A stretch of 64,000 bases of DNA from Papaver somniferum (lineage: Eukaryota > Streptophyta > Magnoliopsida > Ranunculales > Papaveraceae): contig NC_039360.1 in the NCBI RefSeq assembly GCF_003573695.1, positions 65,163,911 to 65,227,910 on the forward strand. Direction: 5' to 3'. Position 1 is the stretch's first letter. Each line of letters starts with the position of its first letter. Of the stretch, positions 1 through 64,000 are shown one piece after another. The notes beneath the pieces are model-generated. The model saw only the letters and a list, made by a program, of their open reading frames with translations. It did no database searches and had not been told where the DNA came from. Position numbers and translations under genes: made by a program.

Positions 1-480
1 CATGCCATTGAGTGGTTTGGACGGTCTAGCTAGGTGGATTTGAATTTTGATTTGAGTCTTGTTGCATGCAACAGTACCTTGGTTGAACTAATAAGTGGTG
101 TTCATTCTTAATTAGGCCTACATGGTGTTCGGTTGATGAGAAGAGATATCTAATCATTGCCTATGTATGTTGTCTGTCATTGCCAATTGCAAACCATAAG
201 CTTTTCAACCATATCCATATGCATCAGTACATTAAGATTAATGATTCGTGAAGTATTTTTTCGACTTCGGGACAACTAGGTGAAGACACTATAGACTTTT
301 TGAAGAGATTGAAGAATTGTATGGCTATTCACGATGTCAACAACAATTTAGGCAGTTCTTTATTTCATAGGCCAGGTATTGTTATCCAAAAAGGCATTGG
401 GTCGCAACTTGTTGCGCGTCTCCCTGCCAAATCTTTGTAATTTGACTCTTGGTTTTGCTTAATAAAAACCTTCTGGCCCC
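1..480. other. Unassigned repeat-rich DNA
   Basis: I see no gene here. Frames are short and broken, and nothing matches a family I can name. The stretch leads directly into the LTR fragment that follows and is probably old transposon debris. Confidence 0.3.
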
Positions 481-931
481 CTTTCATAATAATAATTTGT
501 CATTTTGAGTCGTTAAGATTTCGTCTTTTCCAATAATAATAATCGGTCATTTTGCAGTAACTATAATAATAATCGAGTTTTTTTTGAGAATAGGGTTTTG
601 CTTGGAAGGATAAATCGTTAGCGGGCATATTTAATATTTTCTTCTGTCATATTTTTATGAGTTTATTATTTTGTATCTTGTTTACCGGTCAAAATCCCTA
701 AAATCCTAATTATAAAGTAGAGATCGATTTTCGGATCGGACGGGCTAGGTGCCTCACACCTTCCTAACATGTATCTTGATCCTCGGACCTTCTCTCTGTA
801 CTTTTGGACCAGTGCCTCTTTTGGGTCCCAACTTCCAAAGTTGGGTGGCGACTTCCCATAATAATTATTTCCTTGTGTGTTTTCCATTTTATATATTTTA
901 GAGATCCTAACCGATTTCGACGGTATCTACA
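481..931 (+). repeat. 3' part of an Ogre/Tat-type LTR (fragment)
   Basis: This stretch matches the 3' third of the 5' LTR at 2615-4254. Both share AATAATAAT runs, the GTCAAAATC...AAATCC block, a block reading TTTTGGACCAGTG, a block reading AAGTTGGGTGGCG, and the terminus CGACGGTATCTACA. It ends at 931 with the LTR terminus, but no primer-binding site follows, so it is a solo or truncated LTR. The short minus-strand ORF inside it recurs in the other copy only because the DNA is repeated. Confidence 0.7.
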
Positions 932-1210
932 AAGTCAAAAGATGATCATGTGAAAATCGCCTTGTAACATCTTACATGATTTGTGTGAGACAGTCATTTG
1001 ATGTAGACTCGGAATGTTTTGTATTGATCATTCGATCACTTGAAAATTGCTTTGAATCTAATAGTTTGTGTGAGACAGCTATTGTCGTCTTCTAAGAATG
1101 TTTCAATGATTGAAATGGGAGTTTAGCACAATTAACCATGATTGGATATAACACAGTATGCGTACTTGTATGCTAACTGTTGCATGTTATTCCAAGTTCG
1201 GGAACCATAG
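932..1210 (+). repeat. Probable fragment of a large Copia LTR
   Basis: The text around 1095-1135 (AAGAATGTTTCAATGATTG, GGGAGTTTAG) resembles 52043-52075 inside the large Copia LTR at 51539-53863. The block GTGTGAGACAG occurs twice here and also in that LTR (around 53213). The solo LTR at 1211-1990 appears to split this fragment from the piece at 1995-2147. Confidence 0.45.
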
Positions 1211-1990
1211 TGTAACACCCCGTGTTTTTAGCATGGCGCATACTCAAAGATGCGCCATGGCCTGAGATGAAGCTTCATCTCAAGCTCTGTTGCGTAGAAA
1301 AAAAGGAAGATTGGCCTAGGCCAATACGCTGACAAAAATGGCATATTACATGGGCATATTGGTCAAGGCCAATATGGCACCAAGAGGGTGTAAGCTGTAA
1401 GATATATTGGCCAAAGGACAATCTCGCATCAAATGATGCATTAGGCCAGTGGGGAGGGGGTAGTTGGTTGAAGGTGCATATGCGGACCATGCACCAAGTG
1501 TTCATAGCTTAGCCTAAAGAATATAATGATGCCTAAGCCTCATTTATAGCTGCGTAGACTTGCCAATGGAACATGTTAAGCATGGGCATTACTATGCCAT
1601 GCCACAAACTCGATGATGCATATTCCTTATGCATTTTGACGGAACGGCCTATACGGACTAAGCCATTACTACTATTGCTTGGCCACGGCCTCGCAAACGA
1701 GTTGGCTTAAGCTTTTGTTCATTCGAGGATGAACTACGGTCTGTGCTTGATCCCTTTAGAGTAGGGAAGGGTACGCAGGCTGCCGCAATGAGTTGCAGCA
1801 TTGCCGGTCCAGTACGTTGTCGCTCATATCATATAATTTAGAGATGATTGCGGCACTTTGGCCTCTCATATCATCTGGCTCGGTAGCTCGACGCAAGAGA
1901 TGATTGTGGTCATACTTGATGAGGCTAGTTGCATTCTATTCCTTGGATGCTCATACTTCCTATCAAAGCGTTCGACGTAGGCATGTACCA
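1211..1990 (+). mobile_element. Probable solo LTR (Gypsy-like)
   Basis: The segment starts TGTAACACCCCG, a common Gypsy LTR start, and ends GTACCA. It is flanked on both sides by ATAG (1207-1210 and 1991-1994). It sits between two stretches that both resemble the large Copia LTR family, which fits an insertion. It has no internal coding region. The direct repeat is only 4 bp and there is no second copy in the window, so the boundaries are tentative. Confidence 0.45.
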
Positions 1991-1994
1991 ATAG

Positions 1995-2147
1995 TGTAAA
2001 ATGACAAATTGAGATATAACTCTTGGATATATTTTCATTGATTGAGTCTGACTGTCTAGTTGATTCTCTTGGAATTATATTGGAGTTTATCCATACAGAT
2101 TGCTAAGGAAAATATTGGGTGTGGTTGTTAGACCCCGCTTTTTCATA
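1995..2147 (+). repeat. 3' end of a large Copia LTR (fragment)
   Basis: This closely matches 53725-53863, the last 140 bases of the complete large Copia LTR: TTGATTGAGTCTGACTGTC, then TTGGAGTTTATCCATA, then GTTGTTAGACCCC and a TTTTCA end. No primer-binding site follows at 2148, so the element was deleted or exists only as an LTR piece. Confidence 0.65.
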
Positions 2148-2193
2148 TGTAATGCTCGTTTTTTTTAATATTTAAAGTAAAAGAACATAAATA

Positions 2194-2550
2194 TTACATT
2201 GGGATTGAGTTAATATATATCAAGCACTCTGGACACTGCTTCCCGTGCCTTATTTCCTCAAAATCCTGGCTGCATTCTGGATAGTACACGCACCACCAAT
2301 CATCAGCGAATTGAGTTATTTGCGCCAATGTAGTCAATGCATCCCCTGCCTGTAATAACACCACGCCAAATTTTTGGAGTCGGTAAATAGGTTAATAGAT
2401 TAGTTCATACCTCAATCTCGGACTTCAATTTCTTCTCACATAGCATAGCAATTGACATCCTGTGTTTTCGTTCATATGTAGAAGCGGTTTCCTAATACCT
2501 TTGGATGGTAGTCATGGTGTTGTTGTCGTTCGATTCATTGGAGGTTGTCC
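2194..2550 (-). pseudogene. Two-exon gene remnant, family not recognised
   Basis: On the minus strand two coding blocks join in phase across a short intron. The first spans about 2550 to 2411, ends at a GTATGA donor and contains RKHRMSIAMLCEKKLKSEIE. The second spans 2349-2194, follows a TTATTACAG acceptor and encodes 51 residues to a TAA stop, including DDWWCVYYPECSQDF and CPEC. The Trp/Cys-rich character and canonical splice sites look like a real gene rather than chance. An in-frame TAG at 2494-2492 interrupts the first block, so it is probably dead. I cannot name the family. It lies immediately upstream of the Ogre-type LTR at 2615 and may have been truncated by that insertion. Confidence 0.45.
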
Positions 2551-2614
2551 CTGCAAATGAGACATAAGGTTTTAGATCAAAACATGCAAATATCTTCCCG
2601 GACCATTGCTATAC

Positions 2615-4254
2615 TGTAGACACCCCAATTTTGCAAATGCGGCCGCAAAATCGTATCCGAGGTAGTCGTACCGAAAATGGGTTCAGTGACGAGCTCAATC
2701 TAAATTTTGGTCATCCGTCGAATTAGTCGAGCCCAGAAACAGTACCTACACAAGCTAGCTGGTCACCAAGTCCACCTAATGTTAGTGCCATAAGTGGCCG
2801 TGGTTAGAGGTTAGTCATCAGTCCATAACATCCACCCATACTAAAAGTCCACTTAAACCGTTTTTTCATGTGCGGCATTGGCAAGTCTATACCTAAAGTG
2901 GTAGCGGCACATTTCCTCCATAAGACAATATGCCGATATCTTTGTTCCCAAGACTTTCCCACTTGGCTAGAATCATAGGAATTAAGTGATATCTTTCATA
3001 ATTTAGGAAAATGAAATAGAATAATTATTAATTTGAGAAATAATATTAATTGAATGGGAAAGAATATTTAGGTTTTTAATTTGAGCTGTTAGATCGATAT
3101 CTTTTAATCCTGCGATTATAGATAATGGAAAAGAGTTATAAATAGCTAGCTAATTCTTGAGAACAGGGGGATCGATAAAAAAAGCTTTAGGAGAAAATTG
3201 GAGAGGAGAAAAATCGGTGGATATTCATTAGTATACGATTATTGCATGGTTTGGAGTTGCGACGTTCGGATACGATTATTGCGCAATAATATTGTTGGTC
3301 CTTCCTTAGTAATCTAAGCGACATCGAAACATCGATCATAGCCAAAACAGGTTTGCGCTGGTATTATTTGGTTTTCTGTATTTGGCGATACCTTTTTAAA
3401 GTTAAATATATACACAGTTTTCTCTAATCCTATGATGATGCTTGGAAACAGAAAAGATCTCTATGTATTAATATGATTGGTTAGTGATTTTTACGTCTTT
3501 AGCTCCTTACTGTCTTGTATAAGCTCGCTCCATGCAAAATAATTCTGCTGTCATGCTCCAAACGAAAACATGTGCATTAATTAATTCAACCAAAACTTGA
3601 AAACGTGTTAATGCTTTATTGATTGAAAACATGTTAATGCTTTATTGATATGTGTGGTTAGTTACTATGAGAAACACGAATAGGCTGCACTACTGATCTT
3701 GGGTATATGTCGAGGTGATAGGTGAATGATTTAAGAGTCGTTTTGCAATCGTCGATTAATAATAATAATAATTCATTGATAAATTTGATTTTAGATATTA
3801 ATTTTGGCTCCATATCAGTTAAATTTCAATAATAATAATAATATTCATCTGCTATTTTGTGGTGATTTATGTTTTTAATAATTGGTGATTATTCGTGGAA
3901 TGATAATAATATTGGATTTTGTTTTGAAAGCAGGTTTTTGCTTGGTTAGATGAAGGGCGAATTTGTGCATCGGAAATTTAGTATTTATTTTGTGTTATTT
4001 TTATTATTTCATATTTTTTTTGCAGTGATCAAAATCTATAAAATCCCAATTGTAAAGTAGAGGCCGATCTTCGGATTGGACAGATTATGTGCCTAGTTTG
4101 TATCTTGATTCCCGGACTACTTCTCTGTTTTGGACCAGTGTTTATTTTGGGTCCCAACTCCCTAAGTTGGGTGGCGGCTTCGATAAATAATAATTTCCAT
4201 GTGATTTCCATTTTAGATATTTAGAGATCCTAACCAATTTCGACGGTATCTACA
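2615..4254 (+). repeat. 5' LTR of the Ogre/Tat-type element
   Basis: It runs from TGTAGACACCCCAATTTT to CGACGGTATCTACA and is followed one base later by the primer-binding site. Its first ~230 bp recur at 8828-9060 and its last ~450 bp resemble 481-931. It contains several AATAATAAT microsatellite runs (3758-3845). Confidence 0.8.
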
Positions 4255-4255
4255 G

Positions 4256-4273
4256 TGGCGACTTTACTGGGGA
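4256..4273 (+). promoter_or_regulatory. Primer-binding site, tRNA-Arg type
   Basis: TGGCGACTTTACTGGGGA starts one base after the 5' LTR. Its complement resembles the 3' end of a plant tRNA-Arg, the primer known for Ogre elements. This assigns the lineage even though pol is absent. Confidence 0.7.
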
Positions 4274-4643
4274 ACTTGAGAGTCTAACTTGAAACATAAT
4301 TGAGATTTTAGACACTACTCGGTGTTGCACACACACACTGCACGCACCCATTCACCTTGCATTTTCATTTTGCATTGTCCGAGTCCGAATCTTAGGAAAA
4401 CCCGTGGTTAGTAAAGCTGAACCCTTTGGGCGTTATAAGTCGAACACCACAAGCCTTAGCCCAGTCCTAAAGACTAGCCTTTGGCCACGTCTGCGGTATA
4501 TTTTCCTAAGATAACCCAAGCCTACCCAAAAGTTATTAAAACCTGCATGCACGTGCATAAACTGCATTCATTGTTGCACAAAATCCGAGGCATAAGCACC
4601 CCTGTGTTACCATATATTCTTTTGTTTCCTTGAAAACAAGAAC

Positions 4644-6488
4644 ATGACTATAGAATCAGAAATGGCTGGCGATGCTGGGGCAGTGTCCTGGTTGCGCGAA
4701 CAACTCCAGAAGATGTTGGATACCAAGTTCTCGGAATATGAAGCCAAGATGAAAGCCGAGACAAAGAAGTTGACTGTCGAGGCCATTACTGGGTCCACGG
4801 GAAAACATGTCGGGGCTGATATGGGAAATGGAAAAAATAATCATAATTACGAAGAGGTTAAAAAGAATAATTTTGAAGAGAACACTTTTGAAGAGGTTAA
4901 AAATGAAAATTTTGATGAAATGGATGAGACCACAACACGAGAAAGACAATTAGCCCAGAGGCTCAGAAATATCGAAAGGTCTTTGCGGAAAATGGATGAG
5001 GGTACAATAGATACACATGGGTTATATCCTTATCCCGATATTAGTTTACCTCCTGGATTCAAATTTCTGGATATGGACAGATATGATGGAACTGGGTGCC
5101 CGAAAATCCATATTCGCATGTATGTTGGGTACTTGAAACCATTAGGTATTAATGATGGGTTGTTAGTCTAACTGTTCCAAAGAAGTTTGACCGGTACGAC
5201 CTTAAAGTGGATGATGAAGACAGACCCAACTCTAGTTTCGACTTGGCAGGATATGGTCGATATGTTTGTGAGACGGTTTATGTTGGTCCCAGGAATTCAG
5301 TTTACTCGGAAACACTTAGAGGCAGTCAGGCAAGAACCCAATGAGGCATTCACAAAATTCTTTCCACGTTGGAGAACTAAGTCGTTAGAGATCGATGAGA
5401 AATTAACCGAAGAAGAAATGGTAGATATTATAATCAATTGTTTGAACCATGAATATTGGAACCGGATGATATCATCTTACCATCCAACATTACACTTTTT
5501 ATGGAAGGCGGGTTCACAGATTGAAAATGCATTGGACACGGGAAAAATGACAAGGTTGGCCAACCCAGAGGACTCTAATGGGAATAATTGCGAAAGTTCC
5601 ACATTTACATATGAAAATCAAGTGAATATTGTGCCAGTTGCATCAATAATTGCATCACCCACGGGACCATACCAGGGGCAGACCCAGAACTGGAATCAGG
5701 GAAGATATAGACGTCCTCAGAGGAATTTTGCAGAAGCAAAGCACTCATTGCAATATCATCAAAGGGAACCCATGGTCAATTTTGTCTTGGAGGAAAATGA
5801 AACCAATTTAGCCGACTCAATATACAAGCAAGAAACTGCAATGAATCGTCCCATCCACATCAGTGAACTCTTCAAAGATCAGGTACAAACTGTGAACTCA
5901 TTTAATTTAACAACTAATCGTCCTGTTATTTTGTCTGAATTAATGGCAGATTATTATGGAGTTGAGAAACCAAGGAACGTGCCAAATTCCAACCAATTCC
6001 CAGCAGAGCCTGTGCATATATCTGACCTTCTACGAAAGCGGGCGGCACCCATCAGGCATGTTCATATTTCAGAGATCTTGTCTTATCCCGTTCAACCACC
6101 TGCGAGTCCAGTCTACCTCTCAGATATCTTGCATGCTGATCCAATACATGCAACAAATCAATCTTCATCTACAAGGTGGAATCCGTTTAGAATTGGGGGT
6201 GGTGATGGAGTTCAAAATGTAGCAAGAAGTGGAGACATTTACAAGCCACCTCATCTCAAGGATAAAAATGTAATCACGCCTCCTACACATCCATCACTCA
6301 GATTGAAGTTTGTAAAAGAACAAAATGAAGAAAAAGTGGTAAGAACAATAGAAGCTGAGTCAGGTAAGTCTCTAACTCATTATGTTGAGTTAATCCGACC
6401 GATTAAGGGTACACCACCTGAATCTGTAAATAAGTCGTCTTTTATTTCCAATATTTCAAAAAATCCAGAAAAAATGATGAAAAACTAA
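4644..6488 (+). pseudogene. Gag-like protein with one in-frame stop
   Basis: The reading frame opens at ATG 4644 and encodes an N-terminal Glu/Lys/Asn-rich region with predicted coiled-coil character. A Retrotrans_gag-type domain follows (YDGTG, MYVGYLKPLG, then LKWMMKTDPTLVSTWQDMVD). A TAA at 5169-5171 interrupts the domain, and the same frame continues at once with LFQRSLTG. It is therefore a single CAA-to-TAA nonsense change, not a frameshift. Downstream the protein carries five degenerate copies of a peptide of the form P-(V/I)-(H/Y)-(I/L)-S-(E/D)-(L/I)-L at about 5848-6133. I see no CCHC zinc knuckle. The frame ends at TAA 6488. Gag would form the capsid-like particle; here it is probably non-functional unless the stop is read through. 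Confidence 0.75.
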
Positions 6489-6523
6489 AAACCCAAAAAG
6501 ATTTTGTTTGTAGGAAAAATATT

Positions 6524-7444
6524 TTGGAGAATAATATACTTGGTATAAATAAAGTGTTTGAGAACATTGACAAGCCTTGGGGACTGTGGAACCACCAAAA
6601 AGAAAAACCTGAACCGGCCAAAGAAGTAAAGCTTGTCAATCAAAACAAGGAAAATCAACCTTTAAGGGCACCTCAGAGAAAGAAGATGGATGCGACCAAG
6701 ATGTGGATACAATACAAGAGTGTGCCAAAACAGAGGACAAAAGTAGTGAATTTAATTGAAGAGAAACCATTGCAGTTAAGACCCGAATGGATGTGGAAGA
6801 CCAATGATAAGAAGGAAGAGAGATTCAAAACACATGAAGATGAGATTTTTCCACCAAATAAAGGAAAGACGATGAATCCTCTACCTAAGAAAACAGTTTC
6901 TTACAAGGACGTATTATTTTTGAAAAATGATGGAGCAACTAATCAGAAGGAAAAGATTGATTTTCCCAACATAAAGTTCAAGAAAGCAATTAATCAGAAG
7001 GAACTATATGATTTTCCCAGCAGCATGTTCAAGAAAGAAAATAATCAGAAGATAATGAATAATATTCCGAGCATAAGGATCAAGGAAACAATTAATCATA
7101 AGGTAATTAATAATTTTCCCAGCAAGAAAGATACTAATCAGAAGATAGTGAATGATTTTTCCAGTACAAGGTTCAAGAAAGCTATTAATCATAAGGCAAT
7201 AAATGATTTTCCCAACTCAAGGTTCAAGAATGCAATTAATCAGAAAGTAATGAATGATTTCCCCAGCAGAAGGTTCATGAATGCAATTAATCAGAAGATA
7301 ATGAATGATTTTTCAGACATAGGGTTAAAGAAGATGAAGCAAGCAGAATTTCGAGAAGATCCAAGAATCATACAGAATACAAGAATTTTTCAACCATTTG
7401 ATCGGGGAAGCCAACATGATCCAGGCCCAGCAAGTGTTACTTGA
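6524..7444 (+). CDS. Second ORF with 17-residue tandem repeats, unknown function
   Basis: This open frame follows the gag-like frame but lies in a different frame; its first ATG is at 6686. The N-terminal part is Lys/Pro/Glu-rich, with no domain I recognise. The C-terminal half contains about eight copies of a 17-residue unit resembling INQKVMNDFPSRRFKNA (nucleotides 6929-7324, 51-bp period with two shorter units). Two opposing explanations fit. One is a remnant of the long Gag C-terminal region seen in Tat/Ogre relatives. The other is a minisatellite that happens to be open. Long openness in a decayed element slightly favours former coding. I cannot assign a role. Confidence 0.4.
   Translation: MENNILGINKVFENIDKPWGLWNHQKEKPEPAKEVKLVNQNKENQPLRAPQRKKMDATKMWIQYKSVPKQRTKVVNLIEEKPLQLRPEWMWKTNDKKEERFKTHEDEIFPPNKGKTMNPLPKKTVSYKDVLFLKNDGATNQKEKIDFPNIKFKKAINQKELYDFPSSMFKKENNQKIMNNIPSIRIKETINHKVINNFPSKKDTNQKIVNDFSSTRFKKAINHKAINDFPNSRFKNAINQKVMNDFPSRRFMNAINQKIMNDFSDIGLKKMKQAEFREDPRIIQNTRIFQPFDRGSQHDPGPASVT
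6929..7324 (+). repeat. Minisatellite, ~8 units of 51 bp
   Basis: Units begin TTCAAGAAAGCAATTAATCA or a variant and contain ATGATTTTCCCAGC. Copies are clearly related but diverged, and indels are in multiples of three (units 4 and 5 are shorter), so the reading frame survives across the array. Confidence 0.8.
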
Positions 7445-8827
7445 CCCAAGAAATACCATATCTAGGTAAGTGCTCAAATCTATCTAAGAGGGGCGAACGC
7501 TCACGAAACTTAAGGAGATTTTTAGAAGTCCAATATCTCTCTCTCATAGTGTTAAGTAAAATTTTAGGGGCAGAGTCATCACTTTGTTTAGCCCCTTCAG
7601 TCAGTTAGTCAGTAAAGTCTAGGGGCAGAGTCGTCATCATGTTTGGCCCCTTTAGTCAGTCTTATAGAGTCGGTCAAAAAAAAAATCAATCAAGAATTAT
7701 TATTTTCAGTCATACAGAGTCAATCAAAAAGAAAAAATAAATACATAAAAACTAGGGGCACCACCATCATCATACTGGGACCACGTCAGTAGACTAAGTC
7801 TTTTGAAGTCATGTTCAAATAATAGAGAGAGATATGTTTGTATGTATGTCATCAATAGTCCTGTATGTTATCTCCTAATGTTCCATGAGCAACGGACGTC
7901 CAAACGGGTAGATTTGTTAAAAAAAAAATTGAATGAAAAAATGCAAAAAAAAAAAAAATGAAAAAAATAATAATGATAAAAAAATGATGAAAAAAATGGT
8001 TATTAAACAACCACTTGGGAAAATTGAGTAGCACTTAAAAGAGATCGAGGAAAAGAAGAGTCGCGTGGAGAAAATTGAAGATTTGAAGCATCGAGCGTCA
8101 TCCCTGGAAAGCAGCAAGATCGTGAATCGTTTTTACAGTTTGAAGCCAATTGATGAAGTCAATTATAGCTGGGAGGATTGACATATTTAAAAATTTTGAT
8201 GGGGACGGTAATATTTTTGGTGGCATCTATCAGACACGTGGCAGGTCAGGATTCCTAAACCTTTGTATATATTGAGTATTTTTTTTTGAAAATTATATAA
8301 TAATAATAATAATATTTAAAAAAATAAAACAAAAATAGTGTTTATTAGGAACATGTGCTACTAATAGCTCTTTTGCAAGGTCATCAATTACAGGGTTTCC
8401 CTAGATTTTGGATGCAAAGCTCAAAGAGGAAATGAAAGTGAAAGTGTACTATCTTCATAAGGATAATGGCAATCAAGAATGCATGGGACAATTCTTATAT
8501 CCCGAGCTTTTAATGGATCGTATAAAGGACCAGAGATGATGAAAATATTTGAGCAAAGTCGTAAAGATTGAAGAGTCTCTACTCAGACGATGCAATTGAT
8601 GTAATGACTAGCATGTGGTTAGAAGAATTAATGTAATGAACCGCAACTTGTTTTCGCAATAGCTGATAATGGCACAAAGTACTATTTCTTCATGATTCCT
8701 ATCACGAAGAAATGTACTAGTGCAAAATTAAAATACTTAGAAATAATTGAACAAAATAATTGTGCAAAATAGGTGTGTATGTCTTTGACATTCAGTTGCA
8801 CGTAAACCTCTGTCAAAAAGGGACAAC
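7445..8827 (+). other. Non-coding 3' interior of the Ogre/Tat-type element
   Basis: The block AGGGGCAGAGTC...CCCC...AGTCAGT at about 7569-7605 is repeated at 7621-7657 (period near 53-55 bp). A-rich runs lie at 7916-8000. The frame around 8410-8540 briefly looks coding (YYLHKDNGNQECMGQ) but is surrounded by stops. A polypurine tract AAAAAGGGA (8815-8823) sits four bases before the 3' LTR. Confidence 0.6.
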
Positions 8828-9060
8828 TGTAGACACCCCAATTTTTCAAATGCCGCCGCAAAATCGGATCCGAGGTAGTCGTATCGAAAATGGGTTTAGT
8901 GACGAGCTCAATCTAAATTTTGGTCATCCGTCGAAATTAGTCGAGCCCAAAAACAGTACCTACACAAGCTAGCTGGTCACCAAGTCCACCTAATGTTAGT
9001 GCCATAAGTTGCCGTGGTTAGAGGTTAGTCATCAATCCATAAAATCCACCCATACTAAAA
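8828..9060 (+). repeat. Truncated 3' LTR of the Ogre/Tat-type element
   Basis: It matches 2615-2845 with few changes, from TGTAGACACCCC to CCACCCATACTAAAA. It then ends abruptly; the following GGTAGAAATTAACG is unrelated to the 5' LTR. Confidence 0.8.
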
Positions 9061-10525
9061 GGTAGAAATTAACGTTTCATCCCAAACTGGTTGGGATTTA
9101 GACATTCTAGTCCTGCCTCTTCAAGCCTAGTATTAGGAGGTCCAAATTTACATATTCCGGTACGAGTTAGTCCTTAAATAAACGATTCAGTCCAAAACGT
9201 TTTTTTATGATGACAAAAATGGCCCTTATGTAAAAACAATATACTGATTCTAAATCATTTCTTCCTTGTACTCTATCCGCAGAACTGTGCAGCGAATAAA
9301 AAAACTAGATTAGTCGTTCATCATGTTTCGTCTCGATTGTTCCTTTCAAATTTCTTTGATTGATGTCTTAATTTCTTCTTCTTCTCGATTTAGTTTTTCT
9401 CTAAAACCCTAAAAATGATAGAGATGCACCAGATCTATGGTAAGGTTTATGTGTAGAGATTAGATACGAACGAGGAGATTCACATTTTAATTTAGTGTGT
9501 GATTCAATGTTCGGTCGATCTATTAGTTTTGATTGATACCAAGAGTTTTGGATCTTCTTCTTTGAAAAACAAGTCATTCGAATTCTTCTGACGCGGACGA
9601 TAGTTAGATGTGATTTTCTACTCAAAGATCTGCCCAAGAGTTCTAAATTTTAAGGTAATTTGGTTTATCTTTAATTTAATTATATGTTTATTTTTTTGAT
9701 TTCTATTTGAGAATTCAGTTGATATAAAAAATTTCAATAAATTCTATGATTCATCTTTCATACATTTGTGACAGTGAGTTGTAAAACCAGTTGTTGTGTA
9801 GTACAAATGACGAATTGCTGAATTGTGACGCTAGTTGTATCATTTCAATTTCATGAGCATTATGTTTCTGAGAAAGAATTCCCTATTATATATTCCTCTA
9901 AATGACATTCCTACTTTTGGAGCTTAGGTCCTTTTAAATCCTTTCATTTTGGACACTAGTTGTTGTGTATCCTAATGGTGTCATTTTGAAAAATTGAGCT
10001 TTTGTAAAAAATGACCGAATGGATTCTTTCATTTTTGTCCCTGATAATTATGGATTTAATTTGGTATTATTGGTTAATGATTTGCATGATGTTAATTTTT
10101 TAAAGTGGTTTTACCTATATGACTATGTATGCTTACAAATTGCTTGGGAGTGTTAATTTAGCCTGCTAAGAAATTTAAGGTTGGGTATGTGTGGCGAGAC
10201 ATTGGGATTTCCCATTATAAACTTCATGTGAAATTTCTAATCAAGTTACATTAATGTCAACTTGTACAACAACATCCGTGATAATTACACTACTGATGGG
10301 TATGTTTATGTTTGTAAATTCCGTGCACGAATAAGTTTTTTGGATTGTTTCTATTTTTTATAGGTTTATACACGAGGATTATGGTGATTGAGTATGCTGT
10401 GGATGGATTTTTTTTCCGGTTTGCATGAAAATGGAAAAAGAAAAAAATCTATACATTACAGAAGCTGTATAGGGATTGAAATGATCACTGCTAATCACAT
10501 AAAGGGTAGCAATCGTCATCTAGTA
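9061..10525. other. Unassigned intergenic or repeat DNA
   Basis: No gene is supported. The AT-rich text and short broken frames fit old repeat material. I see no terminal repeats, primer sites or conserved protein motifs. Confidence 0.35.
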
Positions 10526-11197
10526 GTAAGCAAGTACTAGAAAGACAAAAATGTTCTTGTCATTTTGTTTTGTTCATCATTTTCTAGTGATCCTTTATTC
10601 ATCATAACTATGTACACCTAAATAATCAACATGTGTACAATATGTACACATTAAAAACAAAATGTGCACAAACTACTAAAGCAATTGTTTAAATTAAACA
10701 TGTCTCTTCTGACAAAATAGAACGATAACTCCTAAAGAATAATGTCATGAACAAAATTATGTAAGAATGGCATGACAAAATAGAACGATAGCAACCGAGG
10801 CTTATGTATTCATTTTTCTATATGTGCACCAGTTTGTACACCCAGTTATTTACAGATGCATAAGCTTATGAAATACACCCTAGTTAACTTAAAAATTTGG
10901 CGACGGAACCCCTCTTCGTATTAATCTACCAAATGTATTTGAATCCTCTTAATATTAATGTACCAAATGTACTCCAGTAATGTGGATGGCGGTGAAAATG
11001 CACACTAAAATTTAGACGTCCGACCTTTACTATCACTTGTATGATATACACAATGAGTACTAATAGTAATTACCTCTCTCTAGAAAGTCCGAGCTGCACT
11101 TCTTCAGACAACAAATTTTAACGAATAACGGATCACTAGAAAATGATGAACAAAACAAAATGACAAGAACATTTTTGTCTTTCTAGTACTTTCTTAC
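10526..11197. mobile_element. Foldback/MULE-like MITE with ~60-70 bp TIRs
   Basis: The block from AGTACTAGAAAGACAAAAAT to TCATTTTCTAGTGATCC at about 10533-10593 recurs as its exact reverse complement at about 11130-11192. One mismatch extends the pairing to GTAAG(C/A)AAGTACTAG at the outer edges. The ~670-bp unit has no coding capacity. Long perfect inverted repeats fit a Mutator-like MITE or foldback element. No flanking target duplication is visible, and its right end abuts the truncated LTR at 11198. The two arms are practically identical, so the structure is either young or kept by gene conversion. Confidence 0.65.
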
Positions 11198-12432
11198 AAA
11201 GCAATCCATATTCACCGTTAGATGAAAACCTGATTTAGATTCAAGCTAATATTTCTCAACCGTTAGATCGAAAACTTAGCTTGTCACACACACTTGGGCA
11301 GACGTTTACTGGGTTTGTGAAAACGATGCCCAAACGTGTACGTGTATGTTGGTTCAACATAGTAACCCAAAAGGTTAACCATATGAGCATTTCATATTAA
11401 CCTAGTTCTTCTTCACCATAACTAGTTCAATTGACTCAAATGAACTAGTTAGAGAGTTGTTCAATTGCTATGAGATCTTATGTAACTACACAAGACACAA
11501 TTGAAACAAAGATGATTCGATTCGATGAATCGGCTCATGAATTTATATCCACGGTTTGCATAAAGCATTCCTTAGTAATTTAAGTTTCATGTTCAGAGCA
11601 CATCTTTAGATCATAACCACTTAAGCTCACAAACAAGTTCGCGGATTTAAGGAAACCGGCAGAGTTTTCCAAACTCAGCAGAAAATCTCGGCAAAGAGAC
11701 TTCCGCCAGTTCGCGGACTAAACACGCAAACGAGTTTTTGGAAAATCCCAGCAGAAATTATCGGTAAGAAAACTTCCCTCAGTTTGCGGACTGAGTTCGC
11801 GGACTGGGTTCGCGGACCTGGCAAAGCCAATTCCTCCGGTTTCTCTCAATCAACAAAGTTCGAAAACTTCGGATTAAGTAATACATGGTAATGTAATCTA
11901 AACTCTCATTCAAATCATTGAGACATTCTCAGAGGACGTTATATAGCCGTTATTCATAGACCGTTTCACGTCAGAGCAATTCTCAAAGTAATTGAAACTT
12001 TTCATGACTTTCGTCACTAGGTGAATATAAACTTGATCAAAGCGAAACGCTTTACCAACACACGATTTCGAGAAAAAGATAAGTAGTGAATACTCAACTC
12101 GAAATGTCAAATGTATATGATCCAGTCTATATAGCATACGATTTTTTGTCTCATAAGAAGTAGGAGATAGAATAGATAGAGTTTTGAGTTATAGATAAGT
12201 TCAAGTCTCCAGATACCTTTTTGTTGATGAAGTTCCACGGTTCCTTGAGTAGATGTTCGTCGTTGTATGATGAATCGCCATGAAGTCCTTGAGCTCAACT
12301 ACACTTTTCTATCCTAGTCCGAGACTTAGCTATAATAGACTAGAAATCAAGACTCATAGTTTTGATCACTAACATTGACAAACATGCTTGATATAGCAAC
12401 GCATGCGAGGTTGAACGAGCTATGCTCTAACA
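11198..12432 (-). repeat. 5' half of a large Copia LTR, minus strand
   Basis: Read on the minus strand it begins TGTTAGAGCATAGCTCG at 12432 and follows the complete LTR at 51539-52698 base for base with moderate divergence. It stops where the 51539 copy reads TTGCTTTGTAA. It therefore lacks the TATA box (52724 in the complete copy), the transcribed part of the LTR and any internal region. The short ORFs inside recur in the other copy only because the LTR is shared. Confidence 0.8.
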
Positions 12433-14400
12433 GAATATGCATATATATAAACAACTAATTTTGTATAAATTAATCAACGAAAATGATCCATTCATTAACC
12501 AGACAATATTACTTTAAATTGTTATGTATATATGACTGTTATGTATCCCTCGATGTTGCTAAATAATTTATCCCAGGTTTGTGTGCTAGTAAAATTCGAG
12601 TTGCAAACATGTCCGGTAAATCAAATCCGTTTCAAGTAGCATGTTTAAAAGAAAACATAGAAGGTATGCTAGTAACACATTTCCTTCCCTAGGGAATATA
12701 AGCAATAGCTATAGGAGCATATCTAGTTACTTCAATACAGACATTTTGTTACATATGTTTTCACAGTTTCAGTTGTTAACGGTTGATTTGATTGATTTAT
12801 TTCTCCTTTCTCAGTTTCTTTCAATATCCAGTCATTGTTGGCTTCGAAATGGCGGTAAATGTAAGTTATGTGTAACATACTTTCAACAAAGTGAAAATCC
12901 TTTTATTATTGGAGATTAACCATAAGGTCTATCAGGGAAAATGATATCGTTGCAGATGAGCTATGCTTGAAATATTTTTAAGTCTTACCCGAGAAGTTCT
13001 AGTTTTGTAGTACTGATGACAATCATTTTTTCATTCAAACGGCTAAGCAGTACAATCTCAAACCACTAAATACACATCTTGTGTTGATAACATTTTAAAA
13101 GACTTGGCGATCAACATGTACAATGTATTTCGTGTGCTATGAACATTCTTTAAAAGTTGTCTTATGCTATCCTCTACGTTAATTGAAATGTACAATGTAG
13201 TCAGTGTGCTCTCCATTTTGTACATTTTTTTTCTTCTTCTAAACTCATGTCATAATGTCAACGATTATAAAATTTCTAGGCATACAATTATAATGTCAAA
13301 CTGAAACCAAAAGGGGAATATTCACTAACATTTAACCTTGGAATTGAAAACAGCTACATGTTGATCAACATATGATCTCCAAAAACACAATACGTAAAAA
13401 AAAAAAGTCTAAATAACAAAATAATAAAAGCAAGAAAATCCCCCATAAATCAAGATGTGCATGAAAACGATGTAAAATTACAGGAAAGTTCAGTATAATT
13501 TTACGATTCCTCGCATTCCTCCTTGTCATTCCAATTACTCCATAGATATGGTCCCCCCCTTAAATAATGTTCCTTCAAGTTATAGATGTTCCAGGTAGTA
13601 TCCAACCATTGCGATATTTTCATTTGTTTCAGCTTCCTTTGATATGGCTATCTGTACACTCTCAGTCACAGTGTCATGAGAATCCGGCAAGAGGTCTTCG
13701 TATTGCTCCTAACTTGGAGAGGATTTTGGTTTTCCGGTTATTCGTCACTATCCGCTTCATATCCATGTTATATCATGTTTTTATAAAATACGTTAGTAAT
13801 ATTTGGTATAATAGTATGTATTCTATAACTCGGTCCAGATAGAGTAAAAAGTAAACCTCATCAAAGAGGTCGTTGACATAGTATTTCTCCGCTGCTCCAG
13901 GTGTTCGGTTTATCCTAGTCGCATTATAGATGTTATGCGATTCGCCTCGTATCTCGGGCGACTTACGAACTTGGAATACCAACTGGCGCGTTAGATATGC
14001 ATAAAGGACCTCGAAAACATGGTTTTCCCTAATTTCCTGTTATAATATGCACATCAGTTTAGCTGTCCAAATTATGGGATTATCAATGTAATAATAGTGC
14101 ATACATATGGTTGTGATACTAAATGTAAATATGTAGTCCTGAACCTCTTTTTTGTGTATCAATGGTTCCACCGTGTTGTTCAGTAAATCTTCTGCAATAT
14201 CTCCATCGGCCAAAAAAGTTGTCGTCTCTGTCTCATCTGTTACCTTCGTTGTGATGTTTAGTCTAGTAATGTGATTTATATGTAATATATTGGGAGTTGT
14301 TATTAACCTAATAAATAAATAAATGTTATAGTGAGTTCAATTTTGTGTGCTACCTTATCGTTGGTTGGACCTTAGCCAAGCATACTTTGCAGAGACCATG
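12433..14400. other. Unassigned intergenic DNA
   Basis: No gene is supported with confidence. The only frame with a hint of protein-like composition is on the minus strand at about 13982-13840 (NIYNATRINRTPGAAEKYY), which I do not recognise. The remainder is AT-rich with many stops. Confidence 0.3.
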
Positions 14401-15178
14401 TCGTTTCCAAAATACTGGGAAACGACAATATGTTGTATGGTGAACTCACAAAAGACTGGGGGGATTGTCAAAATTTGACGTCCCTATCTTTCTCAAGGAA
14501 AAATATCACTGGTAAAGTACCATCTGATATGGGAAAGTTGAATATTTTAAGGGAACTCTTTATTCGTTAAAATAATCTAGTAGGGGAAATTCCAAATGAG
14601 TTGTTTAATTTTCCTTCATTGATCAAGTTGAACATGAGAAATAACAAGCTTACTGGTGGGTGTCCTCTGCGGTCGGAATGTTATTTAACTTACAACTTCT
14701 CGACTTATCCACCAATAATTTTTTCGGACCATTACTGGAACAACTTGGGGATTGTTCAAATTTACTATCTTTGAATTTGAGAAAAAACAATTTTAATGCA
14801 AGCATCCCACCTCAAATCGGAAATTTGGATTCGGTACAAATTTTGTTTGATCTTAGTTACAATAACTTCAGTGGAGAAATACCTTTACATTTCGGAAAAC
14901 TAAGCAAACTGATAAAACTAAATTTATCCCACAACAAGCTTTTCGGCTCAATTCCTTTTTCATTTAATCAAATGCTTAGCTTGACCATTGTAAATATTTC
15001 GTACAACGAATTGAGTGGTCCTCTTCCAAACATCAAGGCCTTTGAAGATGCTTCGGTCGATGCATTGAAGAACAACAAAGGGTTATGCAGTAATAACTCT
15101 GCAGGAGGCTTAAAACCATGTAACTCTTTCTTTGGAATTGGAAGAAAACAAGACAAACATAAGGTTTTGCTTGATTAG
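14400..15178 (+). pseudogene. LRR receptor-like kinase fragment
   Basis: Successive leucine-rich repeats are readable. They run LYGELTKDWGDCQNLTSL, then GKVPSDMGKL, GEIPNELFNFPSLIKL, LQLLDLSTNNFFGP, ASIPPQIGNL, GEIPLHFGKLSKLIKLNLSH and SIPFSFNQMLSL. They end in the C-terminal LRR cap with NNKGLCSN. This order matches subfamily XII/MIK-type receptor kinases at the end of the ectodomain. There is an in-frame stop at 14568-14570 and a frameshift near 14657. The frame closes at 15178 just after the cap, and neither a transmembrane helix nor a kinase domain follows. It would have been a cell-surface receptor; here it is a dead internal fragment lying beside the Ale Copia element. Confidence 0.8.
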
Positions 15179-15607
15179 GAAACTGCTGTTCAGATACTCC
15201 TTCGGTTCCAAGTGTCTAAAAAAATATCGGACGCCCTTCTCACTCTCCTATCAAATCAACCAAATACCATCCGAATTTTTCCCAACATTCTAACTCCCAG
15301 AACAACAATCTCACAGCTTCTGCAAACAAGAATCTTCTATCGTTACCTTATTCTGCTTTGTTTTTTGGTCCTTGTGGATAGCCAAAAATTAACTTATTTA
15401 TCGTCAAAAGCAACCAAACCTGAAAACTATTATACATATGACACTCAAACTTCAGCAACAGTTCACTTGGCAAAGGAAATTAAGTCTCATATACCTCAAG
15501 ATCAAAAACAACCATCTCGGTAGGTTGGGTTAACCCTAAATTATATTGGATTAAGATCAATACATATGGAGCAACTAGAAGACACCCTATATTTTTAGGT
15601 GCAATCT
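15179..15607 (+). other. Flank of the LRR fragment, one short ORF
   Basis: An open frame at 15212-15523 (103 codons) contains one hydrophobic stretch (YRYLILLCFLVLV) but does not match the transmembrane or kinase part expected after the LRR cap. I cannot assign it. The last five bases, AATCT (15603-15607), are the probable target-site copy of the following Copia element. Confidence 0.35.
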
Positions 15608-15757
15608 TGTAGAATATAGTACAATGTATATGGTCTGGTACATGTCCACACATATAGTCGGTTTACTTGTAAAGAGTCAAATGTAATCCTATGTCCATTA
15701 AGCTTAATATATATACACGCCTCTGGCACCGGTTAATAGAGCTTATACAATTGTTCA
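15608..15757 (+). repeat. 5' LTR of the Ale-type Copia element
   Basis: It starts TGTAGAATATAG, ends ACAATTGTTCA, and is directly followed by the primer-binding site at 15758-15771. Its length of 150 bp is typical for Ale/Retrofit. Confidence 0.85.
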
Positions 15758-15851
15758 TGGTACCAAGAGCCAAAACGATCTCTCCAAAATCCTAGCCTCA
15801 AAAAAAATCTTTTTTTCTTTTTCAAAACCCTAGCCTGTTATTTCTTTCATC

Positions 15852-18496
15852 ATGTCTTCATCAGCTCAATCATCTCCATCTTCTGATTCCCCTACTTCTA
15901 GTACTATGGCCTCTAATCAAAGTACATGATCTCCAACTATTTCTGCTTCTATCTCCGCTAGCGTAGGCTCTCTTATGTCTACTTCTTCTTCTTCTCTGTT
16001 TTACAAATCACCTTTTCTGCCTTCTTCAACCAAAATAGTTCTCTTGGACATAGCTAACTATCTTCTTTGGGAATCTCAAATTATACATATTCTCAAATTC
16101 CGAAGGTTATTTAAGTATCTTGATGACTTTCATGAGATACCAACGAAAGAACTTGTTGATGAAGAAACTCAAGCTGCAACTCCCAACCCAGCCTATGAGG
16201 AATGGGAAGTTATTGATCAAACTATCATGTCATGGATCAACTGTTCTCTTACTGAAACTATGAAATCTGAATGTGCACGACGTGGAAATTCTCGTGAAGT
16301 ATGGAAATATCTTCGTTCTACCTATGCAACAATTAATCCAGCACGTATTCTTCAATTGAAAGCAAACTTGTCAACTATTCAAAAGGGTAACTCTTCCATC
16401 TCTGAGTATATTTTGAAGATAAAGGAAATATCTGATTCTTTAGCAGTCGTTCTTCAACCAATGTCTGATCTTGAGCTTGTCTCTACGACTCTACGTGGCT
16501 TGGGTGCTGATTGGTCCAATATCTACACAGCAGTCACGGCTCGTACCACTCTTCCTACTTTTACTGAGATTCATGCATTACTGTTACACCATGAATCTCA
16601 TCTTCAATATCTACAGAATTTGCGAACTCATGCTGCTAATATTCAAAGTCCGGTTTCTTTCTTTGCTGGTGCTTCTACTGGTCGTGGTGCTCAACATCAA
16701 AATCTAAATCCGCACAACAACTCTGGTCGTGGTCGTGGCTTGTATAACAATTCTTCTCGTGGTTGTGGTTCTCACTCCAACAATTCTTCTCGTAGTAGCG
16801 GTACCAGTTTTGGGGGTCGAAGTAATTGGAATAATGGCTGTAATAATAATGGTCACAATCAAAACTGGAATAATGGATGAAACAATGGTAATGGTCTTGG
16901 CAACCAAAATGGTTTTCAACCCTCTGGTGGATATCAAAATCCATCACATGGACGCTTATCCTATGGTCGTAACAATAATATTGTATCTGTTCTCGGTCCT
17001 CCACCTCAAACTCAAGTTGTTATTTTCCAGTGGTGTAATACAAGGGGATATACATCACAGATTGTCATCGTCTAAGTCAGGCTCCGAATTTTGATCTTCC
17101 ACGGGCCTTTTCAGCAATGCAGATTCAACCTATGTCGTATGAGAATCAATGGTTTGCTGACACAGCTGCCTCTGCCCATATGACATCTGATTCCTCTCAG
17201 ATGACCAATCGACTTGACTACAATGGTAATGATACAATTATTGTTGGTGATGGTAAACTATTACCTATCACAGGAATTGGTGATGTAACTCTTACCTCAC
17301 CTTCCTCAAAGTTGACTCTGAAAAACACACTTCATGTTCCTTCTCTTGCTAAAAATTTGGTGTCTGTTGGGCAACTTACACGTGATTCTGACTGTGTTTT
17401 TCACTTTGATCGTCATGGTTTTTGTATACAGGATCGGCTAACAGGAACTCTTCTGTACAAGGGCAAGAATGAAGCTGGCATGTACCCTATTCTCTCCAGT
17501 GCTTCCTCTCCATCTCAGTCATCATCTGTCCCAGTTTTTTCCGCTATCACTATTGGCATTCGAGCTAGTCCAACAGTGTGGCATATGCGCTTAGGACATC
17601 CCAACAATGCAAATTTTCAGTCTCTTAGGTCAAGTTTATCATTAGATTCTAGTTATTCTTTATCTATCTCTATTTGCTCTAGTTGTGTTGGTACTAATCA
17701 TCATCGTCTTCCATTTTCATCCCGAACTACTTATTCTAATAAAATTGGTACTGTTATACACTCCGATTTATGGGGTCCTGCACCATTTTTCTCTAATTGT
17801 GGTTTTCACTACTTTCTTTTGTTTGTTGATGAATGTTCTTGTTTCTCTTGGGTATATTTCTATCTGACAAAACAAAAGTGTTTCGTTGCTTTCTTAACTT
17901 TAAAGCTATGGTTGAAAATCAATTTTCTACAACCATACAAGTCTTTCAAACTGATGGTGGCACTAAATATGCTGAACCATTAAAATATTTTTTAACTGAG
18001 CATGGCATTCTTAGTAAGTCTTCTTGTCCTAGCACACCTCAACAAAATGGCCTTGCTGAACGGAAGATTCGTCATATCACTGAAATTGGTCGTGCCTTAA
18101 TGCTTCAAAGTGGTTTTCCTGAGAGTTTTTGGGCTGAATTTTATGCAAATGCTGTCTATTTGATAAATCGACTCTCTACTCCTGCTTTGTCCAATAACTC
18201 TCCCTATTATGTTGTTCACAATCGTTCTCCTGACTACACTTTTTTAAAGGCTTTTGGTTGTCATTGTTATCCTCTTCTAAATCATTTTCGACACAATAAG
18301 TTACAGCCCAAAACACTACCATGTATGTTATAGCGATAGACATAAAGGCTATAAGTGTCTCGAATTTAAGAGCAACAAAATATATATATCTCGTCGTGTT
18401 ATCTTTGATGAGTCTATATTTCCATATCCTAATGATGTTGGTGCTACGATTCCTACTCTAAAATCTAATGCCGCTACTAGTACTCTTCTAGCTTGG
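15852..18496 (+). pseudogene. Copia gag-protease-integrase part
   Basis: The likely start is ATG 15852; a TGA at 15927-15929 breaks the frame 25 codons later and the same frame resumes to 16880. It encodes a UBN2-type Gag (WINCSLTE, VWKYLRSTYA, LRGLGADWSNIY) with an Asn/Gly/Arg-rich tail. The zinc knuckle is degenerate (WCNTRGYTS). A frame change near 17060 leads to the protease (WFADTAASAHMT, catalytic Asp), the GAG-pre-integrase zinc motif (WHMRLGHP...CSSC) and the integrase core. The integrase acidic residues are in SDLWGP, QTDGGTKY and NGLAERK. Further frameshifts lie near 17870 and 18330. The coding sequence is then cut at 18496 by the nested element and resumes at 25628. Confidence 0.9.
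18492..18496 (+). repeat. Target-site duplication CTTGG, left copy
   Basis: CTTGG here and at 25628-25632 flank the nested element exactly and mark its insertion point in the Copia pol gene. Confidence 0.9.
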
Positions 18497-19973
18497 TGAT
18501 AGACACATTTTTGTGTCTAATATGTCTCAATTGTATGCATTGTTAGTGCTCGATTTTATATTTATTGTGTGATTTTATGTCTTTGTAGGTATTTTTAGAG
18601 AAATAAGCCCTTGCGGCGAAATGGGCTCAAAAAGCAGTGTTTTACACCCCCGGAAAAATGTACCGGAGGCACCCAGAAATTCACCGGAAATGTCCCAGAA
18701 ATATCCCGGAGGAACCCAAAAAAATTACTATTTCAGCCCCAAATTGCTAAAGGGACACCAGAACTGGATTAGGGGGAGATCAGTTTTCCTCCCAAAATTT
18801 GAATGAAAAATTTGGCGGGAAAGAAGTGTTTCACGTCTGACAGTTAAGAATCGAGATTTTGGGCTATCCATGAAGAGATTAAAGCTATGATTTCTCTTGG
18901 GCTTGTTTCTTAGCCCTCATCAGGCGAGGAAAGGGTCTTGGAATGGATCCAAATTGTCTGGATAAGACGATCAAGAGCTAAACAGGGTATACGTGAATAT
19001 TCTGGGAGATATTCTCGAGAATTTGTTCACAACAGGGACCGGGAATATCTCTGGTGATTGGTTCGGATATATGGAAGTTATTTGAGAATATATTCACTGC
19101 GACGTTGGATTCTATGTTTAGAATATATACAAGGAAATCTCGGTGATTCCTGTGAGAGTAAAGAGAAAATATTCTTGCATTCAACCGAGAGGATTCAGAG
19201 TTATGACGAGATATTTTCATCCCTTGTTGGCTATATAAAGAGGTTACGAGACTCAGAGAAGAATGTCGAGAGTTTGGGGAGGTTTGGAGGCGAGCAGAGA
19301 GGCGCAGGAGGAGTTGCAGAGAAGTTACCTGCTGCTGCTGCTGCCATTAACACGCCTGAAGAACACGAAGAACACACTTACCAGAACCGTCGTTTTCTAG
19401 GAGTCTTAAAACAGCAGCGACAGCGACAGTGGAAGCTAAGTATCGTTGATTTCTGGACGTCTTATGTGGGTCGCAGATTCACTGTTTTAGTTCTTTATCT
19501 TTTAATCAACTTTTTGAGCTATAAAAATGTATTTTGAGAAAATGATTAATATGAGTAGCTAAACCCCAACATTGGGATGATGGAGGAAGCCGTTCTTTAC
19601 GCATATGGTAATTTCATTAATTCTTTTTAAGACTTTTGCATTAATTTAAAATTGAAATATGATTTGAATTAATTGGTTGTTATTTAATTTGATGATGTAT
19701 GCTTGGCTTAGGTGTTTTGATACATCATGCTTAGGACTTACAATCAATGTTTTGAAATCTACTTTGGCAAAATAAGAGTCCATATAATTTATGTTTTGAG
19801 CGATTATTGTTGAGAATAAATCATTGAGCCCTATGTTATGAAAATTGGCCGAATCATTAGTCCCAGTACCTCTAGCCCATTGTGACAAATATTGTGTATA
19901 TATTTTTATTTTTAAATCTTTACAAGTCCGAGAGTTTGAACCTCATTACTACAACACCACGAAATTTTAATCA
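18497..19973 (+). repeat. 5' LTR of the nested Athila-like element
   Basis: It contains a TATA box TATATAAAG (19232-19240), so U3 ends near 19265. The U3 part is nearly identical to the 3' LTR. The part from about 19280 to 19506 is not, and similarity then returns to the end (see findings). Confidence 0.85.
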
Positions 19974-19976
19974 AAA

Positions 19977-19994
19977 TGGCGCCGCCGACGCGGA
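19977..19994 (+). promoter_or_regulatory. Degenerate tRNA-Asp-type primer site
   Basis: TGGCGCCGCCGACGCGGA begins three bases after the LTR and matches the Athila-type site at 55885 in most positions. The mismatches fall in the second half. Confidence 0.55.
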
Positions 19995-21042
19995 TTTGTG
20001 CTTAGGTAGAATTTTTAGGTTTTTTTTTTTTTTTTTTATTTGTTCCTTTTTACTTTGTCTTTTTGTCTTTGATTTACAGGTTCGAAGTGGAGCACTAAGG
20101 ACTTGGAGAGGAAAAAGCTTAAAGTGAAAAGCGAAAAGAGAAGAAAAAAAAAGGACAATTTTAGGATTTAATTTTTATTTTTTAATTTTTTAATTTTTTT
20201 TTAGAGTGTGTGAGGAAAACTGTAATTTTTATTTATTTATTTTGGACTTTGGACTTTAAACAATTAGACTTTATTTTTTTTAACCCTACGGAAGGGTATT
20301 ATTATTAAAAAAAAAATTATTATATAAACTGTGTGCAGGGAAGGACGACGATTACTATATCGTCTCGGCCCCTCGGGTTCGCACACGGCATAGGAGTCGT
20401 GGCCCGAGTCGACGACAACGGTTCATCGCCCGTCTGGTACGGGAGGTAAGTCCAATCGAAACACCTGCGAATCTCCTGCAAGCGGGTTACTGTCTGCCTT
20501 AAGGTGATAATTGTTTGAGGACGAACCGGACTGTCTTTATTTTCCTAGTAAAGGGCAAGGCCTGGCCTAAACAAGATAAGGGTTCGGATTTCATCACCGT
20601 TCTCTTCTTGCCCGCCTTAGGAAAACGAAACCGAACGCGAACCTAAGCTTTAAAATTTGGAATAGAACGAGACCGATAGGGTAACGAGCTTAATAGGAAA
20701 CTCGTTCGAAAAATATTGGTTGCTCTTTAAGCACACACCAAAGTTCATGATGGTTTCTGTGAGTTGAATGCGTGACTGCGCCGCCTTGTGATAGCGGTGA
20801 GGCCTTGGGTATCAAAGCTCCACTGAGCTTCCCTCGCCTCAATTCAACTTACTTTGACTCGGATTGATTCCAGAGGGGTTTGCTCAAACTGCAACGAATT
20901 CCCTTTCGAAAGATAGAAGCTGGTCTAGAAACAATCTAAGTGGAGCCATCATGCTTTTTGTTTGCTAGAAATCTTTAGGTTTGTTTTGGTGGAGTCGAGT
21001 CGGCCTTGTTTGTGATTGTGTAGAATTCCCTTGCAATTAAGA
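19995..21042 (+). other. Untranslated leader of the nested element
   Basis: This is a long GC-richer leader without a sustained frame. It includes a TTTACAG acceptor-like site at about 20073-20079 and a GGTAAGTCC donor-like site near 20446, which suggests possible splicing between LTR and ORF. A poly-T run lies at 20022-20037. No protein family is visible. Confidence 0.4.
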
Positions 21043-21432
21043 ATGTCGAGCTGGTATGATAGAAGCCAATACAATGAATATCGACCCGAATTTGAATATG
21101 GACATCATCAGTTTCATTACCATGGTGGGAATAGTGGTTGGGAACGCCAAACTCTTCAAGGTTATGGTTCATACCATGGTGAGCCCAATCACTATCCTCA
21201 CAACCATCAGTCATACGAGAAAAATTCTGCTAATTCCTCTTTACTTGAGTCGACACGTAAGTTAGCTGAGACAACACGTAAGTTCGCTGAAATGAATAAC
21301 TTAGTTATGGACGAAAATAATGCAATGAGTGAACTTTCTTTACCTGATTTCCTAGATTACGTCAGGAATTCGTGTGAGTCGGCCCAAAAGCTTTTGTTAG
21401 AGACCCAGAATAGAACTTCTCTAAAAATCTAA
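21043..21432 (+). CDS. Small ORF of the nested element, unknown
   Basis: The frame is open from ATG 21043 (MSSWYDRSQYNEYRP), following an in-frame upstream extension to 21016. It encodes about 129 residues rich in Tyr, His, Asn and Ser, with a tandem pair STRKLAETTRKFAEMNN. This could be the N-terminal remnant of a Gag-like protein, because it occupies the gag position after the leader. I see no capsid motif. It ends at TAA 21432, 50 bases before the next frame, which lies in a different phase. Confidence 0.4.
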   Translation: MSSWYDRSQYNEYRPEFEYGHHQFHYHGGNSGWERQTLQGYGSYHGEPNHYPHNHQSYEKNSANSSLLESTRKLAETTRKFAEMNNLVMDENNAMSELSLPDFLDYVRNSCESAQKLLLETQNRTSLKI

Positions 21433-21481
21433 ATTTCCAAAATAGTCTTCCAATTTTACCCTTGATGTAAATAGTGAATAT

Positions 21482-22777
21482 TTGCCTAATTTAGAGGACG
21501 AGGTTAGAATAAAATACACTACTTATTTAGATAAGGTTCAATCATTTTCGTACTATGATGATGAGGATAGCAGTAATGAAGAATCTGAAATATGTAGGCA
21601 TAGTGATCAGGAGTCTAGTAATCCAATTGAGTTGTATAGTGATTATATTATTTCTAGTTCAAATCCAAATAATTTTTATGATTATTCACCTATTCAAAAG
21701 GATGTGGATTTGATTAGAGATACCACCGTTTTAGACGATGTAGTTCATGATCCTTTAGCCTGCAGTATGTTGGATAATCCATTATTTGATGTGCCTATCA
21801 GTGAATCGGAGGAGGTAACTATGATTAAAACCTTAGTTTATGAGCCTTTCTCTGATAATCCTTTATATGATTGTGATGATGGTTTAGAGGAAAGAGTTTA
21901 CCCTGAGAATACTGTTTTAGAATCTAGCGATTTAGAAACACTAGTCTTAGAAGATGATAAACTCGTAGAAATGAGTGAGGATGAACCCAACTTAGAAGAA
22001 TCTATTGACCATTTCCAGGAATATGATGACCTAGAAATTAGGGAAGTTGTGACTAGTCTTTCTAGAGACACAGAAAACTCTAAGTTTGGGGGTGATTATC
22101 ATTCTCCGTGTGCTTTAACTCTTAGAAAGTACCCTCCTGTAGGACTTGACATTTGTGCCTCAACCATCTTACAAGATTATCTTCATACACGTTTTCCCGA
22201 ACCTAATGATGTCCAGAAAGAAGCTCAGTTGTTAGAAACCCATCCTCTGGTTGATGTGGTTAACCCAGGCTATGATACCAAGATTGACTTTGTTTTCCCA
22301 CCAAAAACTTTTCAACCAATTGTGGGAACTTTTGATTTTAAGATGTGTCGGTTATTAAGTTTTGAGACTAAACCTAATCACTTTAGGATATTAGGGTCGA
22401 CACATTATCTTAAGAATGACCACCACTCTCACTGTAGTCAATTATGTAAGTCATATCTGATTGACTTAGAGGATCCGCAATTATTTAGGTTATTACTTTG
22501 TGATTCCAAGTTCTTATTTGAGTTTTTCCAGACTCTAGGACCTAATAATTTGGATCCAACCTATGAGGAAATGCATCCGAGGAAAATATTTTATTTAGAC
22601 CCTTTCATAGAACCTGAACCTGAACCACAATTAGATATAAATATCTTAATCAGGAAACTAGATAAGGGCATGTTATTCTTGTTCACTTTCTTGGGTTATT
22701 GTAGTTTCCTTTGGTCAGCTCTTTTTCGTTTTGAAGACCCACAGTTATTTCGACTGTTACTTTATGGTTCGAGTTGA
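21482..22777 (+). CDS. 431-codon ORF with C-terminal hydrophobic segment
   Basis: This long open frame has no obvious ATG at its very start; the frame begins at TTG, and the first half is highly acidic (DDEDSSNEESE, VLEDDKLVEMSEDEPN). The second half contains HYLKNDHHSHCSQLCKSYL, then DLEDPQLFRLLLC, then a hydrophobic stretch LFLFTFLGYCSFLWSALF near residues 398-415. A partial copy of the EDPQLFRLLLY motif follows at the end. It occupies the place where Athila elements carry an envelope-like ORF, and the C-terminal hydrophobic helix fits that idea, but I cannot prove homology. It has no Gag or Pol motif. It is uninterrupted inside a non-autonomous element, which is unusual. Confidence 0.45.
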   Translation: MPNLEDEVRIKYTTYLDKVQSFSYYDDEDSSNEESEICRHSDQESSNPIELYSDYIISSSNPNNFYDYSPIQKDVDLIRDTTVLDDVVHDPLACSMLDNPLFDVPISESEEVTMIKTLVYEPFSDNPLYDCDDGLEERVYPENTVLESSDLETLVLEDDKLVEMSEDEPNLEESIDHFQEYDDLEIREVVTSLSRDTENSKFGGDYHSPCALTLRKYPPVGLDICASTILQDYLHTRFPEPNDVQKEAQLLETHPLVDVVNPGYDTKIDFVFPPKTFQPIVGTFDFKMCRLLSFETKPNHFRILGSTHYLKNDHHSHCSQLCKSYLIDLEDPQLFRLLLCDSKFLFEFFQTLGPNNLDPTYEEMHPRKIFYLDPFIEPEPEPQLDINILIRKLDKGMLFLFTFLGYCSFLWSALFRFEDPQLFRLLLYGSS

Positions 22778-23295
22778 CTAATCCTTTCCTAAGTCTGGCT
22801 GAAGACTTTAAATTTAGCACTTCTTGGGAGGTAACCCAATATTCTTGCGACACGGTAATATCCTTCCTTATCTCTTTTGCTTCAAGTGGTAACAGTTTCT
22901 CCTTGTTCATGCTTTTAGTTTCATCTTTAGAACATTGAGGACAATGTTAGATTTAAGTTTGGGGGTATGGGAGAAACTTTTTAGTTGCATAATAAATAAA
23001 CTCCAGAGCCTAGAAATTTACGCCTATTAAGGATAGCACTAACCAATCTAAGTGGATGGAAACATTTTTGTTTTAGGAGCTGAGGAACCAATCTGACTAG
23101 ATGGAACATCTTAGAGTCTATTCATAAAAGCACAGAGCTCAGGTGTTAGAATTAACATGATAGTTTCGCCATATCTCGTCGAGTCCTTTTCACTTTATAT
23201 TTTTAGTTTTCTTTTATTTCAAGTGATTTGGTGGGGCACACGATTCAAGTTGTTACCTTCGCTAGGGTGAAATAGAGTGACTGAGTTACCTTTTC

Positions 23296-23333
<38 letters not shown>

Positions 23334-24100
23334 AAAAAGAAAAGACCAGACCAGTTAGACCAATCGGAATAAGTATTAACACTTGGATAGCAATATGCGT
23401 GTGTTCTCCCTGTTTCCGTCGCCTAAGCAAGCGTGGAATGCAGGACCCGTGGGAACTATCGTGTAATCTGCTGACAAGAAGCATGCGCCTGGATCCAAAA
23501 GATCTATTCATGCCGTTAAGTTTAAAAAAAAAAAAATGGTTATTGTTATGTGTAGTCAACTGCTGGTTCCCTTGTATTTGCCAGTTTGTTGATCTAGATT
23601 TAAGTTATTGACCACTGGTTCCCTTGTATATGCCAGTGTGTTAATATTAGTCGGACCGGTATCTCAGTCATTTAGGTTAGGTTCACCTTGGCAGAGGCCT
23701 TCAGACAGATATGGGAAACACCGTTCACTTTTCAACCATCTACATTTTTCTTTTTCCATCTTCTTAATCTTTTCATGTGATTAGTCTGACTCCGAGTATG
23801 ATGTCCATCGTGAAACTATCCTAGTAGAGCTCTGTCACTTATATGAATTTTAGTATGCTTGAGTGCAAACTCGTGTACAACAATTGGAATTTCGCATCAG
23901 GGTTCTTCCTCTTAGAGTCAATAATTGTATGCCAACCAAGGAGGTTCTTTAGTGCTTTCCAAGGTTCTGCGTAGATAGGTAGGGTCTGGAGTATTGGTTT
24001 TTGTGGGTACACCTCTGATAAACCCACCCGAGATTAACTCAGTCACTTTTCAAGAATAATTTTTGCTCGAGGACTAGCAAATAATAAGTTTGGGGGTATT
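22778..24100 (+). other. 3' non-coding interior of the nested element
   Basis: It contains the Athila-like TTGAGGACAATG motif (22935-22946), a 35-base poly-A run at 23297-23331, a duplicated phrase CTGGTTCCCTTGTAT.TGCCAG (23562-23583 and 23615-23636), and the polypurine tract at its end. No gene is supported. Confidence 0.6.
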
Positions 24101-25627
24101 TGATAGACACATTTTTGTGTCTAATATGTCTCAATTGTATGCATTGTTACTGCTCGATTTTATATTTATTGTGTGATTTTATGTCTTTGTAGGTATTTTT
24201 AGAGAAATAAGCCCTTGCGGCGAAATGGGCTCAAAAAGCAGTGTTTTACACCCCCGGAAAAATGTGCCGGAGGCACCCAGAAATTCACCGGAAACGTCCC
24301 AGAAATATCCCGGAGGAACCCAGAAAAATTACTATTTCAGCCCCAAATTGCTAAAGGGACACCAGAACTGGATTAGGGGGAGATCAGTTTTCCTCCCAAA
24401 ATTTGAATGAAAAATTTGGCGGGAAAGAATTGTTTCACGTCTGACAGTTAAGAATCGAGATTTTGGGCTATCCATGAAGAGATTAAAGCTATGATTTCTC
24501 TTGGGCTTGTTTCTTAGCCCTCATCAGGCGAGGAAAGGGTATTGGAATGGATCCAAATTGTCTGGATAAGACGATCAAGAGCTAAACAGGGTATACGTGA
24601 ATATTCTGGGAGATAATCTCGAGAATTTGTTCACAACAGGGACCGGGAATATCTCTGGTGATTGGTTCGGATATATGGAAGTTATTTGAGAATATATTCA
24701 CTGCGACGTTGGATTCTATGTTTAGAATATATACAAGGAAATCTCGGTGATTCCTGTGAGAGTAAAGAGAAAATATTCTTGCATTCAACCGAGAGGATTC
24801 AGAGTTATGACGAGATATTTTCATCCCCTGTTGGCTATATAAAGAGGTTACGAGACTCAGAGAAGACGGTCGAGAGTTGGGAGGAGAGAAGGAACGCTGC
24901 AGATCGAGAACCATGATTTCTCTCTGCTGCTGCTGCTGCCATGGATGAAGATGAAGAACACGAAGAACGGACTCGCAGAAGCAGTCGTTTATCAACAGTG
25001 TCTAAGACGTACACGCGTGGGTCGTAGTTCTTCGTACAACAGCAGTTAACATTTATCGTTCTTTTTGTAACAGCTGAACAGCGCCTTTGCAACAGTTATT
25101 TCTGTTGCGATTTTTCTGTTCAATTGTTTTACTCATTTTTATCATTTGTAAACAACTTTTTGAGCAATAAATAATTATTTTGAGAGCATTTTTACTATGA
25201 TGAGCTAAAACCCAACACTGGGACGACGGAGGAGGCCAAACTTCATACTTGGGGTAATTTCATTAATTCTTTTTAAGACTTTTGCATTAATTTAAAATTG
25301 AAATATGATTTGAATTAATTGGTTGTTATTTAATTTGATGATGTATGCTTGGCTTAGGTGTTTTGATACATCATGCTTAGGACTTACAACCAATGTTTTG
25401 AGAATCGACTTTGGCAAAATAAGAGTCCATATATGTTTTGAGCTATTATTGTTGAGAATAAATCATTAACCCTTATGTTATGAAGATTGGCCGAATCATT
25501 AGTCCCAGTAACTCTCTACCAATTTTTCAATATTTGTATATATATTTTTAAATCTAAAAATCCATTACCTTCACAAGTCCGAGAGTTTGAACCTTTATTA
25601 CTACAACCACCACGAAATCTTTAATCA
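24101..25627 (+). repeat. 3' LTR of the nested Athila-like element
   Basis: It runs from TGATAGACACATTTTTG to CTTTAATCA, followed by CTTGG. The TATA box TATATAAAG is at 24836-24844. The central 24883-25150 block differs strongly from the 5' LTR, while the flanking parts agree closely. Confidence 0.85.
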
Positions 25628-27690
25628 CTTGGCTTTATCCCATTACTGCTACGCATCTCTCTTCTTCACCTCTATCTCCATCTTTTACTTCCTATGAAAT
25701 ATCTATTACTACAATCCCTTCGTATCCTGTGCAATCAATCCCTTCTTCTTCTGCTCATGACTTTTCTACAAATTCCACATTTTTTTCGTCTTCACCAGCC
25801 CATTTTTCTTCACCGACACATTCTCCTTTACCATTGTCTCCTCGACGTCTCTCCTTTTCTAATACCAATACTACTTCCTCTACATCATCTTCTCCTATAA
25901 TATCTCATGTTGCTCCACTCTCTTCTAATGTACCATCTTTAGCATCCTCTCCATATGATTCTCCTTCTCTATCTACATCAACAGCGGACTTGCCTGCTGT
26001 ACAGGAGCTCCCTCAGTCGACTGCTAATACTCATCATATGGTTACTAGACTCAAGAATCACACTATTCAACCTAGAATCTTTAAAGGTTGTATTTCTACT
26101 CGATATCCCATATTGCAGTGTTTTGCATCTCAATTTAACTCACTTCCCTCTGATCCTACTTGCTTTACTGCTGCATCTAAATTCAAGGAATGGTGGGCAG
26201 CCATGCTTGAAGAATTTAATGCTCTTTTGTGCAATCGTACTTGGTCACTTGTTCCTCGTCGCTTTGGTATGAATGTTATTGGTTCAAAATGGGTATATCG
26301 TGTGAAGCAGAAATCTGATGACTCTCTTGACATACGTAAAGCACGCCTTATTGCTATGGGTTACTCACAACAATATGAAATTGATTATGATGATACCTTT
26401 AGCCCAGTTGTAAAGCCAGTCACAGTTCGTCTAGTTCTCAGCATTGCAGTCTCTTGTTCTTGGCCAATCAAGCAACTTGATGTTAAGAACGCGTTTCTAC
26501 ATGGTTCACTTGATCAAGAAGTATATATGGAACAACCTCAGGGATTCATAGACCCTCTTTATCCTAATCATGTTTGCTTATTGCATAAGGCTCTTTATGG
26601 TTTGAAACAAGCTCCTCGTGCATGGTTTCATCGCTTTGATGCTTTTCTATTGGATATTGGGTTCAAATCTTCACATTATGATCATTCAATATTAATTAAA
26701 CAATCAAGTAGTGGTATTCTCATCTTATTTCTATATGTTGATGATATAATTATCACTGGAAGTGATACTGTAGGTCTCCAAAATCTTCTGCCTACGCTTC
26801 AACAAGAATTCTCTATGAAAGATTTAGGGGACTTACTCTATTTTCTTGGTCTGGAAGCTACACGAACTAAGGACGGTTTGGTTTTAACTCAAAATAGATA
26901 CACATTGGATCTTTTAAAAAGGGTTGATCTTTCTGATTCAAAACCAGTCTCTACTCCTGTTTCGCCTCGTTCTAAACTGTCATCAACTGATGCTGCTTTG
27001 TTTCCTGACATTACATTACATCGCAGCCTGGTTGGAGGATTACAATATCTTAACATGACACGACCTGACATCACTTATGCATTTAATCAGGTTAGTCAGT
27101 TTATGCATCGACCAACTCAATCTCACTTTAAGGCTGTGAAGCGTATATTTTGGTATCTTAAGGGCACACTTGGTCATGACATCTCCTTTTGGCGCCATAA
27201 TCCTATGCAGCTCACGAATTTTTTTGATGCTGATTGGGGAGGTGATCCTGATACTTCTCGCTCTACCACAGGTCATTGCATTTTATTAGGTAAGAATCTT
27301 ATTTCATGGGGATCTAAAAAGCAACCATCAGTTTCTACTAGCAGTACTGAGGCTGAGTATCGTGCTTTATCTTTTACATCTGCTGAACTTACATGGATTC
27401 AATATTTACCGCATGATCTTGGTTCATCTTTAAAGCAGCCACCAACTCTGTATTGTGATAATATCAGTGCTACTTATCTTGCCATTAATCCTATTCAGCA
27501 TTCAAGATCAAAGCATATTCAAATTCATTATCATTTTGTCAGAGAGCGTATATCATCAGGACATCTACAACTATGTTAGATTGCTATTGCACATCAGCTT
27601 GCTGATTTGTTTACCAAAGGTATGTCCACTACAAGATTTGTTTTTCTTTGTAGCAAGCTTTCACGTTGTCTATCATCGCGTACAACTTGA
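25628..27690 (+). pseudogene. Copia reverse transcriptase-RNase H part
   Basis: This continues the Copia pol gene after the CTTGG duplication. A Ser/Pro/Thr-rich linker is followed by the reverse transcriptase: WWAAMLEEFNALLCNRTW, GSKWVYRVK, ARLIAMGYSQQ, LDVKNAFLHGSLDQEVYM and QAPRAWFHRFD. The catalytic motif is FLYVDDIIITGS. RNase H then follows (DADWGGDPDTSRSTTG, STEAEYRAL, LYCDN). The frame is open from 25729 to TAG 27577-27579; beyond it the same frame still reads AHQLADLFTKG, the expected C-terminal end, to a TGA near 27690. Only one nonsense codon thus lies in this half. Confidence 0.9.
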
Positions 27691-27700
27691 GGGGAGGGGG

Positions 27701-27857
27701 TGTAGAATATAATCCAATGTATATGGTCTGGTCCATGTCCATACATATAGTCGGTTTACTTGTAAAGAGTCCAATGTAATCCTATGTCCATTAAACTTAA
27801 TATATATACATGCCTCTGGCACCCTAACAGGGTTAAGAGAGCTTATACAATTGTTCA
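27701..27857 (+). repeat. 3' LTR of the Ale-type Copia element
   Basis: It starts right after the purine tract GAGGGGAGGGGG, matches the 5' LTR, ends AATTGTTCA and is followed by AAGCT. Confidence 0.85.
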
Positions 27858-27875
27858 AAGCTTCATAAGCAGAAC

Positions 27876-28479
27876 TAGGGGTGGGACATGGGGTTGGGTT
27901 GACCCACCCAACCCGAACTTTGGGCGGACATGGGCAACATATTTCAAAATTTTGTGCAAGCTTGGGCATAACTTTTACAAATCCGAGTTAAATTTGGGCA
28001 AGCATGGGCACAAATATCACTAACTCCAAGCAACCCGCCCAACCCGAAGAACTATAATATAGTTATGTAAAATTATTTTTAAAATTGGTATTATTATCTA
28101 TTTAGAGTAATTTTAGTTATTATACTCAAATCTAATAATTAAAATATAAATTATATCTATCTCATTAATCATTCAATATTCAAAAAGTTTATATTATTGT
28201 AAATAATCTTAATTTATTTGAAAATTTGAGATAAATGGAGCAATTAAATTTTATTATTACTAAAATTTGTTATTATTATATTAACAAACTCGTATGTCCA
28301 ATGAAACTTGGGCCAATCCGAGGAACCCGGAGAACCCGAGGAACATAACTTGGGCGGACTTGGGCAGTATCTCCATGGGTTCCACGGGTTCCATGGGCAA
28401 TCTGGGCAAAGGATTCCTAACTCGGGTCTGCCTCGGCCAAGCCTTCTAACCCGCCCAACCAACCCAAGTCCCAACCCTA
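27876..28479. mobile_element. Non-autonomous hAT-type MITE
   Basis: The 604-bp unit has inverted ends TAGGGGTGGGACATGGG and, at the right, the complement of TAGGGTTGGGACTTGGG. An 8-bp target duplication flanks it (AGCAGAAC 27868-27875, AGCAGGAC 28480-28487), one mismatch apart, which is the hAT hallmark. GGGC/CCCGAAC-type subterminal repeats occupy both sides of an AT-rich core. No transposase is encoded; the Pro/Gly-rich frames are artefacts of the repeats. Confidence 0.85.
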
Positions 28480-28487
28480 AGCAGGAC

Positions 28488-30377
28488 AAGAATTATGTTG
28501 GGAATAACGCAACTTCTAAACATTAATTACCACATGCTAATGGATGGAACTTGGGTCATGCTAATGGCATCAAGAATGGTAACAACGAGGAATTGTCCAA
28601 AAGTACAATTTGAAACAGACTAAAAAAAACTCCTACAATTTATAGACTCAAATGTTGAACCACCTTGGTATATAGCTGAAATGTTTATCGAAATCAAACA
28701 GAAAATGCTTCAGATTCCACAATGTACTATTTATCGCAATTACATGGTAGGAAAATAAGCACAAGATAGTCTGGAAAATTATGTGGCAGATGACACTACA
28801 ATAAGTTTGGACCATACGATCCCAATTTTTTGTAAACTGAATTGTATTATATAACTCTATGGGTATGGCATACCATCACGTAATCGTTTCCTAGTATAAT
28901 AAATAAAAAATCTTCATACTTAGAAAAAAATGATTTCACTAAGTATCACACAAGTTTGGGAGAAAATCTAAGGCGGGTCGAACAGTTTTTTTCGCTATGA
29001 AATTTTTTCCAAACTTACAATTTTACAGTTTTCTTTGATAGTTATAGTATAAGATTTCCTGAAAAGATATTAGCTTATACTCTCTCTATATGAGGTACAA
29101 TAGTAGAAATACAGATGATCTTAGTGAAGTGTCGACCGTTGAGAATTTTTTTTGTTTGTTTTCAATACTGGTGTTCAAGACAATAACTAGCACTTTTACT
29201 TTCTAGTGTTTGGTGATTTATAAGCAACCATATAATCATAAATAGAAAAAATGATCTCATCAAAGTTCTATTAATAAAATTATACAATAAAAGTCTCACT
29301 ATTTAAGCACTTCAAAATTTGGCACACTTGCACTTCTCTGGAGTAGGGAATTATATTGAGTTTATATGCTCCAAATATTATATCGTCCATATTTGTTTTA
29401 GTTACAAACGGCATTTTTTTCGAAAATGTATTGTCCAAGGACTTTTCATTTATATTGACGTAGAACAATATGATACTGTATTTAAAAGTTTCTGGATGCG
29501 TCTCGTAATATGCTCGACAATATCAACTCAACCACTTGAGAAAAATTGTTTTTTACTTTCTTAATTTTCTTCTTTATAAGTTTTTGCCATGTTGTTTTCC
29601 TTCGGAAATTTAGTTTAGTAGGCTTCATTTTTTCTTTTTCGTATTAGGACATATATGTATATACGTTTTAGCTTGGACTCTTTCGTTTGTTTTACTTTTT
29701 TTTTTTTGTTTTTTTTTTGTCTTAGCTTTGCTTTTCTTAACGACTTTCCTAAGCTTGATATCTACCTCTTATATGTAGACTTATCAATTATTTCTATCAA
29801 TATATTCTTTAATTCTAACAAAAATAATAATATTTTCATGTATTCGCTTTCGTCTGGGCTCAGTAATATTCGCAGCAGAAGCATTAGCATTCTGTTCATT
29901 TAATGGAGGTCGCCACATCATGTACAACTTCACTAGTTTGAGATAAAAGATCATCTTTTATTACCAACTTCTGAAGTACAATCCTTCAAACTTGAAAGAC
30001 GTATTGGTAATTTGGTACAACAACAACAACAACAAATTTACCCTATGAAGAAAATAAACATCATTCCAACCATTATTTCATACGATATGTCTCAGTAGAT
30101 ATAATGGTACATAATATGAGTAAATAAGATAGTCAGTCTTCTCACACTTTTGTTGATGAAGTTCTCCTTTGTCCCTCAGTCTTTAATCTTCATAGTCCAT
30201 TGGTGAATTTTGATACTCAACTACCATGATACATTCCAAGTCCGAGACTCACCTTAGTAGGCCATATACAAATCAATATGTAATCAATCAAATATATTTG
30301 ACAACAAGCCTGACATACAAAAAATTGCGATTTTTGCGAACTTCAGATTCTGTCCTCCTTGCTTTCCCACAAGGGAT
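28488..30377. other. Intergenic DNA with a degraded LTR fragment
   Basis: There is no gene. The segment 30145-30310 resembles, on the minus strand, the start of the Copia-type LTR at 34966-35120 (GATGAAGTTCTCC, TGATACTCAACTA, CCGAGACT). T-rich tracts lie near 29696-29720, and a short ACAACAACAAC run near 30018-30034. Confidence 0.4.
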
Positions 30378-31395
30378 ATGATTTATTTGTTCTTTGTTTC
30401 CTATAGTAAAGAAATATGCATTGACTACCTTTGCCTACCCCTTCCTTATAATGCTTTTCGGTATTGCAGTTTATCATCAGACGTGTCTGTTTTCCTTGTG
30501 CTTGAGCTACTAAAGAAATTAGCGTCAATGAATTTCAGTTACTATCATCTATTTATCACAGAGTTGATGGTTAACTCGGGTATCTGTGTTAATGATGCAA
30601 TTTATGAGCTCAAACAAAATGACACACTGCACGTCTCAACTTCCACCAATGGTATTGCTCCTATGCTGAGAGTTTTACATGCGATGAGCTCTCCCGTTCA
30701 ATCATAAAATGAGAAGGTGAAGCATTTGATTGATACTCAGGTCTTGATGAGAAACCCACATCTGGATCCTTTATGGTCAGAGTTAAGCACATCGATGAAG
30801 ATCTACAGTGCGACAAGTGCAGGAATTGTCAAATTATATGCGTACATCGAAGCGATATTAATAACATATATTTTCTGTGATCGTGGGACTATTGAAGCTG
30901 AAGATGCCACCACTTCCACCAGACAGCAGGGGAGATCTTCAGCTTCCACCACAGATACGTTCTTGGTAAAGCATATGACTATGTTGAACGAGATCATCCA
31001 ACAATACCCTTGGGCGTTTTGATAAGTCGTTCTCTCTTATGTTGAAGGTGTTGAGTTTTGTCAACTTCAAAATCTGGAGTAACTATTTTCGTACTAAACT
31101 TAGTCTGTTGCACGTTGATGTGGGGCATACATTTTCTATTAGAGTGAGGAGAACGCATGTATTGGAAGATACACGTCGTTGCGTGTGGCGTGACAGAAAT
31201 CTAAAAGGGAAGCTTTATATTAATTTCGAATATGAAGAAGGAATTGATGTTGGCCGGCTTCAAAGAGATTGGTTTGAGCTCTCCTCGAAGGCTCTGTGCG
31301 ACAAGAATTTTCTGCTTTTTGCGAAAGTTGGCGATGATGAGACATATCAGCTGAGTCCTGTCTATAAGCTTCAGGGATTTGACTTTTATCACTGA
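30378..31395 (+). pseudogene. UPL1/2-type HECT ubiquitin ligase fragment
   Basis: Three frame pieces together read like the region before and at the start of the HECT domain of plant UPL1/UPL2. They are VLELLKKLASMNFSYYHLF, then GIAPMLRVLHAMSS, then DPLWSELSTSM, then HMTMLNEIIQQYPWAF, then RRTHVLEDTRRCVWRDRNLK, and finally FEYEEGIDVGRLQRDWFELS. The last matches the EEGIDAGGLTREW(Y/F) motif of the HECT N-lobe. There is an in-frame TAA at 30705-30707 and a frameshift near 31022. The frame ends at 31395, far before the catalytic Cys lobe. The intact protein would transfer ubiquitin from E2 to substrates; this piece cannot. The absence of clear introns leaves open a processed copy. Confidence 0.8.
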
Positions 31396-33989
31396 TACTT
31401 TACTGTAAATACTGTGATAAAGTCATTCCAAGTATCCAAAGTAAACTATTCTTTTTCCGAATCCGGGTAAGGTAGTGCTTTTATTTACAAAAGATGCAAA
31501 GCTTGTTAAAAAAGAAAATGATACGCATGTTAATGAAAAAATTAAAAAAACTCGGAGATAACAGTGCAAAAGATTAAAAACAAAACAATGTGCTACTATT
31601 GAAGTGGTAAAACTACGTAAAGAACATCTTTTCATTTAGTATTTTATTTTCTTGAAAATAAATTAATAAATCATTATCTAACTTGTTGGAATTACTCCCC
31701 ACAATAAACACGTTAAACACTTCATAATTTTTAGGATTAATTACACCCCAAAGGCCCAAACATCCAGCAAGACTAAAAAAAATATAACTTAATAGATAAA
31801 TATTAACACAACTTGTTGCTAGGCTGCCACCTAAAATTTTGTACGAATAATTTATTAACACATAATTTAATAAAATTGTAAACACATTCAATATTAATAT
31901 ATTTAAATAGTGTTTGGATTATATATGCAATAAGCTTTTAATATAAACATCGTTTGATTATGTTTTTATCATGTCATCATTCTGTTCACTATCATATCAT
32001 CCATCATTCTTCAGAAGTAACTTCATACATAAAGCATCATCTTTATCGTAAATACAACAACTTCGCCATAATTTGTACCATCAACATCATTGTTAGCTGA
32101 AATCATTTCATCCAGTCGATCATTCTTCAGAGGTAGTCATATATCTTTTAGCTTTTGACTTTATTTGGGATAAAATTGTAATTTCTAAAGTTAGGTACTA
32201 AATTGCAAGATTTTTCCCTCATCCTAGAGAGCCTCTATTTGTCGTGGGTATTCATATGTTTACGGTAGTCATCTCTTAAAAGTGTTCTTTTCTCCTCACT
32301 CAACAAGCACATCTTGAATGGTCGCATGCATAAAAAAATTTCTCACTTTGCTTGTTCAATTTCTTTTTGGACGCTATGAATTAATAACTGATCTTCGTAG
32401 TGGATTGATGTTGTTGCTGCAGAAACCCTAGATCTAAGAAAGTTATGGATTGTTCTTATAAATGAACTTAGTCGGTTCTAAATCCAGGTTTATTCCGATT
32501 TTTCCCGGTTCCAAATCCAATTTTATTCCAATCGTAGCTTTAGAATAAATTAAAAGATGATATTATTTTTCTCCGTGATTGGAAGTACATTAAGGGTGCC
32601 CCCAAATAGTGATAGATACAAGATTTTTAATTGGATGGTGACTATGGAATTTTTTTCTTATCTTGACTAGTCTTGCGCTTTTTTATGCGCAAATCATAAC
32701 GGCTTGCACCATACATGATAAAAAAAAAACTAGATGACCGCTGCCATGGTGGGACGACCGACCGAAAAAGTTGATGTAAAATTAAATTTTATACTCACAA
32801 TTTAGTTCCTCCATAATGGCACGAAGTCGGACTTGTAAATTTGTAAAGCGAAACTTGATTCTGCATTATGCTCTCCTGCTGAAGTACAAACTTGTACTTT
32901 GCTGCACATGTAAAAAATCCATATCATTAAAACTTTACTTACGTGATGAGCATTATAAAATCAGTAAGCTTACAACCTGCTGCATGAACTCTTATTTTGC
33001 GATTTTGATAAGCAACACGACATATTTCCTTCAATACCCGTCTTTCATGGTCAGTCATTTGCTCTTGCCTTCCTTTATACCGAGCATGCCACAATTCTTT
33101 TTTTTTCTTGTCTTTGTCACTCTCTGATAGATCGTGAAGTCTAGCTAGCTCTATAAATCTTGGGCTTCGACGTGGATCCATCAACTAAATTAAGTTCACA
33201 AACAGGTAAGAGAGTAGTAGTAGAAGTTAAAATTGTGAGAGATTTTAGTTACGAAATTGAGTAAATAAAAAGAGAGAATCAGAAAACAAACGTATCTGCA
33301 GTAGAATGAGTTAGAGGAGGGTGGTGGTGATGGTGGTGATTTAACTCAATTCAGAATGTATTCTTAAAATTGACGTGAATTCCCAAAATTCAACTCCACA
33401 TTACCTTCTGCTACTCCAACGGAAAATCGTACATAGACTTGGTATTTTTTTACCCTTACAATAATGTATGATAGCCGCAGAACAAATTATATGGTCTCTC
33501 TTCTAGATCCTCTCTACAAAGCGACAAGTACAAAAGAAAAAAAAATCACCATATGAGAATATCGTTTAACAACATTAAGCAAAGGTTATTAGTAAAACCG
33601 ATTAAGTATAAATTGAAATTTAAGAAAACATCCTGAAACCAAAACTTGAATATTCTTATTCTACCTATAGAGATACCAAAATGATTGAGTCATACTTTGG
33701 CTTGGGGTTTCAGTCTCATCAACCCAGTCTAAAATCATATCTAATAACTGTCCAGAACAAATATGAGAGACTGTGAAACCTGACTTCTGGACAACCAAAG
33801 AAAATAGGCTAAAAACTCATGGTGCATCCAATTGATGAGAGTCAGAATTCCTGCATCCCTGAGGAATATTTTAGCATTGTTCTTAAACTTAGGATTCAAA
33901 TGGTAAAGATGGCTAAATTCTTACCTGATAGTTGTATACTACTATTACTACCAATATCCTGTTGGGCATTTATACAAACAACGAACGTT
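31396..33989. other. AT-rich intergenic DNA
   Basis: I see no gene with good support. One minus-strand frame at 33184-32939 reads PRRSPRFIELARLHDLSESD followed by a basic, Lys-rich stretch. The composition is protein-like but I cannot place the family; it could be an exon of a host gene or of a transposon. A GGTGGTGGTGATGGTGGTG run lies near 33319-33340. Confidence 0.35.
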
Positions 33990-35166
33990 CAAAATCCTTA
34001 AATTTGATCATCCCTTGGAAAATTGGTGTAAGCTTCATAAGGTTGTTTTCCACTACTTCTGTTCTTCGTGGATAAGAGTGAGACAAAAAGGTGTTTTCCT
34101 TGGGGATCGTGACTCCGAGTTGGTAATTATCTCTTTGATAGTTACGCAACTTGTAATCTAGGTTAATCAATAATTCTTGTCTATTGTAAGGTTCTTCTCT
34201 CCTGATATAAGGTCATTCAAGGATTGTCGATCATAAACCCTAGGTTTGATAGATTTCAATTCTCGATCGAATGCCGGCACTAGTTGGTTGAAACTGAACT
34301 AGAAAGATATAACTTACATGAACCCTTTATTTATAGTGAACGGTTGCTTGAATCCTAAGCAATTTTTCGTGAGCTATTTTCTTTTACAAAGACTCTTCTT
34401 ATTTTGAGAGTCTTTTCTAAGTTACAACTCTTGCATAAATAATTACTTTAGAATAAATTTTATTTTTGTAAAATAAATTACAATTTAACTTAGGAAGGAG
34501 TTTAAAACATCACACACACTTTAATATGATAATCAATTGTGTGTCGAAGAATAGCCATCTTGCCTAGATAAGGAAACATCAAAAACTTGACCAAAAAGGC
34601 ATCTAGTCATGTTTTCACGCTCAAGTCCGTGAAACGTTACAAACAGTTCTCGGAGTGTTTCTTATTCACAAACTGCAACACTTAATAAGTGTTTCTTTAA
34701 TAAATCACTCATAACTTCTTCGTTATAACTCGAAATTAAATGATTCTTGGATCGTTGAATCCATAAGCATACGACATAAGGATCTTTCCAGGGACAAAGG
34801 TCATTATCACTAAAGTCGTGGTTCAAATATCCTCGAGCCCATACATAAATACATGTTTACCGCCATATGAATTGTTCCATAGAGTAAGCAATTGTTTAGA
34901 TATATTAGAAAGGTAGAATTAAAAAAGAGTCCAAATGAAATCAGTAACCACATACCTCTTGTCGATGAAGTTCTCCAAATGTCTTCGTTTGATCTTCAGT
35001 CTTCAATCTTCGACGGTGATGTCTGATACTCAACTATAAAATTGTAACCTCGTCCGAGACTTGACTTTAGTAGACTAGAAATCAAGATATAGTTTTGATC
35101 ATATAACCTTTTACAACAAGCTTGAGATAGCAAAACTTGTGGGTTCAACCAAGCATTTCTCTAACA
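33990..35166 (-). repeat. Diverged Copia LTR remnant, minus strand
   Basis: Read on the minus strand it begins TGTTAGAGAAATGCTTGG at 35166. It follows the plan of the complete LTR at 51539: TTGCTATCTCAAGC, GATTTCTAGTCTACTA, TCTCGGACGAGG and GATGAAGTTCTCC in the opposite sense. The far end, around 34240-34000, contains AAACCCTAGGTTT text like 53160-53172. The similarity is clear at the start and patchy later, so the lower boundary is approximate. Confidence 0.55.
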
Positions 35167-35439
35167 CTATCGATATGCACGTTCTGCAACGAAACACTTT
35201 CCAAACTTCCAACATACTAATGTTGTTGTGGTCTTTACATTGTATCCAATGCTGGACTAAATCTATATAATTTTAATAATATGTGATTTATACACTATGA
35301 TTATAGTAACACCAGATGATTTTAGTATATTCACTCATACAATAAAATGTCTCATAACAGTTTTAATCGGAAATTCTAATACTATAAATTTTGGTCTTAG
35401 TGAATTTTGCAACACTGCTAATAAGAGTTTCAGTTTACT

Positions 35440-36704
35440 AAAAAGGGTATCGTATTCCACATAAGACAAATTAATTAATGTTTTCTCCAGTAAAGTAAAT
35501 TGGTATCCCATTAGAAGCCATGGGATTTTGGGGAAAGAGTTTCTCATAGATTCCAAGCTCCTTGTGGTTTACTGTGACTTGGCATCTTAAGTTAAGGCTC
35601 TACATTGCGAGTGGATTTGGAGATATGGAGAGGAAAAGCATGTGCTTTGGAGACAAATCGTTCAAGAAAAGTTTGGATCTAATCATTCTTCCATATATCT
35701 TACGGTTTCTACTAAATTTGTGGGGCGAAGTCTTGGTCTAGAATGTTGAAAGCTAGACAATTTGTTAAGGATGTAGCAAATATAACTGTTAAAAATGGAG
35801 GAAAAATTGGTTTTTGGACAGACAAATGGGTGGATAATGATGTTTTGAAGGATAAATATCCAAGAATTTTTGGTTGTCGAGATTACTGCTACTGTCAATG
35901 ACGTTATGACTAAAAGTCAGATTGAGATTCCACTCATAACTTCACAGTTTTAAATAGAGTTCCCACTCTCAATTTTAAAAAAGCTTTGAATGAAAGGAAG
36001 TGAGGGATGTGGCTAATATGATTCATGCTCTAAGAGATATTTTTGTCTTTTAGGACATCACACTGGAAGACAACATAAAATAGGTTTATGGACCTGACTT
36101 TACAGTTGCTAATTGCTTTGAGGCCCTAGATGTTGATGGTCTGCTTACCTTTCCACTCAAACAAGTTTGGAATCCAAAGGTACCCTTGAAAGTTTCATTT
36201 CTTGTTCCAACTCTTGATATGCTGCAGAGAGTTGGACGTGTGCAGTTTAATGAGTGACTTTTTTGTTTTGCTACTCAGGAAAACCCAGAGTCATTTTTTA
36301 TACACTGTGTCGAAACAAGAAAATTATGGCATTACTTTCTTGCAATTTCAATTATCAGTGGGCTTTCTCAAAGTTGGTTAAGAAAAAAGTTTGGGAATGG
36401 TCAAGGAAGAAGAGCAGGTGTTTCATGCGACAATCATGGAGTATTTTGCCTGCGATTTGGTGGAATGTTTGGAATGCACGTAACAATCATCTCTACAAGG
36501 GATGTCAGAGAAACTTTGACTAGCTTATATGTACTCTTTATAATTGGTCTTTACATACAAAGTTGTTTGAAGATTACTCTTTGAGTACCTTAATCTGTAA
36601 TTGGGAGGTTGTTATTGGTAACAATTAGCTAAACATCCATCTCTTTGTAAAATAGATGAAGCTTGTTTTTAATTTAATTTTCCCTTTAGCTCACAAAAAA
36701 AAAA
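35440..36704 (+). pseudogene. LINE (L1-type) 3' end, degraded
   Basis: Pieces in several frames match the C-terminal part of plant LINE ORF2. They are CEWIWRYGEEKHVLWRQIV, KFVGRSLG, VKNGGKIGFWTDKWVDN, then KQVWNPKVPLKVSFLV (start of the zf-RVT domain), and WSILPAIWWNVWNARNNHLY near 36434-36494. The catalytic reverse transcriptase core is missing, as expected for a 5'-truncated copy. An A-rich tail lies at about 36692-36704. Stops and frameshifts are frequent, so this is an old insertion. Confidence 0.75.
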
Positions 36705-36711
36705 CATCTTA

Positions 36712-36921
36712 GGCTATGTTTGATAACAAAGTAAAGAAACAGTTCCATAGAAAATGATCCTGTGGAATTAGTTTCCTGGGGAAGGCAAATGCAATTAAGT
36801 TTAAAACATGCTTTTGATCACATTTTTTATTTTATTTTTACGATTTATGGAAACAGATTTTTAATCCAAGAAATGAAAACACACTTCAATTACATGGAAT
36901 GAACTCCTATCAAACACAGCC
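36712..36921. mobile_element. Tourist-like (PIF/Harbinger) MITE, 210 bp
   Basis: The ends GGCTATGTTTGATAAC and, inverted, GGCTGTGTTTGATAGG pair well. The unit is flanked by TTA on both sides (36709-36711 and 36922-36924), the 3-bp duplication of PIF/Harbinger transposases. It lies about 220 bp upstream of the Sec61 alpha first exon and has no coding capacity. Confidence 0.8.
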
Positions 36922-36924
36922 TTA

Positions 36925-37139
36925 TGTTGCAATTTGTTCTTGTCGACGGTCGAGAGATTTAGCGAGATAATATCGATCGTGTCAGTCGTGGAGAGGGAGT
37001 GATAAGCTGTATGGGTATTTTCGTCATATTAATGGTAAAATATAAAAGGAAGCTATTGGTCGTAGAGGAAACCGAAGGGGGTCGTGGTTTTAATACTACG
37101 AGGGTAAATAAATATGTGCTAGACAGGACACGGAATAGC
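36925..37139 (+). promoter_or_regulatory. Probable Sec61 alpha promoter region
   Basis: This lies between the MITE and the first exon. A TATA-like stretch TAAATAAATATG sits near 37104-37115, about 30 bases before a plausible transcription start near 37140. I cannot confirm the start without transcript data. The ORF that crosses this region is not supported as a protein. Confidence 0.35.
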
Positions 37140-38408
37140 ATTCACATTTCTAGGGTTTCGAGATCTTCAAATTTCAAGGGTAAGCCCAGACTCTGTTTCC
37201 GCTTTTCAATTAATTTGTGAAGATCAAAATAAGATTTCTGTATTTGAGTTTCTTTTGATGCTTTCATGGTTTGAAGATCTGAATACATAAAATTTCTGTT
37301 GTTGACTTTCAAATAAATCTGGATTGTTCCTGGTTAGTTCTCTTGTGTTTTGTTTTGTTAATTTGGTCTTAATCATCTGAATCTTATTTCAACATATGGA
37401 TCTAAAAGAAAGGTGAGCTTAGAATTTTGATTTCTAAACTAGTTCCAATTAAGAATTTGTCAATGGTGCAAACATTCGTTATGGATCTGTTGATAAATAA
37501 ATCTGAAATCTTATTATGAATGGATTTTATTTATTTGGATATTGTCTTAAATATAGCTTTGCATGTATGAATTTATATGTGTTATCACGCAGTGTTTAGG
37601 TTTAGTTTTTGTGTATGTTTTTTCTGAGATTAGATTTCCTTTTTTGGGAAAAGTTGAATTACTTGGTAATTTTGAATTTGTGATGATGGGATTTTCCGCT
37701 ACTTGCATGTTTTTGGTTTATAATTCGTTTTCGCCTAGGCATAGAGAATTTTAGAATTTGGAATGTACAAGTCTTGCATGTTGCAAAATAACCTCAATAA
37801 CAACGGTTTTGGAAGAATGACATGATTGCAGGAAGTAGTTATATTAGTTAGCCGGTATAACGCACTCCTCGAAAAATCTAATTGTACTTATATCATAATA
37901 TAAAAGCTCCTAGAGGTAGAAAGTTGTCTCTAAGCATTTACGTCAGCAATTGTTCAAATTTATCCCACTACTAATATGGACATGTATTGCTTAGTTTAAT
38001 TTGATGGCTGAAACCTAGTGGTTGTTCGGTAGGAAGTTTTTCTGGAAATTATTATATGCTGCTATCTGCTATCTGCTATTTAATGCTAAACCTGATTTTG
38101 TGTTTGACCCAATAAAATTTCTTTTCCTTATTCTGCACACATTTAAAATGTAGTTTTGTTTTACATCTTTGTCTTCTTTTCTCTTATCCTCATGCCATAA
38201 TGGTTATTAACCAAGCAATTGACTGCGCCTTTCCATTTAGTTTCTTAGAATCAATTAGCCCGGTATGCTTTTCCTTTATCTGCATTAGATATCTGTTGCT
38301 CATATTTGGTTTCTTACGTAGAATGGTAGTTACAGATGTTTGATTTCCTGTGTGAACTTATCATGTCAACTGGTAACAACAGGTTTGACTGGGTGAGCTT
38401 TTCTCACA
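37140..38408 (+). other. Sec61 alpha 5' UTR exon and long leader intron
   Basis: A short leader exon (about 37140-37179, containing CTAGGGTTTCGAG) ends at the donor GTAAGC (37180). The acceptor is CAACAG at 38377-38382, and the second exon starts at 38383, 26 bases before the ATG. A ~1.2-kb leader intron is common in highly expressed plant genes. The short ORFs inside it are not supported. Confidence 0.6.
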
Positions 38409-38941
38409 ATGGGAGGAGGCTTTCGAGTGCTACATCTTGTCAGACCGTTTCTGTCATTTTTGCCAGAAGTTCAGAGTGCTGACCGGAGAGTTCCTTTCAG
38501 AGAGAAGGTCATCTACACTGTGATCTCTCTTTTCATCTTTCTAGTGTGTAGTCAGCTCCCACTATATGGCATACACTCGACAACAGGTGCTGATCCATTT
38601 TATTGGATGCGAGTAATTCTTGCATCAAACCGGGGTACAGTCATGGAGCTAGGGATCACCCCTATTGTGACATCTGGGCTGGTGATGCAACTCTTAGCTG
38701 GGTCAAAAATTATCGAAGTGGACAACAGCGTTCGTGAAGATCGTGCTCTCTTGTAAGTGGGTTGCTTTATATCACTTTCCTTGTGCTTCTTACAGAATAT
38801 TTACTCTTAGATGTCTTCGAGTTTTTATTTTTTGTTGCTTGGTGGGGTGTATCTGTATTTTCTTTGCCACCTCTGGTTGTTACTTACTCTTACTTTCTCA
38901 TCTTTCTTTTGGTACTTGTTCCGCACACTTGTCCTTGGTCT

Positions 38942-38983
<42 letters not shown>

Positions 38984-41337
38984 TGTATGTTGTCGAAGGA
39001 ATTACTAGCTGTGTTTGCTGATTAGCTTACATGGCTGAACTTAGTGGGCAATACCAATGAATATAAACTTTACGTGAATCAGGAGGGCTTAACTTTAGTT
39101 CGCTTCTCCTGCTTTAAACAGTTAAAACTTGAAAAATTTTCTATAAATTGGAGTTTTTGGTACCAATGCACTTGCAGTCTTCAAGGGAAAATGTTATGTC
39201 AAGCATGACTTGCCTGGCTGCAATTAGTAGAAAAGTGTTGATATTTATGTTTTCTTTGCAGAGTGCACCTCATGTGCTTTATTTCTTCATATTTTCATTA
39301 AAGTATTTGTTGTCTGGATGAATTTCTGTAGTATCATTTACCTGATGTTGTCATTTTTGTTCATAGAAATGGAGCACAAAAGTTGTTGGGTATTTTGATA
39401 GCTGTTGGTGAGGCTGTTGCCTATGTTCTGTCTGGAATGTATGGTAGTGTTGGCCAACTTGGAGTTGGAAATGCAATCCTTATCATTATCCAACTCTGCT
39501 TTGCTGGAATCATTGTGATATGCTTAGATGAGCTTCTTCAGAAAGGATATGGTCTTGGGTCTGGTATTTCCCTATTTATCGCAACCAATATCTGGTAATT
39601 ACTCTTCCACTCTTCATTTCTTGCTCTTGGGAGTCTTGTTCCATGCCACCCCCCTGATTTGTTTCGTTTCCTTGTAGTGAAAACATCATTTGGAAAGCTT
39701 TTAGCCCCACAACCATTAACAGTGGACGGGGAGCTGAATTTGAAGGTGCTGTTATAGCCTTGTTCCATCTATTGATAACGCGAACAGACAAGGTCCGTGC
39801 GCTCCGTGAGGCTTTTTACCGACAAAACCTTCCGAATGTTACAAATCTACTAGCGACAGTCTTGATCTTCCTAATTGTCATTTACTTCCAAGGGTTCCGG
39901 GTTGTGTTGCCTGTAAGGTCTAAAAACGCACGTGGACAGCAAGGGTCATATCCAATCAAGCTTTTCTACACCTCCAACATGCCCATCATTTTACAGTCTG
40001 CACTAGTTTCAAATCTTTATTTCATTTCCCAGGTAAAAATATAGCAGGGTTGGTTTATAATTTTATTCTTATTTTGCAATCAAAAGATTAAGAACTCAAC
40101 ATCAATATTATTTTGTACAGTTGCTGTACAGGAGGTACAGCGGCAATTTCCTCGTAAATCTTTTAGGCAAATGGAAGGAGTCTGAATATTCAGGTGGCCA
40201 GTTCATTCCTGTTGGTGGTATAGCGTACTATATCACTGCGCCATCAAGGTTTGTAGTAACCTTTTTTCTTCCATATTATTTCTCCTGTGGCGATTAATGA
40301 GCAAATTGAATTTGCGTTGCTTTTTTAGTTTTTTTATGGTGCTAATTTGTCTTACTGATATTGGGATCTCAATTCGCAGCTTGGCTGATATGGCAGCCAA
40401 TCCTTTCCACGCATTGTTTTATCTTGTGTTTATGCTGTCAGCATGTGCACTATTCTCGAAAACATGGATCGAAGTTTCTGGATCTTCTGCTAGAGATGTT
40501 GCCAAGCAACTCAAGGTATGATAATCTGTTCATGTTAGTGTGTTGTCTAAGTACTGCTGTACTATAGAGGCATTTAAAAATTTAGGTTAAGCATATATGA
40601 GTATGATGTTGCTGTAGCAAAGATAGAAATTTGATTATTCCATAGATAGCTCAGCTTGAGCCTGGCATCATCCAGATGTTGCTGGTGTCAACTTCGTTTG
40701 TCTGGTCCAGGTATCTGGACTCATCTTGTTGGTCTTGTGAATGGCGACTAAGGTTATGTAATTTTATGTAGACTAGGTTTAGTTATGAAGTTACGGTCAT
40801 ATTATGTGTTTGTGTTGGCCATCAGAATTATTTTTCTGGTCCGATAATGACCGTCGCCCCTCTTTGTTTGTCATAGTTGTGTAAACATTAAGCTTAATAT
40901 ATCACATGAAAAGTTGTTAGACACCTGGTTACATCTTCTGTGATTTACAGAAACAACATCTTTTAACAATTGTGATTTTTGTTCAAACTATATTGGGAGA
41001 GTAAACTTAGAGAAAAAGCTCTGATCTTGATTTTTTTTTCCCATACTGTACTTGGAAATTAACAAAGTTGTACTCTCTTTTGCCTGGTGATCTTTAGGAG
41101 CAACAAATGGTGATGCCTGGGCATCGAGAATCAAATTTACAAAAGGAACTTAACCGTTACATACCTACTGCAGCAGCCTTTGGAGGAATGTGTATTGGGG
41201 CTTTAACTGTTTTGGCAGATTTCATGGGAGCTATAGGTTCTGGAACTGGGATTCTTCTTGCTGTCACAATTATATATCAGTATTTTGAGACATTTGAGAA
41301 GGAAAGAGCAAGCGAGCTAGGTTTCTTTGGCCTCTAG
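38409..41337 (+). CDS. SEC61A: Protein transport protein Sec61 subunit alpha
   Basis: Seven coding exons join in frame at 38409-38752, 39367-39594, 39678-40032, 40121-40248, 40380-40515 and 41098-41337 (the first of these follows a leader exon, so six coding exons in total). All introns have GT-AG borders. The product is 476 residues, the usual length for plant Sec61 alpha. It begins [20 protein letters not shown] and includes SecY-family signatures ([38 protein letters not shown]). It ends in the last transmembrane helix with [14 protein letters not shown]. Sec61 alpha is the multi-spanning pore of the endoplasmic reticulum translocon, working with Sec61 beta and gamma for co-translational import and membrane insertion. 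I see no frameshift or stop. Intron 1 of the coding part carries a 40-base poly-T run. A PIF/Harbinger element begins 253 bp after the stop. Confidence 0.95.
38943..38982 (+). repeat. Poly-T run of 40 bases in a Sec61 alpha intron
   Basis: This is an uninterrupted T mononucleotide run inside the first coding-region intron (38753-39366). It is length-prone to sequencing error and polymorphism. Confidence 0.95.
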
Positions 41338-41586
41338 TCCTATAAAGTTTTATGTGGTCAGGGTCCAGAATTTTGTTGGCCCAAATGTGGGTTTATGATA
41401 ATTTTCTGTTATAACCCTTGAGAAATGCAATAGCCATTAGTTTATCTTTTATCTCCTTTTTATAGACTTGTCACTAGCTGTTATTAAGGGTTTATGCAAA
41501 TTCACTGTTCTAGTCGTGGTCCTATTTTATTTTGTTTTTATTTTACTTAACCAACAGGGAACTCAAAGGCACTAAAGAGTATCCTG
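41338..41586 (+). other. Sec61 alpha 3' UTR and downstream spacer
   Basis: T-rich 3' UTR; no strong AATAAA signal is obvious. The region ends at the TAA duplicated by the Harbinger insertion. Any polyadenylation site should lie before about 41580. Confidence 0.5.
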
Positions 41587-41589
41587 TAA

Positions 41590-41604
41590 GAGCGTCCACA
41601 GTGG
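41590..41604 (+). repeat. Left terminal inverted repeat of the Harbinger element
   Basis: GAGCGTCCACAGTGG follows the target duplication TAA. It agrees with the inverted right end at most of the conserved Harbinger positions (GAGC..C..CA.TGG). The following AAAACCAAAGATCAAAGACC also resembles ACCAAAACCAAATTCC of the inverted right end. Confidence 0.75.
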
Positions 41605-41698
41605 TACGATCAAAACCAAAGATCAAAGACCAAAACAAACGATCAAATTTGAGTTTAGTCTGTAGTGTCACGTTAAGGCAGTGAAGTATATTCAGTCG

Positions 41699-42176
41699 GG
41701 CGGACGTATAATCCACGCTTGCATGTGGAGCGTTGGTATAATCTTCGTTTGGGCCGGGCGGAGATATAGTTAACGCTGGTTGTGGGGCGTTGGTAAAGAA
41801 TACGCTTGTTGTGGGGCGTACATATATTTCACGCTCGGAGAAGGGGCGTTTGTATAATCTACGCCTGGTGTGGCGAACGTATAATCAACGCCTGAATGAA
41901 GCGTTAGTATAATCAACGCCTGTTTTGAGGCGGACGTATAATCAACGCCTGTTTCAGGCGAACGTATAATCAACGCCTGTTTTTAGGCGTACGTATAATC
42001 AACGCCTGACGTGGGGCGAACGTATAATCAACGCCTGTTTTGAGGCGTAAGTATAATCAACGCCTGTTTGAGGCGAACGTATAATCAACGCCTGACGTGG
42101 GGCGTACGTATAATCAACGCCTCCTCTTCTCTCATGCGAATGAAGGAATCAACGCCTCATGGCAGGCGTACGTATA
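41699..42176 (+). repeat. Left subterminal array, ~16 units of ~27 bp
   Basis: Units follow the pattern GGCG(A/T)ACGTATAATCAACGCCTG with 3-8 variable bases (for example TTTTGA, ACGTGG). The outer units, nearest the terminus, are the most diverged; the inner ones (41880-42120) are nearly identical. CGCC and GGCG in each unit can pair, so single strands could form a row of small hairpins. CpG density is far above the neighbourhood. Confidence 0.9.
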
Positions 42177-42434
42177 GTGTTGGACTTCTATTAACACACG
42201 TATCTACCACGTGTGGCATTAAAGCCCGGCCAATCTCTAACCACCACGTATAGCCCACGTGTTCACTTTCCCTTTACCCTAATCTTCTCCGTCTTCTTCT
42301 TTTCTTTTCTACCTCCTCTTTGTTTCTTTGTTTCTACCGCCCACAAACACAGCTTCTTAACAAAAACATCACAGTGACGAGCAGTAAAAGAAAAGAAAAA
42401 ACCAAGATACTTGATGAACCCGGGTTACAAAAGA
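42177..42434 (+). promoter_or_regulatory. Probable promoter and leader of the PMD-like gene
   Basis: Two G-boxes CACGTG (42208-42213 and 42256-42261) lie in related contexts (ACGTATCTACCACGTGTGGC and ACGTATAGCCCACGTGTTC). They are followed by a CCAAT box in between (42221-42230) and a pyrimidine-rich leader (42280-42335). A splice donor GAG/GTATGT lies at 42434-42435, after the short upstream ATG 42413. This looks like a leader exon joined to the acceptor GCACAG at 43483. The first ATG does not run in frame into the main ORF. Confidence 0.5.
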
Positions 42435-43483
42435 GGTATGTTTTTTTTTTTCTTAATCTCTTTTATTTTATCCATATTGTTGTATAATTTATTTAGGGTT
42501 TTATTTGTTAAAAATAGTTTATCTAAAATTTGGTTTTAACGAACAAATATGAATATGAAATTGGTTAAATTTAATTGGGTATGTGTGTTTTATGTTTTTT
42601 TAGAGATTAATATGTATGTGAAAAAAACCATATTTGATGATTATGTAAATTTGGTTAAATTTTTTTTTTAAAATAGTTAGATTTATTAGAGCTTCCACAG
42701 TGGTTGTAAAAATTTATTTGTGGGTATTGTAATAGTTTGATTTGTGGGTATTGTAAATTTTTATTTGATTTATAATCTATTCACTAAAATTTATTAGAGC
42801 TTCCACGGTGTTATTGTAAAAATTTGATGAGATGGGATTTTTGGGTATTGTAAAAATCCGTGGTTATGTAGATTATGTGGGAAATAGTTCTCACCCTTCA
42901 ACTGTTTCAATCAACCTATTTCAATTGAGAGCTTCCTTTTATTGTTTTTCTTCATGTTGTCTGTTGGTAATTAATTTTAGTGAATATGGTTATCAATAAT
43001 TGTAGTTATGTAAATTATTGGATTAATTTTAAATTATTTTAAATTATTGTAGTTATGTAAATTATTGGATTAATTATTGGTTTTCTGCATGTTGTATGTG
43101 AATATGGTTACCAATAATTGAATTTGTATTGTTTTTTATTGAATTTTGAGGTGATTAATTTTAGTTATGTAAATTGTAGTTATGTAAATTTTGGGAGTTA
43201 CATATGTAGAAGAGCTAATTGCGTGAGTATGGAATTGATTTTTTAGTGATTTTTATGGAATCTTGAAGTGATTAAATTGAGTTGTGGAATCTTGTAATGA
43301 TTTTGGAAATGCATCGGTGACGATTTAATTTGTGTTTCTGGAATTATAGAATTTGGAATTGATATGGTTTGTGTTAAGGATTTATAGTATTTGGAATATA
43401 AATGGTGATGGACTAATAAAAATATTCGTTAATGAGGGTTGGTCTTTTAATAATGTAACGGCATCTATATTGTGTGTGCACAG
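42435..43483 (+). other. Leader intron of the PMD-like gene
   Basis: AT-rich intron-like DNA ends in TGTGTGTGCACAG. It contains two direct copies of TTAGAGCTTCCAC(A/G)GTG at 42687 and 42795 (108-bp period). Both resemble the transposon's own left terminal repeat with its TTA/TAA context. Confidence 0.5.
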
Positions 43484-45613
43484 ATGTTGAACAAATTCAC
43501 AGCGCGTTTCAATGGTCGCGTGAAGACAAACAAGAAACAAAAATCTGTAGCCGAAGAGGATTATAACTTAATCGCTACTGGTACAATTAAGGAGGTTGAT
43601 ATTCCCCGGTTAGGTAGGTTTCCTATACTGCAAGATGATAAACCGCACGCTACTACGGACATCACATTTACAGGGGAGCACAAATTGAAGTATCAACATC
43701 GTGGATCTTTGGCATCGGTAATTCATCACTATCAAACTATTTCACAACACTGTCCTAGAGCTAAATATATTATTGAAAAAGCGGGATGGCAAAATTTACT
43801 GGACATACAATGTAGCGAAACCAACCATTCAATGGTTGATTATATTGCTGAGCGGTTTTGGGATACAACAAACACTTTTCACTTCCCATTTGGTGAGACG
43901 GGATTCACCCCCTAGATTGGCTCATGTTGACTGGACTGAGTATCGGTGATGGGCCTGATGTTCCTTATGATTCGGGGAAGTACCAATTTGAACATGTTCG
44001 TGAGCATATCTTTCCGGATATCCAAGATGTCACGCTCTGTCCAAAAGCACCGTCGTGGGTTTCAAATTCAATTACAATTAAATATTTAAGGTCATATTTC
44101 ATCGAAGACAAGTTGGTTGCGGCTGAAAATGATAGCACCCTTGCTCATAGAGTAGCAATTGCCTTTTTCATGTATGTTTTGGGACATTTTTTCTTTTCTA
44201 ATGCAAAGACTTATATTGATGCTGGATGGTTAGCTGCTTTTGAAAATCTTGATGTAGTATCCACGTATGACTGGGGTGGTGCTGCGTTTTCGAAATTGTA
44301 TGCGGCACTCCGTTTATCTGGGAGGAGACAGAAGGCACTATGTGGTCCATTCCAAGTATTAGAGGTATTCTTTCAATCTAGTTATTTTTCCTCTCATTGT
44401 TTATTTTGTTGCTAAGTTATTAAATTGGCTAATTATTTTGATGGAGTAGTTTTGGGGGTATGAATACCTGGGCATATGTCGACCAGAAATCCCAGAGGCG
44501 AGTACAGAACAAAAATGGCCCGTATCTTCTAAATGGAATGTACCGAAGAATACAAATGATATTTTCCGTTGTAGGGATTTACTAAGTAAGCTTACTGCTG
44601 AACAAGTGACATGGCGCCCATGGGAATCATACAGAGAAGTTCTTGCATCTGATATGGGATGCACGGCTATGCGGCTATCAGACTCGAGATATATATTTTC
44701 TTACATGGGCATTGTGAGTTAATTTGTAAATTTTATTATATAACATACTTTTTTTCTATATAACATACTTACTATATAACATACTTTTTTCCTATATAAC
44801 ATACTTACTAAATTCTTATTCCCTTTCTAACTGTACATCACAACATGTATCTTGGTGAAAGGTGTTGGCGGCAAAACCATTGTACTTTCGCTGTTCCTAT
44901 AAGACTACACACAGTTATAGGGGATATTGGCAATATTCAAGCCGAACGCCTAAAAAAAGAAGGTTTGGTCGATGCAACAGAGATAGTGCAAGTTGTTAAA
45001 GATTATGATATATATTTACAATACTGGACAATGGTAACCAACTCCAAAGATTACGTGACTCATCCTATTTGGGAAGCCCAAACATATGGGTATGTCGGTG
45101 ACTTGTATACGGTCCCAATTGAACAACCTGTTGAACATGTACATATCCCTCCTCCACATCTATCATCCCACGTAAGTGTACTTTCGACTTTTTATTGTAC
45201 GTTCGATTTTTGTTGGTATATTTGTACTTATATATTTTATTTTTTCTTCACAGCATGAAGCTTACACATTATTTCAAGAAAATGCTGATTTTAATCAACA
45301 ATTTCGCGAATTTACAATAAAACAAACGAAGGAGAGGATGGACGTTATCATGTCGAAAGAAGCAGAAATACAAAGGCTAAATAATGCGAACGTTGATTTG
45401 CAGCAACAACTATCTCTTTTCCGTATGCCGCACACTGTCCAACCTCAGCTTGGATACGGTTCCTTTTCCCAAACCCTGCCATCACAAGTTTGGAGTGGTA
45501 TGAATCAGGGATCAGCTTCAACAATGTCCTCAGTCAATACCAATCCGAGAACGCACATGCCTTTTGTGGCACCAAGATCGTCCACTTCGGATAATGATAA
45601 TATGAAGGGTTAA
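43484..45613 (+). pseudogene. Plant mobile domain (PMD/MAIN-like) gene, damaged
   Basis: Coding blocks at 43484-44364, 44450-44713, about 44845-45171 and 45254-45613 read as one protein. Motifs are IEKAGWQNLLDIQ, YIAERFWDTTNTFHFPFGET and LDWLMLTGLSIGDGPDVPYD. Then come AFFMYVLGHFFFSN, SKLYAALRLSGRR, WGYEYLGICRPEIPE and YLGERCWRQ. This order is that of the PMD (PF10536) fold found in MAIN/MAIL proteins and some transposons. A Gln/Glu-rich coiled-coil segment (KEAEIQRLNNANVDLQQQL) and a Ser/Thr-rich tail follow. Two defects are visible. A 1-base shift lies in the C run at 43908-43912, where the product otherwise continues TPLDWLML. No AG acceptor precedes the third block. Host PMD proteins act in transcription and silencing; the role inside a transposon is unknown. 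Either defect might be a sequencing error. Confidence 0.7.
44735..44808 (+). repeat. Short tandem repeat in a PMD-gene intron
   Basis: Four copies of CTATATAACATACTT with alternating ACTA and T-run spacers form an ~18-20 bp period inside the intron that lacks a visible acceptor. Confidence 0.75.
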
Positions 45614-45887
45614 TTTGTTATGACTATTTAGATGAACTGTCTTTGGAGTTATCTTTTCTTATCTTATATAGTATAGTCATATCATATATAGTATAGTCTA
45701 ATCATATATAGTATTGTCATATCAGGTCACTGACAAACACTTTATCTTTTTTGGAAAACACATTTGCGTGAACCCAAAAAAATATCTATTTTTGGTTTTT
45801 TTAATGCTCTTGAAAATGGGTTATAAATTAAAGACTGGTTTCACTCAATATATGAATAACAATACATCTCTTCTGCTTCATATAGCA
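45614..45887 (+). promoter_or_regulatory. Spacer upstream of the transposase ORF
   Basis: Three near copies of CATATATAGTATAGTC (45664-45722) precede the transposase frame. The frame remains open back to 45714, with in-frame ATGs at about 45816 and 45852 before the preferred ATG 45888. A promoter or intron border could lie here. No other gene is seen. Confidence 0.4.
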
Positions 45888-47201
45888 ATGGAAAAATATG
45901 AGAAAACCGCTCATTATTGCTCTTCTGTTTCTTCTTCATCTTCTTCTTCTAATAGTAGTTTTTATTCCTCGGATGATGATGCAATAGCAATTATGCAAAA
46001 TAACATGGCCGTTAGTTTGGGAGTCCTTGTTACAAATTCAAAATGGCCTCAAACTCGTATCAGAATACCAAGAGATCGTGAGTCAGGGGCTGAACTTCTA
46101 TGGAACGACTATTTCTCTCCGTACCCAAACCAACCACTCAATGTTTTTCGCAGAAGATTTAGAATGCGTCGACAATTGTTTAACCGGATAGTGGAAGGTG
46201 TTACCAATGCAAACAGATATTTTGTTCAAAAGCCCGATGCTTGTGGAGTTTTAGGATTAAACCCTCATCAAAAAGTAACAGCAGCAGTACGAATGTTAGC
46301 TTACGGATGTGCGGCAGATGCAATAGACGAGTACTTACGCATAGGAGAAACAACTGTGCTGGAAGCTACTCGTAGGTTCTGTAAGACGATTGTGAATTTG
46401 TATGGGAAAGAATATTTGCGTGAACCAACGGCTGGTGATATTGAACTGTTGCTCAAGCAAAACAAAGACCGGGGATTTCCTGGGATGCTGGGTAGTCTAG
46501 ATTGCATGCATTGGAAATGGGATAAATGTCTGTCGGCAGAATCTGGGGCTTACACCGCGTATAAAGGGAGCGAAAGTATCGTGTTGGAGGCAGTGGTGTC
46601 GTATGACCTATGGTTTTGGCATGCTTTTTTTGGTATGCCCGGTTCTAACAACGATATTAATGTTATGAACCGTTCATATGTTTTTCGAAGTCTTGTAACA
46701 GGAAAAGCACCGCCGGTGAGCTATGAGGTGAACGAACATTCATATGATATGCCGTATTATCTAGGTGATGGAATATACCCAGAGATTCCTACTATTATTA
46801 CGGCCATTAAACATCCGGTGGGTAGGAAAAAGGAAATATTTTCATCGATGCAAGAGGGTGCAAGAAAAGATGTTGAACGGGGATTTGGTGTACTTCAACA
46901 ACAATTTGGAATCATCAAACAACCTGCAAGAATGTGGAATCCAGATGTGCTTGCCTATATCATGAAAACTTGTATTATCTTACATAATATGATAGTCGAG
47001 GATGAGCGTCTACCCGGTGACTGGCCACATGTTTATGAACAACTTAGCAACGCAACACCGGTTAATATATTAAGAGGCAATAATGACGAGTTTTCCCAAA
47101 TTAGAGCTCAGCAACGCCGATGTGCAATGCGTAACAAAGATGCACATATTCGCTTGCGTGATGACTTGATCGAATATATATGGGCAGAATATGGGAATTA
47201 A
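45888..47201 (+). CDS. PIF/Harbinger DDE transposase
   Basis: From ATG 45888 it encodes 437 residues; the frame is open 58 codons further upstream, so an earlier ATG is possible. After a Ser-rich N-terminus it carries the DDE_Tnp_4 (Harbinger) fold. There is an RMRRQLFNRIVEGV helix region, then the first catalytic Asp in MLGSLDCMHWKW (residue ~205). The second is in GMPGSNNDINVMNRS (~256), and the Glu is in KDVERGFGVLQQQF (~330). These sit in the usual order and spacing, followed by CIILHNMIVEDER, a family signature. It would cut and rejoin the element at TTA/TAA targets, together with the ORF1 protein encoded convergently at 47445-48393. No stop or frameshift is present. The C-terminus ends normally at YGN. 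Confidence 0.92.
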   Translation: MEKYEKTAHYCSSVSSSSSSSNSSFYSSDDDAIAIMQNNMAVSLGVLVTNSKWPQTRIRIPRDRESGAELLWNDYFSPYPNQPLNVFRRRFRMRRQLFNRIVEGVTNANRYFVQKPDACGVLGLNPHQKVTAAVRMLAYGCAADAIDEYLRIGETTVLEATRRFCKTIVNLYGKEYLREPTAGDIELLLKQNKDRGFPGMLGSLDCMHWKWDKCLSAESGAYTAYKGSESIVLEAVVSYDLWFWHAFFGMPGSNNDINVMNRSYVFRSLVTGKAPPVSYEVNEHSYDMPYYLGDGIYPEIPTIITAIKHPVGRKKEIFSSMQEGARKDVERGFGVLQQQFGIIKQPARMWNPDVLAYIMKTCIILHNMIVEDERLPGDWPHVYEQLSNATPVNILRGNNDEFSQIRAQQRRCAMRNKDAHIRLRDDLIEYIWAEYGN

Positions 47202-47444
47202 AAATTGTCGTTTGTCATTTCCTTTCTATTATCTCTTTGTATGTAAACATCCTCAAGTTTTAATTAAGGTCGTATGTTTCAAAAAAGTAGAAATTTAATT
47301 CAAATCAACGGAAGTAAATTTAAAATCCAAAAATTACATAATAATAATGCTAATTGTTCAGATACTAAGAAATTTAAAACATAATAATACTACTAATCAC
47401 TAAATAGGAGAAATAATTAAGGTTTGAACTATTCCGCCTTTGTG
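47202..47444. terminator. Convergent 3' region between transposase and ORF1
   Basis: The 243-bp AT-rich spacer lies between the stop codons of the convergent genes and must hold both polyadenylation regions. AATAATAATGC-type runs are present. I see no further gene. Confidence 0.4.
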
Positions 47445-48393
47445 TTAAGATTGGTTTCTTTTATTCCGAACTATGTCCGCCCTGCGAAGTCGGAAGTACT
47501 CTTGTTGTACAGGTTCCATTTTTTCAAGATCCATCATAATGATGCGAAATTCTTCGTCTTCAGCTTGCTTGGCTATTTTTGCAGCATGTTCAGCTTGTTT
47601 TGCTGCAAACTCTGCTGCTCTTTGTTCCATCTTGAATCTTGATTGTGCTTGGTAATGAGTATTGAAATTTTGTTGTTCTTTAATAATTATTCCCATCAAT
47701 TCCTCTTGGTGACTGGATTTCTCTCTCCCTGTTTTCTTCAATCTTTTTGCTGCTTTTTTCCCCATCTTACGAAGATATGTGTTCTCTATGTCTCCCCCAT
47801 CTGTGTCGTTACCGGTCTCTCCTTGAGTTGTTGTTTGCGGTCCTTCATCATCTTCCTCGTTATTCTCATAAGTGTCCAAATCATGCGTCGTATCGAATAC
47901 AAAAGTCGATCGTCGATTATATTTTATATTTTCTAACACAACTTGGTAGCACTCTTCGTGCTTAAATTTTTTCCCATCGTTGCATTCCTTGAACCTCTTG
48001 TTAACTTCTTCAAGCTGTTAATGTTTTTAAAAACACTTAAGTACATGGGCGCTTATTAAATATTAGAAAACAATGGTTGGAAAAATCAAGAATGCTTACC
48101 TTCTTTTCAGGACCCCATCCAGTATGATATTCACCTTCAACTTCTGCCTCTTTTGCTGAAAATAACGCCACATCTTTACTTATTCCCTGATATCGTTTTT
48201 GCCAAGAACTCCAAGACCGCTCTGGATTATTAGGTAAATGAAGTTCAATATCATCCTTGATACGAGTCCACAACGTCGCCTCTGATTGATCAGCTCCAAC
48301 ACTAGAATCTTGAGATATAGATAAATGAATTTTACACATTGTTACATCTTCGATTGTCGTAAAATTTGGACCTCGTGCTACTCTTGGTGCCAT
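47445..48393 (-). CDS. Harbinger ORF1, Myb/SANT-like DNA-binding protein
   Basis: Two exons on the minus strand, 48393-48100 and 48014-47445, join in phase (donor GTAAGC, acceptor TTAACAG) into about 287 residues. It begins MAPRVARGPNFTTIEDVTMC. The N-terminal half has a trihelix/Myb-like pattern with spaced Trp residues (LWTRIKDDIELHLP, RSWSSWQKRYQGISKDVALF) and the conserved GWGPEKK. The second exon is rich in Lys/Glu with a coiled-coil segment (MEQRAAEFAAKQAEHAAKIA). It ends in an EYFRLRRADIVRNKR stretch like the NAM-associated C-terminal region of Harbinger ORF1. Such ORF1 proteins bind transposon ends and bring the transposase into the nucleus. The frame is intact. An upstream in-frame extension to 48579 is probably 5' UTR. 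Confidence 0.85.
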
Positions 48394-48529
48394 TGTAAGC
48401 GAATCCGTGAAAATTTTCCAACTGATTTGAAAGCAGAAACAATATTTCTTCTTATTGGTGTGGATAGTTTGAAGTATTGGTCGTGGGAAAATGTCACAGG
48501 ATCTCATCTGTATATATAGGTGTTTCTTC

Positions 48530-48625
48530 CGAAAAAACCGAAATGTCTTCCAAACTTTCCAACGTTCCAAATTATCCAACGTTCCATTTTCTTCAACGTT
48601 CCATTTTCTTCAACGGTCGAATTAC
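48530..48625 (-). promoter_or_regulatory. CAACG(TT/GG) cluster upstream of ORF1
   Basis: Five copies of CAACGTT or CAACGG fall within about 80 bases, three as TTCAACGTTCC or TCCAACGTTCC. They lie roughly 150-230 bases upstream of the ORF1 start codon, between the gene and the right array. AACG cores are typical Myb targets, so self-regulation is possible (inference only). Confidence 0.4.
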
Positions 48626-48690
48626 CAACGGTATAAAAAAATTTCAAAATCAATTTTGTCTAAGTATTTTTTTTTTTTAAACTCAAGCTT

Positions 48691-49080
48691 GGGGCGTTAA
48701 CTATATCAACGCCGGGATGGGGCGTTAATTATATCACCGCCTGGCATGGGGCGTTAATTATATCACCGCCTGTCTGGGGCGTTAACTATATAAACGCCTG
48801 GCGTGAGGCGTTAACTATATCAACGCCTGAATGGGGCGTACACTTTATCAACGCCTGGCGTGGGGCGTTAAGAATATCAACGCCGGGCTGGGGCGTTTGT
48901 ATAATCTTCGTCTGAATGGGGCGTTCATTTTATTAACGCCTGACGTGGGGCGTAAACTTTATCAACGTCCCAACGGGCGAACATTTTATCAACGCCTGAA
49001 CCGGGCGTAACTTATATACACGCCTCTTTATGGGGCGGTGACTTTACGTACGTTTCAGGCGTAAATTATATATACGCCCG
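48691..49080 (+). repeat. Right subterminal array, ~14 units of ~28 bp
   Basis: Units read GGGGCGTTAACTATATCAACGCCTG plus 3-5 variable bases (GCAT, GCGT, AAT). GGCGTT and AACGCC flank an A/T core in each, forming a 6-bp inverted pair. The consensus is the same as at the left end and in the same orientation, with ATATC replacing TAATC. The outermost units (48960-49080) are again the most diverged. Confidence 0.9.
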
Positions 49081-49235
49081 ATGCCAAACGGTGATTATAC
49101 CTCCGCTCCACTATATATAGTTTTGGTCTTGGTCCCAGACCAAATATGGTCTGGAATTTGGTTTTGGTCCAGATTTTAGTCTTTACTCCGTCCCGTTGCG
49201 TTTCGTCCCTGGATCATAATTATAGGTTTACTCGT

Positions 49236-49250
49236 CCATTGCAGTTGCTC
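49236..49250 (-). repeat. Right terminal inverted repeat of the Harbinger element
   Basis: Inverted it reads GAGCAACTGCAATGG, matching GAGC..C..CA.TGG of the left end. TAA follows at 49251-49253. Confidence 0.75.
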
Positions 49251-49253
49251 TAA

Positions 49254-51538
49254 CGACCCGAAAGCTGGTCAATAGATATTTACTAATTAAAAAGACTTTT
49301 AGTTACATGACGACATTATCATAGATCTTGGAAAGATATGTAAAGGAGGGAAGAAGATGCCTTCTTTTCAGTTTATGAATATCTTGGTATCTTGTTATCC
49401 CTTTGGATCAATTACTTTACTAAACTTTACTAAGTTTGAAAGCCTCCTAATCATAATATTATCATACAAAGTAACTAAAACAACCAACCTTTTTTTATTA
49501 AACAACCAGGATATTACTTTTTACAAGCAGTCTAATTTTACACAAGAGACCTAATTTATTACAACCGAGATCAACACCTGCATAATCATTATATCCCTTT
49601 CTAGATCTTTATCTAAGTTCCTTAATTTCAAAAGCCTTACTTTCAAAATAATAAGCCTTACTTTCAAAATACTTTCAACCAAACTTGTTCAAAATCCTTA
49701 CCACATCTTCATGAAGACTACTATCTATACCGCCCGACAAGAACACAAGAAAAGCAAGACTTTACCGCACAACATTCAAACTAAGAAAGTTAACAGTAAA
49801 CATGAGAGAGCTTTGTTACCAAAAAACTTGTTGATCATAGTTAAGCTCTACTCTGAGCCAACTAACCTTTCTCTCATTGATGCTCTAGGGGGGATTACCA
49901 TTCATCATCCCCATCATAACTGTTTAACCCTCTTCCTCATATTGTGCACTGTAGTCACTCGTGATGAAGCTGCAAACCCATAGCCATCTCCATAATCTTC
50001 TCCAGACTCGTCACTATCATCATCTTCATCATCACTTTTTTCATCTGATTCTCCACTGCTTACTAGTTCTCCATCTGTACCAATGACTTCAACAATATAT
50101 CCATATGAATCTAATTTCAATCTCTCTTGCACGGTCCTTACAAAGATGGGAGGATGAGCTTTCTCAGCCAGATACCACATGTATAGAGCATCTTCAACCT
50201 TAATTCATCATTCTTTCGCTGCTCTCTGAAGAACTTATCTCTTCCACATGGTACTCATAAACCCCATCAGTTTACTCAGAATCATTTTCAATCTCACTGC
50301 TCTCTTCCTCCGGACATAATCATTATCAATATCCTCTCTTCTTTTCACCTTCCATTGAGCAAAATCTTCAACATTCTTCTATGATCTTGCAAACCTTTTC
50401 ACCTTCCATTGAGCAAAATCTTCAACATTCTTTTCTCGATTCCTCTCATAATTTGTCAACCTGTTTCACCTCTCTATTTCCCTTCAAGAAAATCTCTCAA
50501 ACTCTCCAACTCTCTTGTATTGAGTCTCAATGCATTCCTTTTCTCCATAGTCTCTCGGTGAAATATCCCATCTCTTGGCAATTCACGCCTTCTCCATAGG
50601 CATCATTACTCTTCAAAAACCAAAATTCAGAGGCTAATTCTAGACGCTTCATTAGCCTTAATTTCTCTTGGAATTGCCATAATGAGATGTCTTGGTAGAT
50701 TACCTAATTCGTCTGGGTTTACTTGGGGAGTAATTAAAATCGTTGATTTTTTGCGGATCCAGAGAAGAAAGCACCTGTTAAAAGGCGCTATTGGTGGCTG
50801 GAGTATATTGGATATGACATATTTTACCATTCATACCATTTGGAATGCCTACAATACCCATAAAACATCATATCCTATTCCTGGTTGCACTTTGATCTTT
50901 GGTCAACACTATTGTGGTTATTCCCCTCAACCCTATAATCTCAGTTTTATCAACATTTTGCTCAAAAAATTCCCTCAAAACCTCTGCTTTATACCACCCA
51001 TAAACACACCCAAAATACATTGATTACATTTGGATGTATATATGAACAATATATGTCTTGCTGGAGAAAAAACAAATGCAATTATTATTCAACCACCATA
51101 GTCTGCTGGGTGATAGCGTATTTGAGTTACGTCATCATAATTTATCGTAGGAGTATCGTCGACAAATATGTTTTTATATATCTATCCATCCAACTTCACA
51201 TGAGCAAATATGTTAATCTACACAAAAGCCAGGGTAAAGGGTTTCTTAAAGTAGCTCCAACGGTAAAAAGGTGGAATCTTGGACTATATGACAAACAATC
51301 AATTAGACTTTCATCAATTTCATTTGCTTTTACCTATACAAAACATATTCAACCTTCAAATATTTTCTAGTTTAAGGTTCAGTCTCCGATATCCTCAACC
51401 CTTTGTATCTATCTACACATCAAAGTGCAATGTCACACTCATAACACATGCTTCACCATCATCTGGCATTGTCTCATCCAGATATGTATGTATAAACACA
51501 CCCTAACCACTCATTTCAAAAACTATTCAGGACCTATT
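49254..51538. other. Intergenic DNA, no clear gene
   Basis: One minus-strand frame (50180-49914) encodes 88 residues with a strongly acidic patch (ESDEKSDDEDDDSDESGED) preceded by FVRTVQERLKLDSYGY. It looks more protein-like than the rest but I do not recognise it. A 54-bp period tandem duplication lies at 50341-50434 (CTTTTCACCTTCCATTGAGC repeated). The rest is AT-rich and featureless. Confidence 0.35.
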
Positions 51539-53863
51539 TGTTAGAGCATAGCTCGGTCAACCTCGCATGCGTTGCTATATCAAGCATGTTTGTCAATGTT
51601 AGTGATCAAAACTATGAGTCTTGATTTCTAGTCTATTATAGCTAAGTCTCGGACTAGGATAGAAAAGTGTAGTTGAGCTCAAGGACTTCATGGCGATTCC
51701 TTATACAACTACGAAAATCTACTCAAGGAACCGTGGAACTTCATCAACAAAAAGGTATGTGGAGACTTGAACCTATCTATCACTCAAAAGTCTATCTATT
51801 CTATCTCCTACTTCTTATGAGACAAAAAGTCGTATGCTATATAGACTGGATCATACACAATTGATATTTCGAGCTGAGTATTCACTACTTATCTTTTTCT
51901 TGAAATCGTGTGTTGGTAAAGCGTTTCGCTTTGATCAAGTTTATCTTCACCTAGTGACGAAAGTCATGAAAAGTTTCAATTACTTTGAGAATTGCTCTGA
52001 CGTGAAACGGTTTGTGAATAACGGCTATATAACGTCCTCTGAGAATGTCACAATGATTGGAATGAGAGTTTAGATTACATAACCATGTATTCTTTAATCC
52101 GAAGTTCTCTTACCGAGAATTTCTGCTGGGATTTTCCAAAAACTCGTTTGCGTGTTTAGTCCGCGAACCTAGTCCGCGAACTGGCGGAAGTCTCTTTGCC
52201 GAGATTTTATGCTGAGTTTGGAAAACTCTGCCGGTTGCCTTAAGTCCGCGAACTTGTTTGTGAGCTTAAGTGGTTATGATCTAAAGATGTGCTCTGAACA
52301 TGAAACTTAAATTACTAAGGAATTCTTTATGCAAACCGTGTCTATAAAATTCATGAGCCGATTCATCGAATCGAATCATCTTTGTTTCAATTGTGTCTTG
52401 TGTAGTTACATAAGATCTCATAGCAATTGAACAACTCTCTAACTAGTTCATTTGAGTCAATTGAACTAGTTATGGTGAAGAAGAACTAGGTTAATATGAA
52501 ATGCTCATATGGTTAACCTTTTGGGTTACTATGTTGAACCAACATACATGTACACGTTTGGGCACGATTTTCACAAACCCAGTAAACGTCTAGCCAAGTG
52601 TGTGTGACAAGCTAAGTTTTCGATCTAATGGTTGAGAAATATTAGCTTGAATCTAAATCAGGTTTTCATCTAACGGTGAATATGGATTGCTTTGTAACTA
52701 AGGCAAAACCCTGATTTTAAGACTATATATAGGAGACATCTAGCATTGTGCAAAACTAATCCCCACACGTCTGTGTGATACTAGTGCGCTCGCTAGAGTC
52801 GATTCTCCTTTAACCTTTAGTTTTCTTCTCTAAAACCAGGTTAACGACTTAAAGACTTCATTGGGATTATGAAGCCAGACCGATACTACTTTTATCGTAG
52901 TTGTGTAATCTGATCTTGCATCTTCTATCGTACGAGTACAATATTTGATTGGATTGAGATCGTGAGAGTTCTCCGATAGGCAAGATAAAGAAGTCACAAA
53001 CATCTTCGTCTCACTGTTTGTGATTCCTCGACAAACCGCTTGTGTAGTCAAGAAGGAATGTTGAGAGGTGATTGATTAATCTAGGCTGTTCTTCGGGAAT
53101 ATAAGACCGGATTATCAATTGGTTCCTATTGACCTTGATTTTATATCTTAAGACAGAACAAAACCTAGGGTTTTTCTGTGGGAGACAGATTTATCCTTTG
53201 ATAGACTTTTCTGTGTGAGACAGATTTGTTTTTTATCAAGTCTGTGATTTTGGGTTGCAGCAACTCTTAGTTGTGGGTGAGATCAGCTAAGGGAATCAAG
53301 TGCGCAGTATCCTGCTGGGATCAGAGGCGTAGGAGTACAACTGTACCTTGGATCGGTGGGAGACTGATTGGGGTTCAACTATAGTCCAGTCCGAAGTTAT
53401 CTTGGAGTAGGCTAGTTTCTGTAGCGGCTTAATACAGTGTGTCTTCAATCTGGACTAGGTCCCGGGGTTTTTCTGCATTTGCGGTTTCCTCTTTAACAAA
53501 ACTTCTGGTGTCTGTGTTATTTCTTTTCCGCATTATATTTTTTATATAATTGAAATAATACAGGTTGTGTGTTAAAGATCATTGATTGGAAATCCAACCT
53601 TTGGTTGTTGATTGATATTGATTGATCCTTGGACATTGGTCTTTGGTACCGTCCAAGTTATCTCTCTTTGATAAAGACTCGCAGATTTCCATTTGCTTGA
53701 GTAAAGATCAAATCGAGAGATTTAGATATAAAATCTTTGATATATCTTTTTATTGATTGAGTCTAACTGTCTAGTTGATTCTCATAAAAAGTATATTGGA
53801 GTTTGTCCATATAGATTGCTAAGCGAAATATTGGGTGGTGTTGTTAGACCCCCCGTCTTTTCA
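51539..53863 (+). repeat. Large Copia LTR (2325 bp)
   Basis: It starts TGTTAGAGCATAGCTCGG and ends CCCCCCGTCTTTTCA. A TATA box TATATATAGG lies near 52724-52733, placing the promoter midway along the LTR. ORFs such as 51673-51864 recur in the other copy but have no coding support. Confidence 0.8.
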
Positions 53864-53934
53864 ATTTGTATTAGAGCAGGCAAACACGTTTAAGACCTAA
53901 CAAGTCCGTGTTTGTAGCGATCTGACTCTATGTA

Positions 53935-54054
53935 CATAGGTGCTATCTCTATTAACGTACCACCAGTCTTCGATGGCTCCAATTACTTATGGTGGAAAAT
54001 TGCTATGCGAGCTTTACTTCAATCGCGTGATTTTCAATCATGGGTATACGTGGT
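53935..54054 (+). pseudogene. Copia Gag N-terminus, cut by Athila insertion
   Basis: The frame following the primer site reads GAISINVPPVFDGSNYLWWK then MRALLQSRDFQSWVY, the classical N-terminal Copia Gag pattern (PPxFDGxNYxxWK). It stops at 54054, where TGATAGGTGCC of the Athila LTR begins. Confidence 0.8.
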
Positions 54055-55878
54055 TGATAGGTGCCAAATATTGCATTATTTCTTATCATTTTATTGACAC
54101 TTATCCCATTTTGCATACCAGTAATTAGCCTTTTACAATGAATTCTGTATTTTACTCTCCTCAAGGATAAATACTTAATATTGTTTAATTTTGTATTTTT
54201 AGGTGATAAATAAAGACTAGATGAGTTACGGAGCCAAAAGAGCAAAGACACGGGATAAAGCCGGTGGAAACTCTAGCGGAAAAGAAGTGAAGAATGTGTT
54301 ATGGAAGACTCAAGGATAAAAATGGGCTTAAAAAGGAAGAAATTGTTCTTAAAGAAGAAGTGGGCTCAGCTTATCCCAAGTCCAAACTCATTTCCCAAAC
54401 TCAAATCCATTTCCTAAGCCTAAATTCAAAACCCAAACCCGTTTCCCTTCTTAGCAGTCAGATTGGATCAACTCCATCATCCAACAGTCGCTTCATCAGA
54501 GTGCATCGAGCTGTGATGTTCCTGTCTGACATCATAGCACCTAACTCCATCTTGGACCGTCAGTTTTGATGTATCTCACATCCGACGGTCGCTCCACACC
54601 CACTTCTATCGCGCCGTTGGATCACTCCATCACCTTTTCATCCTACGGATTCCCCTCACCAATCATCAAAACTTGATGTCCCGTCTAACACCTAAGCACC
54701 TAATACCTATACCCCCCAAACAAATAACCCCTAGCCAAACCTAATCGAGTTCTTCTTCCACATTTTCCCCTCTCCACTGCTACACCCATGTCCTCCACCA
54801 ACTCCGTCGTTTCCTCCACCATAACTCCCACCAAAAGCCATCATGGCTTCCAACAACCAAAACCCATCACCCATATCACGTTCTATATCTTTCTCAACGA
54901 CTAATTTCGCCTATTTTCACGCCACTGAACCCTAGGAGTGAAGTTGGTGAAATAGGTTGATGAGCTAGACAAATTGGAGGCATGGGTAGCATCAGGAGAA
55001 GAAATAGAGGCATGGGTCAAAGCTCTCAAGTGTTTTCAGAGATTAGGTATGAATTAATTTCAATTTTTATGAAACCCTAAATTCACTGTTTTGGGGATTT
55101 TTGGGGGAAACTCATGTAAACTATAAATAAATGCTTTGGGTGTTTGTATGAGAGGAGGCTTGGACTAGTCAAGTACCAAATACTTGAGTTCTCAGTAAAA
55201 ATTTCATCTTATTTTCTTGTCCTGTTTTTGGAGAATTCTCCATGTTGTTCACAACTGCTAGTAACATGCTAGGAGCTGTGTTCATGTTCTAAGCTTCATA
55301 GCTTGGGTTTAGATGAAACCCTTAACCTTAATTCTAGGCTGTTTATGTTAATTGCTTTTGTTCCTGCTATGCTTTACTGTCTAGGACAGATTTAACCTAG
55401 TGTTAAACATATTACTTTCACCTTGAATGTCAATCATCCTAGGTAGTTAGAATCATTCTATGTTGTACTTCACTTGTATTCAATTGAATGTTATTGATCT
55501 TTGATTAGTTGTTCTAAAAGAAGACAATTAATGCTATGACTTAATATATTAGTTGATGTTAAATTGTTCATCTAAGGAGTTAGAATAGTTGCAATAGCTA
55601 AACATTCTAGTATAGGTTAAGTGGTGAATTCAAAAACCCTAGTTCCCTTTTATCAAGTCTTTATACCCTCAGTTCAACCATCTTTATTGCTGTTTCAACC
55701 CAAAACACTCTTCTGTCACTGTTTAGAGTCATACTTTAGTAGAGAACAAAGAAATAACATATTTTGCATCCTCCAAGTCCCTGTGGACTTCCCCTTACTT
55801 GCACACTAGCTGCTCTTGGCCTTGTGCACTTGCAAGTATCATTTGAACATAGTTTAGGATCTCTTTCTATACCTATCA
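54055..55878 (+). repeat. Athila 5' LTR (1824 bp)
   Basis: It starts TGATAGGTGCCAAATATT and ends ACCTATCA. The first ~350 bp match 63648-64000 with only scattered substitutions. Confidence 0.88.
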
Positions 55879-55884
55879 AGTTTT

Positions 55885-55902
55885 TGGCGCCGCTGCCGGG
55901 GA
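55885..55902 (+). promoter_or_regulatory. Athila primer-binding site (tRNA-Asp)
   Basis: TGGCGCCGCTGCCGGGGA matches the complement of the tRNA-Asp 3' end with two differences at most. It begins six bases after the LTR. Confidence 0.85.
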
Positions 55903-56928
55903 CTCGGTAGCGGTGCTGTGTTCTTTCTTTGTTTTTTTTCTTGCATTCTCATCCATCTTAGCTTCATTCTTGCATCTTACATGTTGTTCTTGCTGTCTTG
56001 TTCTTGCTTCCTGTACATGTTTACATCTTGCTGTTCTAATATTATACATTTGCATCTTTAGCTCAGTTTTTGTTGTTAGCATTCTAGTAGCATACTCTTC
56101 CTTCTTAACTTGCATAAATCATTGCATTTCCTCTTATTTGTTGTTACATCTTGCAACCTCAGCTTGCATACATCTTAGCTGTGCATCTCCTATCTTGTAT
56201 TTGCACTCTTGCTTTCTTACAGTTGCACTGACATGCAGCCCTTGCTGCTGCTGCATTCCCCTGGTTCTGCTTCTGGTGCAGCTTCTCCTTGCTGATGCTG
56301 CTAGGCCCTGCCTTATTGAGCTGCTGCTAGTAGTGTTGAGAAGCTGCTGGGCTAGAAGTCCTCTGATGGGCTGTGCAAGCCTGTTGAGTTGTGGTCTTGT
56401 GAGCTGCTGGGCCTGTTGCTGAAGGGCTTGTGCTATTGAGCTGTTGCTGAGAACCATCAAAGCCCAACTGGGTTTCCCTCCAAAAAGGTAAGCCTAACCT
56501 TTTAGCTAAGCCCAACTGGGCCTCATTAAAATTTATTGGGTTTGTAATTAAGTGTTTATATTTGGACTTGTAATAATTTTTTTTTTTTTTTTTTTTATTA
56601 TTATTTTTTCTGTGGGCTTGTAATTTAATTTAGACTGTGGGCTCCTAGCTTAAAAAAAAAAAAAAAAAAACTCCTGTTAGGCTTCAAATTTTTGAGCCCA
56701 ATCCAACTTCACCCAACTAGGCCCAGCTCTCAAACAACCCAACTGGGCCTCATTTAAACCAAATTTTGGGCTCCTCCTTTTCATTAAAACCAAAATTTTG
56801 CTCTCAATTCAAAACCAAATTTTGAAACCCAACAAAACCAAACTTTCTAAAAACCCTTTTAAAACCAAATTGTGGGCTTTGTTTTCTCCATTATCTGTAG
56901 GCTTGTTATTTCATGATTAATTTGGGAT
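55903..56928 (+). other. Athila leader region
   Basis: The Leu/Cys-rich frame at 55913-56422 is probably not coding; it results from CTTGC/TGCTG repeats. Poly-T (56578-56597) and poly-A (56653-56670) runs and repeated GGGCTT/CCCAACTGGG text fill the rest. Confidence 0.5.
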
Positions 56929-58495
56929 ATGATTGTAACCTTTAGAGACCAATCAAATAGACTAATTAGAGTCAATCCAGTAGACCCAATTGACATACCC
57001 ACAACTTCTGAGGAAAACAAACCGGACCAACCTGAGACAATGGGAGAACCCCGTACTCTCAAGGATTACATGTACCCCACAAGGGCAAGCCAGCCCTCCT
57101 GTATTGTTTTGCCAGAAGCTAATGGTCATTATGAGCTAAAATCAAGCACAATACAAATGCTTCCTGTGTTTAGAGGAGTCGACAATGAAAACCCTTACCA
57201 TCACGTGAGAGAATTTGAGGAGATATGTGGAACTATACGTTTCACTCAAATGTCCGACGAGACCCTAAAGTTAAGGCTATTTCCTTTCTCTTTGAAGGAA
57301 AAAGCCAAGGCCTGGATGTATGCTTTACAACCACAATCCATCATGACATGGGACGACCTCACAAAGGAGTTTTTCAAAAAATTCTTCCCAAATCACAAGA
57401 CTGCGACAATTCGTCAAAGTCTGAATAGCTTTGTGCAATTGGAGGGTGAAACCTTAGCTAGATACCTGGAGAGATTCAATGAATTATTGCTCCAATGTCC
57501 CCACCATGGTTTTGAAAAATGGAGACTTGTGCAAATTTTGTATGAGGGTCTAGATGTGTCCACCCGAACAACTGTAGAGTCAATGTGCAATGGGCTATTC
57601 GTAAACAAAACTGCTGATGCGTCTTGGGACTTCTTAATTGAAGTAGCTGAGAAGACTCAACAGTGGGAATCCATTCGTGAACCCAGGAAGACTACACCTG
57701 TAGCTAAGGTTCATAGGATTGAGTCAGATTTTGAGGGAAGTGCAAAAATCGCATCATTAGTTAGGAGAATAGAAGAGTTAGAGATGCAAAAAATATCAAA
57801 CCTTCTAACACTACTCTCCGTGAACATGTCGAAATGTCCGTATGTGCTGCTTGTCATGATCCCGACCATCAACTCAGTAACTCCCAGATTTGCTTGCACT
57901 CCAGGAATCTAGGCTTGAGCAAGCACACGCTATGTTTCAAAAACAAGAGCATAACCCCTATTCTCAGACCTACAATCCAGGATGGAGAAACCACCCAAAT
58001 TTTTCATGGTCCAAAGGCCCTGCTCAAGGAGGACCATCTCAACCCAATCAATGCTATCAAAACAATCAAGGCTATCAATACCCTAGAAATCCTCAGCAGC
58101 AGTCGTACCCTCAATACACTGCTGAAAAGAAATTGTCTAGCATTGAAGAGAGTATCAATCAGTTGACCCAACATCTGCTGAAAAATGAGAAAGCGACTGA
58201 TCAACGAGTCTCAGCTCTGGAACTACAGATAGGTCAAATTTGCGATACACTGAACACAAGAGAAAAGGGTAAACTTCCTAGCCCCCCAACAAAATCCAAA
58301 AGAATATTTCAAGCAGGCACATCATCTTGCGATGAAACCTCACCCGATCAAGTCCATTCCATCACCACTCTCCGAAGTGGTAAGATTGTTGAGAACAATA
58401 TAGGCATGCCACAAACAAATGAATCTGAGCCAAACTTAGCACTGCCTACCACCAAAGGAAACCTCCAGTTTAGAAAAAGAGTCCGAGCACATTAG
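56929..58495 (+). pseudogene. Athila Gag, frameshifted
   Basis: The N-terminal frame (56929-~57797) carries the Athila Gag domain: LKDYMYPTRASQPSCIVLP, FRGVDNENPYHHVREFEEIC, LFPFSLKEKAKAWMY, FFKKFFPNHKT and RYLERFNELLLQCPHHGF. One frame change near 57797 leads into a Cys/His motif CAACHDPDHQLSNSQIC. Another near 57880 continues into MFQKQEHNPYSQTYNPGW and a Gln/Asn/Pro-rich tail that ends at 58495. The two shifts would truncate the nucleocapsid part. The first ATG context (56929) is chosen by the longest frame; the ATG at 57040 is another option. Confidence 0.85.
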
Positions 58496-58514
58496 TGAAG
58501 CCGACAATCCCACT

Positions 58515-61500
58515 GTGAATGTCCCTTTACCTCCTAATGCTCCTGTTGCTCCATATCCTCAGAGGTTAGTTCATCAACAGAAAAGCACCCACTACAATGA
58601 GATGTTAGAAATGTTCAAAAGAGTCAACATCAACATTCCTTTTCTTGAGGCAATTAAGCAAATCCCTGCATATGCCAAATTCCTCAAAGACTTGTGTACT
58701 CAAAAGCGCAAGCTTAATGTGCACAAACGTGCTTTCTTAGCTGAACAGGTGAGTTCCATCATTCTGAACAAAACTCCACCCAAGTTTAAGGACCCAGGTT
58801 GTCCAACAATTTCTTGCACTATAGGAAAACACACGGTCAATAGAGCTTTATTAGATCTAGGTGCAAGTGTGAACCTTCTGCCATATTCTGTTTATGAGCA
58901 GTTAGGTCTTGGAGAGTTGAAACCAACACCCATAACTCTCCAATTGGCAGACCGATCCGTCAAAGTTCCTCGTGGGGTGGTAGAAGATGTTTTGATTAAG
59001 GTTAAAATTCTACTTTCCTGTAGACTTCATTGTCTTAGACACTCAACCTGTACAAAACCCAGACTGTCACATTCCTCATTTTAGGACGTCCTTTCTTGGC
59101 AACGTCCAATGCGATCATCAATTGTCGTAATGGAGTGTTGAAACTGTCTTTTGGAAACATGACTGTAGAATTGAATGCGTTTAATGTTAGTCAAACATGT
59201 GAGTCTTGGATGAAGATGTACATGAGATTAATATGATGGAGAGTTTGATACAAGATTCACTGACTAGCATTTTATCAATAGATCCCTTGCAAGCATGTCT
59301 GGAAGAAGTTAACTTGGAGTTGTATGATGATGAATACATTGGTGAAGTCCAATCTTTGCTCGAATCTGTACCTCATATGGACATCACTGAATGGCAGACT
59401 AAAGTGGAACAACTCCCACTTTCTGAGAAGTCTGTTATATCTTCGGATGAGTCTCCTAAGGCCAAACAGGAATTGAAACCATTACCTGATACTTTGAAGT
59501 ATGCATTTCTAGGTCCTTCTGATACCTTACCTGTTATCATTTCTTCACGATTAAACATAGAACAGGAAAACAAGCTTTTAGCAGTACTTAAGGAGCAGAA
59601 AGAAGCCTTAGGATGGACCATCTCAGATCTCAAAGGAATAAGTCCCACCATTTGCATGCACCACATTAATCTTGAAGAGAATGCCAAACCATCTAGGGAA
59701 ATGCAAAGGAGACTTAATCCTAACATGAGAGATGTTGTTAAGAGTGAGATCTTGAAACTACTTGATGCGGGTACCATATATCCGATTTCATATAGTAAAT
59801 GGGTGAGTCCCATTCAAGTTGTGCCTAAGAAGTCAGGCATTACTGTAGTTCAGAACGAAAAGAATGAGTTAGTCCCTTCACGTACAACCACAGGATGGCG
59901 AGTATGTATCGACTACAGGAAGTTGAACACAGTAACAAGAAAAGATCACTTCCCCCATCCCTTCATAGACCAAATGCTAGAACGTGTGTCTGGACACAAT
60001 CACTACTGTTTTCTAGATGGCTTTTCCGGTCATAACCAAATTCACATTGCACCGGAAGATCAGGAAAAAACTACATTCACGTGTCCATTTGGGACATTTT
60101 CCTTTAGACGTATGCCCTTCGGGCTGTGTAATGCACCTGCTACTTTTCAGCGTTGCATGATGAGCATTTTTTCAGACATGATAGATAGTTTTCTCGAGAT
60201 CTTTATGGATGATTTCTCTGTGTTTGGTTCCTCTTTTGACGAATGTTTGGACCATCTTGTCCTTGTGCTGTCTAGATGTAAACAAAGGAGTCTGATTTTA
60301 AATTGGGAAAAATGCCATTTTATGGTGAACTCCGGCATAGTTCTAGGACACATCGTCTCAGAAAAAGGAATTGAAGTAGATAAAGATAAAGTCGACCTCA
60401 TTCAACATTTACCACAACCCCACTCTGTGAAGGGGATTCGATCATTTCTAGGTCACGCTGGTTTTTACCGGCGATTCATCAAAAACTTTAGCCAAATATC
60501 AAGACCTCTGTGTAATCTACTTGCAAAAGATGTTTTCTTTAACTTCGATGCTGCTTGTGTGAAGGCGTGGGAAGAACTCAAGACTCTCCTTACCCCAGCT
60601 CCTATTGTCCAACCACCCGACTGGAAACTACCATTCGAACTCATGTGTGATGCCTCTGATTATGCCATTGGCGCTGTTTTAGGACAACGCGTTGATAGAC
60701 TACCATATGTGATATACTATGCTAGTAAAACTCTTAATGATGCTCAACTCAATTATTCGACTACCGAGAAGGAGTTACTGCCGTGGTATTTGCATTAGAC
60801 AAGTTTAGATCTTATTTGATAGGATCTAAGATCATCATATACACTGACCATGCGGCTTTGAGATTCCTTATTTCTAAGAAGGATGCTAAATCTCGCCTTA
60901 TTCGACGAATACTCTTATTACAGGAATTCGACATCGAAATCCGTGATAAGAAAGGTTGTGAGAATGTGGTTGCTGATCACTTGTCCCGATTAACTAATGA
61001 GTCTATTGATGAATCTGTGCTGATTAGAGAATCATTCCCTGATGAACAATTGATGTCTGTGTCAAACCTTCCTTGGTTTGCCGACATTGTTAACTACCTT
61101 GCTACAGGTAGAATGCCCTCACATTGGTCGATACAAGACCGCTCCAAGTTCTTGGTTGTAGTTAAACATTTCCTTTGGGACGACCCATATTTGTTTAAGT
61201 ACTACCGAGACCAAATCATTAGGAGATGTGTCCCCAACATTGAAAAGAAAGAAGTGATATCGTTCTGTCATGACCAAGCATGTGGAGGGCATTTCAGCGC
61301 CAAAAAAACTGCTGCAAAGATCTTGCAGTGTGGGTTTTACTGGCCATCGCTGTTTAGAGACTGCCATGAGTATTGTATTGCTTGTGAGCGATGTCAAAAG
61401 CTAGGAAGTATTTCGAGGAGAAACATGATGCCGTTGAATCCGATTTTGATCGTTGAGCTATTTGATGTGTGGGGGGATTGACTTCATGGGTCCATTTCCT

Positions 61501-62366
61501 ACTTCTGAAGGCAAATTATACATCTTAGTTGCTGTTGATTACGTTTCTAAATGGGTTGAAGCTGTTGCAACCAAGACAAATGACCACAAGGTGGTACTCT
61601 CATTTCTGAAGGAGAACATATTTTCACGTTTTGGTACCCCTAGAGCTATAATCAGTGATGGTGGTTCACATTTCTGTAACAAGTACTTTGAGTCTTTAGT
61701 AGCAAGTATGGCATAACTCACAAGGTTGCAACTCCGTACCATCCTCAGACGAGTGGACAAGTAGAAGTTTCTAATAGGGAGATTAAGCACATTCTGGAGA
61801 AGACGGTCAACCCGTCGAGAAAAGATTGGTCATTAAGACTGAATGATGCTTTGTGGGCCTATAGAACAACTTATAAGACACCAATTGGCATGTCCCCTTA
61901 TCGTCTGGTGTATAGAAATCCATGTCATCTACCTGTGGAATTAGAACATCGAGCTTACTGGGCTATCAAGAAACTTAACTTTTCTCTCGACAAGGCAGGT
62001 GCTCAACGGAAACTTCAACTCAATGAGTTAGAAGAATTAAGGAATGATGCTTATGACAGTGCCAGGATGTATAAGCAAAAGATGAAGTTGTTTCATGATA
62101 AGCGTATTCTGCGCAAGTCATTCACACCGGGTCAGAAAGTTTTGTTATACGAATCTCAGTTGCATCTTTTTCCAGGAAAATTGCGGTCCAGATGGACCGG
62201 CCCGTTCCTAGTACGCACGATATTCCCTCATGGAGCTGTGGAACTTGAAGATGTCTCCAACAAGAACATTTTCAAAGTGAACGGGCAAAGATTGAAACCG
62301 TTCCTTGAACCAATTCCACCTGACAGTGAGACAACCGATCTGGAGGAACCCGTCTATGTGGCCTGA
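58515..62366 (+). pseudogene. Athila Pol (PR-RT-RH-IN), frameshifted
   Basis: Segments follow the Gypsy order. Protease has the active site in LLDLGASVNLLPYSVYEQLG, with a shift near 59010. Reverse transcriptase reads VCIDYRKLNTVTRKDHFPHP, FLDGFSGHNQI, RMPFGLCNAPATFQRCM and the catalytic IFMDDFSVF. RNase H has LMCDASDYAIGAVLG, with a shift near 60783 just after STTEKELL. Integrase has the HHCC zinc finger ending in CIACERCQK, then a shift near 61465, [20 protein letters not shown], another shift near 61705, and the catalytic Glu in [11 protein letters not shown]. It ends with a GPFLV-type C-terminal domain. At least four frame changes make it defective. The stop is at 62366. Confidence 0.9.
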
Positions 62367-63647
62367 TTGGTCCAGCCTTGTACATAAACCAGGTTGAACA
62401 TTCCATTTTATTTTCCCTTTTCTGTACAGTTCTTTCTTTTGCACTTTTTAAACATTGAGGACACTGTTTAATTTAGGTTTAAGGGTGATGATCAGTATAT
62501 ACCCTTATAACATGCTATAACTGAAAACATAACTCTTTCTTTTTGAAAAAAAAATTAAAATTAAAAATTATAAAATGATAAAAAAACATAAAAATGGAGC
62601 TCATTTACCTTGAAATGTTGACTCTTGTGCATGTATGTAAACATAAGGATTCTTAGTCTAGATATGTAGGCACCCTGATTCTAGCACAATTTACATCGTG
62701 ATAAGAAACTTGCACACGCACGATCTACCAATACATGTATATCCTAAACCTTTAGGTGTTCTATCGGAAGTTTTAGTTGCCAATCACTTTAGAATACTGA
62801 ACGAGACTTGACTAGCTTGTTCTTTGGTTGGTTTGGATAGAAGGTGGAGGTTACATTAAGAAAAACAACCATTGAATTTAACTGGGTGCATCAAAAAGGG
62901 CTACCTCTTACTAGAGTCATGTAATTTTTGTTTCTTGTTGTCTATGTATCAAAAGAGTTATTATGTTGTAAAGATCAATACAAAAAAAATAAAAAAATAA
63001 AAAATCAAGTATTTATCAATTCCATATGTGTCATGTAAAGAAAATAGTTCTCTCTTGTCCAAAAATAAAAGAGAGTAGTCAATGTAAATAAGAGTCATGT
63101 AAAGAGTCATTTTTTTGTTTTAGTGTATCAAGCAAGGAAGGGTGTATGCCATTGATTTATAACGCGAGTAATTGTGAAATACCTCCAACACATTCACAAT
63201 TCTTGTAAAGCCGGACAGCTAGCTTGATTTCGACCTCGGTTCTTAGCCTAAAAACTACCTCTTGGTGATTAGTAGTCATAACTTCCGATCTTTCTTTACA
63301 CATGTGTAGATACACTTTACACTCTTATCACATGTCTTTAGTTGTCATCAGTACTAGGATTGTGCCTTTGATAGCTAGATTGACATCTCCATTTTGTTGT
63401 GAGCTTAAACTGTCTTGCACATGTCACATTTGAAGGAATCTGAGCTTATATTTTGGCCTAGAACTTTGTGGGTATGTTCTAAGCAAACCCTCACGACACT
63501 TCACTCGTCCACTAGGGACACTTAGTGGTTCAAAATTCTTATTGCATTCGCTAAATGCAATCGAGAAACCAGCGACAGTGGTATAGTTAGGATTTACTTA
63601 GTTTCTGTTTTACTTGAGGACAAGTAAAATTCAGGTTTAGGGGTATT
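62367..63647 (+). other. Athila 3' non-coding region
   Basis: Athila elements often carry an envelope-like ORF here, but no sustained frame is present. The motif ACATTGAGGACACTG (62450-62464) parallels that of the nested element (22932-22946). Further features are an A-rich run (62984-63004) and the polypurine tract at its end. Confidence 0.7.
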
Positions 63648-64000
63648 TGATAGGTACCAAATATTTCATTATTTCTTATCATTTTATTGGCACTTATCCC
63701 ATTTTGCATACCATTAATTAGCCTTTTACAATGAATTCTGTATTTTACTCTCCTCAAGGATAAATACTTAATATTGGTTAATTTTGTATTTTTAGGTGAT
63801 AAATAAAGACTAGATGAGTTACGAAGCCAAAACAGCAAAGACACGGGAGAAATCCGGTGGAAACTCTAGCGGAAAAGAAGTGAAGAATGTGTCATGGAAG
63901 ACTCAAGGATAAAAATGGGCTTAAAAAGGAAGAAATTGTTCTTAAAGAAGAAGTGGGCTCAGCTTATCCCAAGCCCAAACTCATTTCCCAAACTCAAATC
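63648..64000 (+). repeat. Athila 3' LTR, cut by the window end
   Basis: It starts TGATAGGTACCAAATATT directly after the polypurine tract and matches 54055-54410 with about a dozen visible differences. Its end, and hence the right target duplication, lies outside. Confidence 0.88.

What the first reader, a model, noticed from the sequence alone, without database searches (positions are those of the whole stretch)
41590..49250. PIF/Harbinger transposon carrying a third gene of the plant mobile domain family
Seen: TAA target duplications, Harbinger ends, an intact DDE transposase, an intact Myb/SANT-like ORF1, and a multi-exon gene between the left array and the transposase whose motifs match the PMD (PF10536, MAIN/MAIL) family. 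Known: canonical PIF/Harbinger elements encode just the transposase and ORF1; PMD domains are known from host genes and from other transposon types. Inference: the PMD gene was captured, and may have served the element, for example by influencing host silencing or DNA metabolism. This is the best candidate in the window for an undescribed system.
Basis: partly seen in the sequence, partly recalled or inferred. Interest (0 to 1): 0.88.

Follow-up and report, generated by a model that had tools for sequence, protein, structure and literature searches.

The report
Poppy transposons with likely anti-silencing gene
Two related families of PIF/Harbinger jumping genes in what is likely the opium poppy genome carry, besides their two usual genes, a shared third gene of the plant mobile domain family; its predicted fold resembles a known transposon protein that lifts DNA silencing, so it likely helps these elements switch themselves back on.

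The parts
41587..41589 (.). target site duplication TAA, left
41590..41604 (+). left terminal inverted repeat GAGCGTCCACAGTGG
   Evidence: left-end pattern found in 10 of 12 further long copies
41698..42180 (+). left array of ~28-29-bp units (core GTATAATCAACGCC), upstream of the PMD gene; 9.6 CpG per 100 bp over 41690-42180
42436..43483 (+). predicted 5' UTR intron of the PMD gene (GT...AG read by eye, no transcript)
42679..42837 (.). stretch with Harbinger-type left ends (42689, 42797), likely a nested Tourist-like remnant; unaligned in three of six further long copies (L034-L036)
43484..44364 (+). PMD gene exon 1; 881 nt, frameshifted in this copy, stop at 43913-43915
44450..44713 (+). PMD gene exon 2
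44839..45171 (+). PMD gene exon 3; acceptor before it is AT here, AG in 23 of the 28 other loci that hold the site
45254..45613 (+). PMD gene exon 4 (long helix in the model of P0001, conserved tail)
45888..47201 (+). Pong-type DDE transposase, 437 aa, open
47445..48014 (-). ORF1 exon 2 (NAM-associated C-terminal domain); acceptor AG at 48016-48015
48100..48393 (-). ORF1 exon 1
48690..49090 (+). right array of ~28-29-bp units (core TATATCAACGCC), upstream of ORF1; 9.0 CpG per 100 bp over 48680-49100
49236..49250 (-). right terminal inverted repeat GAGCAACTGCAATGG
49251..49253 (.). target site duplication TAA, right

Best explanation
This is one copy of a PIF/Harbinger (Pong-type) transposon family whose members carry a third gene, a plant mobile domain (PMD) gene, and the PMD protein likely works as a self-targeted anti-silencing factor like VANC of VANDAL elements. 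Shown: the PMD -> transposase <- ORF1 layout in many copies and in two diverged families; open PMD frames in some copies and a PMD dN/dS well below 1; CpG-dense ~28-bp arrays at both non-coding ends whose unit differs between the families. Predicted: the PMD has the fold of VANC21 as seen bound to its target DNA. Inferred: the gene was already in the common ancestor of both families; PMD protein made by an intact copy binds the array motif in trans at every copy of its own family, removes DNA methylation around the promoters of PMD and ORF1, and so allows transposase and ORF1 to be expressed and mobilise the family while other elements stay silent. The window copy has a broken PMD gene and would depend on PMD protein from other copies.
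Confidence: 0.55

Rival explanations
1. The PMD protein serves transposition itself: it binds the arrays as an architectural helper of transposase and ORF1, without acting on silencing.
For: Arrays are subterminal at both ends, where helper proteins of transposons often bind (recalled); PMD appears to have been inherited together with transposase and ORF1; a VANC-like fold would give DNA binding in this reading too.
Against: Two element-encoded proteins, ORF1 and transposase, are named as what mobilisation in this superfamily requires (PMC2836001, start of abstract in a listing); copies with a frameshifted PMD still spread.
Confidence: 0.2
2. The PMD protein interferes with the host MAIN-MAIL1-PP7L silencing complex as a decoy or dominant negative, without binding the element's own DNA.
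For: MAIN/MAIL1 are PMD proteins needed for transposon silencing, and a TE-made PMD was suggested as counter-silencing (PMC8616336, passages; PMC5418596, passages).
Against: The poppy PMD clade is far from the five other-plant PMDs found (branch 1.32 changes per column; 26-38% identity over 11-52% of the length) and differs between the two families, which a decoy of one conserved host complex does not need; the arrays would be unexplained.
Confidence: 0.12
3. The PMD gene is a passenger: a host gene once captured (Pack-type transduplication) and carried along without use.
For: Most copies read, the window copy included, have lesions in the PMD gene.
Against: Pooled dN/dS 0.38 within the family and 0.39 between families (exon 1); open frames in 4 of 12 long copies; shared by two families at dS about 0.85.
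Confidence: 0.08
4. The PMD gene belongs to another transposon nested inside the Harbinger element.
For: Harbinger-type left ends lie inside the element at 42689 and 42797; PMD genes are known from Gypsy and MULE elements.
Against: Layout constant in 12 of 12 long copies and in a second family; the inner end-like stretch is missing from copies that have the PMD gene (L034-L036); the ORF pieces scanned in the element gave no other transposase or reverse transcriptase.
Confidence: 0.02

Closest known systems
VANDAL elements with VANC anti-silencing proteins (Arabidopsis, MULE superfamily)
   Same: Element-encoded non-transposase gene that is less conserved than the transposase; [quoted passage not shown] predicted fold of the protein.
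   Different: Other transposon superfamily (PF04827 transposase, 3-bp duplications); PMD rather than DUF1985 by Pfam score; array motif unlike YAGTATTAY; anti-silencing not tested.
MULE elements carrying PMD-C as transposase fusions (grasses, Amborella; Ikeda et al. 2017, PMC5418596, passages)
   Same: DNA transposon carrying a PMD.
   Different: There a fusion with a MULE transposase, read as captured host genes; here a separate gene in a PIF/Harbinger element, shared by two families.
Ty3/gypsy retrotransposons with PMD-A (PMC5418596, PMC9289625, passages)
   Same: PMD inside a transposable element.
   Different: Class I elements; no inverted repeats or transposase.
Canonical PIF/Harbinger elements (e.g. 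Medicago MtPH families, PMC2213677, passages)
   Same: Transposase, ORF1, 3-bp duplications; one subfamily has subterminal tandem repeats.
   Different: No third gene is mentioned in the passages read.
Host PMD proteins MAIN, MAIL1, MAIL2, MAIL3
   Same: PF10536 domain.
   Different: Host genes, two of which support silencing; their sequences were not compared directly here, only five other-plant PMDs, which are distant.

Membership tests
PIF/Harbinger superfamily | 3-bp target duplication (TAA/TTA type) and terminal inverted repeats | tested here: met
   Window TAA/TAA; identical 3-bp duplications in 10 of 12 further long copies (TTA, TAA, one TGA); in two of these ten the right end was placed by similarity to the window's end, and in the other 2 of 12 the left-end pattern was not found
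PIF/Harbinger superfamily | DDE transposase of the Plant_tran/DDE_Tnp_4 type | tested here: met
   PF04827 289.5 bits, cut-off 22; PF13359 53.8 bits, cut-off 24.8
PIF/Harbinger superfamily | ORF1 with Myb/SANT-trihelix DNA-binding domain | tested here: inconclusive
   PF14303 51.9 bits, but no Myb/SANT model at E 0.1; ORF1 matches seven fused Pong gene models, best E 1.6e-7
PMD family (PF10536) | Pfam score above the curated cut-off | tested here: met
   126.3 bits joined, with X at the frameshift; cut-off 34.9; one unjoined piece alone 37.7 bits
VANC anti-silencing proteins | VANC21 fold | tested here: inconclusive
VANC anti-silencing proteins | DUF1985 above Pfam's cut-off | tested here: not met
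   6 of 16 PMD proteins match at E 0.1 or less, best 23 bits against a cut-off of 35.1; window pieces 19.1 and joined 15.1 bits
[quoted passage not shown]
VANC anti-silencing proteins | Sequence-specific DNA binding and loss of methylation at targets | not testable with these tools
   needs a bench assay
MULE-PMD elements | MULE transposase fused to the PMD | tested here: not met
   The transposase is PF04827 and a separate gene
Pack-type elements | Host gene fragments without own transposase | tested here: not met
   Own open transposase; PMD shared by two families

The most novel reading that the evidence does not exclude
PMD and VANC are branches of one superfamily of sequence-specific DNA-binding proteins; poppy PIF/Harbinger elements run a VANC-type self-targeted anti-silencing system of their own, with array motifs that change together with the protein, and the host silencing proteins MAIN and MAIL1 belong to the same fold family.
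Probability: 0.45. Interest if true: 0.93.

Novelty: new variant of a known kind. Interest (0 to 1): 0.85.

Why it matters
The PMD is described as a domain of unknown function (PMC8616336, passage). A link to VANC21 would turn that into a testable idea: PMDs bind specific DNA. It would put anti-silencing genes in a DNA-transposon superfamily where none came up in the searches made here, with two families whose proteins and array motifs can be swapped in a direct test of co-evolution.

Tried and rejected
Fused PMD-transposase gene models: 0 of the 120 listed (of 140) transposase matches of about 576-1830 aa carry PF10536. PMD relatives in viral and GTDB contigs: none. PMD profile or P0002 against PDB sequences: 0 matches. 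A shuffle test of open-frame length in the PMD gene was uninformative: longest run 172 aa, shuffles up to 201. The VANC21 motif YAGTATTAY is not in the arrays (one site in the element, at 47392). The bacterial promoter scan was of no use here. A third PMD lineage (P0002) could not be looked up in the genome. Nested-insertion and passenger readings were rejected on the genome copies. Print: no paper describing a PMD in a PIF/Harbinger element came up in the listings, and none holding both 'plant mobile domain' and 'DUF1985'; listings were ranked and partly cut. The VANC21 structure paper did not come up and was not seen. Babu et al. 2006 was not held.

Full report
What is there. The element runs from 41590 to 49250 (7,661 bp) between TAA duplications and ends GAGCGTCCACAGTGG / GAGCAACTGCAATGG. 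It lies about 250 bp downstream of the end of a SecY/SEC61-type gene. From left to right it holds an array of ~28-29-bp units, the PMD gene, the transposase on the same strand, ORF1 on the other strand, and a second array. One array lies upstream of the PMD gene, the other upstream of ORF1.

The three genes. The transposase (437 aa, open) is Pong-type: PF04827 289.5 bits. ORF1 (two exons, open, 287 aa) has PF14303 but no Myb model at E 0.1; it matches seven fused Pong gene models only weakly, best E 1.6e-7. The third gene gives PF10536 at 126.3 bits when its four exons are joined with X at the frameshift. In this copy it is broken by a frameshift in exon 1 and by a lost acceptor before exon 3.

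Host. Contig lengths of the window's genome (2.715 Gb) equal those of Papaver somniferum records behind PMD proteins P0123/P0127, P0002 and P0128, so the genome is inferred to be the opium poppy. Of 16 PMD relatives found with the profile, 10 are named Papaver (6 P. somniferum, 4 P. atlanticum), 1 is unnamed, and 5 are from other plants; the Papaver rows, the unnamed row and the window form one clade, 100/100. Where the P. atlanticum genes lie was not seen.

The PMD gene is part of the family. The transposase finds 86 scored matches in the own genome, out of 5,691 first-look candidates, all at 89% identity or more. Of the 30 best loci (L001 is the window copy), 28 have the exon 1 tail and exons 2, 3 and 4 directly upstream; L003 has only exons 3-4, L025 none. 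The second acceptor is AG in 23 of the 28 other loci that hold it; 6 of the 29 other loci show no lesion in the covered PMD part. I then read 12 longer stretches: six from the top or the bottom of the list (L031-L036), and the six without a lesion in the covered part (L037-L042), so the share of intact copies is not a random sample. All 12 keep the layout; 10 of 12 have identical 3-bp duplications, two of them (L033, L035) with the right end placed by similarity; in L037 and L038 the left-end pattern was not found. An uninterrupted 612-aa PMD with all splice signals is present in 4 of 12: 0 of the first six and 4 of the picked six; in two of these four all three genes are open. The window's frameshift is shared by 8 of 12.

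Selection and age. Over the 13 copies (78 pairs), pooled dN/dS is 0.38 for PMD, 0.64 for transposase and 1.11 for ORF1 (Nei-Gojobori; pairs are not independent, decay after insertion is included). P0001, 50% identical to the window PMD, has 37 exon-1 places at 93% identity or more in the genome. Two stretches around such places (L043, L044) both show PMD -> transposase <- ORF1, with a broken transposase frame in L043. Between the families, PMD exon 1 is 56.2% identical (dS 0.85, dN/dS 0.39), transposase 74.6% (0.82, 0.20), ORF1 exon 1 62.2% (0.71, 0.41) and exon 2 50.3% (0.92, 0.41). Similar dS for all three genes suggests that they have travelled together since the common ancestor. PMD is less conserved than transposase, as VANC is less conserved than VANA (PMC5735166, figure legend seen as a passage); ORF1 is about as variable as PMD.

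Arrays. The 14 most CpG-dense of the 400-bp tiles of the window overlap the arrays, which hold 9.6 and 9.0 CpG per 100 bp against 2.3 for the window. The 9-mer ATCAACGCC occurs 15 times in the window, all in the arrays, all on the plus strand; it occurs 7-16 times on that strand in each of the 13 family-1 stretches (0 or 1 time on the other) and never in the two family-2 stretches. Those have ~28-bp, CpG-rich arrays at both ends with other units. This is the pattern reported for VANC targets: short motifs in tandem repeats of non-coding regions that differ between related families (PMC5735166 and PMC10398659, passages). Subterminal repeats also occur in a Medicago PIF/Harbinger subfamily (PMC2213677, passages).

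Mechanism. I commit to self-targeted anti-silencing: PMD protein from intact copies binds the arrays of its own family and removes silent marks, so that transposase and ORF1 are made. The layout, constraint and arrays are shown; the fold is predicted; common ancestry of the gene, DNA binding, demethylation and action in trans are inferred. That copies with a broken PMD spread fits action in trans but also a dispensable gene. Ikeda et al. (PMC5418596, passages) speculated on anti-silencing for MULE-borne PMDs; a review (PMC8616336, passages) lists VANC21 and TE-made PMDs side by side as counter-silencing. In the passages read, neither describes a PIF/Harbinger element with a PMD or a structural link of PMD to VANC.

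Verdict. Confirmed observation, stronger than stated; new variant of a known kind (a PIF/Harbinger lineage with a shared PMD gene), with a specific, testable role.

Noticed in passing
42679-42837: A stretch with two Harbinger-type left ends (TTAGAGCTTCCACAGTGG and a near copy) inside the predicted 5' intron of the PMD gene, unaligned in L034-L036: probably a nested Tourist-like remnant and a subfamily marker.
   Followed up: partly
L044:941-8208: Family-2 elements stand head to tail with period about 7,269 and a single TAA between them (three PMD places on G000:C3552 7,267 and 7,270 apart; two on C27754 7,320 apart): tandem insertion into the own duplication, or another way of amplification.
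   Followed up: partly
L025: A transposase locus at 95% protein identity with ORF1 matches but no PMD match in the 1.5 kb upstream: a deletion, an insertion or a PMD-less variant.
   Followed up: no
41098-41337: C-terminal part of a SecY/SEC61-type gene ends about 250 bp upstream of the element.
   Followed up: no
11189-12432 and 51539-52702: Pair of inverted copies, 96-97% alike in the pieces listed, about 40 kb apart, unidentified.
   Followed up: no
15930-27579 and 56917-62366: Copia-type and Ty3/gypsy-type retrotransposon genes; 300-bp direct repeats at 18497/24101 (99%) and 54054/63647 (97%) look like LTR pairs.
   Followed up: no
P0097 and P0111: Pong transposase with PF02902 (named Ulp1 protease in one row) in two contigs: another accessory domain in this transposase clade.
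   Followed up: no
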